Below, piece after piece: positions 1 through 64,000 of a DNA stretch of 64,000 nucleotides. The stretch is taken from positions 124,001 to 188,000 of the forward strand of contig CAIRDP010000063.1 of assembly GCA_903877385.1 (NCBI GenBank), written 5' to 3'. Made by a program: the position numbers and the translations under genes. Within the stretch, counting starts at the first letter, position 1. Each line of letters opens with the position of its first letter. The notes beneath the pieces are model-generated. The model was not told the DNA's origin. It was given only the letters and a program-made list of their open reading frames with translations, and did not search any database. This stretch comes from an uncultured Bacteroidales bacterium. Its GTDB lineage: Bacteria > Bacteroidota > Bacteroidia > Bacteroidales > FEN-979.

Positions 1-1047
1 TGCAAGTACGAGCAGCATGATGGCAAGCCCGGGAAGTATTGCAAGGTAAGCGTAATCCAGGATGATGTATCCGTAGTTTTCCTTGATCATCGACCCCCAG
101 GACGGGACGGGAGGCTGAACCCCCAGACCGAGGAAACTAAGTCCGGCTTCAAGTAAAATGGCGGATGCAAAGTTTGCAGCAGATATCGCAATCACTGCGG
201 CCATCACGTTGGGCAGGATATGCAGGATGATGATCCTGGAATCGGAAAACCCCAGGGCATGACCAGCTTCAACAAATTCTTTCTCCCTGAGGCTCATTAC
301 CTGCCCCCTTACCATCCTTGCAACGTCAACCCACATAGTAAGGCCTACGGCCACAAAAACCTGCCAGAACCCTTTCCCAAGTGCAAAAGTGATGGCTATT
401 ACAAGAAGAAGGGTAGGGATGGACCAGACCACATTGATGACCCACATGATAAAATCATCGGCCCAGCCCCTGAAATATCCTGCAACAGCGCCAAGTGAAA
501 TACCTATGAGCAACGAAATAAATACCGAGATAAAGCCCACCGCAAGGCTGATCCTGGCTCCTATGATCAGCTGGCTCAGATAATCCCTGCCAAAGCGGTC
601 GGTGCCCAGCCAGAATGTCTTTATTTTTGACGTGCTGAGTTTTTTTGCCGGGATTTTGTTTTCGGCCGATATCGTGCCTGGCTCGGCATAAGCCTTGTAA
701 AAGACAGTATCGCCGCAAGCCCTGTAACTGCTAACCGGGATCTCTGTGAACCTGCTTCTGCTACCCATAAGCATTGTATGCATCCATGATGAACCATGGA
801 CAGGCTCATCTTTCATGATATAAAGCATTTCAACCTTAAAACCAGGCTTCTTCAAACCCAGCTCCAGGAATTGCTGGTTCGCATAAGGGCTCTTGTCAGG
901 TGTTATCAGGTAGCCCAGTATTGCGATAAGGCAGACCAGCCCGATGAAAATCAGGGACCCTATGCCCAAAGGCTCATGACTGAACCTTCCCCACGCAAGA
1001 CGTGAAAGGGAGGCTGAGATAATCTGGGGACGTTTCCGGAACAGCAT
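1..1047 (-). CDS. ABC transporter permease, OppC/DppC family (C-terminus cut by window edge)
   Basis: Reading the minus strand from ATG at 1047 gives 349 open codons to the window edge with no stop. The protein has a cytoplasmic N-terminus, a first membrane segment near residues 28-45, a periplasmic insert of roughly 100 residues, and then the typical permease core. It has FWLGTDRFGRDYLSQLI before the core and the EAA-like loop EAGHALGFSDSRIIILHILP, followed by GLSFLGLGVQPPVPSWGSMI. These are hallmarks of the inner-membrane subunit of dipeptide/oligopeptide/nickel ABC importers. The long periplasmic insert is larger than in E. coli DppC; I believe it is common in Bacteroidota homologs. Substrate cannot be told. 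The C-terminal end and partner genes lie outside the window. Confidence 0.9.
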   Translation of the reverse strand, partial: MLFRKRPQIISASLSRLAWGRFSHEPLGIGSLIFIGLVCLIAILGYLITPDKSPYANQQFLELGLKKPGFKVEMLYIMKDEPVHGSSWMHTMLMGSRSRFTEIPVSSYRACGDTVFYKAYAEPGTISAENKIPAKKLSTSKIKTFWLGTDRFGRDYLSQLIIGARISLAVGFISVFISLLIGISLGAVAGYFRGWADDFIMWVINVVWSIPTLLLVIAITFALGKGFWQVFVAVGLTMWVDVARMVRGQVMSLREKEFVEAGHALGFSDSRIIILHILPNVMAAVIAISAANFASAILLEAGLSFLGLGVQPPVPSWGSMIKENYGYIILDYAYLAILPGLAIMLLVLA

Positions 1048-1066
1048 CAGGCAGGCAGGTGTATTT

Positions 1067-1096
1067 TTGCAAATGTATAATTTTTTTGTACTTTTG
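1067..1096 (+). promoter_or_regulatory. Bacteroidota-type promoter of tRNA-His
   Basis: TTG at 1067-1069, a 19-nt spacer, and TACTTTTG at 1089-1096 match the Bacteroidota sigma-ABfr consensus TTG-N19-TAnnTTTG exactly. It lies 12 bp upstream of the tRNA-His gene. Confidence 0.8.
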
Positions 1097-1108
1097 CATC
1101 ACAAAATG

Positions 1109-1182
1109 GTGGTCGTAGCTCAGCTGGTTAGAGCGTCAGATTGTGGCTCTGAAGGCCGTGGGTTCGAGTCCCATCTTCCACC
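1109..1182 (+). tRNA. tRNA-His (GTG)
   Basis: Cloverleaf readable by eye: acceptor GTGGTCG, D-arm TAGCTCAGCTGGTTAGAG, anticodon arm TCAGA-TTGTGGC-TCTGA with anticodon GTG, T-arm GTGGG-TTCGAGT-CCCAT, acceptor CTTCCAC and discriminator C. A G at 1108 could be the extra G-1 of tRNA-His. CCA is not encoded. The acceptor stem has two unpaired positions (5-68 and 6-67). Confidence 0.93.
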
Positions 1183-1187
1183 CTGTG

Positions 1188-1229
1188 AATTCCCAAATGC
1201 CTTATAGCCAGACATTTGGGAATTTTTTT
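1188..1229 (+). terminator. Rho-independent terminator after tRNA-His
   Basis: Perfect 12-bp inverted repeat (AATTCCCAAATG at 1188-1199, its complement at 1213-1224) followed by a T-run. Confidence 0.85.
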
Positions 1230-1316
1230 CATAAATTTATTTTCATTTTCAATGCCGGACTGTATATTTTATAATTGCTTATAATACTGATCATTGCATT
1301 GAATTATTTAAACTAA

Positions 1317-2819
1317 ATGAACACTGAGGATAATTTGAACCCGGATTTTGAGCAGATGAAGCCGGTGAATTCTGTCAATATACAAGCCGGCGATGAACAT
1401 TTGCAGGATGGAGAATGGCGTTACAGGCTCATTTCTGAAGTGCTTGTAAATTATATCTTTGTTTTGGATGTGGAACAAGGTGGTCAATTAAAGTTAAGCT
1501 GGGCTTCGGAAAATTTGTTGCTGGAAACCGGACGCAGGCCTGGGGAGATACTGACGATGGATGTCTGGAAAAACATCATATATGCCGATGATATTCCCCG
1601 GTTTTTGATCTTTGTAAACCAGATGTCAACATCCTTGGAAAAGGGTGAATTCGAATGCAGGTCGTTTCATAAAGACGGTCATTTACGATATATCAGGATC
1701 TATGCCCGTCAGAAGAAAGACTCCATTGGCAAAACATCTCATATTATCGGGGCAGTAAGGGAGATCACCGAGCTGAAACATGCTGAGCAACAGCTTCTTA
1801 AGTCCGAAGAAAAGTACCGCAAACTCCATTCCAGCATGACCGATGCATTCTGTTCGGTCAATATGAAAGGGGAAATGCAGGAATTCAATGAGAGTTACCT
1901 GCGGATGCTTGGATATTCGGCTGATGAAATGATCAAGCTTACCTATGTTGATCTCACACCTGAGAAATGGCATGCAATAGAGGCCAGAATAGTAGAGGAG
2001 GAAATCCTGCCTCATGGCTCTTCGGGCATTTATGAAAAAGAATACCGTCACAAGGACGGGACGATCATTCCCATTGAGTTGAGAACATTCCTGATACGGG
2101 ATGATCAGGGCTACCCCTCGGCCATGTGGGCTATCGTCAGGGATATTTCGCAAAGAAAGCTAAGCGAAGAAAAGCTGAAATCTGCTCTTGCCGAGAAGGA
2201 AACCCTTTTAAGGGAAGTGCATCACCGGGTAAAAAACAACCTTCAAACCGTTATGACCCTGATCGCTTTGCGCAGTCCTGAAGTGGAGGACGAGAAAGCC
2301 CAGAGAATTCTGCTTGAGCTCCAGGAACAGATCCGGACTATTTCGGTAATTTACCAGGAATTGTTCCAGAACCAAAGACTGTCGCGGGTTCCCATGCAGT
2401 CATACCTGGAATTGCTCGTATCCTATCTTCTCAAAACCTTCCAGGGCAGAAATAATTTAAGGGTTGAGGTTGATTGCAGGAATACCGTGCTGGACGCAGA
2501 ACTGGCAATGCCATGCGGGCTGATCGTAAACGAATTGGTTACGAATGCACTTAAATACGCCTTCCCCCCTGATTTCCAAGAGCGTGCATACATAACTGTA
2601 AAGCTTTGGAAGGAAGGCGATCTGTGCACCCTGGAAATAGCTGATAACGGGAAGGGTTTGCCTGATTCTTATGACAGTGGAAATCCAACCAGCATCGGGC
2701 TTCATCTTGTCAAACTCTGGGCTAAAAACCAGATGAAAGGCAGTCTGAACATAGACAATACAAACGGTACTGTCTTTACCATTAACTTTAGAATCGGCAA
2801 TAATAAAAATACTGCCTGA
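1317..2819 (+). CDS. PAS-PAS sensor histidine kinase, HisKA_2 type
   Basis: 500-residue soluble kinase with no signal peptide or membrane segment visible. Two PAS domains (about residues 30-155 and 160-282; the second ends in the PAC-like RDISQRKLSEEKL) sense an unknown signal. They are followed by a HisKA_2 dimerisation domain with HHRVKNNLQ (phospho-acceptor His at 302/303) and a HATPase domain with N-box NELVTNALKYAF and G-box NGKGLPD. The HHRVKNN type is distinct from classical HisKA. No response regulator is adjacent, so the partner is unknown. It is the first of three kinases in a row, the second being convergent. Confidence 0.88.
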   Translation: MNTEDNLNPDFEQMKPVNSVNIQAGDEHLQDGEWRYRLISEVLVNYIFVLDVEQGGQLKLSWASENLLLETGRRPGEILTMDVWKNIIYADDIPRFLIFVNQMSTSLEKGEFECRSFHKDGHLRYIRIYARQKKDSIGKTSHIIGAVREITELKHAEQQLLKSEEKYRKLHSSMTDAFCSVNMKGEMQEFNESYLRMLGYSADEMIKLTYVDLTPEKWHAIEARIVEEEILPHGSSGIYEKEYRHKDGTIIPIELRTFLIRDDQGYPSAMWAIVRDISQRKLSEEKLKSALAEKETLLREVHHRVKNNLQTVMTLIALRSPEVEDEKAQRILLELQEQIRTISVIYQELFQNQRLSRVPMQSYLELLVSYLLKTFQGRNNLRVEVDCRNTVLDAELAMPCGLIVNELVTNALKYAFPPDFQERAYITVKLWKEGDLCTLEIADNGKGLPDSYDSGNPTSIGLHLVKLWAKNQMKGSLNIDNTNGTVFTINFRIGNNKNTA

Positions 2820-2891
2820 AAACAGCCTCTGGTCTTTCGCTGCTTTATCCCATTAATCCGGCTTCATATATGCAATGGAGGGATTCGCGCC

Positions 2892-4109
2892 TTACCGGTT
2901 TTCATTTAATGGTAAAGTGAATTTGAAAACACTGCCGTTGCCTGTTTCACTTTCAACCCATATCTTCCCGTTATGCTTCGAAATTAACTCCTTGCATAAA
3001 ATCAATCCTATTCCCGTGCCCTTCTCATTTTCGGTTCCCCTTGTGCTGATTTTTTCTTTGATCAGGAACAATTTATCCTTGATGTTTTCACTCATGCCGA
3101 TACCTGTGTCGCTTACGCAAATTTCAATTTCATCAGTTTTCCGTATCGCGCTTATTCCGACAAATCCATTCTTATGGGTAAATTTAATAGCATTGTTAGT
3201 TAAGTTGCGTAAAACGGTATTGATCATGTTCAGGTCGGCAAAAGCACTGAGGTTCGCAGGGATGTTATAACTGATGGAAATATTTTTGGTTTTTGCAATC
3301 TGGTCTGCAAGGCTGATCACGTTTAAAACGACCTCCTCAAGGTTTAATTCCTCAGGATCATAATCCATAGCTCCTGTTTGGGTCCTTGACCATTCAAGCA
3401 GGTTCTCCAGGAGTTCAAAGGTCTTCTTGCCTGTGTTGTAAATAATTTCAACCAGGTTTTTTATCTCTTCATCAGTATAATTGCCAATCTCATTTTTCAG
3501 AAGTCCTGCGAAACCCAGTATTGAAGTGAAGGGGCTCCTGAGATCATGTGAAATGATACTGAAAAATTTATCCTTGGTTGCGTTTAACTCGGCTAATTGC
3601 TGGTTCTTGAGCAATAATGCATCTTCAGCTTCTTTGCGTTTTGTGATATCTTCCTTAACTGCGAGGAAGTGAGTGATGTTGCCGTTGGAATCCAGTATCG
3701 GGGCGATAGTTGAAGATTCCCAGTACAGTTCACCGCTTTTCTTTTTATTATGGAACAGGCCATGCCATTGGTTCCCTGAAGTTATTGAATCCCACAGACC
3801 CTTATATTCAATACTTGGTGTTTCCCCGGATTTCAAAACCCGGGGGTTTTTCCCGATCAGTTCATCGTGAGCATAACCTGTTGTTTCGCAAGCTTTTGGA
3901 TTGGCATATTCGATAATCCCATCAAGGTTAGTAATAACGATGCTAACAGGGCTTTGCTCAACGGCAACTGAGAATTTCCGCAGTTCTGCCTCAATCTTTT
4001 TGCTATGGGCAGCATATTCTTTAAAGCCTGTTTCCAGCTTTTTGTATTTATTCTTCAGGATGATTAACTCCTGTGACAGATCTTCTCTGGTTTTTGCTTT
4101 ATTTCCCAC
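2892..4109 (-). CDS. PAS-domain sensor histidine kinase
   Basis: 405 residues: an N-terminal coiled coil (about 8-48), one PAS domain (about 49-160, ending VKEDITKRKEAED), HisKA with FFSIISHDLRSPF (His188), and a HATPase domain with N-box NLTNNAIKFTH, G1 DTGIGMS and G2 GTGIGL. It is soluble, so it probably senses a cytoplasmic or redox/ligand signal through PAS. Transcribed towards the first kinase (72-bp gap) and divergent from the hybrid kinase at 4268, with a 158-bp shared upstream region. Closely similar in architecture to the C-terminal half of the kinase at 52949. Confidence 0.88.
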   Translation of the reverse strand: MGNKAKTREDLSQELIILKNKYKKLETGFKEYAAHSKKIEAELRKFSVAVEQSPVSIVITNLDGIIEYANPKACETTGYAHDELIGKNPRVLKSGETPSIEYKGLWDSITSGNQWHGLFHNKKKSGELYWESSTIAPILDSNGNITHFLAVKEDITKRKEAEDALLLKNQQLAELNATKDKFFSIISHDLRSPFTSILGFAGLLKNEIGNYTDEEIKNLVEIIYNTGKKTFELLENLLEWSRTQTGAMDYDPEELNLEEVVLNVISLADQIAKTKNISISYNIPANLSAFADLNMINTVLRNLTNNAIKFTHKNGFVGISAIRKTDEIEICVSDTGIGMSENIKDKLFLIKEKISTRGTENEKGTGIGLILCKELISKHNGKIWVESETGNGSVFKFTLPLNENR

Positions 4110-4267
4110 TTTTTAGTTTTTTTCCTAAGCTCTGAAAAAGATCCCGGAATCAAATATTATTTAATTTCGAAGTTAATAATAAAAGCTTAAAGTTTGGTTT
4201 AAACTTAATTTTTCATATTTTTGATTATTACTCTTTTCAGCAAAAGGGACTTAAGTTACAGATTCCA

Positions 4268-7200
4268 ATGAAAAAGGAAACATCAAAATTAAGAGCCAGG
4301 CCGGGTAAAAAGGAGAATGTTTCTCAGAAACTGCCGGATAGGTCTCAAGGTGATTCCCTTAAACCCGACATTTCAAATCCTGGTATGGGAGCAAGCAGGC
4401 AGACGGAAGAGTCGTTGCGTGTGAGCGAAGAAAATTTCCGCTCGATATTTGAAAACAACTCGGCAGCAATGGCACTCATTGAAAAGGATACAACCGTTTC
4501 GATGGTCAATGATGAATATTGTAAAATGAGCGGTTATATCAAAGAGGAAGTTGAAGGAATGAGCTGGACCAGGCAAATCCCGCCCCAAGACCTTGAACGC
4601 TTAATGGAATATAACCGTATCAGGCTTTCAAACCCAAAAGGAGCTCCTGATAAATATGAATTTTCATTTTATAAAAAGAATGGTGAAATAAGGGATGCTA
4701 TCATGTCGATAGCAATGCTTCAGAATGGCAAACTGATCAGCTCGTTTATTGATATTACTGAAAGAAAACACATTGAGGAAAAACTAAAGCAAAACGAACT
4801 TGAGCTCAAAAAGAGGATCAAAGAGCTGAACGGGATATACTCCTTAGCTCTTTTAATTGAAAGACTGGATACCTGCGAAGAGGTTTACCGGGAGTTTGTT
4901 AAAGTCATTGTGCCGGAAAGCATGAAGTTTCCCGATAAAGTTTTTGTTTCACTGCGGATTGACGATGAAGAATACTCCAACTTTGAGAATTTCAAGCCCC
5001 GAACAGACTGTAATTGTTTATCAGCCCCAATCAACCTTTGGGGGAAACTGTCAGGTGAATTATTAGTATGCTATACCGAAAACCTCCCGTTTATTCAATC
5101 CTTCGAACAAAGCCTTATATACAACTTTGCCGACAGGATCTCAAAGTATACCGAACGAAAGCGTGCAGAGGATGATTTACAAGCGAGCGAAGGACGGTAT
5201 CATGATCTTATTGAACAGGTCCGCGACATTATTTTCTCTCTCTCTCCCGAAGGCATACTGGTTTCTCTCAACTATTCGTTCGAATCTCATACAGCCTGGC
5301 ATATTCATGAATGGATCGGAAGATCCATCTTTGATCTGGTTCATCCTGCGGATGTTTCCCTGGCAACGTATCGTTTAACCAATATTCTGAAGGGTGACAC
5401 CTCCAGGGCTATCGAGCTCAGGATACGGAAAAAGTCAGGGGATTATCTGCTTTGCGAGGTCCTGGCAACTCCCCAGCTGAAACAAGATACAATTATAGGC
5501 CTTTTGGGCATCGCACGGGACATAACCGAACGCAGGAGGTCGGAAGAGGCCTTGCTGGAACGTGACAACCGTTTTGCAAAATTATCTTCCCAGGTTCCTG
5601 GCTTGATTTTTCAATTTGTGAAAAAAACCGATGGGACCTATTGTGTGCCTTTTGCAACAGAAGCGATCAGGGATATCTTCGGCTGTTCCCCCCAGGATGT
5701 TTATGACGATTTTTCCCCAATCGCCAGTGTTATTTTGCCGGAGGATATGGAAAAAGTCATGAGTTCCATTGAATATTCGGGCCGGAACCTTAGCATATGG
5801 AAATGTGAATACAGGGTAAGGATCCCCGGTGAGCAGGTAAGATGGATGTTCGGCCAGTCCACACCCGAAAAACTGGATGATGACAGTATTATCTGGCATG
5901 GATTCAATTCAGATATTACAGCACGGAAGCAATCAGAGATGATGCTCCGCAAACTCAACAGGACCTATGCCCTGCTGAGTGAAATCAACAGGACCATAAT
6001 ACGTGTGCATAAACCCCAGGAGTTATATGAAGCAGTGTGTAATATTGCTATAGGGGAAGGGGGATTCCGCATGGCCTGGATAGGATTGCTTGATCCCCGG
6101 ACAAAAAATGTGGTACCTGTTGCATGGGCCGGAAAGACTGAAAAATACCTGGACAGGCTGCATATCACCCTGGATGACAGTGAACGAGGCAGGGGCCCAA
6201 CTGCCAGTGCACTCCGTATAGGCAAACACCATGTTGCAAACGATATTGCTACCGACTCGCGTATGTCCCCATGGCGCGATGACGCGCTGAAGCTGGGCTT
6301 CAGGGCATCGGCTGTCTTTCCGTTCAGCATCGCCGGTGAATTGAGAGGCGCACTTACTCTGTATGCGTCCGAAACAAACTTCTTCGATGATGAAGAATTG
6401 ACACTGCTTGACGAAATGGCGGCAAATATTTCATTCGCCATGGGATATGCAGAGGAGGAAGAGCAGAGGAAAAGGGCAGAAGGAGAGCTGAGAATTGCAA
6501 AGGACAAAGCCGAGGAAAGCGACAGGCTGAAATCCACTTTTCTTGCCAATATGTCCCACGAGATAAGAACCCCGATGAATGCCATTGTAGGTTTTGCAGG
6601 TATGCTGTCCGATCCTGAGCTTTCGTATGACGACAGGCAAAGGTTTACTGATATCATACAATCACGATCGGACGACCTGATGCATCTGATCAATGATCTG
6701 CTGGATATATCGAGAATAGAATCTGGAAATGCCACAGTGGTGAAAACTGTTGTTTCATTAAATGATATCCTTGATGAAATGGAGGCTGTATTCCGCCAGA
6801 AAACAGAAAAGAATAATATAACGGATATCGTTATCACAGCCGAAAAGAAACTCCCCCGAAGGCAGGCAATCATTAGAACCGACGGATTTATCCTCAAACA
6901 GGTCTTTTCGAATCTTATAGATAACGCGATAAAGTTCACCGAGACCGGATCAATCCGTTTTGGATACAACATCCCCGAAGAAGGAATGCTTAGCTGTTAC
7001 GTGACTGATACTGGGATAGGCATATCCCCCGAGAACCAAAAAATAATTTTTGAACATTTCAGGCAGGCGGTCCTTCAGAACCCCAAAAAACTATATGGAG
7101 GCACGGGACTTGGGCTCTCAATCTGCAAAGGTTCCCTTGCCCTTTTGGGCGGGAAAATCTGGGTGGAATCAACACCCGGCGAAGGAAGCACTTTCCGGTT

Positions 7201-7669
7201 CAGTTTCCCATTCGAGCAGGAACGTGAAACCAGTCAGGATCCCGCTTCAGGTAAAGGTATTGTTGCAACCGAAGATATATACAACTGGTCTGGGAAAAAA
7301 TTTCTGCTGGTCGAAGATGAACAATCGAACATGGATTACCTGAATATCATACTAAAACAGACCGGGGCCGATCTGACTTCAGTCTATAGTGGTAAAGAAC
7401 TGCGGGCTCAATTTGAAAATATAGCATTATTTGACCTGGTACTGCTGGATGTGCGACTGCCGGATGCCTCCGGATGGGAACTGGCAAAAGAGATCAAAAG
7501 GCTTCGTCCCGGGCTGCCCGTTATTTCCCAAACGGCTTATGCCATGTCGACCGATAGGGAGAAAAGCAAGGAAGCGGGCTGTGAAGGATATATTTCGAAA
7601 CCCATCTTGAAAAAAGAATTATATAAAATTATTGCCAGCCTTGTATTCCCGAAAAAGGCGAGTGGGTAA
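4268..7669 (+). CDS. Hybrid histidine kinase (multi-PAS, GAF, HisKA, HATPase, REC)
   Basis: 1133 residues, soluble. Order: PAS (about 50-170), a GAF-like stretch (175-300), PAS (305-425), PAS (430-560), GAF (575-735), HisKA with FLANMSHEIRTPMN (His764), HATPase with NLIDNAIKFTE and GTGLGLSI, then a receiver domain with FLLVEDEQSN and phospho-acceptor Asp1061 (VLLDVRLPD). This is a self-contained phosphorelay that would need a downstream Hpt or regulator, neither of which is next door. Multiple input domains suggest integration of several cytoplasmic cues. The long antisense ORFs over it are shadows. Confidence 0.9.
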   Translation: MKKETSKLRARPGKKENVSQKLPDRSQGDSLKPDISNPGMGASRQTEESLRVSEENFRSIFENNSAAMALIEKDTTVSMVNDEYCKMSGYIKEEVEGMSWTRQIPPQDLERLMEYNRIRLSNPKGAPDKYEFSFYKKNGEIRDAIMSIAMLQNGKLISSFIDITERKHIEEKLKQNELELKKRIKELNGIYSLALLIERLDTCEEVYREFVKVIVPESMKFPDKVFVSLRIDDEEYSNFENFKPRTDCNCLSAPINLWGKLSGELLVCYTENLPFIQSFEQSLIYNFADRISKYTERKRAEDDLQASEGRYHDLIEQVRDIIFSLSPEGILVSLNYSFESHTAWHIHEWIGRSIFDLVHPADVSLATYRLTNILKGDTSRAIELRIRKKSGDYLLCEVLATPQLKQDTIIGLLGIARDITERRRSEEALLERDNRFAKLSSQVPGLIFQFVKKTDGTYCVPFATEAIRDIFGCSPQDVYDDFSPIASVILPEDMEKVMSSIEYSGRNLSIWKCEYRVRIPGEQVRWMFGQSTPEKLDDDSIIWHGFNSDITARKQSEMMLRKLNRTYALLSEINRTIIRVHKPQELYEAVCNIAIGEGGFRMAWIGLLDPRTKNVVPVAWAGKTEKYLDRLHITLDDSERGRGPTASALRIGKHHVANDIATDSRMSPWRDDALKLGFRASAVFPFSIAGELRGALTLYASETNFFDDEELTLLDEMAANISFAMGYAEEEEQRKRAEGELRIAKDKAEESDRLKSTFLANMSHEIRTPMNAIVGFAGMLSDPELSYDDRQRFTDIIQSRSDDLMHLINDLLDISRIESGNATVVKTVVSLNDILDEMEAVFRQKTEKNNITDIVITAEKKLPRRQAIIRTDGFILKQVFSNLIDNAIKFTETGSIRFGYNIPEEGMLSCYVTDTGIGISPENQKIIFEHFRQAVLQNPKKLYGGTGLGLSICKGSLALLGGKIWVESTPGEGSTFRFSFPFEQERETSQDPASGKGIVATEDIYNWSGKKFLLVEDEQSNMDYLNIILKQTGADLTSVYSGKELRAQFENIALFDLVLLDVRLPDASGWELAKEIKRLRPGLPVISQTAYAMSTDREKSKEAGCEGYISKPILKKELYKIIASLVFPKKASG

Positions 7670-7728
7670 ACGCAGGCAATAGTTCGTCAGGACATGATAA
7701 AACCGGTTTCCTGGTATCAAAAACCGGA

Positions 7729-8289
7729 TTATTTCTTTTCCTTGCCTTTTTTATACGATTCCTGGTAAACCTCCCATTTTTCATCTTTGTAAGCGTCTTC
7801 TCCGAAATAGTGCACCACCGGTGTGAAATCCGCTGCATTCAGGTAACCCGGAACCACGGTAAGCACCTGGTTCTGCTCATTGAGGAAGACAAGCGAGGGA
7901 TAGGACATTTTCCCTCTTAGAAGTTCAACGGCCAGCTGGTTGTTTCCACCCCTTCCTTTGGGATTCTTGTTGACAAACTTTACCGTATCAACCACAATGG
8001 TATCCTTGGTTTCGGCATTGAGCTTAATGCAATAAAAATGCTTCTGCATGTATTTTGCAACTTCAGGGTCCTGGAACGTTTCCTTGTCCATCTTTTTGCA
8101 CCATCCGCACCAGTCGGTATACACATCCACAAACATTTTTTTAGGTTTTATTTTGTTCAGCTTGTAGGCATCAGCAAAGCTGTACCATTGGATGATGCTT
8201 TTCTTCTCGCTGTTTTCCTGGGCCAGTACCATCCCTGGCAGGGAAGCTATGGCAATAAATAAAGTAAAATTCCTGATGAAGTTTTTCAT
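7729..8289 (-). CDS. Periplasmic thioredoxin-fold protein (DUF255-like)
   Basis: 186 residues with a signal peptide (MKNFIRNFTLFIAIASLPG..., cleavage near residue 23) and a thioredoxin fold carrying the redox motif DWCGWCKKMD. This CGWC class is common in Bacteroidota as exported thiol-disulfide proteins acting on envelope proteins. Residues 90-150 hold the expected SYPSLVFLNEQ cis-Pro region. The gene ends 60 bp from the convergent hybrid kinase, and smpB ends 9 bp upstream of its start on the same strand, so the two may be co-transcribed. Precise partner unknown. Confidence 0.85.
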   Translation of the reverse strand: MKNFIRNFTLFIAIASLPGMVLAQENSEKKSIIQWYSFADAYKLNKIKPKKMFVDVYTDWCGWCKKMDKETFQDPEVAKYMQKHFYCIKLNAETKDTIVVDTVKFVNKNPKGRGGNNQLAVELLRGKMSYPSLVFLNEQNQVLTVVPGYLNAADFTPVVHYFGEDAYKDEKWEVYQESYKKGKEKK

Positions 8290-8298
8290 GCTGACAGT

Positions 8299-8745
8299 TT
8301 AATCCCTGGATCTTTCAATTTCACGTTTCATATCTTTTTGTTTAAGCGATTCCCGCTTGTCATAGGAATGTTTCCCTTTGGCCAGTGCTATGGTGAGTTT
8401 GGCCAGGCCGTTATCGTTGATAAACAAATGTGTGGGTATTATGGTAAGCCCTCTTTCCTTAACCTTCACCAGGAGCTTATGGAGCTCCCTTTTTGTAAGT
8501 AAAAGCTTGCGCTCCCTTTTTGGCACATGGTTGTATATGGTACCAAGACTGTATTCGGCTATATGCATGTTGAGCACGAACAGCTCATCCCCCCTGAAAG
8601 TGCAGTAGGCGTCGGCAATCGAAGCTTTCCCGTCGCGGATCGATTTGATCTCGGTCCCTGTGAGCATTATCCCGGCAGTGAATTCCTGCAGAAGATAAAA
8701 TTCAAAAGAAGCTCTTTTATTTCGTATGCTGATGGCTTTCTCCAT
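8299..8745 (-). CDS. smpB: SsrA-binding protein SmpB
   Basis: 148 residues, normal length. It binds tmRNA and delivers it to stalled ribosomes (trans-translation). Family signatures are visible: IRNKRASFEFYLLQEFTAGI at the N-terminus, LTGTEIKSIRDGKASIADAY, YNHVPKRERKLLL, and a basic C-terminal tail (SYDKRESLKQKDMKREIERS) that threads into the mRNA channel. The C-terminal D-K-R pattern is typical. Upstream lies a run of GTACAATG/CATTGTAC-like short repeats (about 8788-8868), probably intergenic filler. Confidence 0.97.
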   Translation of the reverse strand: MEKAISIRNKRASFEFYLLQEFTAGIMLTGTEIKSIRDGKASIADAYCTFRGDELFVLNMHIAEYSLGTIYNHVPKRERKLLLTKRELHKLLVKVKERGLTIIPTHLFINDNGLAKLTIALAKGKHSYDKRESLKQKDMKREIERSRD

Positions 8746-8872
8746 AATTCAGGCAGCAAAGGTACGAAAGGATGGGCTAGGTATTATGTACAATGTACTA
8801 TGAACCATGTACAAATTCAGAAAAAGGTATTCTTCCCATTTGTAAATGGTACATGGTCCATTGTAAATCCTT

Positions 8873-11320
8873 TTAGATCTTCAGGCTGATCCCGAACAGG
8901 TAGTTAACTGGGGCCTGGGGAAAATACCCGTTGCTTTCATAATAGGATCCTGATTGAAGGTAGGGGTAAACCCAGGCATTGGACTCGTATTTTTCACTGA
9001 AAATATTGCTGATGGTCATTGAGAATGAAATCTCTTTCATCCATTCCGGGTGTACTGCAAAAGAAGCTCCAAGCCCATTGATAAAATAGTCGTGCAGGGA
9101 CCGCCCTTTGTTTGATGTGTTATCGATATATTGCATGCCCACATACCTGGAGTTCCATGAAACACTCAGGTTTTTGATGGGTTTATAGGTAAGTGTGCCT
9201 GCAAATACGATATCGGGGGAAAATGAGAGGACAGTTTTGCCGAGGCTGGTCGCTTGCTGTCCTTTGAAGTTCCAGGCCGAGTCATATTGATCGATGTACT
9301 GGGTAAAATCTTTGATCTTGTTCTGGCTGAAGGCAGCAGCCAGGTCAAGATGCAGCTGCTGTAACAAATCAATGCCGGCCGAAATTTCGATGCCCAGGCG
9401 GTAGGAGTGGGGTACATTGACCATAATGGCTTCCCCAACAGAATTGATCTCGCCTGTTAACACAAGCTGGTTGCTGTAATCCATGTAAAACAGGTTGGCA
9501 TTGGCGGTAAACCACTTGTACCTGGCGGTATATCCAAGCTCGTAATCGTACAGTCTTTCGGAAGCGGGCATGCGGTTTGTGTCGGCATCCTTGTAATTGT
9601 CCCGGCTTGGTTCCCGGTTGCCCACCGCGAATGAAAAGTAAGCCTGGTGGTGAGGGTTAAAAGCAAAGGATAAACCGAGTTTGGGATTGAAGAAATTAAA
9701 AATATGAGACTGGTCCAGGGTTCTCAGGTCTTCTATGGTACCGCTGAGTTTGTAGTTCACATAGCGATACTGAATGTCGGCAAACAAACTGAGTTTCTTC
9801 CACAGGGTATAATTGATCTTTAGGAAAATGTCGAAATCTTTTTTAATCCCTCGGCCGTCGTACCAGTTCCAGGAATTCGTGCTGGTGGATGCATACTGCG
9901 CCCAGATTACCTTCCCGAAGGAATCTCCCGAATACCGGCTCCAGGCTCCGCCTACGATAACATTAAGACGGTCATCGGGCTTGTAATTACTGGAGAATGT
10001 AAATCCGCAGAGATCATTGTCAAGCCATTTACGGTTGACCAGGTTTGTTGAATCAATGACTGCTCCTCCTATTATCACGTTGGGAAGCCCGTAGCCTGAA
10101 AAGAAAGCATTCTGTTCGAAACTTTCATAATACCCGTTCCCCTTGGTATAGTGGACTGCAAGGTTAATATCCCAGCCTTTCATAAGCCGCTGTGAGAAGA
10201 TGGCCTGGAAATGGGTTTGAACATAATTATCGGTCTCGTTGCTGTAATATTGTATATTCCCGTTCTGGTCGTAATACAGACCCATGGGGTTGAACCTGCG
10301 GTTTGTTTCCAGGGAATCCTTTGGCACTCCGCCCCAGGCCTGGTATGTTTTTTCGGTCCCCGAAAAAAGTATGATCCTCAGGGTTGTCCTGCTGCCATAA
10401 TACCCTCCCGAAAGGTACCAGGAGCGCAGATCCGAAAAAGCCCTGTCGATATAACCATCGGAATGAATATAGGAGAACCGCCCGTCGAAGCTGAGATGGT
10501 TGGCCAGAAGGCCTGTGCCGAACCTGAGGGTCGATTTGAATGTTTTGAACGACCCTGCCGAAACATCCAGTTCCCCGTAAGGATCGGGATTGAGTTTTGT
10601 TGTCTGTATGTTGATGGAAGCCCCAAAAGCACCGGCTCCGTTAGTGGAAGTTCCTACTCCTCTCTGGATCTGTATGTTGTCGGAAGAGGAAGCGATATCG
10701 GGGAGGTCAACAAACCATACTCCCTGGGATTCGGGATCATTCTGTGGAATCCCGTTGATTGTGACGTTGATCCTGGTGAGATCGGTACCCCGGATATTGA
10801 TGCCTGTATATCCTATGCCGGTTCCGGCGTCAGAAGTGACCACGGTGGATGGTGTATTCTGGACCAGGTAGGGCATATCCTTGCCCATGTTCTCCACCTG
10901 GATCTGCTTTGCCGTGATATCGGTAAATGCCATGGGATATTTTTCCTGCGCCCGGGTGGCTGTCACATTCACCTCTTCGCCCAGTATTGCCGCGGGTTCC
11001 ATCCCTATGCTGATATTGGTGTCGGTTTGCAGTTTCAACAGCTGCTTTATGGTTGCATACCCCATATATGAAACACGAAGGGTATATGTGGCTGCTTTGA
11101 TGTTTGAAATGGTAAAATTCCCATTTCCTCCGCTGACGGCATTTTTCCCGCTTTTTTCGAGGATGATATTCGCCCCTTCAAGGGACCTGCCGTCCTGTTT
11201 GTCAATGATCGTCCCGACCAGCCTTACCTGGGCATAATTTGTTGCGGCAAATAATAGAAATGCCGTGAATACGCACAGTAACCTGGCCGTGTTTTTTCTT
11301 TTGTTTTTTCTCGTCATCAT
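8873..11320 (-). CDS. TonB-dependent receptor, probably for thiamine or a precursor
   Basis: 815 residues. Signal peptide (about 1-30, ending TNYA), a CarboxypepD_reg-like beta-sandwich (31-115: RLVGTIIDKQDGRSLEGANI), a plug domain (about 120-235, with NIRGTDLTRINVTINGIPQN), then a 22-strand-type barrel ending in the aromatic-rich VNYLFGISLKI. It imports a ligand across the outer membrane using TonB energy. The substrate is suggested only by the TPP riboswitch directly upstream on the same strand, which puts the gene in the thiamine regulon. No pnuT or thiamine kinase gene follows; smpB is next. Confidence 0.9.
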   Translation of the reverse strand: MMTRKNKRKNTARLLCVFTAFLLFAATNYAQVRLVGTIIDKQDGRSLEGANIILEKSGKNAVSGGNGNFTISNIKAATYTLRVSYMGYATIKQLLKLQTDTNISIGMEPAAILGEEVNVTATRAQEKYPMAFTDITAKQIQVENMGKDMPYLVQNTPSTVVTSDAGTGIGYTGINIRGTDLTRINVTINGIPQNDPESQGVWFVDLPDIASSSDNIQIQRGVGTSTNGAGAFGASINIQTTKLNPDPYGELDVSAGSFKTFKSTLRFGTGLLANHLSFDGRFSYIHSDGYIDRAFSDLRSWYLSGGYYGSRTTLRIILFSGTEKTYQAWGGVPKDSLETNRRFNPMGLYYDQNGNIQYYSNETDNYVQTHFQAIFSQRLMKGWDINLAVHYTKGNGYYESFEQNAFFSGYGLPNVIIGGAVIDSTNLVNRKWLDNDLCGFTFSSNYKPDDRLNVIVGGAWSRYSGDSFGKVIWAQYASTSTNSWNWYDGRGIKKDFDIFLKINYTLWKKLSLFADIQYRYVNYKLSGTIEDLRTLDQSHIFNFFNPKLGLSFAFNPHHQAYFSFAVGNREPSRDNYKDADTNRMPASERLYDYELGYTARYKWFTANANLFYMDYSNQLVLTGEINSVGEAIMVNVPHSYRLGIEISAGIDLLQQLHLDLAAAFSQNKIKDFTQYIDQYDSAWNFKGQQATSLGKTVLSFSPDIVFAGTLTYKPIKNLSVSWNSRYVGMQYIDNTSNKGRSLHDYFINGLGASFAVHPEWMKEISFSMTISNIFSEKYESNAWVYPYLQSGSYYESNGYFPQAPVNYLFGISLKI

Positions 11321-11385
11321 AAGTTATACGTTTAAATGCTAAACTGATAACTTACAACAGAGGCATGCTTTAAAGTGATACTCTT

Positions 11386-11460
11386 GTCCCTACGCCGGCA
11401 TTATCCGGATCAGGTTCAGAGGGTATGATCTCAGCCCGTATTTTAAGGCACCCCTATTGG
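11386..11460 (-). promoter_or_regulatory. TPP riboswitch (THI element)
   Basis: Read on the minus strand, the conserved parts appear in order: GGGGTGCC, GGGCTGAGAT, ACCCTCTGAACCTGATCC, GGATAATGCCGGCGTAGGGA. This is the classic thi-box aptamer. It sits 66 bp upstream of the TonB receptor start. A TAnnTTTG box (minus strand TATCTTTG, 11471-11478) lies just upstream, so the aptamer would be almost at the 5' end of the transcript. Expected to switch the receptor off when thiamine pyrophosphate is abundant. Confidence 0.96.
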
Positions 11461-11470
11461 AAAGTTGAAA

Positions 11471-11478
11471 CAAAGATA
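11471..11478 (-). promoter_or_regulatory. -7 box for the TonB receptor/TPP riboswitch transcript
   Basis: Minus-strand TATCTTTG fits TAnnTTTG. Predicted transcription start is near 11464, a few nucleotides before the aptamer. No good TTG at 19-nt spacing was found. Confidence 0.55.
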
Positions 11479-11550
11479 AGGCATTTTGATGTACAATATA
11501 CCATGTATAATGCACCAATAATTTCGTTATTTTGCTAATTCGCTACTTTG

Positions 11551-11558
11551 TATATTTG
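11551..11558 (+). promoter_or_regulatory. -7 box of aroQ
   Basis: TATATTTG (TAnnTTTG) ends only 5 bp before the aroQ ATG, so the mRNA may be leaderless or nearly so. A TTTG at 11531-11534 could be the -33 element at non-ideal spacing. Confidence 0.45.
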
Positions 11559-11563
11559 CTGTT

Positions 11564-11986
11564 ATGAAAAAAATCCTCATTATCAACGGGCCTAACCTCA
11601 ACCTGCTTGGGAAGCGCGAAACAGCGGTGTATGGCGAAAAAAAGTTCGAAGACTATCTTAAATCGCTTAAAACCGTATTCCCTGGTACAGGAATCAGTTA
11701 CTTCCAGAGTAATATTGAAGGCGAAATTATCGATGCCTTGCAAAAAGCCGCAGGAAAATACACGGGCATTATTCTGAATGCAGGCGGATATACCCATACT
11801 TCGGTCGCGATAGGGGATACCGTGAGAGCGATCGACACTCCTGTGATCGAAGTGCATATTTCCAATGTGTTTTCCAGGGAAGAATTCAGGCATATATCGT
11901 ATATAGCCCCGGCGGCAAAAGGTGTGATAGCTGGTTTCGGCCTGGATTCCTACAGGCTGGCGATGGAAAGTCTTTTGTACGCTTAA
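11564..11986 (+). CDS. aroQ: 3-dehydroquinate dehydratase, type II
   Basis: 140 residues, usual length for the dodecameric type II enzyme. It converts 3-dehydroquinate to 3-dehydroshikimate in the shikimate pathway (cytoplasm). Motifs: IINGPNLNLLGKRE (start of the active-site loop), FQSNIEGEIIDAL, LNAGGYTHTSVAIGDTV, and VIEVHISNVFSREEFRH with the catalytic His (HISN). The last 14 or so codons are part of a 51-bp tandem duplication whose second copy lies after the stop codon. Confidence 0.97.
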   Translation: MKKILIINGPNLNLLGKRETAVYGEKKFEDYLKSLKTVFPGTGISYFQSNIEGEIIDALQKAAGKYTGIILNAGGYTHTSVAIGDTVRAIDTPVIEVHISNVFSREEFRHISYIAPAAKGVIAGFGLDSYRLAMESLLYA

Positions 11987-12045
11987 TTTTTATTGGATTC
12001 CTGCAGGCTGGCGATGGAAAGTCTGCCGTATACTTAATTTTTAAA
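11944..12045. repeat. 51-bp tandem duplication of the aroQ 3' end
   Basis: 11944-11994 and 11995-12045 are the same segment repeated with about nine differences (both begin GGATTCCT and contain CAGGCTGGCGATGGAAAGTC). Copy 1 encodes the aroQ C-terminus and stop. Copy 2 is downstream and contains, on the other strand, the stop codon of the glycosyltransferase (12034-12036). Confidence 0.9.
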
Positions 12046-13053
12046 CCGCGCAGGTTTCAGTTGTGAGAATTTCCTTTTGCGCAGAATGAAATAATCGAAT
12101 ACCAGGCTCCCTTTGTAAATGTTTTTTACCGAACCCTGTTTGATGGATACTCTTTTTTGCCTGGTTGTTGAAAGGGAACGGTAGAAACTGAAATGAGCCC
12201 TGGCAACAGCCCAGAAATCCTTGAAACCTGCCTGCACCAGGAATTTCATGGCTGCAATCCCGTCGAGCAGCAGTCTTACTGCAAACACCCTGATAAGCCA
12301 GGAATCGGGAAGGTTTTTATAAAGGAGGATGAAGTTATTCCTGAAATTAAGGTAGGTCTTTCTCCAGGAAATTTTCGGCAGAGTCCCCCCCCCGATATGG
12401 AAAACAGTGGAATCGGGACAATACATGATCTTGTATCCTGCATTGTTCAACCTCCAGCAAAAATCAATTTCTTCCATATGGGCGAAGAAGTCCTCATCAA
12501 ATCCGCCCATCTCATGATACAGCTTTGATCTCACAAATAAACAGGCTCCCGATGCCCAGAAGATCTCATGCAGATCGTCGTACTGTCCATGGTCTTCTTC
12601 GATCTGGAGGAACATTCTCCCCCTGCAGAAAGGATAACCGTATTTATCTATGAACCCCCCGGCTGCTCCTGCATATTCGAATTTCTTGGGTTCAAGATAG
12701 GAACGGATCTTAGGCTGGCAGGCTCCTATGGAAGGATCCTTTTCCATAATATCAATAACCGGCCTTATCCAGTTCTCGGTGACCTCGATATCGGAGTTCA
12801 GTAAAACATAATACTCGGCTTCGACCTGTTGCAACGCAAGGTTATATCCCCTGGCAAACCCGTCGTTTTTGGGGTTCTGTATGATCCGGATCTGGGGGAA
12901 ACTGGTCCTGAGGAAGTCGAGGGAGTCGTCGGTTGAGGCATTGTCAGCAACAATAACACCTGTGTCTGGTTCAATATGCTGAATCAGGGCCGGAAGGAAT
13001 TTTTCCAGGAATTTTTTCCCGTTCCAGTTAAGTATTACTACTGCGACTTGCAC
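12034..13053 (-). CDS. Glycosyltransferase family 2
   Basis: 339 residues. GT-A fold: VAVVILNWNGKKFLEKFLPAL at the N-terminus, VIVADNASTDDSLDFL nucleotide-sugar site, and YYVLLNSDIEVTENW with the acidic metal-binding region. It continues with WASGACLFVRSKLYHEMGGF and DEDFFAHMEEIDFCWRL (catalytic-base region) typical of rhamnosyl- or surface-polysaccharide-type GT2 enzymes. It probably adds a sugar to a cell-surface glycan in the cytoplasm. Its stop codon sits in the second copy of the aroQ-end duplication. Convergent with aroQ. Confidence 0.9.
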   Translation of the reverse strand: MQVAVVILNWNGKKFLEKFLPALIQHIEPDTGVIVADNASTDDSLDFLRTSFPQIRIIQNPKNDGFARGYNLALQQVEAEYYVLLNSDIEVTENWIRPVIDIMEKDPSIGACQPKIRSYLEPKKFEYAGAAGGFIDKYGYPFCRGRMFLQIEEDHGQYDDLHEIFWASGACLFVRSKLYHEMGGFDEDFFAHMEEIDFCWRLNNAGYKIMYCPDSTVFHIGGGTLPKISWRKTYLNFRNNFILLYKNLPDSWLIRVFAVRLLLDGIAAMKFLVQAGFKDFWAVARAHFSFYRSLSTTRQKRVSIKQGSVKNIYKGSLVFDYFILRKRKFSQLKPARFKN

Positions 13054-13144
13054 TTTTTTAAGAAAAATCAGGAGTTATTGAAGACTCAAAAGTAAGAATA
13101 AATCCTTTGCGGATTAAAGAAAAGACGGGCTGTAACGATTCCTG

Positions 13145-14623
13145 TCAGAGGTTAGTTGTGGGTAAGTCCCATGAATCTTCGGAGAAATCGCCCCAAACAT
13201 TGACCACCTGGGATTCACTGATGTCGATAGGTGAAGAAACCTTGTTCCTTAAAAATACCTTCCAGGTAGGTTCGTATTGTTCACCAATTGCGTCGGAATG
13301 CAGGAGGATGAAATCCGCAGTGACCATATCAGGGGAATAGAATACGAATTTTTTGTTTCTCTGGCTGTTGTTAAGCGTATAATACTGCCATATCTCGTAA
13401 GGATAGGTATTGGGTTCGGCGTAATGTGCATCCCTGGCGTTGGGAGGGCCGTATTGAAGGAATACACGTCCCCTGTCAGTTTCATATCCTTTCTTGATCT
13501 TGGTGGCGAAGTTTGCCTGGGTAATTTTAACCTGCATATTGTAACCCAGCCATGCTTTCTCAGGTTCTGTTGAACTTCTCTGGTACCAGAATACATAGAA
13601 ATATCTTTGCAGGGTGGGAAGATCAGATTTTTTTAGCTGGAAACGGATGAAATCCTTTTCATACCCTGTAGAAACCGGATACGTGCTGCGGATGAACTCC
13701 TTTAGGGAATCGGCATTGGTGATCTTTTCGGCAAATGTTCCCTTAATTTCGGTGGAAGCAATCTGAGTGAGTGAAAACGCGGCATTCGGATTAGTCCTCT
13801 GGAAGAACACCTTTTTAGATAAAATGACTTCATTGTTTGAATTCCTGGCTTCGATTACGAGATTGTAGTTGCCGGTGGCAAGGTCCCTGATATTGATATC
13901 GGCCAGCAGTACATTCACTGGTTTGGGGGTTTCTTTCCTGGACTTGGCGAATTCGTTAAGTTTCAGGTTGTTTTCAAAACATTCGATGTAATACGAAACA
14001 AGGAACATCTGGCCTTTAGGAATTACTTTATCAAGGCTGTACATTTCAGTGTAAAAGCCAAGTTTTGCCTCTGGCCCGGTGTAGAAATTATAGATGTTGG
14101 GAATGAGGTTGTAGCCGCTCTTCGACAGTTCGGTCGGTTTATCGGCCCTGGCATAGCTTTTGATCATCTCAACACCCGACATGGATGGTTTGTCGGCGGG
14201 AAAATCAATTCCGATAACCTGGGTGTAAGGCATGGCCTGGGCACTCTTGTTCTTGTCGGTAAGCTGTATCTCGAAGTTATAGGTCCCGTTGGCAACCTGG
14301 AACCTTTGCTGATCGATGAACTGAAAATTCAGATTGATTGTATCGGCGATCTCATTGCTGTTCAGCTCATATTTTTTATAGGCCTTGATGTCATTTTTAT
14401 CTTTAAATGTCATGAGGACGTTAACGGTGGCTTTGTATTTACCGTCATCCTGTTTGATCCATTTTACGCTGTTCCCTGCGATACTCAGATAGGTCTCAAC
14501 ATAGGGTCCTTCGGGTGAGTTGAACGTAGCGTAGGTGAGATATGCCCAGAGGTTTTTAGCCGAGACGGATGACCCAGACAGTATAAAAGCGGAAAGGATC
14601 AAAAAAAAAGAAGTTTTCTTCAT
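13145..14623 (-). CDS. GWxTD domain-containing exported protein
   Basis: 492 residues. I chose ATG 14623 over the upstream ATG at 14704 because it starts a clear signal peptide (KKTSFFLILSAFILSGSSVSA) and has AGGTAAT in front. The C-terminal third (about 335-490) has the GWxTD-domain pattern: KKGYETDRGRVFLQYGPP followed by YPYEIWQYY and FVFYSPD. Members are common in Bacteroidota and of unknown function; the N-terminal half looks like beta-rich envelope protein. Acts outside the cytoplasm. No operon partner: 91 bp upstream of the GT2 start, on the same strand. Confidence 0.85.
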   Translation of the reverse strand: MKKTSFFLILSAFILSGSSVSAKNLWAYLTYATFNSPEGPYVETYLSIAGNSVKWIKQDDGKYKATVNVLMTFKDKNDIKAYKKYELNSNEIADTINLNFQFIDQQRFQVANGTYNFEIQLTDKNKSAQAMPYTQVIGIDFPADKPSMSGVEMIKSYARADKPTELSKSGYNLIPNIYNFYTGPEAKLGFYTEMYSLDKVIPKGQMFLVSYYIECFENNLKLNEFAKSRKETPKPVNVLLADINIRDLATGNYNLVIEARNSNNEVILSKKVFFQRTNPNAAFSLTQIASTEIKGTFAEKITNADSLKEFIRSTYPVSTGYEKDFIRFQLKKSDLPTLQRYFYVFWYQRSSTEPEKAWLGYNMQVKITQANFATKIKKGYETDRGRVFLQYGPPNARDAHYAEPNTYPYEIWQYYTLNNSQRNKKFVFYSPDMVTADFILLHSDAIGEQYEPTWKVFLRNKVSSPIDISESQVVNVWGDFSEDSWDLPTTNL

Positions 14624-14787
14624 ATTACCTGGTTTATGAAAATGTAAACGCTTAAAAAGAATTTTTGTGATGTCAATCACAACTAACTTATGCAAATTTA
14701 CCAATTACCGGCTGGTTTTGCAAGAAAATTCGATGAATCCCGCAGAATGAAAGCCAAGCGGAGGTTGTCGCAATGTGTAAGCTGCTT

Positions 14788-14817
14788 TTGCCGGTTCAGA
14801 AAAATAGTTTAATTTTG
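14788..14817 (+). promoter_or_regulatory. Promoter of tRNA-Ser(UGA)
   Basis: TTG at 14788-14790, 19-nt spacer, TAATTTTG at 14810-14817: an exact match to the Bacteroidota promoter consensus, 5 bp before the tRNA. Confidence 0.8.
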
Positions 14818-14822
14818 CCCCC

Positions 14823-14907
14823 GGAGAGATGGCAGAGCGGTCGATTGCGGCGGTCTTGAAAACCGTTGAGGTGCAAGCCTCCGGGGGTTCGAATCCCTCT
14901 CTCTCCG
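14823..14907 (+). tRNA. tRNA-Ser (TGA)
   Basis: Class II tRNA with long variable arm. Acceptor GGAGAGA/TCTCTCC, anticodon loop CTTGAAA (anticodon TGA), T-loop GGTTCGAATCC, discriminator G, no encoded CCA. Confidence 0.96.
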
Positions 14908-14910
14908 CAG

Positions 14911-14957
14911 AAAGCCCTGTATTCAATTGATAAACAATTAAATACAGGGCTTTTTCT
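14911..14957 (+). terminator. Rho-independent terminator after tRNA-Ser(UGA)
   Basis: 13-bp inverted repeat (AAAGCCCTGTATT at 14911-14923 with its complement at 14941-14953) and a T-run. Confidence 0.85.
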
Positions 14958-15017
14958 TTGCCCGTGGCCGGGTTTATAATAATGAAACCTCCAGGGCAGG
15001 GTGGGAATGCGAGAGTC

Positions 15018-17060
15018 CTACCAGATCACGATCTTGAGGGTATCTGCAACGGTACCTTTACATCCGAAAGCCTCCGAAAATTCTTTCATCAGAGGGACCG
15101 TGGCATTGATCCTCCAGCGGGCAGGGGAATGCTCGTTGGTTTGCACCTGGTTGATCAGGCTCTCATTGGTCATATTCTCACGCCACACCTGGGCCCATCC
15201 GAGGAAAAAACGCTGCTGGTAAGTAAACCCGTCGATCTTCTCAGGTGTTTTTTTACCGGCCAGTGACTTTTCAAGAGCATAATAACCCAGGGTCAATCCG
15301 CCAAGGTCGGCGATGTTTTCACCCAGGGTAAGTTTGCCATTGATCTTGAAACCCTTGGTTACTTCGATGGAACTGAAATAATCTTCGAGTTTCTTACCGA
15401 GGGCGATGAAATTCTTGGAATCTTCAGGGGTCCACCAGTTACTCAGGTTCCCGTTCCCGTCGTACTGTGCTCCCTGGTCGTCGAAGCCGTGAGTCATCTC
15501 GTGGCCAATAACCCCTATGATGGCGCCATAGTTGATGGCATCATCGGCATCGGGGTTGAAAAACGGGGGCTGCAGGATGGCTGCAGGGAATACGATTTCG
15601 TTATTAGTGGGATTGTTGTATGCATTGATCGTTTGAGGGGTCATATCCCATTCCTTTTTATCAACCGGTTTCCCTGCTTTGGAGATCATGTCGTGATGTT
15701 CCCATAAAGCGATATTCATACTGTTCTCAACCAGTTTGTCATTTTGGATGTCAATGCTCGAATAATCCTTCCATGTGTCGGGATAACCTATCTTCCAGGT
15801 AAAAGCAGCCAGTTTCTTTTTTGCTTTTTCCTTAGTGGGAGCGCTCATCCAGCTTAATTTATCGATACGATCGCGATAAACCGAACGTACATTTTCTATC
15901 ATTTCAACAACTTTCTTCTTGGATGATTCAGGGAAGTATTTTGCCACGTAAAGTTTGCCCAGGGGCATGCCCAGCCTGCGGTTAACACTCATGATGGCAC
16001 GTTCTTCACGGGGACGCTGAGCTTTTACGCCATACATAATCGTGCTGAAGAAATGAAATGATTCTTTATTGAACTGGGTGGGCAATAATCCCGAATAGGT
16101 TAAAAGAACCTGCCAGCGGAAATAGGTCTTCAGGACTTCAAGCGGTGTTGCCTTGATTAGCAGGCCAAGGTTTTTCAAGTAGTTTTTATCCTGGACGATT
16201 ACGGTATCAGTATGTAAACCGTAATTTTTATAATAATCGGCCCAGTTGATGGCAGGAGCCAGTTTCTGAAGTTCCGAGAAAGGGATCTTATTATAGATTT
16301 TAACAGGATCGCGCATCTCGAAATTCTTAAGCTGTATAAGGGCAAGCTTGGTTTCGAAATCAAGTATGGTCTGCCCAGGCGAGCTCACATTCCATCCTGC
16401 CATGGAAAACATCTTGTCGACATGCTTCACAAACTCGGCCCTGATCTTGATCATGGCTGAATCCTTATTCTCATAATAGTTGCGGTCGTGCATTGACAGT
16501 CCGCCTTGTCCCATAAATATAGCATTCATGGAACTGTTACGGTCATCTGCATTAACATACACTCCGAAAGGTCCCGAAATGTTGATTTGCGCCAGTTCTC
16601 CTGCAAGTGCAATAAGTTCCGAAACGTTTTTTGCAGCAAGGACCTTGTCGGTCAGTGGAACAATAGGAGTGATGCCTCGTTTGGCAATGGTTACAGTGTC
16701 AAGATAGGAGCGGTAATACCCCGTAATCAGCTGGGCTTCGCTTCCTTTTGCAGGATTTTCCTGCTTGAGCAGTTCATTGATAATTCCTTTGATCTTAACT
16801 TCCCGGTTCTCTTTATCCAGGACTTCAAATGATCCCCATGCACCTTCGGTTGAAGGAATAGGGTTGTGTTTTTTCCAGTTCCCGTTTGCAAAACCATCGA
16901 AATCAGTGCAAGGCTGTTTCGTTGAATCGATGCCCGATATATCGAAGGCAAGCACCTTTGCTTCGGAACTCTGTGTTTTCTTAATGTTATTACACGAAAT
17001 GGTGAAGAGCATCGCCAACACCGGGAGCGTAATCATCAGAGATACAAGTAGCTTTTTCAT
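15018..17060 (-). CDS. M13 family zinc metallopeptidase (neprilysin/PepO-like)
   Basis: 680 residues, near full family length. Lipoprotein-type signal (LAMLFTISCNN, lipidation Cys near residue 23), a Peptidase_M13_N domain (about 45-420), and a catalytic domain with the zinc motif VIGHEMTHGFDDQG (HExxH), third ligand region ENIADLGGL, and the NAYNNPTNNEIVFPAAILQP substrate-binding stretch. Degrades small peptides in the periplasm or at the cell surface. Stands alone between tRNA-Ser(UGA) and the divergent HisKA-REC gene. Confidence 0.95.
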   Translation of the reverse strand: MKKLLVSLMITLPVLAMLFTISCNNIKKTQSSEAKVLAFDISGIDSTKQPCTDFDGFANGNWKKHNPIPSTEGAWGSFEVLDKENREVKIKGIINELLKQENPAKGSEAQLITGYYRSYLDTVTIAKRGITPIVPLTDKVLAAKNVSELIALAGELAQINISGPFGVYVNADDRNSSMNAIFMGQGGLSMHDRNYYENKDSAMIKIRAEFVKHVDKMFSMAGWNVSSPGQTILDFETKLALIQLKNFEMRDPVKIYNKIPFSELQKLAPAINWADYYKNYGLHTDTVIVQDKNYLKNLGLLIKATPLEVLKTYFRWQVLLTYSGLLPTQFNKESFHFFSTIMYGVKAQRPREERAIMSVNRRLGMPLGKLYVAKYFPESSKKKVVEMIENVRSVYRDRIDKLSWMSAPTKEKAKKKLAAFTWKIGYPDTWKDYSSIDIQNDKLVENSMNIALWEHHDMISKAGKPVDKKEWDMTPQTINAYNNPTNNEIVFPAAILQPPFFNPDADDAINYGAIIGVIGHEMTHGFDDQGAQYDGNGNLSNWWTPEDSKNFIALGKKLEDYFSSIEVTKGFKINGKLTLGENIADLGGLTLGYYALEKSLAGKKTPEKIDGFTYQQRFFLGWAQVWRENMTNESLINQVQTNEHSPARWRINATVPLMKEFSEAFGCKGTVADTLKIVIW

Positions 17061-17248
17061 TCAGTAAATGTTTTTTGCAAAATTAATCGAATTTCTCTAA
17101 GCAAACCTTAAATTCTGTTTGAACTATATCAAACCATTGTGTAATTTGCACTGGACTAAGGGTTAAAAAAAAATATTATGTTTATTCTCAGATTCAGGAA
17201 ACTACGCAGACTTTTTTTTCGTTAATAACCTTTAAGCAATAATATAAA

Positions 17249-18079
17249 ATGAAGAAGGCCAGAAATATGAAAATAATCCAGGCGGTGTTCACTTTTCTTG
17301 AAGCAGTCAATGGTAAGAAGGATATGAAGTCTGTATCGGAATTAATCCGCGTCATGATTGATGAGATCACAGCAGCTGATGACAAGGGAGAAGATGGCAG
17401 CGGGGAGTCAGGGATTTGCTGGTCAAGGCTTGACCACGACCTTCGTTCACCCATGAACGGTATCCTTGGTTTCACAAGCTTACTCCTTGAAGATATCACT
17501 GATCCCGAAATGAAGTGGAAGGCCGGGCAGATTCAGGTCTCAGCTCAAAAACTGATGAAGTTGCTTGAAAGAAATGTTATTTATGGTTATTCACTGCCAT
17601 GTTCTGAAGCAGAATTAAATATAACTGAGCAGGAAGAACCTGCTGAAGCGCCTGCACAGTTGACCCGGCCCTCTGCCAGGAAAAAACCCAGGTCGGGAGG
17701 GAAGAAACTTCCGAATATTCTCATTGTTGAAGATAACATGGTCAACAGCAACCTTCTGCGTCATCATATTAAGAAATACTGTCATGTGTTTTTTTCACAA
17801 ACGGGGAAAGCCGCAATTGAACTTACAAAACGTGAAAAGATCGATGCAATCTTCATGGATATCAACCTTGGACCGGGCATGGACGGAACCCAGGCCATGC
17901 TTGAAATCAGGAAACAACCAGGTCATGAAACCCTACCTATAGTTGCTGTAACCGGCATTGCAGGAAGGGAAGAAAAAGACAAATTCCTGAAGTCAGGATT
18001 CAACGAATTCATTACAAAACCATTTGAGAGAAGGGAGATCTTAGGTATTATAGACAATTTATTTAAGCTTCAGCGATGA
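17249..18079 (+). CDS. HisKA-REC protein lacking an ATPase domain
   Basis: 276 residues. A HisKA-like dimerisation helix with RLDHDLRSPMNGILGFTSLL (His63) is followed by a linker rich in Pro/Ala and then a receiver domain (about 150-273) with NILIVEDNMVNS, phospho-acceptor Asp204 (FMDINLGPGMDG) and the ITKPF lysine motif. There is no HATPase domain, so it cannot autophosphorylate by itself. It may act as a phosphotransfer intermediate, perhaps for the orphan kinases in this window (inference). Soluble. The downstream neighbour is tRNA-Ser(CGA). Confidence 0.85.
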   Translation: MKKARNMKIIQAVFTFLEAVNGKKDMKSVSELIRVMIDEITAADDKGEDGSGESGICWSRLDHDLRSPMNGILGFTSLLLEDITDPEMKWKAGQIQVSAQKLMKLLERNVIYGYSLPCSEAELNITEQEEPAEAPAQLTRPSARKKPRSGGKKLPNILIVEDNMVNSNLLRHHIKKYCHVFFSQTGKAAIELTKREKIDAIFMDINLGPGMDGTQAMLEIRKQPGHETLPIVAVTGIAGREEKDKFLKSGFNEFITKPFERREILGIIDNLFKLQR

Positions 18080-18133
18080 AGGGCAGGCTAAAATAACTCA
18101 AATTATTTCCTATTTTTGCAGCCTCATTTTACC

Positions 18134-18222
18134 GGAGAGATGCCAGAGCGGTCGAATGGGGCGGTCTCGAAAACCGTTGACCCTCGTAAGGGGGTCCCAG
18201 GGTTCGAATCCCTGTCTCTCCG
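18134..18222 (+). tRNA. tRNA-Ser (CGA), integration site of the element
   Basis: Class II tRNA: acceptor GGAGAGA/TCTCTCC, anticodon loop CTCGAAA (anticodon CGA), long variable arm with CCCTCGTAAGGGG, T-loop GGTTCGAATCC, discriminator G and no CCA. A -7 box TATTTTTG lies at 18111-18118. Its last 22 bases belong to the duplicated att core, so the integrated element keeps the gene intact. Confidence 0.96.
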
Positions 18223-18224
18223 CA
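18201..18224 (+). repeat. attL core (3' end of tRNA-Ser)
   Basis: 24 bp identical to 49067-49090: T-arm and acceptor end of tRNA-Ser(CGA) plus two bases. Flanking bases differ on both sides. Confidence 0.95.
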
Positions 18225-18245
18225 GAAGTTGTAACAAAATACAAC

Positions 18246-18284
18246 AAAACCGCTTAAAATCAATGTTTTAGGCGGTTTTTCTTT
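18246..18284 (+). terminator. Terminator for tRNA-Ser(CGA), supplied by the element
   Basis: Inverted repeat AAAACCGC-TTAAAA (18246-18259) with TTTTAGGCGGTTTT (18266-18279), one-base bulge, then T-rich tail. It lies inside attL and so belongs to the element. Confidence 0.75.
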
Positions 18285-18304
18285 TTCTACCATACCCCAA
18301 ATTA

Positions 18305-18372
18305 TTCAAAGAAAATCAAATAAAAGGTGCACTTTTCGGTGCACTTTTGCGACTCCATGAAAGTGCACCGAA
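18305..18372. repeat. Left integrase-arm sites
   Basis: TTCAAAGAAAAT (18305-18316), then GGTGCACTTTT twice in tandem (18326-18348) and its inverse AAAGTGCACCGAA (18360-18372). The same GTGCAC motifs and the inverse of TTCAAAGAAAAT recur inside the right end (48996-49030). They are likely arm-type binding sites for the integrase. Confidence 0.7.
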
Positions 18373-18482
18373 TTTTGATGTATTTTGTTAATAATTAATT
18401 AGATATATCATGTGAAAAGTTTGGAAATTCCATCTATTTTATGTACTTTTATGACGATTTCACATATTAAGATCGATGTAAT

Positions 18483-19733
18483 ATGAAAAATTCTTTGTCT
18501 ATTCTTTTTTACCTCAGGAGAAGCAAAGTCCCTGAAAATGAGAAGGCACCAATTTACATGAGGATTACAGTAAATGGCAGGAGGGTGGACCTGGCAACTC
18601 ATCAGTTTATTGAAGCAGAAAGGTGGGATTCCCAGCATGGATGCATCAAAGGAACAAAAGAGGATGCGAGGACCATCAATACCAGCCTTGATAATAAAAG
18701 GTCACATGTTCTTAAAATATTCACGCAGCTTGAAACAACAGGTAAAACCATCACGGCAGAAATCATTCGGAATCACTTTTTAGGGAAGATGATAAACCGT
18801 CACTCATTGGTGGAAGTATTCAAATTGTATAACAAGCAGCTTGCTGCTAAGGTCGGTCAGGGTTATGCAAAAGGGACTCTTACCAAGTATACAGCAACAT
18901 GTAACAAGGTAGAAGGTTTTATCCGGTTCCAGTTTAAAAGGTCTGATGTATTTCTTGATGAATTGGACTATCAGTTCATCACTAACTATGATCTTTACCT
19001 CAGGTCAGAGCTCAGTAATGTCCAGAACACCGTTTCAAAGTCGATTTCCTTTCTGAAAAAGATCATACATTATAGTATATATAATGGATGGTTGGATAAA
19101 GATCCTTTTACTTCTTTCCGTTGCCCGTATAAAGACCCAGAACGAGATTTCTTAACGGAAGATGAGTTGGATAAGATGCAAAACAAAGAGATTGAGATTA
19201 ACCGCCTTTCCATAGTTAGAGATATGTATGTTTTCTCTTGTTTCACCGGTTTGCCGTTTTCTGATATTGAAAAAATGACCCCTGGAGACATCTCAATAGG
19301 TATTGATGGTGGTAAATGGATAGTTTATAATCGTACCAAGACGGGAAATCGTGCTCCGATACCATTATTACCGATACCATTAGGTATTATAGAGAAGTAT
19401 AAGAATTACCAGGTGAATGTGAGTAAGGGAAGGCTCCTGCCGGTTTATTCCAACCAAAAGATAAATGCTTACCTGAAGGAATTAGCTGATATCTGCAAAA
19501 TTGATAAGGAGCTTACCTTTCATACTGCCCGTCATACGTTTGCTACGACGGTAACACTTACAAACGGTGTTCCTATTGAAACGGTGAGTAAGATGCTTGG
19601 CCATACTTCAATAAAGACAACACAGATATATAGTAAGGTGGTAGATCGTAAGGTCAGTGATGATATGAAGGTGTTAAAGGAACGTATGGCAAATAAACAG
19701 CCATCTAAGAGTTCTAAAGTTGTAGGTATGTAA
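18483..19733 (+). CDS. Tyrosine recombinase/integrase of the element
   Basis: 416 residues, usual for Bacteroidota integrases. An N-terminal Arm-DNA-binding domain (LRRSKVPENEKAPIYMRITV), a SAM-like core-binding domain (about 110-210), and a catalytic domain with HTARHTFA (H-x-x-R), LGHTSIKTTQIYSKV and nucleophile Tyr383. The usual first catalytic Arg (TGLR in many relatives) is Pro here (CFTGLPFSDIEKM); loss of that residue is also known for CTnDOT IntDOT. It should integrate the element into, and with help excise it from, the tRNA-Ser 3' end. Located next to attL. Confidence 0.95.
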   Translation: MKNSLSILFYLRRSKVPENEKAPIYMRITVNGRRVDLATHQFIEAERWDSQHGCIKGTKEDARTINTSLDNKRSHVLKIFTQLETTGKTITAEIIRNHFLGKMINRHSLVEVFKLYNKQLAAKVGQGYAKGTLTKYTATCNKVEGFIRFQFKRSDVFLDELDYQFITNYDLYLRSELSNVQNTVSKSISFLKKIIHYSIYNGWLDKDPFTSFRCPYKDPERDFLTEDELDKMQNKEIEINRLSIVRDMYVFSCFTGLPFSDIEKMTPGDISIGIDGGKWIVYNRTKTGNRAPIPLLPIPLGIIEKYKNYQVNVSKGRLLPVYSNQKINAYLKELADICKIDKELTFHTARHTFATTVTLTNGVPIETVSKMLGHTSIKTTQIYSKVVDRKVSDDMKVLKERMANKQPSKSSKVVGM

Positions 19734-19969
19734 TAGAGAAAGAGCGACTGGTTGGTCATTGATAAGGCATGTCATTGTATTGAATATCAACATTTTAGCA
19801 ATTATTAAATTCTAATTGTCACGTTTTCAGCGATTTAACAGTTCCATTCGTTTTTCTGTTAATAATAATATTTTAAATGAGTGATAATCCGTTGTAAATT
19901 TGTATATTATTGACTGTCTGCAATTTTATTGAGAATTAAATTAGGTTAAACTATATAAACTAAGATGAA

Positions 19970-20239
19970 ATGAATGTGGAATTAGTGACGAAAAATGATC
20001 TGGATGACTTAAAGCAAACCTTGATTAAGGAAATCCGGACGATTGCTGGGGTAAAACCCGAGATAAAGAAGTGGTTGAAGTCTGCTGATGTCCGGGAATT
20101 GCTTGGATGTTCTGCCGGGACGCTACAAAATTTACGAGTGAATGGAACTTTGGAGTATACGAAGATTGGTGGGACGATATATTATTCTGCTGAGTCTGTG
20201 GATCGCGTCTTTCAGGATAACAGAAAGAACGTCGCTTAG
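19970..20239 (+). CDS. Small MerR/excisionase-like HTH protein
   Basis: 89 residues: an N-terminal helical part, then a winged-helix HTH_17-type domain (KSADVRELLGCSAGTLQNLRVNGTLEYTKIGG). This is the typical Bacteroidota mobile-element helix-turn-helix protein. It may be the excision factor or a regulator; position between integrase and replication genes fits both. A TAAATTTG box at 19895-19902 is a possible promoter. Confidence 0.85.
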   Translation: MNVELVTKNDLDDLKQTLIKEIRTIAGVKPEIKKWLKSADVRELLGCSAGTLQNLRVNGTLEYTKIGGTIYYSAESVDRVFQDNRKNVA

Positions 20240-20273
20240 GGTAACTCACTGATTGACAATCTAAGTTTGTTGT

Positions 20274-21638
20274 ATGAAACAGTACATTCCAGAAAGTCTG
20301 GATATCGATGAACTATTATCTGAAAAGCCGCCGGCATTTAAGTATTATCGGGATAATTTTATATATATCCTGAATCTTATTACTGAAATCCCATCACGTA
20401 ATAAAGATTTGCTGGATGCAAATGGATGGGTTCCAATACATGCCCATACACTGCAATCGAGGATAAGGGATTATGACAAGTACCTTGATTACCTGATCGA
20501 GAACAAAATTCTGGAAACCGATAACCAGTATCTTCCTGGGGAAAAGTCCAAAGAGTATCGCTTCACGAAAGAGCATAGAGTAGTCAATAAAGGAGTTGAA
20601 ATCGAAAAATATACTCTAATCAAGAGCATTCTTTGCAACGTACATCATCGGGCAGATTCCGAAAAAAAATATCCTTACCTGGCCAAGTGGTTCAATCCTG
20701 ATCTTAATATCGATTATAGCTCTGCAACCGATTATCTCTATCAAGAATATGAGATGAATATCATGCTGGAGGATGAGAATCCGGATGGTAAGTATAATGC
20801 CTCCATGTTGAATGCCGAAAAATTTAAAGAGCATGATTTTTACTTTCATGTTGACGGCACGGTAAACCGGCTGCACACCAATCTGACGAACTCGAAAAGT
20901 GGATTGCGGAACTTTATCACCTATGGAGGGGCCGGTCTTGTATCGGTTGATATAAAAAATTCACAACCGTGGATTAGTACCCTTCTTTTGGACTCTCGTT
21001 TTTACGAAAAACCGAAAATAGGCTCCTTTCTCTTCAATATTAAGGATATTTACCCTAAGTACACTCAGGATATCTTCCTCACCTCAGAGGAATTGGATTC
21101 TATCATTATGATAGTAAAAAATGAGCTATCCCTTGATGGTAAAGGGAAAGGTGATATCAGGTCCTATACAGATAAAGTCTTGGATGGGTCCCTGTATGAA
21201 TACATCGCTGAAGAGATAAAAAGTACACATGGTTATATTATATCCAACCGGAAAGAAATAAAGAAGATGATCTTTACAGTGTTCTTCTCAGCTAATCAGT
21301 TTTTCCACCAGCGAGAAGCCTGGCCAAAGGAAATGTTCAGTGATCTTTATCCAACTGTTTATGATGTCTTCAAGTCAATCAAAAGGCATGGGCAGGCGAA
21401 CCTTGCCATCCTACTTCAACGGATGGAATCAAAGCTCATGTTGGATTATGTCGCAAAGAGGATTGGAAAAGAGTGTCCGGGTATGCCCATGTTTACAATA
21501 CATGATTCCATCGTATGCCCATTTGGAGAGCAGGGATATGTTGCCAGGGTCATTCAGGAAGAAGCATTAAAGTGCATAGGATCAACTCCATCGGTATCAG
21601 TTGAATCCTGGCATCAAGAAAAGAGTAAAATAGCGTAG
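20274..21638 (+). CDS. Putative family-A-polymerase-like palm protein (replication)
   Basis: 454 residues; I do not recognise the family by name. Three motifs fit the palm/fingers signature shared by Pol I and T7-type polymerases. Motif A: VSVDIKNSQPWI with Asp226. Motif B: RKEIKKMIFTVFF (R326-x3-K330-x3-F334-x3-F338, as R-x3-K-x3-F-x3-Y in Pol I). Motif C: TIHDSIV with His410-Asp411-Ser412, as HDE in Pol I and HDS in T7 RNA polymerase. The N-terminal 200 residues are unassigned. Twenty bp after it lies a proofreading-type exonuclease gene, which supports a DNA-synthesis role. Alternative: a diverged primase or inactive relative. Confidence 0.6.
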   Translation: MKQYIPESLDIDELLSEKPPAFKYYRDNFIYILNLITEIPSRNKDLLDANGWVPIHAHTLQSRIRDYDKYLDYLIENKILETDNQYLPGEKSKEYRFTKEHRVVNKGVEIEKYTLIKSILCNVHHRADSEKKYPYLAKWFNPDLNIDYSSATDYLYQEYEMNIMLEDENPDGKYNASMLNAEKFKEHDFYFHVDGTVNRLHTNLTNSKSGLRNFITYGGAGLVSVDIKNSQPWISTLLLDSRFYEKPKIGSFLFNIKDIYPKYTQDIFLTSEELDSIIMIVKNELSLDGKGKGDIRSYTDKVLDGSLYEYIAEEIKSTHGYIISNRKEIKKMIFTVFFSANQFFHQREAWPKEMFSDLYPTVYDVFKSIKRHGQANLAILLQRMESKLMLDYVAKRIGKECPGMPMFTIHDSIVCPFGEQGYVARVIQEEALKCIGSTPSVSVESWHQEKSKIA

Positions 21639-21658
21639 TAACCAATTAAATTTTCACT

Positions 21659-22426
21659 ATGGACTTATCAAATCTAAATTTAAAACGCCCCCTGGTATTC
21701 TTCGATACAGAGACAACAGGGGTAAACATTGTCCAGGATCGTATAATTGAACTTTGCGCCATTAAAATCTTTCTCGACAAGTCAAGAGAGACCTTTATTC
21801 AACGGTTCAATCCCGGTATACCTATACCCCCAGAAGCAACAACTGTACATGGTATCACGGATGAGATGGTAGCAAATGAACCCTCGTTCTCAACCAAGGT
21901 AAGTGAAATAGTTGAGTTCTTTTCGGGATGTGACCTGGCAGGATATAACTTAATCAGGTTTGACATCCCATTACTTGTTGAAGAACTTCTTAGAAATGGA
22001 GTTAAGCAGATCCCATTTGAGGGTGCCAAATTCATTGACTGCATGGCAATCTGGCGAGTAATGGAACCTAGGACTCTTTCTGATGCGGTAAAATACTATA
22101 CTGGAGAGGTCCATGAAGAAGCTCATGCAGCGCAAGGTGATGCTGAAGCGACAATATCCGTCCTTGCTGGTCAACTTGCAAAATATCCTGATTTATCTCC
22201 CGATCCAGATACTTTGCATGATTTGGCGCTCCAGGGTAACTCAGTAATTGATTATGCTGGTAAATTTTCCAGAGATGATGATGGCGATATCATTTTTACT
22301 TTTGGTAAAAATAGTGGTCAGAAAGTTAAAGATAACCTGGGGATGTTGGATTGGATGCTTTCCAGGGATTTTCCAGCACATACTAAATATATTGCCAGGA
22401 AAATATTGAATGGAGAGTTAAGCTAG
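21659..22426 (+). CDS. DEDDh 3'-5' exonuclease (DnaQ-like)
   Basis: 255 residues. ExoI PLVFFDTETTG (Asp, Glu), ExoII GYNLIRFDIPLLVEEL, ExoIII HAAQGDAEATISVL (His, Asp) give the DEDDh set. The C-terminus (FGKNSGQKVKDNLGMLDWML) is the small extra domain seen in Bacteroidota exonucleases of this type. Probably proofreading for the upstream polymerase-like protein (inference from the 20-bp gap); a general repair exonuclease is the alternative. Confidence 0.92.
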   Translation: MDLSNLNLKRPLVFFDTETTGVNIVQDRIIELCAIKIFLDKSRETFIQRFNPGIPIPPEATTVHGITDEMVANEPSFSTKVSEIVEFFSGCDLAGYNLIRFDIPLLVEELLRNGVKQIPFEGAKFIDCMAIWRVMEPRTLSDAVKYYTGEVHEEAHAAQGDAEATISVLAGQLAKYPDLSPDPDTLHDLALQGNSVIDYAGKFSRDDDGDIIFTFGKNSGQKVKDNLGMLDWMLSRDFPAHTKYIARKILNGELS

Positions 22427-22530
22427 TCATAGCATAATTCCATGTTTTTTTTATCTCCTTTGAGTAATCGATTGAAATTCTACCAATTAGAGTCATTTTG
22501 GAAAATAATCATTTTTATGGCACTTATATA

Positions 22531-22659
22531 TTAAGCGAAGCCGACAATAAGATACGCAAGAAGATCAAAGATTGAGACTTGCCGCTCGATGTGGCAGTCC
22601 TTGATCACATAATTGTTGGGGATGACCGGTTGAATCTTTTTCTGATGAGGGTACTTTAA
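22531..22659 (+). pseudogene. radC C-terminal remnant with internal stop
   Basis: An in-frame 43-codon stretch reads SEADNKIRKKIKD, a TGA at 22573-22575, then DLPLDVAVLDHIIVGDD and ends with TAA at 22657. VLDHIIVGD is the signature of the RadC/JAB-MPN C-terminus (normally followed by SFAEEGL). Upstream catalytic parts are missing. This is a decayed fragment of a gene often carried by mobile elements. The rest of the 22427-22849 gap holds only the methyltransferase promoter. Confidence 0.7.
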
Positions 22660-22797
22660 AGCCTTTTTGGCCCAGGGACATCGTTTTTTTTACATACTTT
22701 AGATTTAAGGGGTTGTAAGTGCAAAAGTAGGGGATAGAAGAATATTTTGAGACAATTGTCATTATCCATGATGGTGAAAAGTTTTTTCAAATTTCTA

Positions 22798-22827
22798 TTG
22801 AAAAAATAAATTTATTGCTTACTTTTG
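22798..22827 (+). promoter_or_regulatory. Promoter of the methyltransferase gene
   Basis: TTG 22798-22800, 19-nt spacer, TACTTTTG 22820-22827: exact Bacteroidota consensus, 22 bp before the ATG. It is constitutive-looking and has no controller box, which suits a protective methylase. Confidence 0.8.
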
Positions 22828-22849
22828 TTACTTAAAGTCGACACGTAAA

Positions 22850-24724
22850 ATGGTTAAGAAAGGGATATTAAACCAGCTAATTCAAACTCATGACCTGATA
22901 AGTCTTGAGCAGCATTTGATTTTCGCCTACTTGACTAACAACAAAATAAATTTCAATAAAAGCCCAATTCTGACAAGCTATTTTAAAGGTTTTGAACAAA
23001 ACCCTCAACTTTACTTTGAAACTTCTTCTTTAAGTATTTGTAATATCAAGGAACTTGAAAATCATTTGGAGTTAATAATTCCAGTTGGCGATAGGAAATT
23101 CAACGGAGCATTTTTTACCCCTGACTATATCATTGATTTTATCATCAATGAAATTCAACCCAAAAAAAACGACACCAACCTTGATCCAAGTTGTGGGTGT
23201 GGTGCCTTTTTAGTAGGCTTGACAGACTATTACAAACGGAACTTCAATAAACCAATTCGAAAAATTGTAAAGGAAAATATTTTCGGTTCAGATATCCTAG
23301 ACTACAATATACACAGAACAAAACTTATTTTGACAATTTATGCATTGCAAAACGGTGAACAGTTACTGGACGCTGATTTCAACTTGTATCATCAAGACAG
23401 TTTAAAAGCAAATTGGAAAAGTAGTTTTGACAATATCGTAGGAAATCCACCTTATGTAAAGTTTCAAGACCTTACAGACAGCAACCGTGACTATTTAGCC
23501 AAACACTGGACAACAGTAGAAGGCGGAACATTCAATCTCTACTTTGCATTTTTCGAACTGGGATTCAAGTTGCTGAAAACAAATGGGAAACTTGGCTACA
23601 TCACACCGAACAACTATTTCACATCTTTATCAGGGGAGTCATTACGAAAATATTTTCAGCACCAAAAGTGTGTACGACGAATCATTGACTTCAGCCACAA
23701 AAAAGTTTTTGATGCACAGACATATACAGCGATTACTTTTTTAAACAAACAACATAACGAAGCTATCACATACGACAGAATTAGTGAACAGCAAACACCT
23801 GAAACATTTTTAACAAATGCAAATGGTTCACTGAACTACGTGGAAAATTTGAATGTCAAAAAGTGGAGACTACTAAAAACAGACGAACAAAAAAACATCA
23901 AAATAATTGAAACGATTGGCATTCCAATCGGCAAACTGTTTGATATTTGTGTCGGCATAGCAACCTTGAAAGACGAAATATTTTTTATTGACGGGAAGAA
24001 TATGAAAAAAGGTTACTACTTCAAGATCACAGATCACGGAACTTTTGAAATAGAACCAGAAATAGTGAAACCTGTCTATAAAATTTCCGATTTTAAAACA
24101 CAAGAAGATTCAGAGCAAAATACACGAAAAATAATTTGTCCCTACAATATCAAAAATGGAATTGCTACCGCAATTCCTGAAAACGATTTCAAAAAGAAAT
24201 TTCCGAAATGCTATGCTTATTTTCTTTCGGTGAAAGAAAATCTTATAGCCAGAGACAAAGGCAAAGTAAAATATCAACCTTTCTTTGTCTGGGGGAGGAC
24301 ACAGGGTCTTACAAGAACAGGTAAGAAAATTTTAAACCCAACTTTCAGTCAGCATCCAAGGTTTTTAATAGTCGAGGAAGAAAATGGTTTTTTTACAAAT
24401 GGATACGGACTTTTTTTTCATGACCAAGAGAGCAATGGAATGTTCAATGATTTAATCAATCCAATAACGAAAATTGAAAACATTGATGTTGTTCAGAAAA
24501 TCTTGAACTCTTACTTAATGGACTATTACGTAAGTAAGACGAGTGTGGCGATTGAAGGCGGTTATCCCTGTTATCAAAAAAATTTCATTGAAAAATTTAC
24601 TATTCCCATTTTGACAGAAACCGAAATTGAAATCATTAGAAATTTAAATGACCCGTTAGAGATTGATGAATTTCTGATTGAAAAGTATCAGATAAATGTA
24701 TTGGCAGGGAATCTTGTTGAATAA
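22850..24724 (+). CDS. Type II N6-adenine DNA methyltransferase (Eco57I/TaqI-like)
   Basis: 624 residues. SAM-binding motif I NLDPSCGCGAFLVGLTDYY (about 102-120), catalytic motif IV DNIVGNPPYVKFQDL (NPPY, target adenine), and a C-terminal target-recognition half (about 350-610). It protects host DNA from the paired endonucleases. It is A/T-rich compared with neighbours and convergent with the endonuclease genes, overlapping the first by 37 bp. Too short for a BREX PglX and without a fused nuclease, so a solitary methylase subunit of a type II system is most likely. Confidence 0.92.
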   Translation: MVKKGILNQLIQTHDLISLEQHLIFAYLTNNKINFNKSPILTSYFKGFEQNPQLYFETSSLSICNIKELENHLELIIPVGDRKFNGAFFTPDYIIDFIINEIQPKKNDTNLDPSCGCGAFLVGLTDYYKRNFNKPIRKIVKENIFGSDILDYNIHRTKLILTIYALQNGEQLLDADFNLYHQDSLKANWKSSFDNIVGNPPYVKFQDLTDSNRDYLAKHWTTVEGGTFNLYFAFFELGFKLLKTNGKLGYITPNNYFTSLSGESLRKYFQHQKCVRRIIDFSHKKVFDAQTYTAITFLNKQHNEAITYDRISEQQTPETFLTNANGSLNYVENLNVKKWRLLKTDEQKNIKIIETIGIPIGKLFDICVGIATLKDEIFFIDGKNMKKGYYFKITDHGTFEIEPEIVKPVYKISDFKTQEDSEQNTRKIICPYNIKNGIATAIPENDFKKKFPKCYAYFLSVKENLIARDKGKVKYQPFFVWGRTQGLTRTGKKILNPTFSQHPRFLIVEEENGFFTNGYGLFFHDQESNGMFNDLINPITKIENIDVVQKILNSYLMDYYVSKTSVAIEGGYPCYQKNFIEKFTIPILTETEIEIIRNLNDPLEIDEFLIEKYQINVLAGNLVE

Positions 24725-25590
24725 ACATGTAAAATGTCTGTTACAAAATTTACGAAATCCAGACCTACCATTGAAACGGTTGATGTTGGATGCAAAAATC
24801 CATCTTGTTTTAGCTCTGCACTTGTATTATATATTTTGGGAACAGCTCTATCAAAATCCACGATAAGCAAACAACACCTTTCATATTTATACTTATCATC
24901 ATTTTGATCTGCTCTCCCATTTATTGCTTGAAACGCCTCAATATATTTGCCTACATCAATTGTTCTAAAAGCTACATTTCTAAGTTTTGAAGCGTCATCA
25001 TCATATTCTTTAGTAGGAATTAAATACACCTCACCTAAAACCATGTTTGGGCATCTCAAATGTAAATTCAATGATTCAGCAAAGGTTCTTTCATACAATG
25101 TATCAAAATTTTTTCCAATGCTACTTAGCTGACTACGTACATTCACACTAAGAATTGACTCAGTAAAAACAGTCCCAAACACATCATTGTAACCTTTCAT
25201 CATTGAATTCAAATTCAAAATTTGAGGTGCAATATGATTGTTGTTTGTGATTATTGAAATGTCCTGCTTTTTAGTTTTAAGAAAGCCTGCTATTTGCAGT
25301 TCCTGATCAGCAAGATTTCGTTGTCGATTTTGTTGCTTTACAGGCGGATTTATTACTCGTTGGAGATACTTTTTAGATGGGTTGATTAAACTTGGATGAA
25401 TATTCCTATTGAAAAAAATCGTTTTTACTGCATTATGCACACATTTTATCAGAGTGCTGGTTCTAATGGTGCTTGCTTTGGTTCCATTTGTAATTGCAGT
25501 TTCATAATTCAGTTTAATCTGATTTACTGCATCCTGGATGCTGATTTGAGGAAAGGGTATCCCACTATGATTGTTTATTATATTTGTCAT
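24688..25590 (-). CDS. Type II restriction endonuclease, paralog A
   Basis: 300 residues. Clearly homologous along most of its length to the next gene upstream: shared blocks RSQLSSIGKNFDTLYERTF, CPNMVLGEVYLIPTKEYD, EAFQAINGRAD and KYERCCLLIVDF. I infer an endonuclease because it sits with a methylase, its duplicate and a controller gene; GEVYLIPTKEY could hold the E-x-K part of a PD-(D/E)xK site, but I cannot assign the family or the recognition site. The 3' end overlaps the convergent methylase by 37 bp. Ten bp from paralog B, so co-transcribed. Confidence 0.75.
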   Translation of the reverse strand: MTNIINNHSGIPFPQISIQDAVNQIKLNYETAITNGTKASTIRTSTLIKCVHNAVKTIFFNRNIHPSLINPSKKYLQRVINPPVKQQNRQRNLADQELQIAGFLKTKKQDISIITNNNHIAPQILNLNSMMKGYNDVFGTVFTESILSVNVRSQLSSIGKNFDTLYERTFAESLNLHLRCPNMVLGEVYLIPTKEYDDDASKLRNVAFRTIDVGKYIEAFQAINGRADQNDDKYKYERCCLLIVDFDRAVPKIYNTSAELKQDGFLHPTSTVSMVGLDFVNFVTDILHVYSTRFPANTFI

Positions 25591-25600
25591 TTGATAAAAA

Positions 25601-26416
25601 CTAATTTCCGAACCTTGATTCGTAGGTTGAAATAATTGAAGGTGTAAAGGAATCCCAATTTAATTCAACAATATTTGCTTGCGAATTGGTAGGCATCAAA
25701 CCATCTGCAATCAGCTCTTCGTTTGTACTGTATATCTTTGCAGGTGTTTGACCAAAATCAACAATGAGTAAACAAACTTTTTCATACTTATAATCTTGTT
25801 TTGTAAAATCTGCTCTGCCGTTTATTGCCTGGAATGACTTGATGTATTTTTGAACTGCACCGACTCTATCAATGAATTCAATGTTCTTGTTTTTCATTGC
25901 AACTGGATTGTACTCTTTAACGGCGATCATATACACTTCACCTAAAACCATTTTTTGACATCTTACATGGAGGTTTTGTGCTTCTGCAATCGTCCGTTCA
26001 TAAAGTGTATCAAAGTTTTTCGCCAAACTGCTCATTTGACTTCTTATATTTATTGATAAAACTCTTTCTGTGTATTCTTTTCCGTAGTGGTCAGCTTCTT
26101 CTTGGAGCAGTCCTTCTTGCATAATTTCATGCACTGGTGTCCTTCCTTTTGGAGCAACACAAACATCCTGATGTTTGTGTTTTAGAAATCCTGCAAGTTT
26201 CATTTCGGGAAAACTGTAACCAAGAGGTGGATAAACACGATGGCGTTCAACACCACTATTTATCAAAGCAGATTTTACAGCTTCGTGTATACAGTTTATC
26301 GGCTTAGAAGATCTTATCATTGCTTCTTTGGCTTCAATTCCACCTTGCAGAATTGAACCCTCAATTAGAGCTTTGAAATTATTTACTGCCTCTTGAATAG
26401 TTATCAAATTCGGCAT
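25601..26416 (-). CDS. Type II restriction endonuclease, paralog B
   Basis: 271 residues, homologous to paralog A: RSQMSSLAKNFDTLYERTI, MVLGEVYMIAVKEYN, SFQAINGRADF, KYEKVCLLIVDF are matched. Its N-terminus (ITIQEAVNNFKALIEG) also matches paralog A (ISIQDAVNQIKLNYE). The start overlaps the end of the controller gene by 38 bp, the typical C-R arrangement. Two endonuclease subunits with one methylase could form a heterodimer, or one may be a spare with other specificity. Confidence 0.78.
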   Translation of the reverse strand: MPNLITIQEAVNNFKALIEGSILQGGIEAKEAMIRSSKPINCIHEAVKSALINSGVERHRVYPPLGYSFPEMKLAGFLKHKHQDVCVAPKGRTPVHEIMQEGLLQEEADHYGKEYTERVLSINIRSQMSSLAKNFDTLYERTIAEAQNLHVRCQKMVLGEVYMIAVKEYNPVAMKNKNIEFIDRVGAVQKYIKSFQAINGRADFTKQDYKYEKVCLLIVDFGQTPAKIYSTNEELIADGLMPTNSQANIVELNWDSFTPSIISTYESRFGN

Positions 26417-26618
26417 CGTTAAAAAAATCTTTAAGGGTTACATTTAAGGCAGTTGCAATTTTTTCAATATTGACAATTGATACATTACGCTGTCCGTTTT
26501 CAATACTTGCGATGTAACTCCTGTCCAAATCAGCAGCATAAGCCAAATCCTTCTGAGATATACTTGATTTCTCACGAAGGTTCTTTATTCTTTGACCAAT
26601 TTTAAGTTTTACATCCAT
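26379..26618 (-). CDS. Controller (C) protein of the R-M system, XRE-type HTH
   Basis: 79 residues. HTH_3: IGQRIKNLREKSSISQKDLA, then YIASIENGQRNVSIVNIEKI, as in C.AhdI/C.Esp1396I-type controllers. It should first activate and then repress its own promoter and the downstream endonucleases, delaying restriction until the methylase has acted. Its operator is visible upstream (26627-26664). Overlaps the endonuclease B start by 38 bp. Confidence 0.92.
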   Translation of the reverse strand: MDVKLKIGQRIKNLREKSSISQKDLAYAADLDRSYIASIENGQRNVSIVNIEKIATALNVTLKDFFNDAEFDNYSRGSK

Positions 26619-26626
26619 GACACAAA

Positions 26627-26664
26627 AGTCAATACTTGTTGACTATAAATCAAAGACTATGAGT
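26627..26664 (-). promoter_or_regulatory. C-box operator region of the R-M system
   Basis: Two GACT-type boxes in tandem, GACTATAAATC (26641-26651) and GACTATGAGT (26655-26664), match the known GACTnnnAGTC C-protein operator style with a 3-bp spacer. A further inverted repeat AGTCAA/TTGACT (26627-26632, 26639-26644) lies between them and the controller start codon (26618). Confidence 0.75.
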
Positions 26665-28476
26665 AACATTTATAAATTAATTCAACGTAAAATAAAACAT
26701 AATCTCCAAAAACTGCTACAAACCGACACAGAATCCCAATTTTTTAAGAGGCAATTTTATTCCTTTCAAGACAATTTGTTTCATCATTCTTTTTAATGCT
26801 ACTTTAATCTTAGATAGGTTAGCCTGTAAACTCCCGTACTATTATTGTTGATCCTATTGCCGAAATCGGAAGAATAATTGAATTGGCAGAAGCACCAACA
26901 CGGTTCACTAAAATTTAATGGATTGGTTTTTTCTTTCAAATCCTGGTCAAAGAAAAATGCATAATAAAAAGAATCCCATTCACTTTGCAAGGTTTGGGCA
27001 ACTTTTTATAAGTAAGTAAAAAGCTTGTAAAAACCCATCCCACTTTTATTAAACTCGAAATTTCCGCAAAGTCACTTATGAAAAATCCGCTTTTAGCTGT
27101 AAAACTGTTAAGGCAGAGTACATCCTTCGCAACCGCTAATCCATTCAGTCATTCCAGGTTCCGCTCTATTCGTCGCAAGCTCCTCATGGCTTCACCTTGT
27201 CACTCCTTCAGGCTTAGCCGTTGCTCCGGCTCCTTCAATAAGGTATACACCCAGTGCTCGTTCCTCGCACCCGGTGTATTAATTGTTTATTTGTCTTGCT
27301 CATAATCGTTTCCCTGATATTCAGCAGTCCAGGCAACCAGCATTTTCCTACCCTGAGTACAACGAGTACGGGTCTATATTAACATAACATGATATTATAG
27401 TACTGCCGCTGCTGGCCAATCCCTGCTTTTAGCAACGCCGTCAAATGTACGGCAACCGCAATGGGCTGAAGCCCATCCCCTTTAATTTTATGAATCCCTG
27501 CCCACAGCGTTTGCCTTTTCATTTAACGGCATTGGTTTCTACCTGCGTCAGTCCTATAATCACATTATGTTAAATATCCCCGTTAGCTGGACGAGAGGTT
27601 TTGGAGGGTGCTCATCCAGCCTTTCGTTGGACAAGTGGATTGAGTTTGAAGTACAAGTATAACGGCAGAGCATTTTTGCCTCGTTAAATGTACGCCAAGC
27701 AATACCTGCCAATACCAAATTGTCGTTACAGGCTTTAAGTGTTCGCTGCGTTTCACAACCTTGGCTTCGCCTGCGGATGTTCACTTCGCTACCACTAAAA
27801 GCCTTCCACTCCATCACCAGCGGGGACTTCGGGCTTGTGCAACAGCAACAAATGCTGTCGCACAAACTCCTCGCCACCCGCTTATTTTATATCGGTAAAT
27901 ACCGGTATTGCTTAACGTACTATCCCAGCATACCCCCGGATTCAAACACTGGCAAATGCACTGCCTTATGTTGGACGAGTAGTAAGAGAGACCTTCGGCT
28001 CTATCTAATCCCTGGATTCCAGCCGGTTTAGCAAGCCTGCACCATCACCAACCCCTACCTTCGGCAGGGTGTGCACCAGTTAACTTGAATATTCCGGTAC
28101 CATCCCTGCCTACGGTACCGGTTGGCATGAAAATTTATTCCGGTATCATTTCATTTAAAGGTACCCATGGTTCAAGGCTTCGCCTTTCCCATGCGTACCA
28201 ATTACAGTTTTTCAACCGGTAGAGTTGTGTAGTTTTCTGCCACTACTTACAAATGCAGGCATAATGGGGTTCTCATCGACGTCCTTTTTTATGTCTACGT
28301 AATTTCACCTGAAATGTGGCATCAGTTTACTTTAGGAAGTGGTTGCAGTTTGGTTCAGGCCGGAAGCATGTCAATGGTAATAACAATGCGAGTTTTCGGC
28401 AAATAAGAATGCAAGAAATCGGTAAATAGGAATGCAAGGTCCTTCCTTCGTTAAATTCTCCTTTTAAAGAACAGCC
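26665..28476. repeat. Non-coding hairpin-rich stretch (no supported gene)
   Basis: About 1.8 kb without a credible gene. From 27000 on the base composition is more GC-rich and at least five strong hairpins occur: 27245-27279 (13-nt arms, 11 paired), 27586-27620 (10-nt arms, 9 paired), 27835-27865 (13-nt arms, 12 paired), 28094-28121 (perfect 8 bp, CCGGTACC), 28160-28199 (long imperfect). Several arms differ by a single mismatch. Short reading frames here (for example 27560-27877) have atypical composition. It may be debris of a gene-cassette array or structured RNA; 26665-27000 shows nothing recognisable. Confidence 0.5.
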
Positions 28477-29649
28477 TTAATGGAATACTTTAGCCCTGCT
28501 TTTGCGGGCGTAAGCAAGGTTTCTATTCATCACTACATATCTCACTGCATCAATCCCATGGTTAAACCTGTCCACCGGAACATTTAAAGCATTCCCGGCA
28601 GCATCCTCCTTCCATTTGTAGTTTTTAAGCTCCCTGATCAGGTTCACTGACCGTTTAGTTACCTTGAACTTTTGTCTTTTCATGATATCAATTCCGGTGA
28701 TGATACTATCCTGGCCCTTGAAAGTAGGTTTGATATTGAATCCCTCCAGCCTGATTTCATAAATGCATTTGGGTTGGTTGTCGGCAATGATCTCATCGGC
28801 TTTTGTAATACCAATCTGGTTCATCCATTTCCCTATATCCTGATTGGTTAGGCCCCGGGAATAGATCATCTCATCCAAATATAGGTCTCCTCCGGAATAT
28901 CCAACCTTTATCAGGGCAGTAGGATCATTTGAGAAGCCAAAATCAAGGCCGTAGGAAGTCCATTTGCATTCCAACGGGTATTCATCCACTACTTCCCAGT
29001 TTGTGAATACCAGGCCTTTTATTTGGCCTATTTCGCCTAATCCGTATATCCTCCAATAATTCTGGTCCACGGATTTCAGGTTTTCAATTTCCCTGACCAT
29101 TTCTTCCGGGAGGAATTTTAAATTGTCAAGGTATGTTGAATGGATAAAGGTGCAGTCCTGACGGGGGATGAGTATGTCATAAATCCAGTGTTCATCCATG
29201 GAAGGGTTGAAGTCCAGGTATATCTGCTTTTCAGTTCTAAGGGAAAGCTGAATCCAGTCTTCAAGGTTGAGTTCGTTTGCTTCGTTGATAAATAGATAGG
29301 TTCTTTTTGCACCACGTTTTTTCTGTGGCTGGTCCAGGCTCATGAACTCAAAGAGGTTTCCGTTTAACAGGTAGGTGTTCTCAGTTTTGTTGTGATTCCT
29401 TTCATCGTACAGGTCATTTGCTTTCAGAATCTCGAAGAAATCCCTCATTGCGGAGGCTTTTAATGCCGGCATGGTCTTCCTGACGATGGAAAATACCATG
29501 TCTGTGCCTTCAAAGGCTTTGACTAAGGCTAACAGTTGAAGGATTGAAAATGTCTTGCCTGACCTGCTTCCTCCCTGGTTGACGATGATTTTTGTCCTGG
29601 CATTGTAGTTTTTCTCAAATACCACTGACACTTTTACATTTTTCTCCAT
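28477..29649 (-). CDS. Terminase large subunit
   Basis: 390 residues. Walker A GGSRSGKTFSILQLL (about 26-40), Walker B YLFINEANELNLEDW, and a C-terminal nuclease with YGLDFGFSNDPTALIKV and IIADNQPKCIYEI acidic residues: the Terminase_3/PBSX-type packaging motor. It cuts and pumps element DNA into the procapsid. Unusually it is transcribed opposite to the capsid genes. With the two small genes at 29689 and 30029 it forms a minus-strand unit. Confidence 0.95.
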   Translation of the reverse strand: MEKNVKVSVVFEKNYNARTKIIVNQGGSRSGKTFSILQLLALVKAFEGTDMVFSIVRKTMPALKASAMRDFFEILKANDLYDERNHNKTENTYLLNGNLFEFMSLDQPQKKRGAKRTYLFINEANELNLEDWIQLSLRTEKQIYLDFNPSMDEHWIYDILIPRQDCTFIHSTYLDNLKFLPEEMVREIENLKSVDQNYWRIYGLGEIGQIKGLVFTNWEVVDEYPLECKWTSYGLDFGFSNDPTALIKVGYSGGDLYLDEMIYSRGLTNQDIGKWMNQIGITKADEIIADNQPKCIYEIRLEGFNIKPTFKGQDSIITGIDIMKRQKFKVTKRSVNLIRELKNYKWKEDAAGNALNVPVDRFNHGIDAVRYVVMNRNLAYARKSRAKVFH

Positions 29650-29688
29650 TGGCCGGTGAAAATTTCAGTTGAAATGTATACCAGGGTA

Positions 29689-29979
29689 TTAGTTCCCCTT
29701 GATGACTTCAAAGGTTATCTTGGTGATCTTGTCTTCCTGTGGTGCAATATCGACATTCATCCTCTGGAGCTTTGGCCTGATAAATTCCTGCAGGCTGGCC
29801 CATAGTTCAACTCTTTCCTTGGACCTCATTTTCTCAATGTCTTCTTCCAGGGTTTCATCGAGGAGGGAGAGGACTTTTTCCACTCTTTCTTTCTGCTCGC
29901 TGGTAATTTTATTCCTTGCACCTTTGGGTTTGCCTTGATGTCCTTTGGCATATTGCCCTTTTTCGTTCCTGACTTCCAT
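29689..29979 (-). CDS. Small phage protein upstream of terminase (DUF5681-like)
   Basis: 96 residues, basic N-terminus (MEVRNEKGQYAKGHQGKPKG, pattern seen in proteins next to terminase genes), then a helical coiled-coil region with many Glu and Lys. It lies 39 bp upstream of TerL in the same direction. Possible TerS partner or DNA-binding packaging factor; I cannot say more. Confidence 0.7.
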   Translation of the reverse strand: MEVRNEKGQYAKGHQGKPKGARNKITSEQKERVEKVLSLLDETLEEDIEKMRSKERVELWASLQEFIRPKLQRMNVDIAPQEDKITKITFEVIKGN

Positions 29980-30028
29980 ATTTCCTAATTTGACCTTATT
30001 TTAAGGTGTTATTGTTGCTTTTTGATGA

Positions 30029-30289
30029 TTAATGTTCCCTGTATACCAGCTTCTCAATACTGCTTATGCTGATTCCGTATTCTTCGCTTAGTTCGAGTTT
30101 GATGTCGGTATAGGTTCTCCCTTCTTTGGTAAATGTCTTTCCCTGTTTTGCGTATTCAAAGTAAAGTTCTTTGACCAGCCATTTCTTTGCCGCATTCGTT
30201 GGAAGTATCCCTTTTCTGATGAGATTTTCAACATCCATCCCAAATTTTTCCCGGAGGTCTTGGATGATTTTTAATGTGTCTTCGCTCAT
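30029..30289 (-). CDS. TerS-like HTH protein
   Basis: 86 residues. C-terminal helix-turn-helix (YTDIKLELSEEYGISISSIE) after a helical N-terminus; fits small terminase subunits, which recognise the pac site. First gene of the minus-strand packaging unit, 49 bp before the next. A TAAATTTG box (minus strand, 30304-30311) with a TTG 20 nt upstream (30332-30334) provides a good promoter. Alternative: a transcription regulator of the divergent capsid operon. Confidence 0.65.
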   Translation of the reverse strand: MSEDTLKIIQDLREKFGMDVENLIRKGILPTNAAKKWLVKELYFEYAKQGKTFTKEGRTYTDIKLELSEEYGISISSIEKLVYREH

Positions 30290-30303
30290 TTAGCCATTTT
30301 TTA

Positions 30304-30395
30304 CAAATTTAATAATATTCCAATGTATATACAACTGTAATATAGTGTTTTTGCCAATATTTACTAAAGTATTACTTTAAGTAATATTAGTTTTG
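30304..30395. promoter_or_regulatory. Divergent promoters and palindromic operator of the packaging and capsid units
   Basis: Minus-strand TTG-N20-TAAATTTG (30304-30334) faces the TerS unit. Plus-strand TAGTTTTG (30388-30395) faces the capsid unit. Between them is a perfect inverted repeat ATTACTT-T-AAGTAAT (30371-30385) touching the plus-strand -7 region, a likely operator. Confidence 0.6.
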
Positions 30396-30416
30396 TATCT
30401 GTTATAAAATCTGACT

Positions 30417-31376
30417 ATGAAATCTTTCTCGACTCCTGCTGTTGCATTCTCTTTCTCTCAAATAGATGAGGGTGCCGGTATTCTGAAAAAGGTTGTTGTT
30501 GCACAGGCTGGAAAGGTCAAATCTTACTTTGAACAAATTGATTCTGTAACTCTTTCCCAGATTGCCCAGTTGGGTAATTCAAAGGAGGCAGGAGTAAAGG
30601 CACGTTTTGGGCATCCTAATATGTGCAGCTCTTCCTTTGGAACATATATCGGCAGGTTCAAGAATTTCCATGTTGAGGGTGAAAAGGTTTTTGGAGATCT
30701 TCATCTTGATGATGTTTGTAAGGAATCTCCTTCGGGAAATCTCTTTGATTATATCGTTAAAATGGCAAAGAATAACCCGGATATGTTCGGGGCATCTATT
30801 GCTTTTGTACCTGGTGAGCCTTCATTGACTAATGAAGAGTATCCAGCAACCCGTATTGATGATCTTCTGGCTACTGATCTTGTTGATGATCCTGCCGCTA
30901 CTAATTCGTTGTTTGCTGTTGATTCATTCTCTTACCAGGCTACAAGGTTTTTAGATGAGAATCCGTCTATTGCCTGGCTTATTGCCAAAAAGCCTGATAC
31001 TATTATCGAGTTTATGCTCAAATATTATTCAAATAACAATACCATGAAAAAGGAATTGTTCCAAAAGCTAAGGAATCTGTTCAATCCTCTGCCAGAAGGG
31101 GTTAATGATGAAACGCTTAAAAATTATAATCAGGCTGTTGAACAGTTGGAGGCTGATTATCAGAAACAAATTTCAACTCTGGAAGCAGAACAACAGAAGC
31201 AGCTTTCAGCTCTCAGGGATGAGATTGCTTCTCTTCAGGATCAGCTTAAAGCTCGGCCTACTGTTGTTGAGGGTGTTGATCCAAAGGTTAAGGTTTCACC
31301 ATCCGAGGAAAGTTTTGGGAAGCAGCTTTTAAAAGAAATGCCCGCTCATTTGAAGGATAAAATCAAAAAGTCTTGA
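30417..31376 (+). CDS. Putative prohead protease fused to scaffold
   Basis: 319 residues. The N-terminal 180 residues resemble phage capsid maturation proteins: QLGNSKEAGVKARFGHPNMC, FGTYIGRFKNFHVEGEKVFG and FGASIAFVPGE fit the prohead-protease-like fold. The C-terminal part (about 200-300) is a coiled coil rich in Gln and Glu (EQLEADYQKQISTLEAEQQKQL), as in scaffolding domains. The gene stands directly before the capsid gene. Catalytic residues cannot be assigned with certainty. Confidence 0.65.
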   Translation: MKSFSTPAVAFSFSQIDEGAGILKKVVVAQAGKVKSYFEQIDSVTLSQIAQLGNSKEAGVKARFGHPNMCSSSFGTYIGRFKNFHVEGEKVFGDLHLDDVCKESPSGNLFDYIVKMAKNNPDMFGASIAFVPGEPSLTNEEYPATRIDDLLATDLVDDPAATNSLFAVDSFSYQATRFLDENPSIAWLIAKKPDTIIEFMLKYYSNNNTMKKELFQKLRNLFNPLPEGVNDETLKNYNQAVEQLEADYQKQISTLEAEQQKQLSALRDEIASLQDQLKARPTVVEGVDPKVKVSPSEESFGKQLLKEMPAHLKDKIKKS

Positions 31377-31404
31377 TCAATTGTAAAACGTAAATTTTTG
31401 TGCC

Positions 31405-32757
31405 ATGTCCAATATTTTTTCACATTCGATTAGCCCTGCTTTTACAAAGCAGTCAATCAGTGAGTTTTTCGTAAACCCTTTCTTCATGGGTGAGGATATC
31501 CGTGGGGCTGTTACTGTCCGGTCTGATATCAAGGGAACTGAATTGCTGAACAAAATTTCCCGTCCGAGTTTCCTGACAAAGCCAAAGGTTAATGCAGGTT
31601 TTACTCCTGCCGGAGCTTTTGTCCTTACTCATCCGTCGATCACTGTTCATCCTATGGCTATGGAGTTTGAACAGAATGCCCGTGCTTTCTGGGGTTCAAT
31701 TATAGAACAACTCCTGGCTACCGGCTATAGTGAAGATGATGTTGAGAAGATGAAGGAGCCTGATGTCTGGAATAAAATTATGCTGCCGATCATTGCACAG
31801 GCAGGCCAGCAGGACCTGGTAAGGCAGATGTTTTTTGCTAATCCTGTCCAAGAGAATCTGACTTCTTCAATACCTACCGGAGTTGTTGATGATGATTTTT
31901 CCGGCTATACTGGATTCATGACTCATTTTTTCAGTGATGTTTATGCAGGCACAATACCATCTGCTCAGCATATCCCGGTTTCTTCGGATACTTCGGCTGT
32001 GAAATGTGAGAAAATCCTCACCTATACCTATGGTGCTACGGATACACTGATAACAGTCACTATCAATGGTATTGCTTATACCCAGGCTTATGCTTCCAGT
32101 GCTTCAGCTACTGTTGCCGCTTGGCTTGCAGCTCATAAAACCACAATTGAGGCTCGTGCAGGGATTAATGGTGTGATTGTGACTAATCCTTCTGGTGCCC
32201 AAATTAAGGTTGTCAGCAGGTATAAAGGTCAGACTTTCTCATTTACTGCTGTTGCCGATAGTGGTGGTTCTTTTGCAGCTTCTGGCACTGTTGCTGCTGT
32301 GAAGGCAGGGGCTTTGGCTTCAGGTGAGGCTGATGAGACTTTGGAGGCTATGATTGATGCCGCTCTTCCTGAAATTTTTGAGTTCCCTCTTGTTTTTTTG
32401 GTTACTCGCTCTCTGTGGCGGAATTTCATGCATACGGTTAAGAATAAAACTGGTGATCTGCCTTTGACTATGATGCTTAACGGCATCAATGTACCTACCT
32501 ATGAGGGTTATCCTGTGCTCATACGTCCTGATTGGGATACCTGGATTGCCGGTTACCAGAATGGTATTCAGCCTCACAGGGCTGTTCTCACGACTCAGAA
32601 GAATTTGATCTTCGCTACCGATGGTCTAATGGATTCTGAGGATGTGGAAACCTGGTACAATCCTGATCTGCAGATGAGGCGTTACCGTGTTCAGTATAAG
32701 GCCCAGACTGCCTATCTGCATCCGGAATTAATGGTCCTTGCTGGTTTTGGTGATTAA
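31405..32757 (+). CDS. Major capsid protein (HK97-fold candidate)
   Basis: 450 residues. The N-terminus (SPAFTKQSISEFFVNPFFMG) and C-terminus (YEGYPVLIRPDWDTW ... LQMRRYRVQYKAQTAYLHPE) match Bacteroidota-phage capsid proteins by pattern. A low-complexity, Ala/Ser/Thr-rich beta region (about 195-310) looks like an inserted surface domain. Twenty-eight bp after the protease/scaffold gene and directly before the portal. Confidence 0.72.
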   Translation: MSNIFSHSISPAFTKQSISEFFVNPFFMGEDIRGAVTVRSDIKGTELLNKISRPSFLTKPKVNAGFTPAGAFVLTHPSITVHPMAMEFEQNARAFWGSIIEQLLATGYSEDDVEKMKEPDVWNKIMLPIIAQAGQQDLVRQMFFANPVQENLTSSIPTGVVDDDFSGYTGFMTHFFSDVYAGTIPSAQHIPVSSDTSAVKCEKILTYTYGATDTLITVTINGIAYTQAYASSASATVAAWLAAHKTTIEARAGINGVIVTNPSGAQIKVVSRYKGQTFSFTAVADSGGSFAASGTVAAVKAGALASGEADETLEAMIDAALPEIFEFPLVFLVTRSLWRNFMHTVKNKTGDLPLTMMLNGINVPTYEGYPVLIRPDWDTWIAGYQNGIQPHRAVLTTQKNLIFATDGLMDSEDVETWYNPDLQMRRYRVQYKAQTAYLHPELMVLAGFGD

Positions 32758-32781
32758 TTGATTGGCTAAAAATATGCTTCA

Positions 32782-34053
32782 ATGGCTAAACAGGTTAAGA
32801 AGGTTCAAACTTCCAGGTGTTTTGAGTTTAATTACACCCCGGTCCTTAATCTTTTTGATACTGATCATGTTGATCTTCGTGTTAATTATCAGGATTTTGT
32901 TCCTTTTGGTGACGACAACCTCCTTCCTCGTCAGTTGATAAAGCTGGCCAGGGAAGTTCCAGTTCATCGTGCTATTTTAAATTCTAAGACGAATTATATC
33001 CTGGGTCAGGGTATTCAGTCTTCAGATCCTTTAACCCAGAGGTTCATTGATTTCCCGAATAATCATAAGGAGCCTTTCTGGTATACCATTAAAAAGCTGG
33101 TTTTTGATTATCTCACTTTTGGAAATTGCTATTATGAGCTGGTTTCAAATCATAAAAGGTCCTTCGTGTTCATCTATCACCAGGATGGAACCCGGGTTAG
33201 GCTGCATGTTGATGGTAAACATGCTTTGATTCATCCTGCCTGGGATTTGTATAAGGGTAAAAACGACAAGGATCTCCGTGTGGTTTCTCTGTTTCCTGAG
33301 TTTTCCAAGGGTTCTGATGGTCTTTATCATTCGATTGTTCAGATAAAGGACTATGAGCCGGAGTTTTATTACTACGGTATACCGTCATATTTTGCCGGTA
33401 TACGGAATGTCATTATTTCCGGTCTTACAAATATCTGGAATCAGACCAGGTTGGAATCCTCTTTTGCTACTCCCGGATTGCTTGTTGTTCCTGGTGTTAA
33501 TTCCGACCAGGAAGCTGATGAACTGGATGCCTTGTTTCAGCAATATAAAGGCGCATTAAGCCCCAGGGCGAATGAAATTATTATTCAGTATCTGTCTGAC
33601 CTTGGACCCGGTATAAGCTCCCAGGAAGCTAAATTCATCTCTTTCAATAGGGATAAGGAGGATAATTGGACTGATCTTCATAAGCAGGCTGAAATCTCCC
33701 TCATCACAATTCATAATTGGTTCCGGACTCTTACACCTTACTCGGATGATAAGTCGGGCTTTGAAACATCCCGTATTCTCAACGAATATGAGATTGCAAT
33801 GGCAACAGTCATTAATCCTGTTCAGGAAATCTTTGTTCAATCTTTGAAAACTTCACTGGGTGATTGCGGAATTGATCTTAAAGACTTCGAGTTTATCAAT
33901 GAACCGCCTGTCAGTCGCATTAATCCAATGAAATATGTATGGGAGGCCCGCCGGGATTCTGGCTTGGATTATGATAAGAATGATCCTGTCCAGAAATTGT
34001 TGGTCCTCCAGCTTAAAAATATCTATCCTTCTTCAGATACTTTGCAAATATGA
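32782..34053 (+). CDS. Portal protein
   Basis: 423 residues. Typical portal features: early FGDDNLLPRQLIKLAREVP, HRAILNSKTNYILGQGI (resembles the portal core), IKKLVFDYLTFGNCYYELV, and helices with DELDALFQQYKGALSPRANE. Forms the dodecameric DNA entry ring and docks the terminase. It follows the capsid gene (24-bp gap), the reverse of the usual portal-protease-capsid order. Confidence 0.85.
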   Translation: MAKQVKKVQTSRCFEFNYTPVLNLFDTDHVDLRVNYQDFVPFGDDNLLPRQLIKLAREVPVHRAILNSKTNYILGQGIQSSDPLTQRFIDFPNNHKEPFWYTIKKLVFDYLTFGNCYYELVSNHKRSFVFIYHQDGTRVRLHVDGKHALIHPAWDLYKGKNDKDLRVVSLFPEFSKGSDGLYHSIVQIKDYEPEFYYYGIPSYFAGIRNVIISGLTNIWNQTRLESSFATPGLLVVPGVNSDQEADELDALFQQYKGALSPRANEIIIQYLSDLGPGISSQEAKFISFNRDKEDNWTDLHKQAEISLITIHNWFRTLTPYSDDKSGFETSRILNEYEIAMATVINPVQEIFVQSLKTSLGDCGIDLKDFEFINEPPVSRINPMKYVWEARRDSGLDYDKNDPVQKLLVLQLKNIYPSSDTLQI

Positions 34054-34069
34054 TTTTTTGATATCAGTT

Positions 34070-34549
34070 ATGGCATTAATATCCTCATCGGAAATAATCT
34101 CAATCGCTTATGTTACAGAGCTTGATCCAACCATGATCAAGAATGAAGTGATCCAGACGGCAGAATTGAAATATATCAAGCCAGTTCTGACTTCAGCTTT
34201 GTATGATGATGTTGTTGCAAGCCCTGGGGATTATTCTACTCTGATTGCATCATACATAAAACCATGCCTTGCCTTTTTTGTAAAGTATGCCATGATAAAC
34301 CAGCAGCTCCTTGAAACTGCTCAATATACTCCTGGTGCTGATCCATCTCTTTCATCTGCTTTGGTTGAAATCTCTACGGCAGTTCTTCTTCCAAAAGATC
34401 ACCGGCGTGATACCATGAAAGAAGTTTTATCAATAGCAGTCTCAAAGCAGATTTTGTTACAGGATTATGTGATTTCTCAGGAGTATTCATTGTATTCAGC
34501 CCCGGTTTCAAAAAGAATCTCGGGGTTCAGGATAACCTCAACAACTTAA
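34070..34549 (+). CDS. Head-tail connector-like protein
   Basis: 159 residues, start at ATG 34070 (17 bp after portal stop; the upstream in-frame ATG at 33935 lies inside the portal gene). All-helical (EIISIAYVTELDPTMIKNEV ... AELKYIKPVLTSALYDDVV), the pattern of phage adaptor proteins that sit under the portal. Position immediately after portal supports this. Function by position only. Confidence 0.65.
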   Translation: MALISSSEIISIAYVTELDPTMIKNEVIQTAELKYIKPVLTSALYDDVVASPGDYSTLIASYIKPCLAFFVKYAMINQQLLETAQYTPGADPSLSSALVEISTAVLLPKDHRRDTMKEVLSIAVSKQILLQDYVISQEYSLYSAPVSKRISGFRITSTT

Positions 34550-34572
34550 ATCGTAATTCAAAATCAAATATT

Positions 34573-34920
34573 ATGGCAATCGCACGTAGAATGATTCAAT
34601 GTTCGCTCCCTGTTTCAGCGGGGGATGCCGGCACTCCTTATATCCAGGTTCCAAATGGCGCTACCAAATTGACTATACAGTTCGTCTATTCCGGTCTGGA
34701 TGCTGATATTGTCTTATCGATGAACCAGAGCTTGGATGGTTTCAATTTTGATGCCTGTGTCAATGAGGATGATGCACCTATTACCATTACCCTCGACAAA
34801 GATTTCACATCAATGACTCTAAATGTTGCTGACCTCCTGACTACCTGGATTCAGTTTTCCATGGATGTAGGTGAGGCCACAACTGGTGTGCTTGAAAAAC
34901 TTTATATCATAATGACTTAA
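34573..34920 (+). CDS. Hypothetical phage structural protein
   Basis: 115 residues, beta-rich with regular Asp and Thr residues (VPNGATKLTIQFVYSGLDAD, ITLDKDFTSMTLNVADLLTT). No recognised family. Between connector and spike genes, so probably a short-tail or decoration component. Confidence 0.6.
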   Translation: MAIARRMIQCSLPVSAGDAGTPYIQVPNGATKLTIQFVYSGLDADIVLSMNQSLDGFNFDACVNEDDAPITITLDKDFTSMTLNVADLLTTWIQFSMDVGEATTGVLEKLYIIMT

Positions 34921-34930
34921 ACTTTAAATT

Positions 34931-36148
34931 ATGGGTAGCTCAAAATATTTTCTCATGGGTCAGCAGAACCGTGGGAGTACAAATTATCGGGATTTTTCAA
35001 AGCAGGAGTCAGCTCCTGAACGTCCAAGGTCTGGGATTATACGAACCTGGCTTGATAGCCTGGGTATTATAAATTTCCTGGCAAGCACTGGTCCTGCAGT
35101 TAAAGCCATACTTGGCCTCCAGGCCGATTATGATGATGCAATCTCAAAAAAGCATTCCAATGCAAATGATCATACGCATTCCAATGCCATAGCATTAGCC
35201 GCTGTTTCAGGAACTAATACCGGCGATCAGGATCTTAGTACATGTTCTAAAGCTGTTCAGGGTACATTATCAGCCGGTGCCCTGGCTGGAAATGCGAGAG
35301 GTGCCAATGCTACGGATTTTCAGTTTGTCAGGGAATCTGTAAGCAGGGTGGCCAGTGGGGCAGGTTCATTCATTGCCGGCGGAGAACACAACCAGGTTTC
35401 AGGGGCAAATTCAATGGCCGCTGCCGGTTCACATAATGAAGTTAGCGGTCAGTTTTGTCTGGTTTCTGGTGAACATAATGAAATTACAGGAAATCATAGC
35501 TCCGCATTTGGTGATCTTCATGTTGTAAGTGGTAATAAATCAACTGCGTATGGGTCTAGTCATGTTATTTCGGCTGAAACCGCCTATGCAGAAGGTGATG
35601 GCAATATAGTTTCAGGTGTTTCCTCTCATGCTGAAGGGAGTTTAAATGAATGTGTAGGGGATTATTCTCATGCTGAAGGTTGTAATGCCAAAACCTATAA
35701 TGATTACCAGCATGCCAAGGCATCAGTAGGCTTCAATAATCCAGGGGAATTAGGTGAAGCCCAGTATACAAATATCATTGCAAGAAAATCTACTGAGGAT
35801 AGCACTCCTTCGGTTCTCCTTGTTGGAGAAGAAGGGTATGTCATTCTTGCAAATGATAAGATGAATGCATTCAGAATCATGGTAGTTGCAGCAACGGATG
35901 ATAATACACACGGAGCAGCTTATGAGTTTAAGGGGTTAATTAAAAAGGATGCCACATCTGCTTCTGCCGTAATCATTGGTAGTGTTACAAAAACTGTTAT
36001 TGCTGAAAGCGTTTCTGCCTGGGATGCCGCTATTACTGCCGATACATCTCATGGTGCTTTGTCAATAACAGTCACCGGTGAAGAAGAAACGATAATTCGT
36101 TGGGTTGCCTTTATTGAAATGGTTGAAGTGGCGTTTTATGGTGAATAA
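34931..36148 (+). CDS. Tail-spike/fibre with trimeric-autotransporter head repeats
   Basis: 405 residues. N-terminus ends in HSNANDHTHSNAIALAAVSG, common in phage fibres. Residues about 150-260 carry Ala/Ser/Gly repeats of the YadA-head type (NHSSAFGDLHVVSGNKSTAY, SSHAEGS, DYSHAEG). The C-terminus (about 315-405) is beta-rich. Probably the receptor-binding protein. It is the only host-recognition gene I can see. Confidence 0.8.
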   Translation: MGSSKYFLMGQQNRGSTNYRDFSKQESAPERPRSGIIRTWLDSLGIINFLASTGPAVKAILGLQADYDDAISKKHSNANDHTHSNAIALAAVSGTNTGDQDLSTCSKAVQGTLSAGALAGNARGANATDFQFVRESVSRVASGAGSFIAGGEHNQVSGANSMAAAGSHNEVSGQFCLVSGEHNEITGNHSSAFGDLHVVSGNKSTAYGSSHVISAETAYAEGDGNIVSGVSSHAEGSLNECVGDYSHAEGCNAKTYNDYQHAKASVGFNNPGELGEAQYTNIIARKSTEDSTPSVLLVGEEGYVILANDKMNAFRIMVVAATDDNTHGAAYEFKGLIKKDATSASAVIIGSVTKTVIAESVSAWDAAITADTSHGALSITVTGEEETIIRWVAFIEMVEVAFYGE

Positions 36149-36156
36149 TCGGTTTT

Positions 36157-36435
36157 ATGATGAAAGAATGGAAGATATTCGGCATGCCGATGCCTCAGGC
36201 TATAAGTCTTCTAACTTTTCTTGTAGCCATTGTTTCAATTTGGGTTCATATTGAAATCCGCCTTGCTGAAATTAATGTCGAGTTATTCAATATGAAGCAG
36301 GATTTAATCTTACATAAGTCTGACAATAGAAAGGACCTTGAGTCTCTTCGTACAGATTTAAAAGGTGATACCAAGGAAATTCTCCGGAAGATTGATGAGA
36401 TTCAAATTTATTTACGTGATAATCCTAAACATTGA
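36157..36435 (+). CDS. Small membrane protein with coiled coil (lysis region)
   Basis: 92 residues. N-terminal membrane segment (about 12-32: AISLLTFLVAIVSIWVHIEI) followed by a soluble coiled coil (LFNMKQDLILHKSDNRKDLE). Nine bp after the spike gene and just before a short holin-like gene. Could be a holin accessory, pinholin regulator or inner spanin; not distinguishable. Confidence 0.65.
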   Translation: MMKEWKIFGMPMPQAISLLTFLVAIVSIWVHIEIRLAEINVELFNMKQDLILHKSDNRKDLESLRTDLKGDTKEILRKIDEIQIYLRDNPKH

Positions 36436-36453
36436 TTTTTTAAACCTAAGTAA

Positions 36454-36636
36454 ATGAAGACCCGAATATTCAATAACTGGCGAACATCACTTCTGGGAGC
36501 ATTTTTCCTCTTGATAAGCCTTTTACTCGTTTTTTATAAGATCATTGCCTGGGGCGAGTTTATTGCTTTCCTGCCAACAATTTTCGGCCTCCTGTATGTT
36601 AGGGATACAATTTTCAAAATAAATCCTAAAGAATAA
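36454..36636 (+). CDS. Holin candidate
   Basis: 60 residues with two predicted membrane segments (LLGAFFLLISLLLVFYKI and EFIAFLPTIFGLLYV) and basic N-terminus. It ends 3 bp before the endolysin start, the classic holin-endolysin arrangement. Confidence 0.65.
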   Translation: MKTRIFNNWRTSLLGAFFLLISLLLVFYKIIAWGEFIAFLPTIFGLLYVRDTIFKINPKE

Positions 36637-36639
36637 ATC

Positions 36640-37152
36640 ATGGCCGATATCAATCTGCTGGCTCCAAAAATATTTAAATGGGAGGGAGGCTTTGTTGATG
36701 ATCCTAGGGATCATGGTGGAGCAACCAATATGGGAGTTACTATTTCCACATGGCGACAGGTAGGCTATGATAAAGACGGAGATGGCGACATAGACCGTGA
36801 GGATATTAAACTCCTTACCAAGTCAGATGCAATCCTTGTTCTCAAAAAGTTCTATTGGGATCGATGGCAGGCCGATAGTATCAATAACCAGGCAATTGCA
36901 GATATCCTGGTTGATTGGCTCTGGTGCAGTGGTAAATGGGGGATAACCATACCACAGAGGACTCTTGGAGTTCCAGTCGATGGAATTGTAGGCCCGGTAA
37001 CAATTTCCAGGGTTAATAATTCCAATCCATACCAGCTAAAGATAAAAATATACAACCTCCGTGTTGCCTTCATCCGTAATATTATCACCAAAGATCCATC
37101 CCAGAAGAGATTTGAAAACTGCTGGTTACGCCGGCTTAATGATTTTTTATAA
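36640..37152 (+). CDS. Endolysin, glycoside hydrolase 108 (N-acetylmuramidase)
   Basis: 170 residues. FKWEGGFVDDPRDHGGATNM carries the GH108 catalytic Glu (WEGG) and the GGATNMGVT motif. A peptidoglycan-binding-like C-terminus (IPQRTLGVPVDGIVGPVTIS) follows. Cleaves host peptidoglycan for release of particles. No signal peptide, so it needs the upstream holin. Confidence 0.95.
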   Translation: MADINLLAPKIFKWEGGFVDDPRDHGGATNMGVTISTWRQVGYDKDGDGDIDREDIKLLTKSDAILVLKKFYWDRWQADSINNQAIADILVDWLWCSGKWGITIPQRTLGVPVDGIVGPVTISRVNNSNPYQLKIKIYNLRVAFIRNIITKDPSQKRFENCWLRRLNDFL

Positions 37153-37162
37153 AATTTCCTGC

Positions 37163-37597
37163 ATGAGGCTTTTAATTAAGGTTCTTTTCACGATTATTCT
37201 CTGTCTGTTAGCAGGTTGTTCTCCCTCATACCGATTAAACCGTCTTCTTACCTTGCATCCTGAGTTAAAGGTTCCAGATACACTTTTGATACGGGATTCC
37301 CTTATAGTTCCCCAAATCCAAACCGACACCATCCTCCGTCTCAGCACCCTCCACGACACCGTCACCCTCCACAAAGACCATCTCCAGGTCAAAATCCACC
37401 GCCTCCGCGACACAATCTACATCCAAAGCAAAACCCTTCCTGACACCATCTTCATCACACGCCGAATCCCTATCCAATTAATCAAGTATGTCCAACCTGA
37501 TACACTCGATCATTTCATCAGTAAAATCCCTTGGATTGTAATAGCTATCATCTTCATTATTGGCTTTGTTATTTTCCTCTTTATTCGCTTCAGATAG
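37163..37597 (+). CDS. Spanin-like lipoprotein with C-terminal membrane anchor
   Basis: 144 residues. The ATG at 37163 is 10 bp after the endolysin stop and starts a signal peptide with lipobox LLAGCSPS. The middle is Asp/Thr/His-rich with regular HDTV- and DTI-type repeats, and the C-terminus is a membrane segment (WIVIAIIFIIGFVIFLFI). Two anchors and a rod-like middle suit a unimolecular spanin that fuses outer and inner membrane at lysis. The in-frame upstream ATG (37061) would overlap the endolysin and was rejected. Confidence 0.65.
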   Translation: MRLLIKVLFTIILCLLAGCSPSYRLNRLLTLHPELKVPDTLLIRDSLIVPQIQTDTILRLSTLHDTVTLHKDHLQVKIHRLRDTIYIQSKTLPDTIFITRRIPIQLIKYVQPDTLDHFISKIPWIVIAIIFIIGFVIFLFIRFR

Positions 37598-37666
37598 AAG
37601 CATGGTCCATAATAAAATATCTATTTCCTTTTTTGCATTAGGTGTAGGTTTATTGCATAAAACCGG

Positions 37667-37674
37667 TAACTTTG
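37667..37674 (+). promoter_or_regulatory. -7 box of the fluoride operon
   Basis: TAACTTTG fits TAnnTTTG. Predicted transcription start (about 37680) falls on the first base of the aptamer. No TTG at 19-nt spacing, so the promoter may be weak or need an activator. Confidence 0.6.
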
Positions 37675-37680
37675 CTTTTC

Positions 37681-37728
37681 GGTGATGGAGTTCACCTTAA
37701 ACCGCCTTCATAAGCTGATAACTCCTAC
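37681..37728 (+). promoter_or_regulatory. Fluoride riboswitch (crcB RNA)
   Basis: Matches the crcB-motif consensus: P1 hairpin GGTGATGGAGTTCACC (37681-37696), linker TTAAACCGCC, short stem around CTT/AAG (37706-37713), then GCTGATAACTCCTAC (37714-37728). GGAGT in the P1 loop can pair with ACTCC to form the pseudoknot that encloses Mg2+ and F-. The aptamer ends 46 bp before crcB. The expression platform is unclear: an ATGCT/AGCAT hairpin (37737-37752) follows without a T-run, so control may act on translation. Confidence 0.95.
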
Positions 37729-37736
37729 TTTAATTG

Positions 37737-37778
37737 ATGCTGGTTTTAGCATGTAAAGTAATGTTCAGCTTGTTATGA
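37737..37778 (+). CDS. Possible 13-codon leader ORF coupled to crcB
   Basis: ATG at 37737 opens MLVLACKVMFSLL and its TGA (37776-37778) overlaps the crcB start as ATGA. It begins 9 bp after the aptamer. Such overlap allows translational coupling; whether it is translated is unknown. Confidence 0.4.
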   Translation: MLVLACKVMFSLL

Positions 37779-38155
37779 TAAGATTAATCCTGATTGTTGG
37801 TTTGGGCGGTTTCTTTGGAACCGTTTCCCGTTTTCTTACTTCCCGCTATCTTCAAAACCTGTTTCCTTCTACGTTCCCTCTTGGTACGTTTATTGTGAAT
37901 GTTACAGGTTGTTTGCTCATTGGGATTTTTTATGGACTTTCACAGAAAGGGAATATCTTAAACCCTGAGTGGAGAATGTTCTTAACTGTTGGATTTTGTG
38001 GTGGGTTCACAACCTTTTCTACATTTGCCGGTGAAAATGTCGCACTTTTGAGAGATGGGAATGTTTTTTATTTTTCGTTGTATGCCGGTCTGAGTGTTTT
38101 TGTCGGTCTTATGGCAACTTATTTTGGCAATTCAATCATTGTAAAAATATTGTAA
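37775..38155 (+). CDS. crcB: Fluoride channel CrcB/Fluc
   Basis: 126 residues, four membrane helices, normal length for the dual-topology Fluc dimer. Motifs: GLGGFFGTVSRFLTSRYLQN (conserved Arg), FIVNVTGCLLIGI (pore Asn), and GFCGGFTTFSTFAGE (the Phe box, bound Na+ site). It lets cytoplasmic fluoride leave down its gradient. First gene of the operon, behind the fluoride riboswitch, and 1 bp before the DUF190 gene. Confidence 0.97.
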   Translation: MIRLILIVGLGGFFGTVSRFLTSRYLQNLFPSTFPLGTFIVNVTGCLLIGIFYGLSQKGNILNPEWRMFLTVGFCGGFTTFSTFAGENVALLRDGNVFYFSLYAGLSVFVGLMATYFGNSIIVKIL

Positions 38156-38156
38156 A

Positions 38157-38525
38157 ATGGAAATCACAGGTGAAGCAAAATTGTTGAGGATATTCGTTAG
38201 CTCAACCGACAAGTTCAAACATACACCATTATATGAGGTGGTGGTTTTTGCTGCCAAACGGTATGGCCTGGCCGGGGCAACAGTATTAAAAGGGTTCATG
38301 GGTTATGGCGTCAGTAGTCAAATTGTTTCTCAAAAACTTTGGGAAATATCAGAGAAGATGCCCATGGTTATAGAGATTGTTGATGAATCTGCGAAAATTG
38401 ATGGTTTTGTGGAAACGATTCTGCCCTACTTCGAAAAGGTCCCCAAAGGTGGAATGATTACGCTTGAAAAAGTTACTATCGTGTTACATAAATCAGGAAC
38501 AAAAAAGAGTTTTTTTCAACTATAA
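38157..38525 (+). CDS. DUF190 protein
   Basis: 122 residues, PII-like ferredoxin fold expected: LRIFVSSTDKFKHTPLYEVV, FAAKRYGLAGATVLKGFMGYG, VIEIVDESAKIDGFVETILP. DUF190 proteins are often next to or fused to CrcB, and may regulate or bind the channel (no established mechanism). Starts one base after the crcB stop, so co-translated. Confidence 0.92.
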   Translation: MEITGEAKLLRIFVSSTDKFKHTPLYEVVVFAAKRYGLAGATVLKGFMGYGVSSQIVSQKLWEISEKMPMVIEIVDESAKIDGFVETILPYFEKVPKGGMITLEKVTIVLHKSGTKKSFFQL

Positions 38526-38537
38526 ATTTAAATCGCT

Positions 38538-39821
38538 ATGAAGATAAAATCGGTAAAAGCAATGGAAATCCTCGATTCAAGAGGAAATCCAACAGTAGAA
38601 GTTAATCTGAAACTTGAGAATGGAATTTCAGCACGTGCAATGGTCCCCAGTGGAGCCTCCACCGGCGAACGTGAGGCTTGTGAGCTTCGCGATGGTGATA
38701 AAAAACGTTATGGCGGTAAAGGGGTACTTAAGGCTGTTGAGAATGTCAATAGCAAGATTGCCAGTGAACTTGAAGGCAAATGTTTCTCGAACCAGAGGGA
38801 ATTGGATTATTTGATGATTGGCCTTGATGGAACACCTAATAAATCTGCGTTGGGCGCAAATGCAATTTTAGCAGTATCTATGGCGTATGCCCGTGCAGCT
38901 GCAATCAACGCGGGGATTCCTTTGTACCAGTATCTTGGTGGCAGCAATGCTTACCTCTTACCTGTCCCCTGTATGAATATCATCAACGGCGGTAAACATG
39001 CCGATAACAATGTCGACTTCCAGGAGTTTATGATTGCCCCTCATGGAGCCAATTCATTTAAGGAGTCTATCCGCATAGGTATCGAAGTGTTCCATACGTT
39101 GAAATCAGTTTTAAAAGTAAAGAACTATAGCACGGGTGTGGGTGATGAAGGTGGTTTTGCTCCCAATCTTAAATCAAATGAGGAAGCAGTGGATGTGATC
39201 CTCGAAGCGATCGTTAAGGCAGGATATAAACCCGGGGAACAGGTTAGCATTTGTCTGGATCCTGCCGCCAGTGAACTCTGGGAAGATGGAAAATATAAGA
39301 TGTTTAAAAGTACCGGTAAATTTCTTTCCAGTGATGAGATGGTAAAACTCTGGGAAAACTGGGTACATCAATATCCTATTGTATTGCTTGAAGACGGTCT
39401 TGCTGAAAATGACTGGAATGGTTGGCAGAATCTGACCAGGGTTCTTGGTAACAGGATAGAGATTGTTGGGGATGATATCTTCTGTACCAACAAAGCTATT
39501 CTGGCTGAAGGAATCAGCAAAGGAGTTGCCAATTCCATCCTGATTAAACTTAACCAAATCGGAACAGTTACAGAAACACTTGAGACCATTGAACTTGCGT
39601 ACAAGAATAAGTACAATGCATTTGTCTCCCACCGCAGCGGAGAAACTCCCGATAGTTTTATTGCTGACCTTACGGTTGCTGTAAATGCCGGTCATCTGAA
39701 AACCGGAAGTGGTTGCAGGGGTGAACGTATTGAGAAATTCAACCAGCTAATGCGTATCGAAAATGAATTGGGTAAAACATCACGGTTCGCCGGTAAAGCT
39801 GCTTTCAGGAATGTTGTCTAA
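38538..39821 (+). CDS. eno: Enolase, element-borne
   Basis: 427 residues, full length. It converts 2-phosphoglycerate to phosphoenolpyruvate. Seen: [92 protein letters not shown] (catalytic His, Arg, Ser) and [18 protein letters not shown]. Active-site motifs are kept. The usual (S/A)R(S/T)(D/E)R after GS is CRGER, and the E of GGEHADN is K. Enolase is a classic fluoride target (F- with phosphate and Mg2+), and eno is known in some fluoride-riboswitch operons. It could be a reserve or fluoride-tolerant enzyme (inference). Confidence 0.97.
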
Positions 39822-39840
39822 TATTAACTGATGAGATTGT

Positions 39841-39869
39841 CCCGTAAGCATAAATTAATTGTTTACGGG
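39841..39869 (+). promoter_or_regulatory. Intercistronic hairpin between eno and the GTPase gene
   Basis: CCCGTAA (39841-39847) pairs with TTACGGG (39863-39869). No T-run follows, so it is a stability or processing element rather than a terminator. Confidence 0.45.
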
Positions 39870-39892
39870 TCATCTTATCATGAAAACTAATA

Positions 39893-41527
39893 ATGAACAC
39901 GCCTGTCGAAATCATCGATGAAATCTCCGGTATAAACAGGGCAATAGGTGCACCTGATATCTCCAGGCCTGTTTATGAATTACTTCAAGCGGCTGATAAA
40001 AGCATTTTCGTTGCAGTGCTCGGTCAATTCAAATCCGGGAAAAGTTCATTGATCAATAGCCTTATCGGTGAGGATCTGTTACCCGTCGGTGTTCTTCCTC
40101 TTACAGCCATCGTGACCCGTCTTCGATATGGAATTCAACCCCGGCTCATTATCCGCTATCTTGATAAGCGTGAAGATATCACTCTGCTGGATGTACTGCC
40201 AGCCTATGTTACTGAAAATCTGAATCCGGGTAACGCCAGAAAAGTGGCTCAGGTTATTATTGAGCATCCAGGGCTGGAATCCTTCAGGAATATTAACCTG
40301 GTAGACACTCCCGGATTGGGGAGCTTTTATCGTCACAACACCGAAACCACAAATAATTGGCTGCCGTTCACCGGTATGGGGATTATCAGTGTAAGTGCCG
40401 AACGTCCTCTTTCAGAGGAGGATCTTAACCTGATAAAAGAGACTTCCCGTTATTGTCCCAACCTTGCTATAGTCATCACAAAAGCAGACCTGGTAAATGA
40501 AAAAGCATTACCGGAATTGTCAACTTTCATTCAAGGTGCTGTAGATGTGGCAATTGGTGAAAACATCCCTGTTTTTACCTATTCGATCATAAAAGATCAG
40601 GAGGGTTGCCGATCAAATATTCTGAATAATTTGTTAATCCCTTTAAACCTTAACTCCGACCAACATCTCCATCGTATTCTGCAGCACAAACTTCAATCCA
40701 TTATCAAGCAAAGCCGGTCATGGGTTGAACTGGCTCTGCGGTCTGCAATGGAACGTGAAGCCGGCAAGGATTCGGTGACCCAATTAGTACAGGGACTGAA
40801 GGATAATTTTCATCATCACCAGGCTGAGATGCTATTGACGGCATCTTCTTTTAAGGGCAATGTCAGAACAAAACTTGAGAAGATTTATCTTCCTTTAACC
40901 GTGTTGATAAATCAGAACATTATCAGCCAATTCAATGATGATTATAATAACTGGCATGGCTCGTTGTCTAAAGTTTCCGGTAAATATGAGTCCTGGATAA
41001 AAATGAAATTACGTAATGAGATTGCCTCTATTGATACGGATTCTGTTGAACTGATTAACCAAATCTCCAGGGAAACAGCTAATTATTTTCAATATGTTGC
41101 GGGCCGTTTCAGGCAAATGCTTGACGATAAGCTATTTTTTGCCTTAGGTGTTCATCTTTCTGAGTCTGATTGGCAGATAGAATTTCCTGAATTTGAATTA
41201 CCGGATATTTCGATTTACCGGGCGTTCGATACTCACCTTGATATGTTTCTCTTTTTTCTCCCGATGGCCTGGTTCCGGAAATTTTTCGAAAATCATTTCC
41301 GCAGTCAGATCCCGATTGAAATTGAGAAAAATCTATATCGTCATATGTCAGATCTTACCGATAAGATCAATAAAGCTACTGATATCATTCATAAACAAGC
41401 ACTGAATTATATCAGCCGTGAGATGATAACAGTGGAGAATATCCTTGAAAGTATAAACACCAATGCATCAACCTTGAATTACTATCTGAACCGTTTGGAT
41501 GAACTTAAATCTTTAGAATATGCCTGA
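39893..41527 (+). CDS. Bacterial dynamin-like GTPase
   Basis: 544 residues. N-terminal GTPase domain: G1 GQFKSGKSSLINSLIGE, G2 LTAIVTRLRYG, G3 LVDTPGLGSFYRHN, G4 TKAD. A long helical part follows (about 270-540), with a hydrophobic stretch around residues 440-460 (MFLFFLPMAWFRKFFENHFR) that could be a membrane paddle. Bacterial dynamins act on the inner membrane (fusion, repair, stress protection). The stop overlaps the antiporter start by 8 bp, suggesting a joint membrane role. Confidence 0.88.
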   Translation: MNTPVEIIDEISGINRAIGAPDISRPVYELLQAADKSIFVAVLGQFKSGKSSLINSLIGEDLLPVGVLPLTAIVTRLRYGIQPRLIIRYLDKREDITLLDVLPAYVTENLNPGNARKVAQVIIEHPGLESFRNINLVDTPGLGSFYRHNTETTNNWLPFTGMGIISVSAERPLSEEDLNLIKETSRYCPNLAIVITKADLVNEKALPELSTFIQGAVDVAIGENIPVFTYSIIKDQEGCRSNILNNLLIPLNLNSDQHLHRILQHKLQSIIKQSRSWVELALRSAMEREAGKDSVTQLVQGLKDNFHHHQAEMLLTASSFKGNVRTKLEKIYLPLTVLINQNIISQFNDDYNNWHGSLSKVSGKYESWIKMKLRNEIASIDTDSVELINQISRETANYFQYVAGRFRQMLDDKLFFALGVHLSESDWQIEFPEFELPDISIYRAFDTHLDMFLFFLPMAWFRKFFENHFRSQIPIEIEKNLYRHMSDLTDKINKATDIIHKQALNYISREMITVENILESINTNASTLNYYLNRLDELKSLEYA

Positions 41528-42728
41528 TAACATATGGCTGATTGCCGCGATATGGATGGGATTGGCCTTTATTGCAAGCCTGATTTCTATAAGAATTGGG
41601 ATTTCTGTGGCCCTTATCGAGATCCTGATTGGGGTGATTGCCGGCAATTTCCTTGGAATCCATGGCACAACCCAATGGATTGATTTCCTTGCTATGCTTG
41701 GCAGTGGTGTACTTACATTTCTTGCCGGGGCCGAGATTGACCCTGCGTCCTTAAAAGCAAATTTAAAAGCAAGCCTTTCTATCGGCATTTTATCCTTCCT
41801 GATTCCCTTTTTAAGTGTCTGGCTGATTGCCCAGTTTGTTTTTGGCTGGGGTCTTCATCAGGCTCAGATCGCAGGAATTGCTCTTTCTACAACCTCTGTA
41901 GCAGTTGTGTATGCTGTGATGATCGAAAAGAAGTTAGGTGATACATCCATGGGTAAAATGATCCTGGCGGCTTGTTTCATTACCGATTTCGGCACTGTAC
42001 TTGCTCTTGGCGTATTGTTTGCCGATTTTAATATCTGGATGATCGTGTTCGTCGTAGTCATGTGTATAATGCTGTGGTTCATGCCCAGATGGACCAAATA
42101 CCTGATTGGTCATCTTGGTGCGAATAAGGTAAGCCAGCCTGAAGTTAAATTCATTCTATTGGTCTTGTTTTTCCTGGGTGGACTGGCGACTACCGCAAAA
42201 AGTGAGGCAGTGTTACCGGCATACCTTATCGGGCTGGTGGTTGCCGGCGTATTTGTTCAGGATAAGATTCTTGTTGACAGGATGAGAACTATTGCATTTA
42301 CCATCTTTACACCATTCTATTTTATTAAAGCAGGTTTGTATGTGTCTTTGCCGGTAATATGGTTTTCACTTGGAATCATTTTAATACTGTTATCTGCAAA
42401 AGTCCTTACAAAAGTTGCCGGTGTTTATCCCCTGGCACGTATCTTTCAGATGAGAAAGAAGGAGGCAAGTTATACAACTCTCCTTATGGCAACCGGATTA
42501 ACTTTTGGGACGATTTCCGCCCTTTTTGGATTGAACAACCATATCATCGACCAGAAGCAGTATACAATCCTTGTTACTGTAGTTATTCTTAGTGCAATTG
42601 TTCCTACTCTCTTTGCACAGAAATTCTTTCAACCTGAAATCAATACCATGATTGCATGGGGCAGACTCAGGAAACTAAGTCAATCCCGTCGGAAACCGAA
42701 AAATAAACGGAGGAAATATCATGTATAA
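41520..42728 (+). CDS. Cation:proton antiporter (CPA2/KefB-NhaP-like)
   Basis: 402 residues, about 12 membrane helices and no RCK tail. FLAGAEIDPASLKANLKASL, GIALSTTSVAVVYAVMIEKK, FITDFGTVLALGVLFADF and LMATGLTFGTISALFGL fit the CPA2 core with an Asp-containing unwound helix (FITDF). It exchanges Na+, K+ or another cation for H+. Na+/H+ antiporters are known members of fluoride regulons; proton balance matters because fluoride enters as HF. Overlaps the dynamin-like gene by 8 bp and the usp gene by 8 bp. Confidence 0.9.
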   Translation: MPDNIWLIAAIWMGLAFIASLISIRIGISVALIEILIGVIAGNFLGIHGTTQWIDFLAMLGSGVLTFLAGAEIDPASLKANLKASLSIGILSFLIPFLSVWLIAQFVFGWGLHQAQIAGIALSTTSVAVVYAVMIEKKLGDTSMGKMILAACFITDFGTVLALGVLFADFNIWMIVFVVVMCIMLWFMPRWTKYLIGHLGANKVSQPEVKFILLVLFFLGGLATTAKSEAVLPAYLIGLVVAGVFVQDKILVDRMRTIAFTIFTPFYFIKAGLYVSLPVIWFSLGIILILLSAKVLTKVAGVYPLARIFQMRKKEASYTTLLMATGLTFGTISALFGLNNHIIDQKQYTILVTVVILSAIVPTLFAQKFFQPEINTMIAWGRLRKLSQSRRKPKNKRRKYHV

Positions 42729-43146
42729 CAACATTTTAGTGGCTTATGATGGTTCCGAGGGAGCCAAAAAAGCAATGCAGAATGCTCTCGATCTTGCAAA
42801 AGCGATGGGGGCAAAGATCACCGCCCTTTGGGTAGGTGGTTTCCGGCCCTATTATCATGAAACCGTGGCCGAGATCGATGAAGAGAACAAGGCCATAGAC
42901 CAATTTTCAGCGAAACTGAAAAAGGAATTAAAATCTGTCTCACTGCAGGCGGGGATTGAGATTGAATTTGCTCACCTGCAGGGGAATCCTGCAAAACTCA
43001 TCGCTCAGTATGCCGAAAAAAACAAAATTGACCTTATCGTTATTGGTTGCAAGGGGCATTCTGGTATATGGGGTAATGACCTTGGTCATGTAACTGACAA
43101 GGTAAGTGAGAATGCGAAATGCAATGTGCTTATTTCACGTAAATAA
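42721..43146 (+). CDS. Universal stress protein (UspA family)
   Basis: 141 residues. NILVAYDGSEGAKKAMQNAL at the N-terminus and GCKGHSGIWGNDLGHVTDKV with the G-(2x)-G-(9x)-G-type ATP-binding loop, then NVLISRK at the end. Cytoplasmic stress protein that may bind ATP and regulate the antiporter upstream (inference; Usp domains are linked to CPA antiporters). Usp genes are also reported in fluoride-riboswitch operons. Starts within the antiporter gene (8-bp overlap). Confidence 0.95.
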   Translation: MYNNILVAYDGSEGAKKAMQNALDLAKAMGAKITALWVGGFRPYYHETVAEIDEENKAIDQFSAKLKKELKSVSLQAGIEIEFAHLQGNPAKLIAQYAEKNKIDLIVIGCKGHSGIWGNDLGHVTDKVSENAKCNVLISRK

Positions 43147-43186
43147 GCATATAACATTGCCTAATTGACTCTTTAATTCTAATTTA

Positions 43187-43591
43187 ATGGACAATCAATT
43201 GTCAGCCAACCATATCCGTTCTATATCAGCCAGTATGACCATTGTAGAACGAATGATCAACGATATTGAAAATAGCCTGACAACTCCGTACAAGGGAATT
43301 TATGAGAGGTATGATATTGATATCGCCGGGGAAGTCATTAATTCAAATCTTAGGGTGATTGAAGAGGTTAGAAAAAGGTTAGTGAATATGAAATCAAAAT
43401 ATAACCTTACTTCGAAGTCATTTGGAATCAGCCAGGTTATACTCTCGAGAAAATCAAGAACCTGGGAAGTATTGCAGGAAACAGTTTCCCGGCAGTTACG
43501 TGGGTATGGAAAATTTCCGGAGGATTTGAACATTTCTTTTGATCGTGAAATCCAGGAATTCATTGATTTGATTGAACAAATTAAGATTTGA
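43187..43591 (+). CDS. Hypothetical helical protein
   Basis: 134 residues, mostly alpha-helical and charged (ISASMTIVERMINDIENSL, VINSNLRVIEEVRKRLVNM). No signal or membrane segment. I do not recognise a family. Forty bp after usp in the same direction, so part of the cargo operon. Confidence 0.6.
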   Translation: MDNQLSANHIRSISASMTIVERMINDIENSLTTPYKGIYERYDIDIAGEVINSNLRVIEEVRKRLVNMKSKYNLTSKSFGISQVILSRKSRTWEVLQETVSRQLRGYGKFPEDLNISFDREIQEFIDLIEQIKI

Positions 43592-43686
43592 GCAATGATT
43601 GAAAGCTTTTTGAATGGTTCACCCAATTATTCTTTTATCCTGCTAAGCTGTTTCATGAGTTATTTCTTGTCAAAATAATCAGAAAA

Positions 43687-44157
43687 ATGATAACAATTGA
43701 GATCCCCGGTAATAAAACCATTGAAGCTAAAGATCTTGTCCTGGATTTCAACGGTACGCTGGCTCTGGATGGTAAAATGATCAAGGGAACACCAGAGATG
43801 CTTTGCGCACTTTCACAAAAACTGAATATCCACGTCCTTACTGCCGACACTTTCGGTACTTCAAAGCAGGAGCTACACGGAATACCTTGCAAACTTCAAA
43901 TTTTATCATCTTCATCCCAGGATAAACAGAAAGAAAAGTACGTGCTAAATCTGGGTAAAGAACAGGTCGTTTCTATTGGGAATGGTAGAAATGATTTGCT
44001 TATGCTACGTCGTGCCGCTCTGGGGATCATGGTTATTGAGAAGGAAGGAGCGTTTGCCCAGCTAACACGCCATGCGGATATCATATGTTTTTCGATCGCC
44101 GACGCATTAAACCTGCTATTAAATCCGCGACGGATCACTGCCACATGCAGAAATTAG
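43687..44157 (+). CDS. HAD-family protein (soluble P-type ATPase-like domain)
   Basis: 156 residues. HAD motif I is KDLVLDFNGTLALDGKMI (Asp nucleophile; the +2 residue is Asn as in this subfamily), motif II NIHVLTADTFG, and motif IV VVSIGNGRNDLLMLRRA. A small relative of the P domain of P-type ATPases. Probably a phosphatase; substrate unknown. Confidence 0.85.
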   Translation: MITIEIPGNKTIEAKDLVLDFNGTLALDGKMIKGTPEMLCALSQKLNIHVLTADTFGTSKQELHGIPCKLQILSSSSQDKQKEKYVLNLGKEQVVSIGNGRNDLLMLRRAALGIMVIEKEGAFAQLTRHADIICFSIADALNLLLNPRRITATCRN

Positions 44158-44186
44158 TTATTGAAACAACAATTTGAGAATTCAGC

Positions 44187-44873
44187 ATGTTAAAAAATGA
44201 TATAGTTGATCTATACAGGGATGTGAAATCGTTTTATTTTTTCACAATTCATTGGATAAGGAATAACCCATTCATTGCATTATCAGTTCTTATTATTTAC
44301 CTATTTCTTTTCTTAATTGATCCGTTTATCAGATCCTGGTTTTCAGGGGTGCACAACAATTTTTCAGACACTTTTTTTTACATTGGTCATTTCTACGGCC
44401 AGAGTTATCTTACATTTTTTGTTATTTTGTTCTTGTACTCTTCCGGCCTACTTTTAAAAAATGAACGCTTCCGTAAAACAGGTTGGATATTCTTCGAAGC
44501 ATATGCTGTTTCGGGCATTATTGTAACTGTGCTGAAGTCGATTTTTGGCCGATGGAGACCCTATACAGAACATGGGAATCTCTCCTTTATTATGTTCAAT
44601 TTTAGCTCGAATGATCATCTTTCACTTCCTTCCGGCGATGTTGCCGTTGCATTTGCTTTCTCAGCCGTCATGGCAAGTTTTGTAGACAATAAAGTATGGA
44701 AAGTGTTTTGTTTCCTGCTTGCTGGTCTTACTGCACTCGCACGCATTTATCATGATCAGCACTGGCTGACTGATGTTATACTGTCGGCTGTTATCTCAGT
44801 CTCATTTGGGATTCACCTTGTTAAAGAAAATCATCATACCCTTTCAAATGGCTTTTCACAGCATAATAAATGA
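44187..44873 (+). CDS. PAP2 phosphatase-like membrane protein with altered active site
   Basis: 228 residues, about six membrane helices. Motif 1 LKSIFGRWRPY is intact. Motif 2 is PSGD where the family has PSGH, so the general-acid His is Asp (codon GAT). Motif 3 is LARIYHDQHWLTDV (Arg, His and Asp kept; first Ser is Ala). Family members dephosphorylate lipid phosphates or undecaprenyl pyrophosphate at the outer face of the inner membrane; activity here is doubtful. Confidence 0.85.
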   Translation: MLKNDIVDLYRDVKSFYFFTIHWIRNNPFIALSVLIIYLFLFLIDPFIRSWFSGVHNNFSDTFFYIGHFYGQSYLTFFVILFLYSSGLLLKNERFRKTGWIFFEAYAVSGIIVTVLKSIFGRWRPYTEHGNLSFIMFNFSSNDHLSLPSGDVAVAFAFSAVMASFVDNKVWKVFCFLLAGLTALARIYHDQHWLTDVILSAVISVSFGIHLVKENHHTLSNGFSQHNK

Positions 44874-45134
44874 AATTGTAACAGACAACGTCCGGAACAA
44901 AACGCTTGAATCTATTACCTTTTATGAAGATTTGGGCACTGGCTATTTGAAAGGCAGTTAGAAAATGCGATTTTCCTTATAGCAGAAAGGAAAGATGATG
45001 GTAGCCGTACCTGTAAAATACTTGAGGGCGTCCCTTTACAAACTAGTTATAGTGAGGATTTGTATAATGAGATATTCTTGATCTGTTGATCGTTTACAGG
45101 TTTCATTAAGTTAAAAGTAATAATCAATGGTATG

Positions 45135-45185
45135 GACCCCGGGGCAGAGCCCCGGCCCCCAATTCCGCGGCAAACCGCGAGGAAT
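45135..45185. repeat. REP-like palindromic repeat, copy inside the element
   Basis: In the gene-free stretch 44874-45219: hairpin CCGGGGC-AGA-GCCCCGG (45139-45155) followed by CCCCAATTCCGCGG and CGCGG-CAAA-CCGCG (45166-45179). The segment 45150-45182 recurs, inverted and with about four differences, in the host at 56008-56039. The rest of the gap shows nothing. Confidence 0.75.
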
Positions 45186-45219
45186 ATACCGGGAAGTATT
45201 ATAAAAACAATTGTAATCA

Positions 45220-45825
45220 ATGCCACAGCTAATTATTTTTCGTCATGGTCAATCCATTTGGAATCTTGAAAACAGATTTACAGGATGGACTGATGTTGGT
45301 CTTACTGAACAAGGCATAGAAGAAGCTAAAGAAGCCGGCGAAAAGCTTAAAGGGTTCAAATTGCATAAAGGCTATGCTTCGGCTCTTAAAAGGACACAGG
45401 AATCTCTTTTAATAGCCTTAAAAGTATGTGGACAAGAGAATATTCCTGTTGTTTTTAGTAAAGCATTGAATGAACGGAATTATGGTGATTTACAAGGATT
45501 AAACAAGGCCGAAACAGCTAAAAAATTTGGTCGTGAACTTGTAAATAAATGGAGACGAGGCTATGATATTGCACCACCACATGGTGAAAGTTTAAAAGAC
45601 ACCGTTGATCGTGTTATCCCATATTTTGAGCAAGTGATTAAACCTGATCTAAAAGAGAACAAGAATATTGTAACATCAACACATGGCAATACAATGAGGG
45701 CGTTAATTATGCATTTGGAAATAATTTCTCCTGAAGAAATAGTAAAACTGGAATTCAACACAGGTGAAATGCGATTATATGAGTTTGACAATCATGCGAA
45801 TGTACAAAAGATGGTTCAGTTATAA
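45220..45825 (+). CDS. gpmA: 2,3-bisphosphoglycerate-dependent phosphoglycerate mutase
   Basis: 201 residues. Catalytic RHGQSIWNLENRFTGWTD (phospho-His), SALKRTQES, LNERNYGDLQGLNKAE, PPHGESLKDTVDR, and STHGNTMRAL (second His). Interconverts 3- and 2-phosphoglycerate, one step before enolase. It is shorter than E. coli GpmA (about 250), as in many short Bacteroidota and Archaea forms. Together with eno it gives the element two consecutive glycolytic steps. Confidence 0.92.
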   Translation: MPQLIIFRHGQSIWNLENRFTGWTDVGLTEQGIEEAKEAGEKLKGFKLHKGYASALKRTQESLLIALKVCGQENIPVVFSKALNERNYGDLQGLNKAETAKKFGRELVNKWRRGYDIAPPHGESLKDTVDRVIPYFEQVIKPDLKENKNIVTSTHGNTMRALIMHLEIISPEEIVKLEFNTGEMRLYEFDNHANVQKMVQL

Positions 45826-45854
45826 ATGAACAATTTGTTTTTAAATCTATAACG

Positions 45855-46268
45855 ATGTGGTGGGTTTATGCGTTATTATCGGCTTTATTTGCAGCTATAA
45901 CTGCAATACTTGCCAAAGTGGGAATTAAAGGGATTAACTCCGATTTGGCTACTGCAATACGAACGGTATTTATTATACTTATTGCATGGGGTATTGTCCT
46001 TGCCCGAAAGGAGATATATGGTATAAATTTACTTTCTAAAACCAACTGGTTGTTTCTCGGATTGTCTGGTATCGCAACGGGCCTATCATGGATTTTCTAT
46101 TTCAAGGCTTTACAGTTGGGCAAAGTTTCGCAGGTTGCACCGGTAGATAAATTGAGTGTTGCTATTGCCATTATATTGTCAGCATTGCTATTGCATGAAG
46201 TCATTACGTGGAAGATTCTTTTAGGTTCAATCCTTATCATTGGCGGTTCTGTTCTTATAATTTTATAG
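45855..46268 (+). CDS. EamA-family half transporter
   Basis: 137 residues with about five membrane helices (ALLSALFAAITAILAKVGIK; LGLSGIATGLSWIFYFKAL; KVSQVAPVDKLSVAIAIILS; EVITWKILLGSILIIGGS). Single EamA domain, DMT superfamily; would dimerise. Follows gpmA by 29 bp. Substrate unknown. Confidence 0.9.
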   Translation: MWWVYALLSALFAAITAILAKVGIKGINSDLATAIRTVFIILIAWGIVLARKEIYGINLLSKTNWLFLGLSGIATGLSWIFYFKALQLGKVSQVAPVDKLSVAIAIILSALLLHEVITWKILLGSILIIGGSVLIIL

Positions 46269-46293
46269 GACATCAGGCAATTTAAGACAACCA

Positions 46294-47229
46294 TCAATCA
46301 AGCTGATAAACAAACATTACACCCATACCTGCATGGCTTATCGGTAGGACCTTTAATTTTTTTATGTGGTTATTCATTATCGTTCTTCCGATAGCAAAAC
46401 CCAATGCTGCACCTACAAATACATCTGAAAACCAGTGATCATTATTATACACCCTTGACGCTGCAGTTAGCCCTGCCAAAGTATAGCAAGCAATGGGGAC
46501 CCAAATGGTCTTCGAATAAGAAGTTGCAATCACCGTTGCCACTGCGAAAACAATAGTGGTATGTCCTGAAGGAAACGAACTGTCATCGAACGGTGCAAAT
46601 GGCCCAGCCCACAAATAAGGATTTGGAGGATCATTTATGTATGGCCGGTTACGGTGTGTAAGTTGTTTCAGTACCTGGGCTGTAATAAACCCGAACACAT
46701 AAGCTTCTGCACCCTTTAAGGCCGTGTAACGTGCTTTATCATCTTTCAGTATTGCACCCACTCCATAAAGAATTCCCAATGCAGGTATGGTATAGGTGCT
46801 GCCCCAAGGCTTTAATCCATAGGTTGATACAGAGCTTATAAAAGGGTTTTGATTCTTCTGGACTACTTGCTGAATCCTTATATCCTGTGTGTATAATAGA
46901 GCGGCCACAACAACCACACCTGAAGCAGCGATCCATTGATACTTGTTCCATCGGTAAGGTGAGATAAGGATATCTCGTCCATCAGTCAGCCATGATTTAA
47001 AATAGGCCTTGTCTGGTACAATTGAAAGTGTCCTTTCATCTTTAGGTATTGAGCTAAGTGGTTTTGCGGGTATCGAATCATCCTGTGCTAACGCTTTGAG
47101 CCGTTTGGCAGATATTGTATCAACCTGGGCCAGCGCATGGAATTGAAATATTAATATAAACCCTATGAGAACCAATAGATGATTTTTTCCCCAGGTAAGA
47201 AACGATGTTATATTCCGCGGAAGGTTCAA
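46294..47229 (-). CDS. PAP2 family phosphatase (canonical motifs)
   Basis: 311 residues with a signal or N-terminal anchor (HLLVLIGFILIFQFHALAQ), a Pro/Ser/Lys linker, and a C-terminal PAP2 domain (about 130-300): KQLTHRNRPYINDPPNPYLW, FPSGHTTIVFAVATVIATSY and SRVYNNDHWFSDVFVGAALG, all catalytic residues present. Probably envelope lipid phosphatase. It is convergent with the EamA gene, so not in the riboswitch operon. The second PAP2 gene in the cargo. Confidence 0.92.
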   Translation of the reverse strand: MNLPRNITSFLTWGKNHLLVLIGFILIFQFHALAQVDTISAKRLKALAQDDSIPAKPLSSIPKDERTLSIVPDKAYFKSWLTDGRDILISPYRWNKYQWIAASGVVVVAALLYTQDIRIQQVVQKNQNPFISSVSTYGLKPWGSTYTIPALGILYGVGAILKDDKARYTALKGAEAYVFGFITAQVLKQLTHRNRPYINDPPNPYLWAGPFAPFDDSSFPSGHTTIVFAVATVIATSYSKTIWVPIACYTLAGLTAASRVYNNDHWFSDVFVGAALGFAIGRTIMNNHIKKLKVLPISHAGMGVMFVYQLD

Positions 47230-47471
47230 AGCATATAAACTTAAAATTTCGCTCTTATTGTGTAGATTTAATCAAGTAGGCTATGATAAATCCAAGACCA
47301 ACAATGATAGATTTAGCATTATCCCCAAAGTAAGTCCTTTAATCCCACTTTATGTTACATAACCTTCTAAATAAGTTACATTATTCACACCTTCTTTGAT
47401 TTTCATTACAATTTGTTAAATGCCCGTTGGCAAATGCTTTTTCTTTCACTTGATGAATCTGCTAACAGCAT

Positions 47472-47639
47472 TAAATGCAAATCTTACGCAAGCTAGCTTC
47501 ATAAATTTTAATTCTCAAGGCCAGGCCCTTCGGGTGCCGTCATTTTTTTGACACTTCTATTTTTTTTAAGTAAAAAAATGACCGGCAGCCTTGCGTATTA
47601 AAATTTACTCCGCTGTTTGTTGCCTAAGATTTGCATTTA
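47472..47639. repeat. 168-bp element with perfect 15-bp terminal inverted repeats
   Basis: TAAATGCAAATCTTA (47472-47486) and its exact complement (47625-47639) enclose a stretch with an internal hairpin: TGCCG-TCATTTTTTT at 47535-47549 against AAAAAAATGA-CCGGCA at 47572-47587. No ORF inside. It looks like a MITE or a large structured element. 47230-47471 shows nothing else. Confidence 0.6.
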
Positions 47640-47681
47640 TAGCAAGTTACATTTACAAACCAATTAAAAGCGGAGGTTATT

Positions 47682-47891
47682 ATGTATCCAACAAATCATC
47701 AATCAGTAACACTGGCAAACGAACTAAACCAGGCACCATCAGCATTACCAATTGCATCCCATTCAGCTGTTAAGCTCAGTCTGTATGCTCCAAGTGGTAA
47801 GGTTAACGCTACCTTCACCTTTTCATCAATCGTTGAGCTACGGCATTTTATTGAGCTTAATCAGCCGCCCAGGTATCAGGTATGGGGTTAA
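47682..47891 (+). CDS. Small hypothetical protein
   Basis: 69 residues; AGCGGAGG 6-7 bp before the ATG is one of the few good Shine-Dalgarno sequences here. Beta-rich with Val/Ser/Thr (VKLSLYAPSGKVNATFTFSS) and no membrane segment. Followed by a clear terminator, so it is an independent unit. I do not recognise the family. Confidence 0.7.
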   Translation: MYPTNHQSVTLANELNQAPSALPIASHSAVKLSLYAPSGKVNATFTFSSIVELRHFIELNQPPRYQVWG

Positions 47892-47905
47892 CCAATGTGT
47901 CAGTC

Positions 47906-47937
47906 AAACTCCGGGGCTTTTGCTCCGGAGTTTTTTT
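47906..47937 (+). terminator. Rho-independent terminator
   Basis: AAACTCCGG (47906-47914) pairs with CCGGAGTTT (47925-47933), inner GGC/GCT loop, and a T7 run. Confidence 0.85.
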
Positions 47938-48051
47938 AGTGGCTAAAGACTCATTTGAATTTTACCTGTTAACATGATCTTTTATAGATTTCCGAGATCT
48001 TTGTACCTTAGAGGTCATTACTCATTCAAAACATTTACAAAAATACATCAT

Positions 48052-48858
48052 ATGTCAGATTTAAAATGGAAAGAAGCTATTGCAAAAGTTCTTGAAGAAG
48101 AGAAAAAAGCTCTTCATTATACTGATATTGCGGAACTTATAGCCGAAAGAGGGTATAGAAAATCCTTGGGTGCTACTCCTCAGGATACTGTGAGTGCTAA
48201 TTTGACAACTGATATAAATACGAACAAGGAGAAATCAATTTTTGCTAAAGTTGATAGAGGGATTTATATTTCACGAAAATTTCTTGATGACCGCTCCCAG
48301 CTTCTGACTGATGAACCTGAGGTTGAGGTGCAACCCGCATCTACACAGATAACAACTAAAGAACGGTTTAAAATAATAAATGCGTATGGAATATATTGGA
48401 ATAGAAATCTTGTTTACTGGAAAACAATTCCTGACTTATTAGGCATTCAACAGATTGGTGCTTCAGAAGTAAATTTTAAAGACCAGATTGGTATTTACTT
48501 GTTACATGATAGTAGAGAAACCATTTATGTTGGACAAGCTATTGATCAGCCACTTGGTCAGAGATTAAAAAATCATACCTCAGACAGACTTGGTGGTCGT
48601 TGGGATAGATTTTCCTGGTTTGGTTTTTATCCGGTTAATGAAAACGGCAAATTGCATATTGATATAAAGATTGAAAATATTCGTGTTCAAAATTTTGGGG
48701 ATATTTTAGAGGCAATTTTAATTGAAAGCATTGAACCAAGGCAAAATAGGAAACAAGGAAATTTATTCTTTGGCCTTGAATATTTGCAGCAAGAAGCTCC
48801 AGAAATAAAGAAGAAATTGAAAGAACAACTTATTCGAGAATTAACGGACAAACTTTAG
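48052..48858 (+). CDS. HARE-HTH plus GIY-YIG nuclease
   Basis: 268 residues. I chose ATG 48052 (MSDLKWKEAIAK) because the HARE-HTH domain starts there; an upstream in-frame ATG at 47974 gives only a non-conserved extension. HARE-HTH (HB1/ASXL, residues 1-75: EEKKALHYTDIAELIAERGY) is linked to restriction and modified-DNA systems. The C-terminal half has IGIYLLHDSRETIYVGQAID and RLKNHTSD, the GIY-YIG nuclease pattern (GIY, YVG, conserved Arg). Possible restriction or defence nuclease placed at the attR end. Confidence 0.8.
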   Translation: MSDLKWKEAIAKVLEEEKKALHYTDIAELIAERGYRKSLGATPQDTVSANLTTDINTNKEKSIFAKVDRGIYISRKFLDDRSQLLTDEPEVEVQPASTQITTKERFKIINAYGIYWNRNLVYWKTIPDLLGIQQIGASEVNFKDQIGIYLLHDSRETIYVGQAIDQPLGQRLKNHTSDRLGGRWDRFSWFGFYPVNENGKLHIDIKIENIRVQNFGDILEAILIESIEPRQNRKQGNLFFGLEYLQQEAPEIKKKLKEQLIRELTDKL

Positions 48859-48995
48859 GATAATCAGGATAGAATAAATATATCCATCTCATAATAGTTG
48901 ATAAAAGGGTTCAAAAATCATTAAATAATATTTGCAATTTCTCTGGAAAGCATAGTATCTTAGCATAGAAGAAGAAATATTGTTCTTTGAGCAAA

Positions 48996-49030
48996 TCGGT
49001 GCATTATTCGGTGCACCTATTTTCTTTGAA
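48996..49030. repeat. Right integrase-arm sites
   Basis: CGGTGCATTATTCGGTGCACC (first part at 48997) and ATTTTCTTTGAA (49019-49030), the inverse of 18305-18316. Together with the left sites they outline attP arms. Confidence 0.65.
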
Positions 49031-49066
49031 AATATAAATCATTGATAATAAGCATAGTGGGGGATA

Positions 49067-49090
49067 GGTTCGAATCCCTGTCTCTCCGCA
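49067..49090 (+). repeat. attR core
   Basis: 24 bp identical to the tRNA-Ser(CGA) 3' end at 18201-18224, without the rest of the tRNA. Confidence 0.95.
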
Positions 49091-49102
49091 AACATCAAAA
49101 TT

Positions 49103-49123
49103 CGCCGCATTGCGGCGTTTTTT
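49103..49123 (+). terminator. Original tRNA-Ser(CGA) terminator, displaced by the insertion
   Basis: CGCCGC-ATT-GCGGCG then T6, 12 bp past attR. In an uninserted chromosome it would directly follow the tRNA. Confidence 0.75.
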
Positions 49124-49243
49124 GTTTACAACAACCCGAACGTTAACGATCCGGGCTGTCCTCCCTTCTTTGGTGCCGTAAGTACAGCAAAAAATCCCGT
49201 TGAGGCAGGTTTCGTACATTTACCAACTGATTATTCAACCCGA

Positions 49244-49756
49244 ATGCTGAAAAAAGTTTCCATATTGACTTTTATCCTTCTGTTAACTTTTACCTTGTTT
49301 TCACAGGTAAAAGAACGAAAGTCAATCAATAAGGTGCCTGAAAAAGCACCTCAGGCTGTCGACAGGCAGGCGCTGGTTGCCTATGCAAAACAATACCTCG
49401 GAACACCTTACCTTAATTCAAGCATGGATCCGAAAAAGGGCTTTGACTGTTCGGGGTATGTGAGATTTGTATTCAGTCATTTCGGAATGGTACTACCACG
49501 TAGTTCCAGGGAATATAAAACATTGGGAAAATCTTTGAACCCTGATGAGTTCAAAATAGGTGACGTACTTGTTTTTTACGGGTATAAAGACCGGAAACAA
49601 ATTGGTCACGTAGGAATAATCTGTGAGGCAAACGGAATGGAATCCAGGTTCATTCATGCTTCCTCCGGCAAGGCGATGAGCGTAACTATCGGCGAACTCG
49701 GCTCAAAAGGATATAAAAAACGGTTCTATAAATGCATCGATGTGATCAAAAAGTAA
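49244..49756 (+). CDS. NlpC/P60 peptidoglycan endopeptidase
   Basis: 170 residues. Signal peptide (LTFILLLTFTLFSQ), then the NlpC/P60 domain: GFDCSGYVRFVFSHFGM (catalytic Cys), KIGDVLVFYG, QIGHVGIICE (catalytic His), and FIHAS. Hydrolyses peptide bonds in the cell wall. Convergent with the L,D-transpeptidase (14-bp gap). Confidence 0.93.
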   Translation: MLKKVSILTFILLLTFTLFSQVKERKSINKVPEKAPQAVDRQALVAYAKQYLGTPYLNSSMDPKKGFDCSGYVRFVFSHFGMVLPRSSREYKTLGKSLNPDEFKIGDVLVFYGYKDRKQIGHVGIICEANGMESRFIHASSGKAMSVTIGELGSKGYKKRFYKCIDVIKK

Positions 49757-49770
49757 CAGAGCTGTTGCTG

Positions 49771-51369
49771 TCATTCTCCGACCAGTAACTCAGCCAACAG
49801 CTCATCTCTTTCATAAATATCATCATAAAAGTTGAGTTCTCCCCTGGGATCTACCCAGGCAGTGAGGTAAGCTATATACACAGGGATTTTATTTTTTAAA
49901 GAATAGCTTGTCTCTTTTCCCGCTTGCATGGAAGCATCGATTTTTGCCGGGGTCCAGTTGGGGTCACCCCTTAAAATCTCAATCGCAAAATCCCTCGGTT
50001 TCCCCACACGGATGCAGCCGTGGCTGAATGCCCTGCTTTCCTTTTCAAAAAGGCTTTTGGCAGGTGTATCGTGCATATAAATGTCATTGGAATTTGGAAA
50101 GATGAACTTGACAAGCCCAAGGGAATTATTCTTCCCCGGTTTCTGCCGTACCTGCCCCTTATTCCATTCCATATTGTGCTTTTCCAGATAATTTTTATTT
50201 TTTTTCATTCCTGGCCTGACCTCTTTATCAATAATGCTTTTCGGCAGATTCCAGTATGGGCTGAAAACTATATAGCTCAGCATCCCCGTAAAAATTACCG
50301 TCTTCGTTGTGTTCCTGCCTACCACCACCGGCGATTCCAAAACATTTTTCCCGTTACGGATCATATTCAGCCTGAAGGCGGGAATATTAACCACGATATA
50401 CTCTCTGGCTTTTGCAAATTCCGGGGATATCCACCGGCATCGTTCCATATTTACGATGATCTGTTTGATTCGTTCTCCAACAGGGACATTCATTGACTTT
50501 ATATGTTCGGGGCGTATATACATATCCTGGATCTTCCCGTTATGAAGCTGGTACTCCGTTACGGCTATAAGGAGTTCAGGATCATATTTGTTGCTTTTGC
50601 TGTTGTGTTTCAGCTCTCCTGTAATAAAAAGCCTCTCTCTTACCTGTCCTATGGCTGTTGCCGAGTCGCCCGGCTTATATGATTTGTTCCCGGGATCAGG
50701 GTCAATGGGTTTCCATCCTCCTTTTTTCTCGATTTCATGGTACTTTTGCAGAGCATCCCTAAGCTTGTAGTACTGGCTGAATAAAACACTGTCGTCGCGG
50801 TTGATTAGTGTTGGATCAGCTATGACTGAATCCAGTAAGGCGTTATAAGAAACCTGTTTGCGGGGAAGAAGCCAGCCCATGGCCGTGGTAGTGGAATCAT
50901 CCAGCCCTTTATAAACATTGCCTGCATAAAAAAGGTAAAGGTTGGTCAGCATCAGTTCTGTTTCAATGGGTGAAAGGGAATTTCCCACCTCATTATCGAA
51001 CACACCGTCAATTTTTTCATCATATGCAAACCTGGATGAAACCCCCTCTGCTTCAAGGTCTCTGACTTTGTCATACAGATTTTGGCCGAACTCTACAACC
51101 CCATGTTTGTCAAACCAGATCTGGTTGAACCTGTGTTGCCTGTAAACTAAGAAAACCGTATTCTTGTATTTGTCCAGTTTGGGAAAGTTACAGTAAAAGG
51201 TGATCAGCAGGTTGCTGTCGAAAGGCATGTGACTATGCTGGTTGATAGCACCGTGCAGCTCGATGTCGCTGCCTTTTGCTGATTTTCTCTTCCAGGAAGA
51301 CCTGCAGGAGTTGCCGGCAATTACAAGGCAAAATCCAATGGCAATCAATGGGATGTACTTCTTTCTCAT
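49771..51369 (-). CDS. L,D-transpeptidase (YcbB/LdtD-like), lipoprotein
   Basis: 532 residues from ATG 51369 (chosen over 51411 because MRKKYIPLIAIGFCLVIAGNSC is a lipoprotein signal). YkuD domain in the last third: YIVVNIPAFRLN, IYMHDTPAKSLFEKE and the catalytic SHGCIRVGKP (Cys, His). A long N-terminal scaffold (about 60-300) is followed by the catalytic domain. It makes 3-3 cross-links or attaches proteins to peptidoglycan in the periplasm. Confidence 0.92.
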   Translation of the reverse strand: MRKKYIPLIAIGFCLVIAGNSCRSSWKRKSAKGSDIELHGAINQHSHMPFDSNLLITFYCNFPKLDKYKNTVFLVYRQHRFNQIWFDKHGVVEFGQNLYDKVRDLEAEGVSSRFAYDEKIDGVFDNEVGNSLSPIETELMLTNLYLFYAGNVYKGLDDSTTTAMGWLLPRKQVSYNALLDSVIADPTLINRDDSVLFSQYYKLRDALQKYHEIEKKGGWKPIDPDPGNKSYKPGDSATAIGQVRERLFITGELKHNSKSNKYDPELLIAVTEYQLHNGKIQDMYIRPEHIKSMNVPVGERIKQIIVNMERCRWISPEFAKAREYIVVNIPAFRLNMIRNGKNVLESPVVVGRNTTKTVIFTGMLSYIVFSPYWNLPKSIIDKEVRPGMKKNKNYLEKHNMEWNKGQVRQKPGKNNSLGLVKFIFPNSNDIYMHDTPAKSLFEKESRAFSHGCIRVGKPRDFAIEILRGDPNWTPAKIDASMQAGKETSYSLKNKIPVYIAYLTAWVDPRGELNFYDDIYERDELLAELLVGE

Positions 51370-51439
51370 TATAGCAAAGTTCTTAAAATTTTCGGTAAAG
51401 CAAATGTACACCCAATGCCATCCACATGAAAATAGCTAC

Positions 51440-51709
51440 TCAGCCAAGGTTCAGGCGCTTCTTCTTTACTTCAAAAAAATTCCTCTCTCTGACTTTATGG
51501 CTCTGTGACGATCTCTTCTGGTATGTATTCCTGATTTCCTCCCTGGTCATATTCATGACGAAACCAGGAAATAACCTGTAATCAGAGATAAACCTCCATG
51601 TTTCCCCGCATTCAGGGAAGTCACCGTTCAATGGGTGTCCGCAAAGAAAACAAAATTTCTCATTACCTGCTGCTGACGTACCGCATTTTGGACATTTAAA
51701 AGCGTTCAT
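51440..51709 (-). CDS. Zinc-ribbon protein
   Basis: 89 residues: an N-terminal zinc ribbon (FKCPKCGTS ... KFCFLCGHPL, CxxC-CxxC) and a basic C-terminus (RNTYQKRSSQSHKVRERNFF). Starts 340 bp upstream of the L,D-transpeptidase start on the same strand. Function unknown. Confidence 0.8.
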   Translation of the reverse strand: MNAFKCPKCGTSAAGNEKFCFLCGHPLNGDFPECGETWRFISDYRLFPGFVMNMTREEIRNTYQKRSSQSHKVRERNFFEVKKKRLNLG

Positions 51710-52304
51710 TTATCTGTTTGTTAAAAATGTGAATATCATTCATTAAATCAATAAATAAATAATTGTATCAGACAAAACGAAACGAAATTTGCTGATAAAT
51801 CATGCTTCCGTTTATTTCATCGGGGAGTATGTCCATGCTGGAATCAAGCTGAACACTTGTCCAAGGAAGAACACCTTGCAAAGAGTGGGCCGTAAATAAG
51901 TGAAACCTGAAATCTTACGATCTCTTAAGGCTATCTGTCTGAAAATGAAAGAAAAAAATAGTTTTCAATTTATAGAAGGTTGACCACTTAAGAACCCGGA
52001 TTGCATTTAGTGCAAATTTTTCAGGATTATCACGTACATACGCGATAATGCATAGAGATAAACTGCAGACATTCCTTATCTTTTCCTGGAAAACCATACT
52101 TGGGAAATGAAATATGTATTTAATCACTCATATTCAGCTAAATAGCTTGCTTGACATACGTATCGTTCAATGGCGGTTTTTTGTGGTCCGTTTTTTGCAT
52201 TAATGTTGAGCCTGGAAATAGCCCATTGTTTTTCAGGCGAGAATGGATTATTGCCTTTATATGTATTCTCGTCATACAAATTGATGTTAAAACAGGAGGT
52301 GGTT
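51710..52304. other. Intergenic stretch without recognised features
   Basis: About 590 bp, A/T-rich. Short frames exist on both strands (for example 51915-52127 minus) but none has a credible start signal or recognisable motif. The strong Shine-Dalgarno of the next gene lies at its right end. Confidence 0.5.
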
Positions 52305-52952
52305 ATGTGCAAAGAAAAGTCTGAAATTGATATGGGGTTCACTGACAGGAAATTTCCTGCCGGAACTCATATGTGTTTTATTTTCCAGGACGAAAAGGAA
52401 CGCCGGAAGATTATAACAAAATTCCTCGGGAAAGGTCTTCAAGAACAGGAGAATGTAGCTTATTTCGCTGACCGGATGACCCGGGAAGAGGTGATCGATT
52501 GGCTAAAGGGTTTTGATGTTGATATAACCGGTGCAATAACCGCCAATAATTTCGGAGTTCATGATAGCACGGATACATACTGTCCCAATGGGAAATTCAT
52601 TCCTGTGGAAATGCTTGATCGGCTGAAAACCTTTTACAATGACTCTTTTGCAAAAGGGTTTACACAGGGCCGCGTGAGCGGCGAAATGAGCTGGGCTTTA
52701 AGAGGGATACCCGGATCTGATCGCCTTATGGAATATGAAGCCTGGGTTAATGAAGTTTTTAAAACACATCCAATTACAGCGATCTGCCAATACGATGCAA
52801 ATAAATTCAGCGGCTCCCTGATCATGGATGTTTTAAAGGTTCACCCGATGATGATAGTCAAGGGCCAGATCGTATATAATCCTTATTATATGCAATTGGA
52901 ACTCTTTTTAAAAGAGTTTTTCGACCGGAATGAAAACATGCCAAAATCGTGA
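52305..52952 (+). CDS. MEDS-domain sensory protein
   Basis: 215 residues from ATG 52305, which has AGGAGGTGGTT directly in front (an earlier in-frame ATG at 52170 has none). PAGTHMCFIFQDEKERRKII ... FLGKGLQEQENVAYFADRM ... GRVSGEMSWALRGIPGSDRL matches the MEDS (methanogen/methylotroph DcmR sensory) domain, a RecA-like signalling domain. It ends in a GTGA overlap with the next kinase gene, so the two proteins are translationally coupled. Confidence 0.88.
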   Translation: MCKEKSEIDMGFTDRKFPAGTHMCFIFQDEKERRKIITKFLGKGLQEQENVAYFADRMTREEVIDWLKGFDVDITGAITANNFGVHDSTDTYCPNGKFIPVEMLDRLKTFYNDSFAKGFTQGRVSGEMSWALRGIPGSDRLMEYEAWVNEVFKTHPITAICQYDANKFSGSLIMDVLKVHPMMIVKGQIVYNPYYMQLELFLKEFFDRNENMPKS

Positions 52953-54508
52953 TACCGGAAAAGGTCAATACGCCTGCTGCAGATGAATTGCTTGCTGCTA
53001 TAAGCATTCTGGAAGTCCTGCCAACAATACAGCAGAAAACCGAATTCGCCGACAGGGCCATTAAAACGGTGATTCATTTAGATAAGTCAGGCTTTTGTGT
53101 TAAAGGATACATTCCGACTTCAAGCATTGATACTGCCTGCTCAAACTGCAATGTCCTTAATGAAACCGGGCCTGATGAACAATTTGTATGCCCGCTCCAT
53201 ACCCGGCTGAATATACGTTTGATCCCAATTGACACCAGCGAATCTTTCTTTGGATATTTTATTGTATTTGGAGATTCGATAGATCGTTTTATTCAGTTTG
53301 AGACGATTCTTCTGAATTTTCTCACAATATTTTCCATAGCAATAGATAATCTTCAAAAGAGCCTGAGTCTGGAGATACTGAATCTCAGCCTTCATAAGAG
53401 TGAGGTTCTGTATCATTCGCTGTTCGATAAAATGCTGAATGGTTTTGCTTATTGCAAGATGCTTTTTGATGATGGAGTTCCCAAGGACTTTATTTATCTG
53501 AATGTAAACAGCGTTTTCGAATCCCTTACAGGGTTGAAGGATGTTACCGGGAAAAAAGTTTCAGAAATCATTCCCGGCTTTGAAAAATCAGATTCTGAAC
53601 TGCTGGCGAGATATGCAAATGTGGCTCTGACCGGTATTCCTGAAACTTTCGAGGTGTATGTTATTGCGCTTGAAATGTGGTTCTCCATTTCAATTTACAG
53701 CCCTGAAAAAGAGTTCTTTGTCGCTGTTTTTGACGTGATTACAAGTCGGAAAAAAGCAGACGCGGATATACTTTCCAGAAATAAGCAACTACAGGAAATG
53801 AATGCCGAAAAGGACAAGTTCTTTTCAATCATTGCCCATGATCTGCGCGCCCCTTTCAACGGTTTCCTCGGGCTTACGAAAATCATGGCCGAGGAATTGC
53901 CTTCAATGACTCTTGAAGAGATTCAGAAAGTTGCGTTGCATATGCGGAAATCGGCTACAAATCTCTTCTATCTTATCGAAAACCTTCTTGAATGGTCACT
54001 CTTGCAGAGGGGTATTATTAATTATAATCCTGAACAATTTTCACTTGTACCTAAAATATTCGAGTCCCTTAGGCCGGCAATGGATGCAGCCCTTAAAAAA
54101 GGGATTGAGTTTATTTATGAAGTTCATGAAGACCTTGATGTTTGGGCCGATATTCAAATGATCCAGACCATCATTCGTAATCTGGCTTCGAATGCTGTAA
54201 AGTATACACCTGCAGGTGGCAGGGTATCCCTCTCTGTGAGTAAAACTGAACATAATGATATTGAAGTGAGCATGCGTGATACAGGCATTGGATTAAGCGA
54301 TGAAATGATCGCGAAACTTTTTAACCTTAACGAAAATATTAACCGCAAAGGTACTGAAGGGGAACCCAGTACAGGGCTTGGTTTAATCATCTGCAAAGAG
54401 CTTGTTGACAAGCACGGCGGGACGATCCGGGCTGAGAGTGAAGTGGGAAATGGTTCGTTATTTTCCTTTACAATCCCAAGCAAAGAATTGCCGTCAAGTC
54501 AACAATAG
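52949..54508 (+). CDS. Sensor histidine kinase coupled to MEDS protein
   Basis: 519 residues starting at GTG 52949, inside the stop of the previous gene. An N-terminal Cys-containing region (ACSNCNVLNE ... FVCPLHTRL, about 52-85) could bind a metal or be GAF-like, then PAS (about 150-275), HisKA with FFSIIAHDLRAPF (His297), and a HATPase with NLASNAVKYTP, DTGIGLS and STGLGLII. Soluble. No response regulator adjacent. Confidence 0.88.
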   Translation: MIPEKVNTPAADELLAAISILEVLPTIQQKTEFADRAIKTVIHLDKSGFCVKGYIPTSSIDTACSNCNVLNETGPDEQFVCPLHTRLNIRLIPIDTSESFFGYFIVFGDSIDRFIQFETILLNFLTIFSIAIDNLQKSLSLEILNLSLHKSEVLYHSLFDKMLNGFAYCKMLFDDGVPKDFIYLNVNSVFESLTGLKDVTGKKVSEIIPGFEKSDSELLARYANVALTGIPETFEVYVIALEMWFSISIYSPEKEFFVAVFDVITSRKKADADILSRNKQLQEMNAEKDKFFSIIAHDLRAPFNGFLGLTKIMAEELPSMTLEEIQKVALHMRKSATNLFYLIENLLEWSLLQRGIINYNPEQFSLVPKIFESLRPAMDAALKKGIEFIYEVHEDLDVWADIQMIQTIIRNLASNAVKYTPAGGRVSLSVSKTEHNDIEVSMRDTGIGLSDEMIAKLFNLNENINRKGTEGEPSTGLGLIICKELVDKHGGTIRAESEVGNGSLFSFTIPSKELPSSQQ

Positions 54509-54684
54509 TTATTCAGATGGTCGTATAATGAAAGATTCTTTGTCTCTTTTTTTTTTCTTAGGAATTCCGATGTTGACAGGGTTATTAAAACCTTCACCAT
54601 ACGAGATTATTCGGCTTCCTTTTAGTCACAGAGGAAAAACTTTTATAGCTTTGAATCCTGATCATAAGTTAAGCTTTTAATAAA

Positions 54685-55962
54685 ATGAAGATCTCGCCCG
54701 TTGAACCAGGAATGCTTGACCTCGCCATGAGAGACAAGGATTTCACCCTGTTTTATCATAATAAACAACTGCTTTCGCCAGAGGGGAATGAGATCAGGAG
54801 CGAAAACCCGAGGGTTTTAAAGCAACTATTGATGGAAGCCTGCTTCAGGAATTGTATTTCGGCCGGGGAATTTTCGGTTTATTCCTTGCTGTCGGTAATT
54901 TCTGATTTCCTGGACAGGGAAAAAGATCCTTTTTTGGAGAATTTTGATCAGCTTGCTGAAACAGATCCTATCATAAGGCTGAGAGAAGGAAGTCTTACTG
55001 CCGGACAACTTAATAATGTACCTGAATTCAAGGCCCTGCTTGAAAATGAACCTGTACTGCTGAATATGATGTTTTTTGGGATGAACAGCCTGCTGGAAGC
55101 ATTTGCGCGCTTTACTATTGATATAAGGGATATTGCATCCGGGGGAAAGGACCTTCCCGCCTGGAGGCAGTTCCTTAAGCAGTCCTACATCACCCTGCCT
55201 TCATATAAAAAAGCCGTGATCAACCTCTTATCGTTTACACATAATTCAGCAGTGGTGCTTCCACTGCTCATTGCAGGTAATTATATCACGGGGATGGAAT
55301 ATGTGAACGGACTTCCATCCATTCATCTGCGTATTTCAGGAGATTTACCAGCTTCTCCCTTTCCCGTTCCTGTTAGCCGCATTAGCCCTGATCATTTCAG
55401 GGAGACTGTTTTGGATGTTCTGGCTGATGTGAGGGATTCTGTTGGATTTCTTTCGTGTTACAGCAATACCGGCAAGGAAGGATTGAATTACCTCATAAGC
55501 AAAGGCGAAGGCAATGACCTGGAATTCAAATCAACTTTACGCTGGGACCTTAAAGCAGGGAAAACTAACCAGCAGGTCGAAAGGGCCTGCCTTAAAAGCA
55601 TCTCGGCCTTCCTGAACTCGAACGGGGGCTTACTTTTGATCGGGGTGAGGGATGACGGAAGTATAGAAGGGATCGAAAGTGACCGTTTTGCGAATATGGA
55701 TAAGTTCCTGCTGCATTTATGGACCCTCATCAGGACCTCGTTCGGAACGGATGTAAGCCCATATATACACACTGAGCTCGAGTCGGCAGAGGGAAAGACC
55801 GTTTGTACGGTGAAATGCAGCCGCTCGGGGAGACCCGTCTTTCTGAGACAGCCAGGTTTTGGTGAGGAATTTTATATCAGGGTTGGCCCGGGAACAATTG
55901 CCCTGGCAGTAAGTGAAGCCCTTAAATATATTGCCGACCACTTTAATTCCTCTGAATCCTGA
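54685..55962 (+). CDS. AlbA_2 (Schlafen-type) domain protein
   Basis: 425 residues. N-terminal 240 residues unassigned (a helical sensory-like region). The C-terminal AlbA_2 part (about 270-420) has EGNDLEFKSTLRWDLKAGK, AFLNSNGGLLLIGVRDDGSI and EEFYIRVGPGTIALAVSEAL, typical of putative DNA/RNA-binding or signalling ATPases. Role unknown. Stands 176 bp after the kinase. Confidence 0.82.
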   Translation: MKISPVEPGMLDLAMRDKDFTLFYHNKQLLSPEGNEIRSENPRVLKQLLMEACFRNCISAGEFSVYSLLSVISDFLDREKDPFLENFDQLAETDPIIRLREGSLTAGQLNNVPEFKALLENEPVLLNMMFFGMNSLLEAFARFTIDIRDIASGGKDLPAWRQFLKQSYITLPSYKKAVINLLSFTHNSAVVLPLLIAGNYITGMEYVNGLPSIHLRISGDLPASPFPVPVSRISPDHFRETVLDVLADVRDSVGFLSCYSNTGKEGLNYLISKGEGNDLEFKSTLRWDLKAGKTNQQVERACLKSISAFLNSNGGLLLIGVRDDGSIEGIESDRFANMDKFLLHLWTLIRTSFGTDVSPYIHTELESAEGKTVCTVKCSRSGRPVFLRQPGFGEEFYIRVGPGTIALAVSEALKYIADHFNSSES

Positions 55963-56007
55963 TCAGTTATAAAGAGTAAACAAATTTTAATTTTTCGCGA
56001 TAAATTT

Positions 56008-56039
56008 CCCGCAGTTTGCTGCGGAATTGGGGGCCGGGG
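56008..56039. repeat. REP-like palindromic repeat, copy in the host flank
   Basis: CCCGCAGTTTGCTGCGGAA continuing to GGGGGCCGGGG; inverted relative of 45150-45182 (about four differences). Lies between the AlbA_2 gene and the convergent outer-membrane gene. Confidence 0.75.
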
Positions 56040-56072
56040 TTCAGGTCCCCCGCTACGAAGCATTAAGCAGGC

Positions 56073-56765
56073 CTATTGCCCGCCAAAGAGGTTGTACATC
56101 GTCTGGGGGGCTCCCTGGAAATTCAGGTCGCCAAGGCCATGAGCATGATAAGGTGCATAAGGATTAAAGTTATAAGCGTTCCTGCCCTGGTTTATCTGGA
56201 CACCTGCCTGGATAAACACATGCTCGCCAAGCTTATACTTGATATTCAGGTCCACTCCCTGGGACCCTTGCCCTTGCCCCGAAATGGGATTATATGGCGA
56301 ATAGCTGAGCGTTTTGCCCGAAACCGGGAATTCCTTGTAGAATGAACCGCTGATGGTGAGCCTGTCGTTCACGAAGTAGGTACCGCTGGCAAAGACCGTG
56401 AGGCTTGTGTAATTTCCATTGTAGGGCTGGAAAATATCGCCTGAATACAGGGGCCTTGCGTTGAAATAATTGGTATTGGCAATTGCTATGCCTCCGCTGA
56501 CCATGAATTTTTTAGAGAAATGATAATTAACCGTAGGGATAACATACTGGGTGAAAGCCGTACCATATCCCGAAGCGGTGGAAAAATCCATGCGTACCGA
56601 TACGTGATAATCAAGTTTTTTAAGCTGGTATTTTGGAGCAGCCCCGGGCTTCTTGTTGCTGAGTGTGTCGGTTAAAGGAGCGGCAGCAGGCAAAGTGCTG
56701 ACAAGCTGTGCTTCACAATGAAAAAGTATCAGGATGAAAAATGCCAGAACCGGGAACTGCTTCAT
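56073..56765 (-). CDS. Outer-membrane beta-barrel protein, hypothetical
   Basis: 230 residues. Signal peptide (QFPVLAFFILILFHCEAQ). Alternating aromatic strands (YHVSVRMDFSTASGYGTAFT, SLTVFASGTYFVNDRLTISG) suggest a small barrel. Ends MYNLFGGQ. It lies 14 bp after pyrI in the same direction, so perhaps read through from the pyr genes. No specific function. Confidence 0.75.
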   Translation of the reverse strand: MKQFPVLAFFILILFHCEAQLVSTLPAAAPLTDTLSNKKPGAAPKYQLKKLDYHVSVRMDFSTASGYGTAFTQYVIPTVNYHFSKKFMVSGGIAIANTNYFNARPLYSGDIFQPYNGNYTSLTVFASGTYFVNDRLTISGSFYKEFPVSGKTLSYSPYNPISGQGQGSQGVDLNIKYKLGEHVFIQAGVQINQGRNAYNFNPYAPYHAHGLGDLNFQGAPQTMYNLFGGQ

Positions 56766-56779
56766 GTATTGCCTAACGC

Positions 56780-57247
56780 TTATTTAAACGTCATAGTGTC
56801 TTTTGCCGTAATTTTTTCACAATAATGGCAACGCAGTTTCAGATCATCTTTGTTGACAACCTCAAACCTTGTTACAACATCTTCAACATTTGTGATGCAG
56901 TTGGGGTTGAAGCATTTTACTATTTTTTCAACCCGTGAAGGAATCTCGACTTTCTTTTTCTCGCTCACCCCGAAGTCCTTGATCAGGATCAGTGTTGCTG
57001 AAGGCGCAACCAGGGCGATTTTATTGATCTCGTCACTCTTGAAAAACTTGTTGCTCACCTTGATAATGCCTTTTTTGCCCATTTTACGGCTTTCGAGGTT
57101 TGTCCCGATCAGAAGCTGGTCGTTATACTCGGTAAGATTGAGTATCCTCAATACCTGGTAAACGCTCTGCGAAGGGATATGATCAATAACAGTGCCGTTT
57201 TCAATGGCCGATACTTTTAATTCTTTTCTTTGATCTGTATTTTCCAT
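56780..57247 (-). CDS. pyrI: Aspartate carbamoyltransferase regulatory chain
   Basis: 155 residues, normal length. N-terminal allosteric domain (VSAIENGTVIDHIPSQSVYQ, GTNLESRKMGKKGIIKV) and C-terminal zinc domain with CFNPNCITNVE and LRCHYCEK (four Cys ligands). Binds nucleotides and holds catalytic trimers together in pyrimidine synthesis. Starts 11 bp after pyrB. Confidence 0.98.
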   Translation of the reverse strand: MENTDQRKELKVSAIENGTVIDHIPSQSVYQVLRILNLTEYNDQLLIGTNLESRKMGKKGIIKVSNKFFKSDEINKIALVAPSATLILIKDFGVSEKKKVEIPSRVEKIVKCFNPNCITNVEDVVTRFEVVNKDDLKLRCHYCEKITAKDTMTFK

Positions 57248-57258
57248 GATTCCTTTTT

Positions 57259-58170
57259 TTATTCTACAACTCCGAGGATGGCTGCCAACAGCGCCTGGCG
57301 AACGAAAACGCCGTTCAGCGCCTGCGTAAAGTAATATGCCTTAGGGTTATCGTCAACATCATAGGTAATCTCGTTGACCCTTGGCAAAGGATGCAATATC
57401 CTGAGGTTCGATTTTGCATTATCCAGCATGCTGTTACGGAGAATATACGAGTTCTTGACTTTTTCATATTCCATGGGATCCTGGAACCTTTCTTTCTGTA
57501 TCCTGGTCATGTACAATATGTCAACTTTGGGTATGACTTCGCTCATTTCGGTATACTGATGATACACCAGCTGCCTCTCCTTAATGTGCATTTTTACAGA
57601 ACTGGGCAATTTAAGTTCTGCAGGAGAAACCAGGTGAAAACTTGTATTATAATTGCATAAGGCCATTGTAAGTGAATGTACGGTTCGGCCGTATTTGAGG
57701 TCCCCGATAAAAGCCACATTTAAATTATCCAGGGTCCCCTGGGTTTTCCTTATCGAATACAGGTCGAGCAGGGTCTGGGTGGGATGCTGGTTGGCGCCGT
57801 CCCCGGCATTGATCACAGGAACCCTGCTGACCTCGCTGGCAAACCTTGCACTGCCTTCCCTGGGATGGCGCATGACAATAATATCAGCATAATTGCTGAC
57901 TGTCCTGATGGTATCCCTCAGGGATTCGCCTTTCTGAACACTGGAACTCCCGGGTTCCGAAAAACCTATAACTCTTGCCCCAAGCCTCGTTGCTGCGCTC
58001 TCAAAACTCAGGCGCGTACGCGTGGATGGCTCGAAAAACAGGGTTGCCACAACGTAATCTTCCAGTATCCTCTGCTTTGGACGTCTTTCAAAATTCCCGG
58101 CCAGGTCCAGGATACGGATATGCTCATCCCTTGTGAAATCATTGATGGAAACCAAACTTTTATTCTTCAT
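57259..58170 (-). CDS. pyrB: Aspartate carbamoyltransferase catalytic chain
   Basis: 303 residues. Carbamoyl-phosphate site FFEPSTRTRLSFESAATRLG, GDGANQHPTQTLLDLYSI, DLKYGRTVHSL, and LHPLPRVNEI. First committed step of UMP synthesis in the cytoplasm. Operon with pyrI, then the outer-membrane gene. Confidence 0.99.
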   Translation of the reverse strand: MKNKSLVSINDFTRDEHIRILDLAGNFERRPKQRILEDYVVATLFFEPSTRTRLSFESAATRLGARVIGFSEPGSSSVQKGESLRDTIRTVSNYADIIVMRHPREGSARFASEVSRVPVINAGDGANQHPTQTLLDLYSIRKTQGTLDNLNVAFIGDLKYGRTVHSLTMALCNYNTSFHLVSPAELKLPSSVKMHIKERQLVYHQYTEMSEVIPKVDILYMTRIQKERFQDPMEYEKVKNSYILRNSMLDNAKSNLRILHPLPRVNEITYDVDDNPKAYYFTQALNGVFVRQALLAAILGVVE

Positions 58171-58207
58171 GATATGGAAATTAAACCTTGAACAAATATC
58201 GCAAAAA

Positions 58208-58231
58208 AAATCCCGGCTTAAACCGGGATTT
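58208..58231 (-). terminator. Terminator of the cpgS-like gene
   Basis: Minus-strand AAATCCCGG (58231-58223) pairs with CCGGGATTT (58216-58208), followed by T8 on the minus strand. Also usable as a boundary before pyrB. Confidence 0.8.
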
Positions 58232-58237
58232 TTATAT

Positions 58238-59578
58238 TTATTTGATTTTATTTTTCTTCAGAAAATCATTCAGGATTCCGGTAAGGTCCGGTTGCCCGAT
58301 CTCCTGCAGATCATAATAAACCCGGGTGTTGGGCTTCTTGATTTTGATAAGGCGGTTAAGGTCGATAGGCGTGGCAATTACAACCGAATCGCATTTGACC
58401 TTATTGATCGTGGCTTCAAGGTCTTTAACCTGCTGATCACCATAACCCATAGCCGGCAACAGCGTGCCAATGTTCGGGTAAATCCTGAAAGTTTCGGCAA
58501 GTTTGCCAACAACGTAAGGCCTGGGATCAACGAGTTCGGCAGCGCCATACTTCTGGGCTGCAACGATACCGGCCCCGATTTTCATTTCACCATGAGTCAA
58601 AGTGGGACCGTCCTCGATCACAAGAACTTTTTTCCCGCGAATGATTGCCTCATCATCAACACGTATGGGTGAAGCTCCGTCAACGACGATGGCTTTGGGG
58701 TTCAGCTTCTGGATATTGTTACGTACCGTGGTGATATTCTCAGGATAAGCCGAATCGATCTTGTTCAGAACAACTACATCGGAAATACGGATATTTACTT
58801 CGCCGGGATAATAACCCAATTCAGCTCCGGGGCGGTGAGGATCAGCAACAGTAACCATCAGATCGGGTTTGTAAAAGGGGAAGTCGTTATTGCCTCCGTC
58901 CCAGAGAATCACATCGCAACCCTTCGGGTCTTTCTCAGCAGCGCGCAGTATAGCTTCGTAATCAACTCCTGCATAAATAACATTACCGCGAACAACATGA
59001 GGTTCGTATTCTTCCATCTCTTCAATGGTGCATTTGTGCTTGGCAAGGTCCTTCACCGTGGCAAAACGTTGAACCTTCTGGGCAACCAGGTCGCCGTATG
59101 GCATCGGGTGGCGGACTGCAACGACCTTAAGCCCTTTGGCCATCAGGATCTCGATGATCCTGCGCGATGTCTGGCTCTTACCGCAACCGGTGCGTGTGGC
59201 ACAAACTGCAATGACAGGTTTTGTGCTTTTAACCATGGTGTCCTTCGGGCCAAGCAGTAAAAAGTTTGCCCCTGCTGCATTAACGATGGAACTGATGTTC
59301 ATGACCCTTGCATAGGGCACATCGCTGTAGGCAAAGTTGCAGATCTCTACATTATGCTTTTTGATGAGCTCAGGTAATTCGGCTTCGGCAAATATGGGAA
59401 TGCCTTTGGGATAAAGCTTTCCGGCCAGGGCAGCAGGATATTTTCTCCCGTCAATGTCGGGGATCTGTGCTGCAGTAAAGGCTACTACATTAAAATTCGC
59501 GTTGTCGCGATAATACGTGTTGAAATTGTGAAAATCTCTTCCGGCCGCGCCGATGATAATTACATTTTTTTTAGTCAT
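58238..59578 (-). CDS. Cyclic 2,3-diphosphoglycerate synthetase-like GTPase
   Basis: 446 residues from ATG 59578 (MTKKNVIIIGAAGRDFHNFN); the longer frame up to 59779 would overlap argS. P-loop CATRTGCGKSQTSR, VLNKIDSAYPENI and VLVIEDGPTLTHGEM are features of the CpgS family. Archaeal members make cyclic 2,3-diphosphoglycerate, but the role of bacterial homologs is unclear. Divergent from argS. Confidence 0.85.
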   Translation of the reverse strand: MTKKNVIIIGAAGRDFHNFNTYYRDNANFNVVAFTAAQIPDIDGRKYPAALAGKLYPKGIPIFAEAELPELIKKHNVEICNFAYSDVPYARVMNISSIVNAAGANFLLLGPKDTMVKSTKPVIAVCATRTGCGKSQTSRRIIEILMAKGLKVVAVRHPMPYGDLVAQKVQRFATVKDLAKHKCTIEEMEEYEPHVVRGNVIYAGVDYEAILRAAEKDPKGCDVILWDGGNNDFPFYKPDLMVTVADPHRPGAELGYYPGEVNIRISDVVVLNKIDSAYPENITTVRNNIQKLNPKAIVVDGASPIRVDDEAIIRGKKVLVIEDGPTLTHGEMKIGAGIVAAQKYGAAELVDPRPYVVGKLAETFRIYPNIGTLLPAMGYGDQQVKDLEATINKVKCDSVVIATPIDLNRLIKIKKPNTRVYYDLQEIGQPDLTGILNDFLKKNKIK

Positions 59579-59655
59579 ATAGTGTGTGTTATAATGTTGT
59601 CCTGCTTTTTGCAAAGGTATTGATATTTGGGTAATTAAACAAAACCAAAAAACGC

Positions 59656-59663
59656 TACTTTTG
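59656..59663 (+). promoter_or_regulatory. -7 box of argS
   Basis: TACTTTTG (TAnnTTTG), 18 bp before the ATG. Confidence 0.6.
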
Positions 59664-59681
59664 CAAAATATATAAATTCTG

Positions 59682-61472
59682 ATGTTCGAAAAACGCCTCC
59701 TCGCAGCCGCCGGTAAATCAATCCGTACCTTGTATTCACAGGACTTTGATTTATCCCGGCTCACGATCGAAAAGACCAAAAAAGAGATTGAAGGAGATTA
59801 TACCCTGGTTGTTTTCCCTTTGCTGAAGCTTTCACGCAAAAATCCCGAACAAACTGCCTGCGAACTTGGCGAAGCGCTGATGAAAGAACTTCCCGAGATC
59901 AGTACCTTTAAGGTGATCAAGGGTTTTCTTAATCTTGTACTGGCGGATGACTACTGGCTCGGTTTCCTGGGCAGCAACTTCAGCAAGGAGGACTTCGGCT
60001 TCTCACTTGTAACCAGGGATGAAAAAGTGGTACTTGAATACTCTTCCCCAAATACCAATAAACCTCTTCACCTGGGGCACATCAGGAATAATTTGCTGGG
60101 TTACTCTTTGTCGCAGATACTGAAAGCGACAGGTTATCCTGTTGTTAAGGTAAACCTGGTCAACGACCGGGGTATCCATATCTGTAAGTCAATGCTTGCA
60201 TACGCAAGGTGGGGAGAGGGAGAAACACCTGAATCCAGCGGAATAAAAGGGGATAAACTCATCGGCAAATACTATGTGCTGTTCGATAAAAAATACAAGG
60301 AAGAGATAAAAGACCTTATGGAAAAAGGTCTTACCGCAGACGAAGCTGCCCTGCAATCGCCGCTGTTACTTGAAGCGCGCGAAATTCTCAGGAAATGGGA
60401 AGCCCATGACCCTGAGACCGTTCAACTTTGGAAAATGATGAATGGATGGGCTTACAAAGGTTTTACAGAGACTTATAAAAGGCTTGGAGTTGACTTCGAC
60501 CATATATATTATGAGAGTGAAACGTACCTGTTAGGCAAGGACCTTGTGCTGGCAGGTGTTGAAAACGGGGCACTTCGACAGCGCGATGACGGAAGCATCT
60601 GGATTGACCTTACCTCCGAAGGGCTTGACGAAAAGTTGCTGCTTCGTTCCGACGGCACATCGGTGTATATGACACAGGATCTGGGGACAGCCCAGCTCAG
60701 ATACGATGAATATCATCCTTCGCAGATGATCTATGTTGTGGGCAATGAGCAGAACTATCATTTCGACGTCCTTAAAAGAGCATTGCTTAAACTGAATAAA
60801 CCCTATGCCTCGCGAATATTTCACTTGTCGTATGGCATGGTAGAGCTTCCCGAAGGCAAGATGAAGTCAAGGGAAGGCACGGTGGTTGATGCCGATGATC
60901 TTATGGAAGAAATGTATTCCACCGCCGCCGACATGACCAGGGAACTTGGCAAAGCCAGCGATTTCCCTGCGAAGGAGGCCGAAAAACTGTTTGAAATGAT
61001 AGGTCTTGGGGCCTTGAAATATTATATATTGAAAGTGGACCCGAAAAAGAACATGCTTTTCGATCCAAAGGAGTCCATCGACTTCAATGGCAATACAGGG
61101 CCGTTCATCCAGTATACCTTTGCCCGTATCAGTTCCCTGATCACAAAAGCAGTTTCCCTTCAAATACCCATTGTACCAGGTTTGCCCTTAAGCGATTACT
61201 CACTTCTGCCTTCAGAAAAAGAAACCATCAAACTGCTGATGTCATTTCCCCATGTTCTTCAGCAGTCGGCTGATGAGCTGAACCCTGCAATCGTTGCAAA
61301 CTACGTTTATGAACTGGCAAAGACGTTCAACCAGTTTTACCAGGAAATCCCTGTACTGAAAGAGGAAAACCCCGGGCTAAGGCAGCTCAGGATCAGGCTT
61401 TCGGTGTTTACCGCTTCGGTGATCAGGAAGTCTTTGCAATTGCTGGGTATAGGAACTCCCGAAAGGATGTAG
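59682..61472 (+). CDS. argS: Arginyl-tRNA synthetase
   Basis: 596 residues, full length. Class I: VLEYSSPNTNKPLHLGHIRN (HLGH signature), DLTSEGLDEKLLLRSDGTSV, YHFDVLKRAL, MKSREGTVVDADDL, and a C-terminal DALR anticodon domain (NPAIVANYVYELAKTFNQFY). Charges tRNA-Arg. Confidence 0.99.
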   Translation: MFEKRLLAAAGKSIRTLYSQDFDLSRLTIEKTKKEIEGDYTLVVFPLLKLSRKNPEQTACELGEALMKELPEISTFKVIKGFLNLVLADDYWLGFLGSNFSKEDFGFSLVTRDEKVVLEYSSPNTNKPLHLGHIRNNLLGYSLSQILKATGYPVVKVNLVNDRGIHICKSMLAYARWGEGETPESSGIKGDKLIGKYYVLFDKKYKEEIKDLMEKGLTADEAALQSPLLLEAREILRKWEAHDPETVQLWKMMNGWAYKGFTETYKRLGVDFDHIYYESETYLLGKDLVLAGVENGALRQRDDGSIWIDLTSEGLDEKLLLRSDGTSVYMTQDLGTAQLRYDEYHPSQMIYVVGNEQNYHFDVLKRALLKLNKPYASRIFHLSYGMVELPEGKMKSREGTVVDADDLMEEMYSTAADMTRELGKASDFPAKEAEKLFEMIGLGALKYYILKVDPKKNMLFDPKESIDFNGNTGPFIQYTFARISSLITKAVSLQIPIVPGLPLSDYSLLPSEKETIKLLMSFPHVLQQSADELNPAIVANYVYELAKTFNQFYQEIPVLKEENPGLRQLRIRLSVFTASVIRKSLQLLGIGTPERM

Positions 61473-61483
61473 TAAAGAACAAA

Positions 61484-61516
61484 AAAAAAGCTGCCCGATA
61501 AAGAGCAGCTTTTTTT
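61484..61516. terminator. Bidirectional terminator between argS and the T9SS gene
   Basis: AAAAAAGCTGC (61484-61494) and GCAGCTTTTTTT (61505-61516); works for both converging genes. Confidence 0.85.
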
Positions 61517-61543
61517 ACCGGGATCTCCGGTCAAAAAGTTGTA

Positions 61544-63151
61544 TTACTGAACAACGACTTTTCTTTCGATAGTTGCGTTCTCGGTAGTCACTTTCAGCAT
61601 ATAAATGCCTGCTTTCAGTGATGAGGTGTTAACTGATGCTGTTTTGCTGTCAAGCTGCTTGTTGATAACCAGCTGGCCGGCAACATTGAAAATCTGGATC
61701 ATCTGAATATTTGAACCGGTTTCAACGTTCAGGATGTCCTTTACAGGGTTCGGGTAAACTTTGATGCCGCTTTCCGAAATTTCATCAACTCCGACTCCGC
61801 CAACATAGACATAACCGGTCTTCACCAGGCTGTTAACCGATCCGAAGGCATTTGATACCTTGAGGGTCACGTTAAAAGTTCCCGATGTATTATAGGTAAC
61901 TACCGGAGGGTTCTTTGATGATGAGGTTGCGGGGGTGCCACCCTGGAAGGTCCACAGGTAGGTGCAGGGGGATGTGGCAATACCGGTTGAAGTGTTTGTG
62001 TAAATAATCTGGCCGCCTTTGGCAACAGCCTGTGTGTTTGACGTGAAGTTTGCAACTGCTGCTACTACAGGAACATGGCATACGAAGATGCCGTCGGTAG
62101 TACCGGTGCTGAATGAGCCTGCATACATAACGGAATCGTTAAAACTGGTCTCGCAGGTAACCTGGGTTCCTTGGAGGTCAGGATCAACAGCGTTGAAGTT
62201 TGCGCCGTCATCGAATGAATAGGCAAGGCCAACCCTGTTTGGCTGGTTTGTTGCATCAACGCCTGAAGAAACCCAGGTACTTGCTGTGCCGGCAACGAAG
62301 GTCAGCTGGTTGTTGTACAATGAACCGCCATAGGTTGCGGCTGTATAAGTAACACCACCGTCGGTCGATCCTGCAAGAAGGCCAAGGGTATCGGTTGTGC
62401 TGTAGAATTTCATGCAGAAACCGTTGTTTGCATCTTTAAATGCAGGCCATGTATTTTTGCCGGTCATGTTAGGAATGGCAGCTGCAGTCCAGGTCAACCC
62501 CTTATCCGCTGAACGGTAGACATGTCCTTTGTTTGTTCCGAACCAGATGTTGCTTCCCGATGCTCCGCAGTCAACTGTCCATCCGGCTTCGCCTGTTGTA
62601 ATAGCAGGCAGAGTGGTCGGGTCAACCACGGTCCATGTGGTACCGCCGTCGCCTGTGGTATAAATTTCGAATTTACCGCTGATTGGGTCTCCGATAGCAC
62701 AACCATTGTTGGCATCAAAGAAATAAAGGCAATCGGGGAATGATGCACTTGCTGTGTACATACTTGAAGTGCCCTGCCTTGCCCAGGTTGCTCCGCCATC
62801 GGTAGTTTTGTAAACACCCTGGAGGTTGCTCCCCGATACTTTGTACATTGCAGCCCATGCAGTATTTTCGTCAATTGCAGTGATCATTGAAACACTGAGT
62901 CCCGATGCACCTGAAATTACGTGAGGTGTCCATGTTGTGCCACCGTCGGTGGTAACAGCAACATCCTGACAGGCTGCACTGCCGCCCGAACCGTCATAAC
63001 CCCCGGCCCATGCAACAGTGGAACTGGTTGCGAAAACATTCATAACACCTCTAGAGGTTGTTGACCATCCAAGACCCTGGGTTATCCAATGCTGGCCAAA
63101 GGTCAGTCCGCTGAAAGCAATAATTGCTAAAACTAGTAATGTTCTTTTCAT
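61544..63151 (-). CDS. Type IX-secreted protein with sortilin/BNR-like repeats, PKD and C-terminal sorting domain
   Basis: 535 residues. Signal peptide (LLVLAIIAFSGLTFG). BNR/YCF48-like propeller repeats (TTDGGTTWTPHV, KTTDGGATWARQ, TTGDGGTTWTVVD; about 30-360), a PKD domain (about 380-445, AVAKGGQIIYTNTSTG and YNTSGTFNVTLKVSN), then the sorting domain (about 455-535, GIKVYPNPVKDILNV ... GIYMLKVTTENATIERKVVV). Exported to the cell surface through T9SS; may bind photosynthesis-like or sugar ligands, function unknown. A TATGTTTG box on the minus strand (63189-63196) is a possible promoter. Confidence 0.93.
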   Translation of the reverse strand: MKRTLLVLAIIAFSGLTFGQHWITQGLGWSTTSRGVMNVFATSSTVAWAGGYDGSGGSAACQDVAVTTDGGTTWTPHVISGASGLSVSMITAIDENTAWAAMYKVSGSNLQGVYKTTDGGATWARQGTSSMYTASASFPDCLYFFDANNGCAIGDPISGKFEIYTTGDGGTTWTVVDPTTLPAITTGEAGWTVDCGASGSNIWFGTNKGHVYRSADKGLTWTAAAIPNMTGKNTWPAFKDANNGFCMKFYSTTDTLGLLAGSTDGGVTYTAATYGGSLYNNQLTFVAGTASTWVSSGVDATNQPNRVGLAYSFDDGANFNAVDPDLQGTQVTCETSFNDSVMYAGSFSTGTTDGIFVCHVPVVAAVANFTSNTQAVAKGGQIIYTNTSTGIATSPCTYLWTFQGGTPATSSSKNPPVVTYNTSGTFNVTLKVSNAFGSVNSLVKTGYVYVGGVGVDEISESGIKVYPNPVKDILNVETGSNIQMIQIFNVAGQLVINKQLDSKTASVNTSSLKAGIYMLKVTTENATIERKVVVQ

Positions 63152-63269
63152 AATTTGAAATTTAAAGGTTAATCAATATTTATTGATACAAACATACAAA
63201 GAAATTCAACATTGTTGACAAAATTTAACATAAAAAGAATGCTTACCTTTGCAGCTCAAAAGTTTACAA

Positions 63270-64000
63270 ATGTTTGAAGGACTAAGTGATAAACTCGACA
63301 GAGCCTTTAAAGTCCTTAAGGGCCATGGGCATATAACCGAAATCAATGTTGCCGAGACTCTGAAGGATGTTCGTAAAGCCTTGCTTGATGCCGACGTCAG
63401 TTTTAAAATCGCCAAGCAATTTACCGACCATGTGAAAGATAAGGCGATAGGGGAGAACGTGCTTACAGCCGTATCGCCCGGACAGCTTATGGTCAAGATT
63501 GTTCATGATGAGCTCGTTGAGTTGATGGGTGGACAAAATGCCGGGATTAACCTTAAAGCAGATCCTGCCATCATCCTGATTGCAGGCCTCCAGGGTTCAG
63601 GAAAAACCACGTTTGCCGCAAAACTGGCCAATTATCTTAAAACCAAAAGAGGAAAAAATCCCATGCTCATCGCCGGTGACGTTTACCGCCCGGCAGCCAT
63701 CGACCAGCTCAAGGTCCTGGGCGCTCAGATAGAAGTCAAGGTATTTACCGGGGAAGACAGCAAAGAGCCTGTAAAGATCGTGAAACACGGTCTTGCCCAT
63801 GCTAAGGATTACGGTCATAATGTAGTCATCATAGATACTGCCGGCCGCCTTGCCATCGACGAGGAAATGATGGATGAGATATTCAACATCAAGCAGGCGG
63901 TGAATCCTCACGAGATCCTTTTCGTGGTTGATTCCATGACAGGCCAGGATGCTGTTAATACTGCAAAAGCTTTCAATGACAGACTCGATTTCGACGGGGT
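63270..64000 (+). CDS. ffh: Signal recognition particle protein Ffh (3' end beyond window)
   Basis: 243 codons visible from ATG 63270. N-domain helices (FEGLSDKLDRAFKVLKGHGH), G1 LIAGLQGSGKTTFAAKLAN, GDVYRPAAIDQL, G3 VVIIDTAGRLAIDEEMM, and FVVDSMTGQDAVNTAKAFND. It is the GTPase of the SRP that brings nascent membrane proteins to FtsY. The M domain is cut off by the window edge. TACCTTTG at 63244-63251 is a likely -7 box. Confidence 0.98.
   Translation, partial: MFEGLSDKLDRAFKVLKGHGHITEINVAETLKDVRKALLDADVSFKIAKQFTDHVKDKAIGENVLTAVSPGQLMVKIVHDELVELMGGQNAGINLKADPAIILIAGLQGSGKTTFAAKLANYLKTKRGKNPMLIAGDVYRPAAIDQLKVLGAQIEVKVFTGEDSKEPVKIVKHGLAHAKDYGHNVVIIDTAGRLAIDEEMMDEIFNIKQAVNPHEILFVVDSMTGQDAVNTAKAFNDRLDFDG

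Follow-up and report, generated by a model that had tools for sequence, protein, structure and literature searches.

A compact family-A DNA polymerase with a predicted winged helix in integrated elements of Bacteroidota

Results and Discussion

A compact polymerase of family A

The gene at 20274-21638 of the window (the whole 64,000-nucleotide stretch of DNA analyzed here, from an uncultured Bacteroidales bacterium) encodes a protein of 454 amino acids which, in our judgement, almost certainly has the fold of the family-A polymerases and belongs to that family. It very probably makes DNA rather than RNA, and we consider it probable that this compact enzyme, with its predicted winged helix, serves as the own copying or replication-start enzyme of the element that carries it. 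The computations show directly the fold, the register of the motifs and how well the catalytic residues are conserved. Together with its relatives the protein forms a compact, unnamed and previously unlabelled subfamily of the family-A DNA polymerases, marked by a predicted winged helix; our literature search found no description of it in the papers covered. The subfamily is not categorically new, since some database entries already name structural neighbours DNA polymerase I. The gene and its parts are as follows.

20274-21638, plus strand: compact family-A DNA polymerase (ORF of 454 aa; AlphaFold2 model; Foldseek and VIA-align; 61-member family)
20274-20585, plus strand: predicted N-terminal winged-helix domain, residues 1-104 (separate AlphaFold2 model; VIA-align)
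20868-20909, plus strand: RLHTNLTNSKSGLR, residues 199-212, counterpart of the Pol I "TGRLSS ... iR.aF" region (conservation; profile matches)
20949-20969, plus strand: motif A, D226-IKNSQP, with the catalytic Asp and Gln231 at the steric-gate position (conservation; hhalign register with Pol I DYSQIE)
21249-21287, plus strand: motif B, R326-x3-K330-x3-F334-x3-F338 (conservation; register of Pol I and T7 DNA polymerase in HMM alignments)
21417-21431, plus strand: Q382-x2-E385-S386, counterpart of the Pol I "QGTaAD" helix preceding motif C (conservation; hhalign register)
21501-21509, plus strand: motif C, H410-D411-S412 (conservation in 61 relatives)

An AlphaFold2 model built from a 27-sequence alignment reached pLDDT 80 and pTM 0.72. 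Fold comparison had been set beforehand as a test of a family-A-like reading proposed in an earlier note, with a predicted fold lacking a palm as one possible refutation. A palm is present in the model: D226 ends strand 222-227, and D411 lies in the turn of a palm-like hairpin (407-409/412-416), so that this refutation fails. Foldseek returned 60 PDB matches at E<=1e-3, of which the best 50 were all family-A polymerases; M. smegmatis Pol1 was matched at E 2.5e-5. The best 50 VIA-align entries were family-A DNA polymerases too (Z 14.3-16.7, residues ~117-449), with Pol theta at Z 16.7 (258 residues aligned, rmsd 3.4) and Taq, Klenow, Bst and T7 DNA polymerase at Z 14-16. Near whole-length matches, some of them labelled DNA polymerase, were found in a viral structure library. 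The architecture is probably a winged helix (1-104) joined by a short linker to a polymerase core (~120-446).

Sequence libraries were far less informative. The window polymerase has no match in Pfam (no family at E<=1), NCBIfam or PADLOC, and the cut-off of Pfam DNA_pol_A (PF00476) was reached neither by this protein nor by any of 12 relatives. Among PHROGs it weakly matches one unnamed family (phrog_4756, E 0.0034), while one of the 12 relatives matches a PHROG named DNA polymerase I (E 0.002). PDB sequence searches with the single protein and with family profiles gave nothing significant, the best being DNA polymerase I 7r0k at E 1.4; the GRlHTN stretch has a sub-threshold profile match to this Pol I chain and a profile match to the host Pol I. 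Direct comparison of the family profile with a Bacteroidota Pol I profile (hhalign) gave E 3e-5 and 72.9% probability, with motif A, motif B, the Gln helix and motif C all in register and motif A ungapped. Predicted fold and profile comparison thus both return family-A DNA polymerases, in agreement with the earlier reading.

Motifs A, B and C lie in order at the residues that the earlier note had assigned to them (D226-IKNSQP, R326-x3-K330-x3-F334-x3-F338 and H410-D411-S412). Conservation was counted across 61 aligned, non-identical relatives. D411, K330, E385 and R199 are kept in all 61 and D226 in 60; Q382, H410 and R212 are each kept in 58, and Ser412 in 57. At motif B, position 326 is R or K in 58 sequences, while F or Y occupies position 334 in 50 and position 338 in 59, followed mostly by G or S. 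The invariant or near-invariant set comprises R199, R212, D226, Q231, P232, Y308, K330, P360, Q382, E385, H410 and D411; motif A is partly lost in three distant relatives. The palm-like spacing of the motifs, also part of the earlier reading, is indeed uncommon by chance, as among 50,000 shuffled versions of the protein only 3 had the motifs in order at similar distances. Conservation across relatives is the stronger evidence of the two.

Comparison with known polymerases

Bacterial Pol I/Klenow, Taq, T7 DNA polymerase and Pol theta share the polymerase fold with the window enzyme over residues ~117-449, and family-A polymerases have the motif A Asp, the R-x3-K-x3-F/Y of motif B, the Gln helix and the His-Asp of motif C in the same order and register. 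In contrast to these enzymes, the window polymerase has a predicted winged helix, a Gln at the steric gate and HDS instead of HDE, lacks a fused exonuclease or 5' nuclease domain, and is undetected by Pfam DNA_pol_A. The Thermus phage Tt72/phiYS40 polymerase is likewise a divergent phage family-A enzyme with Ser replacing the Glu of motif C, but it is 703 aa long, has a fused 3'-5' exonuclease and keeps the steric-gate Glu389 (PMC9324360). Closer in length are two BFVD entries that match the window polymerase structurally over their whole length at 20-23% sequence identity, A0A516L5C2 (409 aa, E 4.7e-23) and A0A8D9FR19 (403 aa, E 5.3e-17), the latter named "putative DNA polymerase I". A third compact phage polymerase in BFVD, the "DNA polymerase" of Rheinheimera phage Barba31A (435 aa), is of similar length as well, with 11% identity, and may represent a sister group. 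We found no biochemistry for these three proteins.

The N-terminal domain

Modelled separately with AlphaFold2, residues 1-104 gave pLDDT 81 and the order H-E-H-H-E-E, and are likely to be a winged helix. The best VIA-align matches were N-terminal domains of plasmid initiators (4pql, Z 7.4; 4pt7, 6.8; 5kbj, 6.5), followed lower in the list by ORC and pPS10 RepA, all scores being below the tool's guide of Z 8 and Foldseek E values above 0.05. RepA_N-type plasmid initiators, to which this match is weak, begin with a winged-helix domain such as is predicted here but have no polymerase domain. The model suggests an initiator function; because the match stays under Z 8, origin recognition is put forward here as a suggestion. 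Neither iterons nor clear origin repeats were found near the polymerase gene. We regard origin binding by the polymerase as possible, somewhat short of probable.

The element in the window

A 24-bp sequence at the end of a tRNA-Ser gene recurs exactly at 49067-49090, and we therefore delimit an element of ~30.9 kb that holds the polymerase. The following features were assigned.

18201-18224, plus strand: attL, 24-bp repeat GGTTCGAATCCCTGTCTCTCCGCA at the 3' end of tRNA-Ser(CGA) (tRNA at 18134-18223)
18483-19733, plus strand: tyrosine integrase, 416 aa (Phage_integrase, Phage_int_SAM_5, Arm-DNA-bind_5)
19970-20239, plus strand: HTH_17/excisionase-like protein, 89 aa (HTH_17 E 2.3e-9; phrog_66 excisionase E 7.5e-6)
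21659-22426, plus strand: DnaQ-like (DEDDh) 3'-5' exonuclease, 255 aa (Pfam RNase_T E 1.9e-27; phrog_192 E 1.2e-47)
22850-24724, plus strand: type II DNA methyltransferase cargo (PADLOC MTase_II E 1.6e-132)
24688-26416, minus strand: two paralogous type II restriction-enzyme-like genes, 24688-25590 and 25601-26416 (PADLOC REase_II E 4e-64 and 6e-81)
28477-29649, minus strand: terminase large subunit (phrog_5653 E 1.7e-33)
29689-29979: terminase small-subunit-like ORF (phrog_8771 E 1.2e-5)
32782-34053, plus strand: portal protein (phrog_11226 E 9.2e-13)
36640-37152, plus strand: endolysin (phrog_315 E 5.4e-32)
49067-49090, plus strand: attR, second exact copy of the 24-bp repeat

The exonuclease gene noted earlier as following the polymerase does start 20 bp downstream, at 21659, and phrog_192 is a family of DNA polymerase exonuclease subunits. 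The pairing is limited to the window and its closest relative (L059), and we set aside the idea of an obligate partner for this reason. The exonuclease may be a proofreading partner acting in trans.

The tandem restriction-enzyme-like paralogues stand behind one methyltransferase and an XRE regulator. The region 28477-37152 has terminase, portal, candidate capsid and endolysin genes and no recognised tail gene; this packaging and head region may belong to a decayed prophage or to a satellite that forms capsids.

Distribution of relatives

Counting the window's own genome, relatives were detected in 17 of 395 genomes sampled across Bacteroidota (~4%) and in 6 of 199 kin genomes. Using tblastn, we also found them on one Hymenobacter plasmid and in huge phages, represented by six records of 595-735 kb of which two are apparently one genome; a match to gp033 of Lactococcus phage KSY1 (E 2) was too weak and was set aside. 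A scan of viral contigs with the single protein as query returned nothing, and an alignment-based scan of IMG/VR yielded 35 loci with relatives. Most huge-phage sequences fall in one clade of a FastTree phylogeny (support 1.0), with LR756511 placed elsewhere. Four of the huge phages also encode family-B polymerases and a fifth (LR756511) a DnaE, so these phages have a further replication polymerase besides the compact enzyme. On the Hymenobacter plasmid, a replication initiator of its own and a ParA are annotated. We thus do not propose the compact polymerase as the sole replication gene as a general rule, given the initiator of this plasmid and the other polymerases of the huge phages. In the 595-kb phage LR756511 a second compact PolA-like gene, this one detectable by Pfam, lies directly downstream of the relative (L013, 7155-8441).

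Apart from the window copy, 15 relatives have a tyrosine integrase nearby (cluster c4), and the succession of integrase, small HTH protein and polymerase is seen repeatedly. Repeat-bounded elements could be delimited around five relatives: L001 (5.6 kb, in a Weeksellaceae strain), L060 (6.5 kb, with flanking repeats of just 16 bp), L062 (6.5 kb), L085 (10.8 kb) and L102 (16.3 kb). Integrase and polymerase are the sole ORFs above 350 aa in L001, L060 and L062, and with only two such ORFs these three smallest elements can hardly accommodate a replicative helicase or a primase-helicase. Elements with relatives also carry other restriction-modification genes.

PICI-like satellites are small integrated elements mobilised by a helper phage, with a packaging-redirecting or terminase gene. 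PICI-type phage satellites resemble these elements in being small and tRNA-integrated and in having an integrase and an excisionase-like gene. The L062 element (8266-14781, 6.5 kb) is bounded by 70-bp repeats and encodes an integrase, an excisionase-like HTH protein, a resolvase-like nuclease and the polymerase, as well as a weak small-terminase-like ORF (DUF5681; phrog_8771 E 0.009). On this gene content it is possibly a phage satellite.

Proposed role and alternatives

A role in replication of the element is, in our judgement, fairly probable. It is supported by the integrase near 15 relatives, the att-bounded elements of 5.6-6.5 kb and the initiator-like predicted winged helix. The polymerase would extend a primer on the DNA of the excised element, by the usual two-metal mechanism through D226 and D411, and the winged helix would recruit it to element DNA, perhaps to an origin. 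It would act alongside host helicase, primase and Pol III, and proofreading, where needed, would be provided in trans, here by the adjacent DnaQ-like exonuclease. The subfamily is a marker of very small tRNA-integrated elements, a class for whose replication there is otherwise no explanation, and its members, present in ~4% of the sampled Bacteroidota genomes and in phages of 595-735 kb, are unrecognised by Pfam and NCBIfam.

A steric-gate Glu in motif A is usual in family A and is not a condition of the fold; T7 RNA polymerase has HDS as its motif C. The HDS of the window enzyme had been taken in the earlier note as a hint of T7 RNA polymerase, and a single-subunit T7-like RNA polymerase, or a primase-like RNA-making enzyme, might transcribe the element or prime its replication. 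In 58 of the 61 relatives Gln231 stands where Pol I has its ribose-gate Glu (E710 in E. coli; PMC13228545; PMC9324360), a change that could relax sugar discrimination; the tiny elements have no other recognisable primase, and one relative has a weak match to the RNA polymerase family phrog_414 (E 0.12). The T7 hint is not supported: T7 RNA polymerase is absent among the Foldseek and VIA-align matches listed, which are DNA polymerases, and while the profile comparison favours Pol I, hhalign against the single T7 RNA polymerase sequence gave E 0.32 and a probability of 0.2%. T7 RNA polymerase is also about twice as long (883 aa). Nor is HDS a sign of RNA synthesis, because the active family-A DNA polymerase of phage Tt72 also has Ser at the motif C Glu position, its S616A variant retaining 76% activity (PMC9324360). 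We consider an RNA-making enzyme quite unlikely. Compact and with unusual active-site residues, the DNA polymerase that we favour is a candidate for ribonucleotide use and self-priming.

An accessory polymerase for repair or gap filling, with a Pol I-like role and no part in starting or driving element replication, would fit the huge phages, where relatives coexist with family-B or DnaE polymerases. The window's host also retains a normal full-length Pol I of its own, which counts in favour of an accessory enzyme. Integrated elements of 5.6-6.5 kb would hardly carry a private repair polymerase among their two largest genes, and the predicted winged helix fused to the polymerase also argues against this explanation, which we regard as unlikely. 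The restriction-modification genes near the polymerase, and those of other elements with relatives, could alternatively point to defence, the polymerase acting against phages with the neighbouring exonuclease and these genes; yet the polymerase has no PADLOC match, the exonuclease is not conserved beside it, and phages themselves, including the largest known, carry it, making such a function highly improbable. Returning to element replication, one could imagine a bolder form, a self-contained initiator-polymerase whose winged helix would find the origin and whose Gln ribose gate would permit a start on ribonucleotides, captured also by the largest known phages. We think this rather unlikely; if true, a single protein would take the place of the initiator, the source of primers and the first polymerase in the minimal integrative elements of this phylum, the Bacteroidota.

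Other observations

The window's own genome has a second, distant copy of the polymerase (718 aa; G000:C23; L058, 10753-12909) in another region, with an HTH gene and a cytosine-methyltransferase-like gene nearby. Within the window, at 37672-45825, a fluoride riboswitch (RF01734) is followed by CrcB, DUF190, enolase and a dynamin-like GTPase, and then by Na+/H+ exchanger, UspA, HAD, PAP2 and phosphoglycerate-mutase-like genes. This cluster is fluoride-response cargo within the att-bounded, prophage-like element. A TPP riboswitch was found on the minus strand at 11369-11465.

Follow-up and report, generated by a model that had tools for sequence, protein, structure and literature searches.

Within the window, by which we mean the whole 64-kb stretch of DNA analysed here, a fluoride operon is encoded on the + strand by the following genes:

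37775..38155, + strand: crcB, Fluc fluoride channel (PF02537, E 4e-31)
38157..38525, + strand: DUF190 protein (PF02641, E 8.8e-30)
38538..39821, + strand: enolase (PF00113/PF03952)
39893..41527, + strand: dynamin-like GTPase (PF00350, E 1.8e-21)
41520..42728, + strand: Na+/H+ exchanger (PF00999, E 9.2e-40)
42721..43146, + strand: universal stress protein (PF00582, E 9.1e-29)

Genes reported to accompany fluoride riboswitches include exporters, Na+/H+ antiporters and enolase (PMC11139923), and judged by its predicted genes the content of the operon matches that of known fluoride operons. No CrcB family member other than its crcB (37775..38155) was found in the genome, and its enolase (38538..39821) is a second copy, 84% identical to the other copy on contig C27. 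The whole operon lies in an element of 30.9 kb (18201-49090), which is delimited as follows:

18201..18224, + strand: left attachment repeat, the 3' end of tRNA-Ser(CGA) 18134-18223
18483..19733, + strand: tyrosine integrase of the element (PF17293, PF13102, PF00589)
49067..49090, + strand: right attachment repeat, identical 24 bp

The 24-bp repeat is exact at 18201-18224 and 49067-49090 and occurs nowhere else in the genome; between its two copies lie terminase, portal and endolysin genes, an Eco57I-type methylase and the fluoride operon. Five congeners share the left gene and tRNA-Ser(CGA); wherever one stretch covers both sides, the right flank follows after a few kilobases, and the phage genes and fluoride operon are absent from all five congener stretches. 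Genome G001 retains an integrase piece only (the first 105 residues, 95% identical). An integrase by a tRNA gene, a direct repeat and relatives without the genes thus identify an integrated mobile element, and since the operon lies within its att boundaries and includes the genome's only crcB, switch and operon are mobile cargo, a case in which a complete fluoride-resistance operon is carried by an integrated element. The segment may conceivably have arisen in two steps; a single att pair was found. The congeners have crcB elsewhere, as crcB-DUF190 in the three examined, where no aptamer is visible upstream of it, and no RF01734 match was found in the congeners. Searches of phage genome records for CrcB and of IMG/VR for a relative of the window CrcB found none. 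L310, a related viral contig, shares the block of genes from terminase to a 405-aa gene and ends short of the place of the fluoride operon.

Upstream of crcB lies the riboswitch, whose parts are:

37672..37734, + strand: fluoride riboswitch aptamer (RF01734 match), transcribed portion from about 37679
37681..37696, + strand: P1 stem-loop, GGTG 37681-37684 / CACC 37693-37696, loop GGAGT 37687-37691
37721..37725, + strand: pseudoknot 3' strand ACTCC, partner of the P1 loop GGAGT 37687-37691
A37718 and U37726, + strand: linchpin-equivalent bases, by alignment to the A40-U48 linchpin pair described in a fluoride riboswitch (PMC11077080)

A full Rfam scan of the 64-kb window returned one fluoride riboswitch, the RF01734 match at 37672-37734 (+), with 56.7 bits against a gathering threshold of 34 and an E-value of 4.6e-13 calculated over the 64-kb window, which is far above chance level. 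An initial annotation, made from the letters of the sequence, had predicted that a covariance search with RF01734 around the aptamer would be significant, as it proved to be, and it had correctly read the start of P1 at 37681 and the presence of both the loop GGAGT and its pseudoknot partner ACTCC. The window switch is a further member of the established class RF01734, which it resembles in its aptamer sequence, in P1, the pseudoknot and the conserved segments, and in its crcB/enolase/antiporter operon, and from which it differs in a weak P3, a Bacteroidota sigma-A promoter and a platform that apparently ends at the AUG and not in a terminator. In the RF01734 alignment P3 is weak and short, with two G-C pairs, one C-A mismatch and one U-A. 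Such a P3, only a few pairs long and mismatched, would suit a decayed aptamer that has lost its fluoride response, as would the orthologue L219, in which an intact box is followed by a truncated remnant of the aptamer; yet a score of 56.7 bits, a P1, a pseudoknot and a conserved 3' segment that are all intact, the intact operon and compensatory changes in the orthologue L271 make decay a very improbable reading of the window locus.

The aptamer is preceded at close range by a putative promoter:

37667..37674, + strand: -7 promoter box TAACTTTG, Bacteroidota sigma-A consensus TAnnTTTG
37679..37681, + strand: predicted transcription start, 37679 by the box rule, first purine 37681

In Flavobacterium psychrophilum the TAnnTTTG box has been mapped at -12 to -5 (PMC9723704), which would set +1 at about 37679 and leave a leader of 0-2 nt before P1. 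Position 37679 is a T, the first purine, G37681, is the first base of P1, and the box-to-P1 spacing is 6 nt. By itself the TAACTTTG box proves little, because TAnnTTTG occurs in the window at chance frequency (58 occurrences against 60 expected, the chance of an exact box within a given 16-nt stretch here being about 1.8%) and because no -33 TTG lies at 19-20 nt from the box, TTG being found only at spacings of 11 or 31 nt. A study of B. thetaiotaomicron mentions that Flavobacterium johnsoniae is a case where the -33 motif had not been found (PMC7366714). The box gains weight as the sole exact TAnnTTTG on the + strand between 30396 and 38019, and from the recurrence of equal spacing in relatives.

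This spacing was compared across fluoride aptamers from Bacteroidota genomes and from multi-phylum loci gathered by exact P1 pattern. Of 90 Bacteroidota-type aptamers (a set that takes in a few Balneolota), 52 have a TAnnTTTG box whose end is no more than 16 nt from P1 on the upstream side, against 1.0 (maximum 5) in mononucleotide shuffles, which ignore phylogeny, while the surveyed loci are partly related and not independent. Counted over these 90 loci in 12-nt bins going upstream from P1, boxes number 45, 9, 1, 0, 1, 1, 3 and 1; spacing in the Bacteroidota-type loci ranges from 3 to 18 nt and falls in one locus below 4 nt, the limit at which P1 would start at +1. In the 108 loci from other phyla TAnnTTTG is no commoner than background, whereas 40 of them have TATAAT (5 of 6) at most 16 nt from P1, where 10.9 would be expected. 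The enrichment of both motifs near P1 points to a 5'-terminal aptamer as the rule, served by the promoter type of the host, and on this comparison the predicted 5'-terminal placement is normal for fluoride riboswitches generally and nothing special to the window locus. Put quantitatively, the aptamer begins some 0-14 nt from the predicted start, in keeping with the local promoter type.

The window switch thus very probably starts its own transcript, as the box position and the survey suggest. The initial annotation had the -7 box end at 37674, as the sequence reads, and placed the start at about 37680 with the RNA opening with the switch, a proposal with which the estimated start and leader and the 90-aptamer comparison agree. 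A main transcript beginning far upstream, for instance by read-through from the phage lysis genes, would instead make the aptamer internal; the genes at 36640-37597 do run in the same direction, with no terminator found before 37667, and the putative promoter is missing its -33 element, but the box-to-P1 spacing recurs in Bacteroidota and in phyla with another promoter type, and no further + strand TAnnTTTG occurs back to 30395, so that we hold an internal aptamer to be quite improbable. The interval from the lysis genes upstream to the aptamer yielded no intrinsic terminator, so occasional read-through could lengthen the leader of a switch that would otherwise open its own RNA. No papers on the 5' ends of Bacteroidota fluoride riboswitches were found in the open library searched. 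The TPP riboswitch of the window (11369-11465, - strand, 70.1 bits) likewise shows tight promoter-aptamer spacing: a TATCTTTG box occupies 11471-11478 (-), some 5 nt ahead of the match.

Downstream of the aptamer, the region ahead of crcB is predicted to fold as follows:

37710..37773, + strand: predicted fluoride-free hairpin (minimum free energy fold; both helices kept in L271)
37710-37718 / 37765-37773, + strand: outer helix of the hairpin, AUAAGCUGA / UCAGCUUGU
37726-37732 / 37754-37760, + strand: inner helix of the hairpin, UACUUUA / UAAAGUA

The minimum free energy structure of 37679-37800 (-26.2 kcal/mol) combines P1 with this two-layer hairpin, which takes in both linchpin bases, A37718 and U37726, and stops 1 nt short of the crcB AUG at 37775. 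The aptamer-held state is predicted at -17.8 kcal/mol, a value that leaves out pseudoknot and ligand energy, against -26.2 with the hairpin; keeping the aptamer open for the pseudoknot would cost 8.4 kcal/mol, a figure that does not yet include the contributions of pseudoknot, magnesium and fluoride. In the window sequence by itself the outer helix is not significant (7-nt run, p 0.06; best duplex, p 0.35), and shuffled platforms contain the two 6-mers in the right order at a frequency of 6e-5, for a motif picked post hoc. Because the complement between aptamer and platform is weak at the window locus alone, the case rests on an orthologue and on the survey. Among orthologues that have a switch, the closest (G830:C15, L218/L271), whose CrcB is 73% identical, has at L271:797-859 the same 6-nt box-P1 spacing, two compensatory changes in P1 relative to the window, and a GGAAT/ATTCC pseudoknot; both hairpin helices are kept around a different loop, support that comes from one orthologue and from helices that are unchanged, not covarying. 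Across 53 Bacteroidota platforms, a complement to the aptamer 3' half is found at p<=0.05 in 25, where 2.7 would be expected, and it mostly ends within about 15 nt of the AUG, near or inside the start codon region. At five of the surveyed loci (L017, L058, L094, L106 and L109) the first crcB codons, around Arg-3 AGG, hold the complement of the pseudoknot 3' strand, so that the platform hairpin would span the AUG itself; at L198, L202, L203, L207 and L210 the aptamer is 19-25 nt from the start codon and no competing hairpin was seen.

Transcription termination, intrinsic or Rho-dependent, could be the switching step instead, as in the Bacillus cereus crcB riboswitch, and a hairpin with a U-run does stand behind the aptamer at several Bacteroidota loci (L007, L038, L041, L054, L056 and L063), while a terminator-like stem lies just inside the window crcB at 37804-37826. 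The window hairpin (37726-37760), however, is followed by no U-run, the stretch 37700-37770 is not among the terminator-like sites, these number 9 in the region against 5.2 by chance, and the conserved outer strand reaches the AUG. A terminator platform at the window locus was rejected for want of a U-run behind the hairpin, and we regard termination as an unlikely switching step here. As the best account, we infer that the window switch likely controls translation, the switching itself being predicted from folding and comparison.

In the Bacillus cereus crcB riboswitch, a hairpin further downstream competes against the linchpin and the pseudoknot (PMC11077080). The window switch resembles this transcriptional system in the competition between aptamer and downstream hairpin, and differs from it in having no U-run and a competing strand that adjoins the start codon. 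Pseudomonas syringae and Burkholderia pseudomallei have fluoride riboswitches that have been named translational (PMC13273304). As named there, they would share with the window switch its probable step of control, whereas the competing strand of the window switch is aimed at the aptamer 3' half and there is no obvious Shine-Dalgarno sequence. Bacteroidota hardly use Shine-Dalgarno sequences, and the locus would offer a model for riboswitch translational control in a phylum where their use is scarce.

The operon at L271 is like that of the window in its identical order (crcB-DUF190-enolase-GTPase-Na/H exchanger-Usp), box spacing and platform, and differs in carrying a second fluoride aptamer in the gap from enolase to GTPase, where the window has no aptamer and a plain hairpin only. 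This long window hairpin, CCCGTAA...TTTACGGG, lies at 39838-39872 between the enolase and GTPase genes. An integrase gene (44% identical) stands just upstream of the L271 operon. In the crcB orthologue L219, an intact TACTTTTG box is followed by the shortened aptamer remnant GGCGATGACTCCTACTC, which looks as if deleted between two GATG repeats. In genomes G255 and G830 a fluoride aptamer precedes a short ORF and rteC (L303:3205-3530 and L271:18638-18950), rteC being PF09357 with 262.8 bits in L303 and shorter in L271, and at these loci a 10-bp complement, GCGACTGATA/TATCAGTCGC, lies just ahead of the ATG of the short ORF. RteC is a transfer regulator of CTnDOT-type elements, and through the rteC-linked aptamer fluoride might control element mobility.

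Taken as a whole, a fluoride riboswitch leader with a 5'-terminal P1 and an AUG-proximal translational hairpin, carried on a phage-like element, is a model we hold with high confidence. A Bacteroidota sigma-A promoter (-7 box 37667-37674) would start the RNA at about 37679, directly at P1, as the comparison suggests, and with P1 in the lead the aptamer could fold before anything else, free of upstream RNA that might misfold it. With fluoride present, P1, P3, the GGAGU/ACUCC pseudoknot and the A37718-U37726 linchpin would keep the aptamer folded, leaving the region ahead of the crcB AUG free and the operon translated. Without fluoride, the aptamer 3' half would be pulled into the hairpin 37710-37773, both linchpin bases being taken, and a hairpin ending 1 nt before the AUG at 37775 would block translation, as folding and the one orthologue indicate. 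Promoter, switch and operon all lie within the integrated phage-like element 18201-49090.

For a wider generalisation we see about even chances: that fluoride aptamers stand at the first transcribed bases in all sampled phyla, whatever the promoter type; that in Bacteroidota many of these aptamers switch translation through an AUG-side or AUG-crossing strand capturing the aptamer 3' half, here with both linchpin bases; and that the cassettes travel with phage-like and conjugative elements, some of them before the transfer regulator rteC. Elsewhere in the same genome, an RF01734 hit on contig C11 scored 23.2 bits, below the cut-off and with a poor P1, and was counted as chance. The second fluoride riboswitch of this genome (G000:C23; L002, L274:1758-2927) precedes a 389-aa protein which, by sequence appearance, resembles a CPA-type Na+/H+ antiporter.
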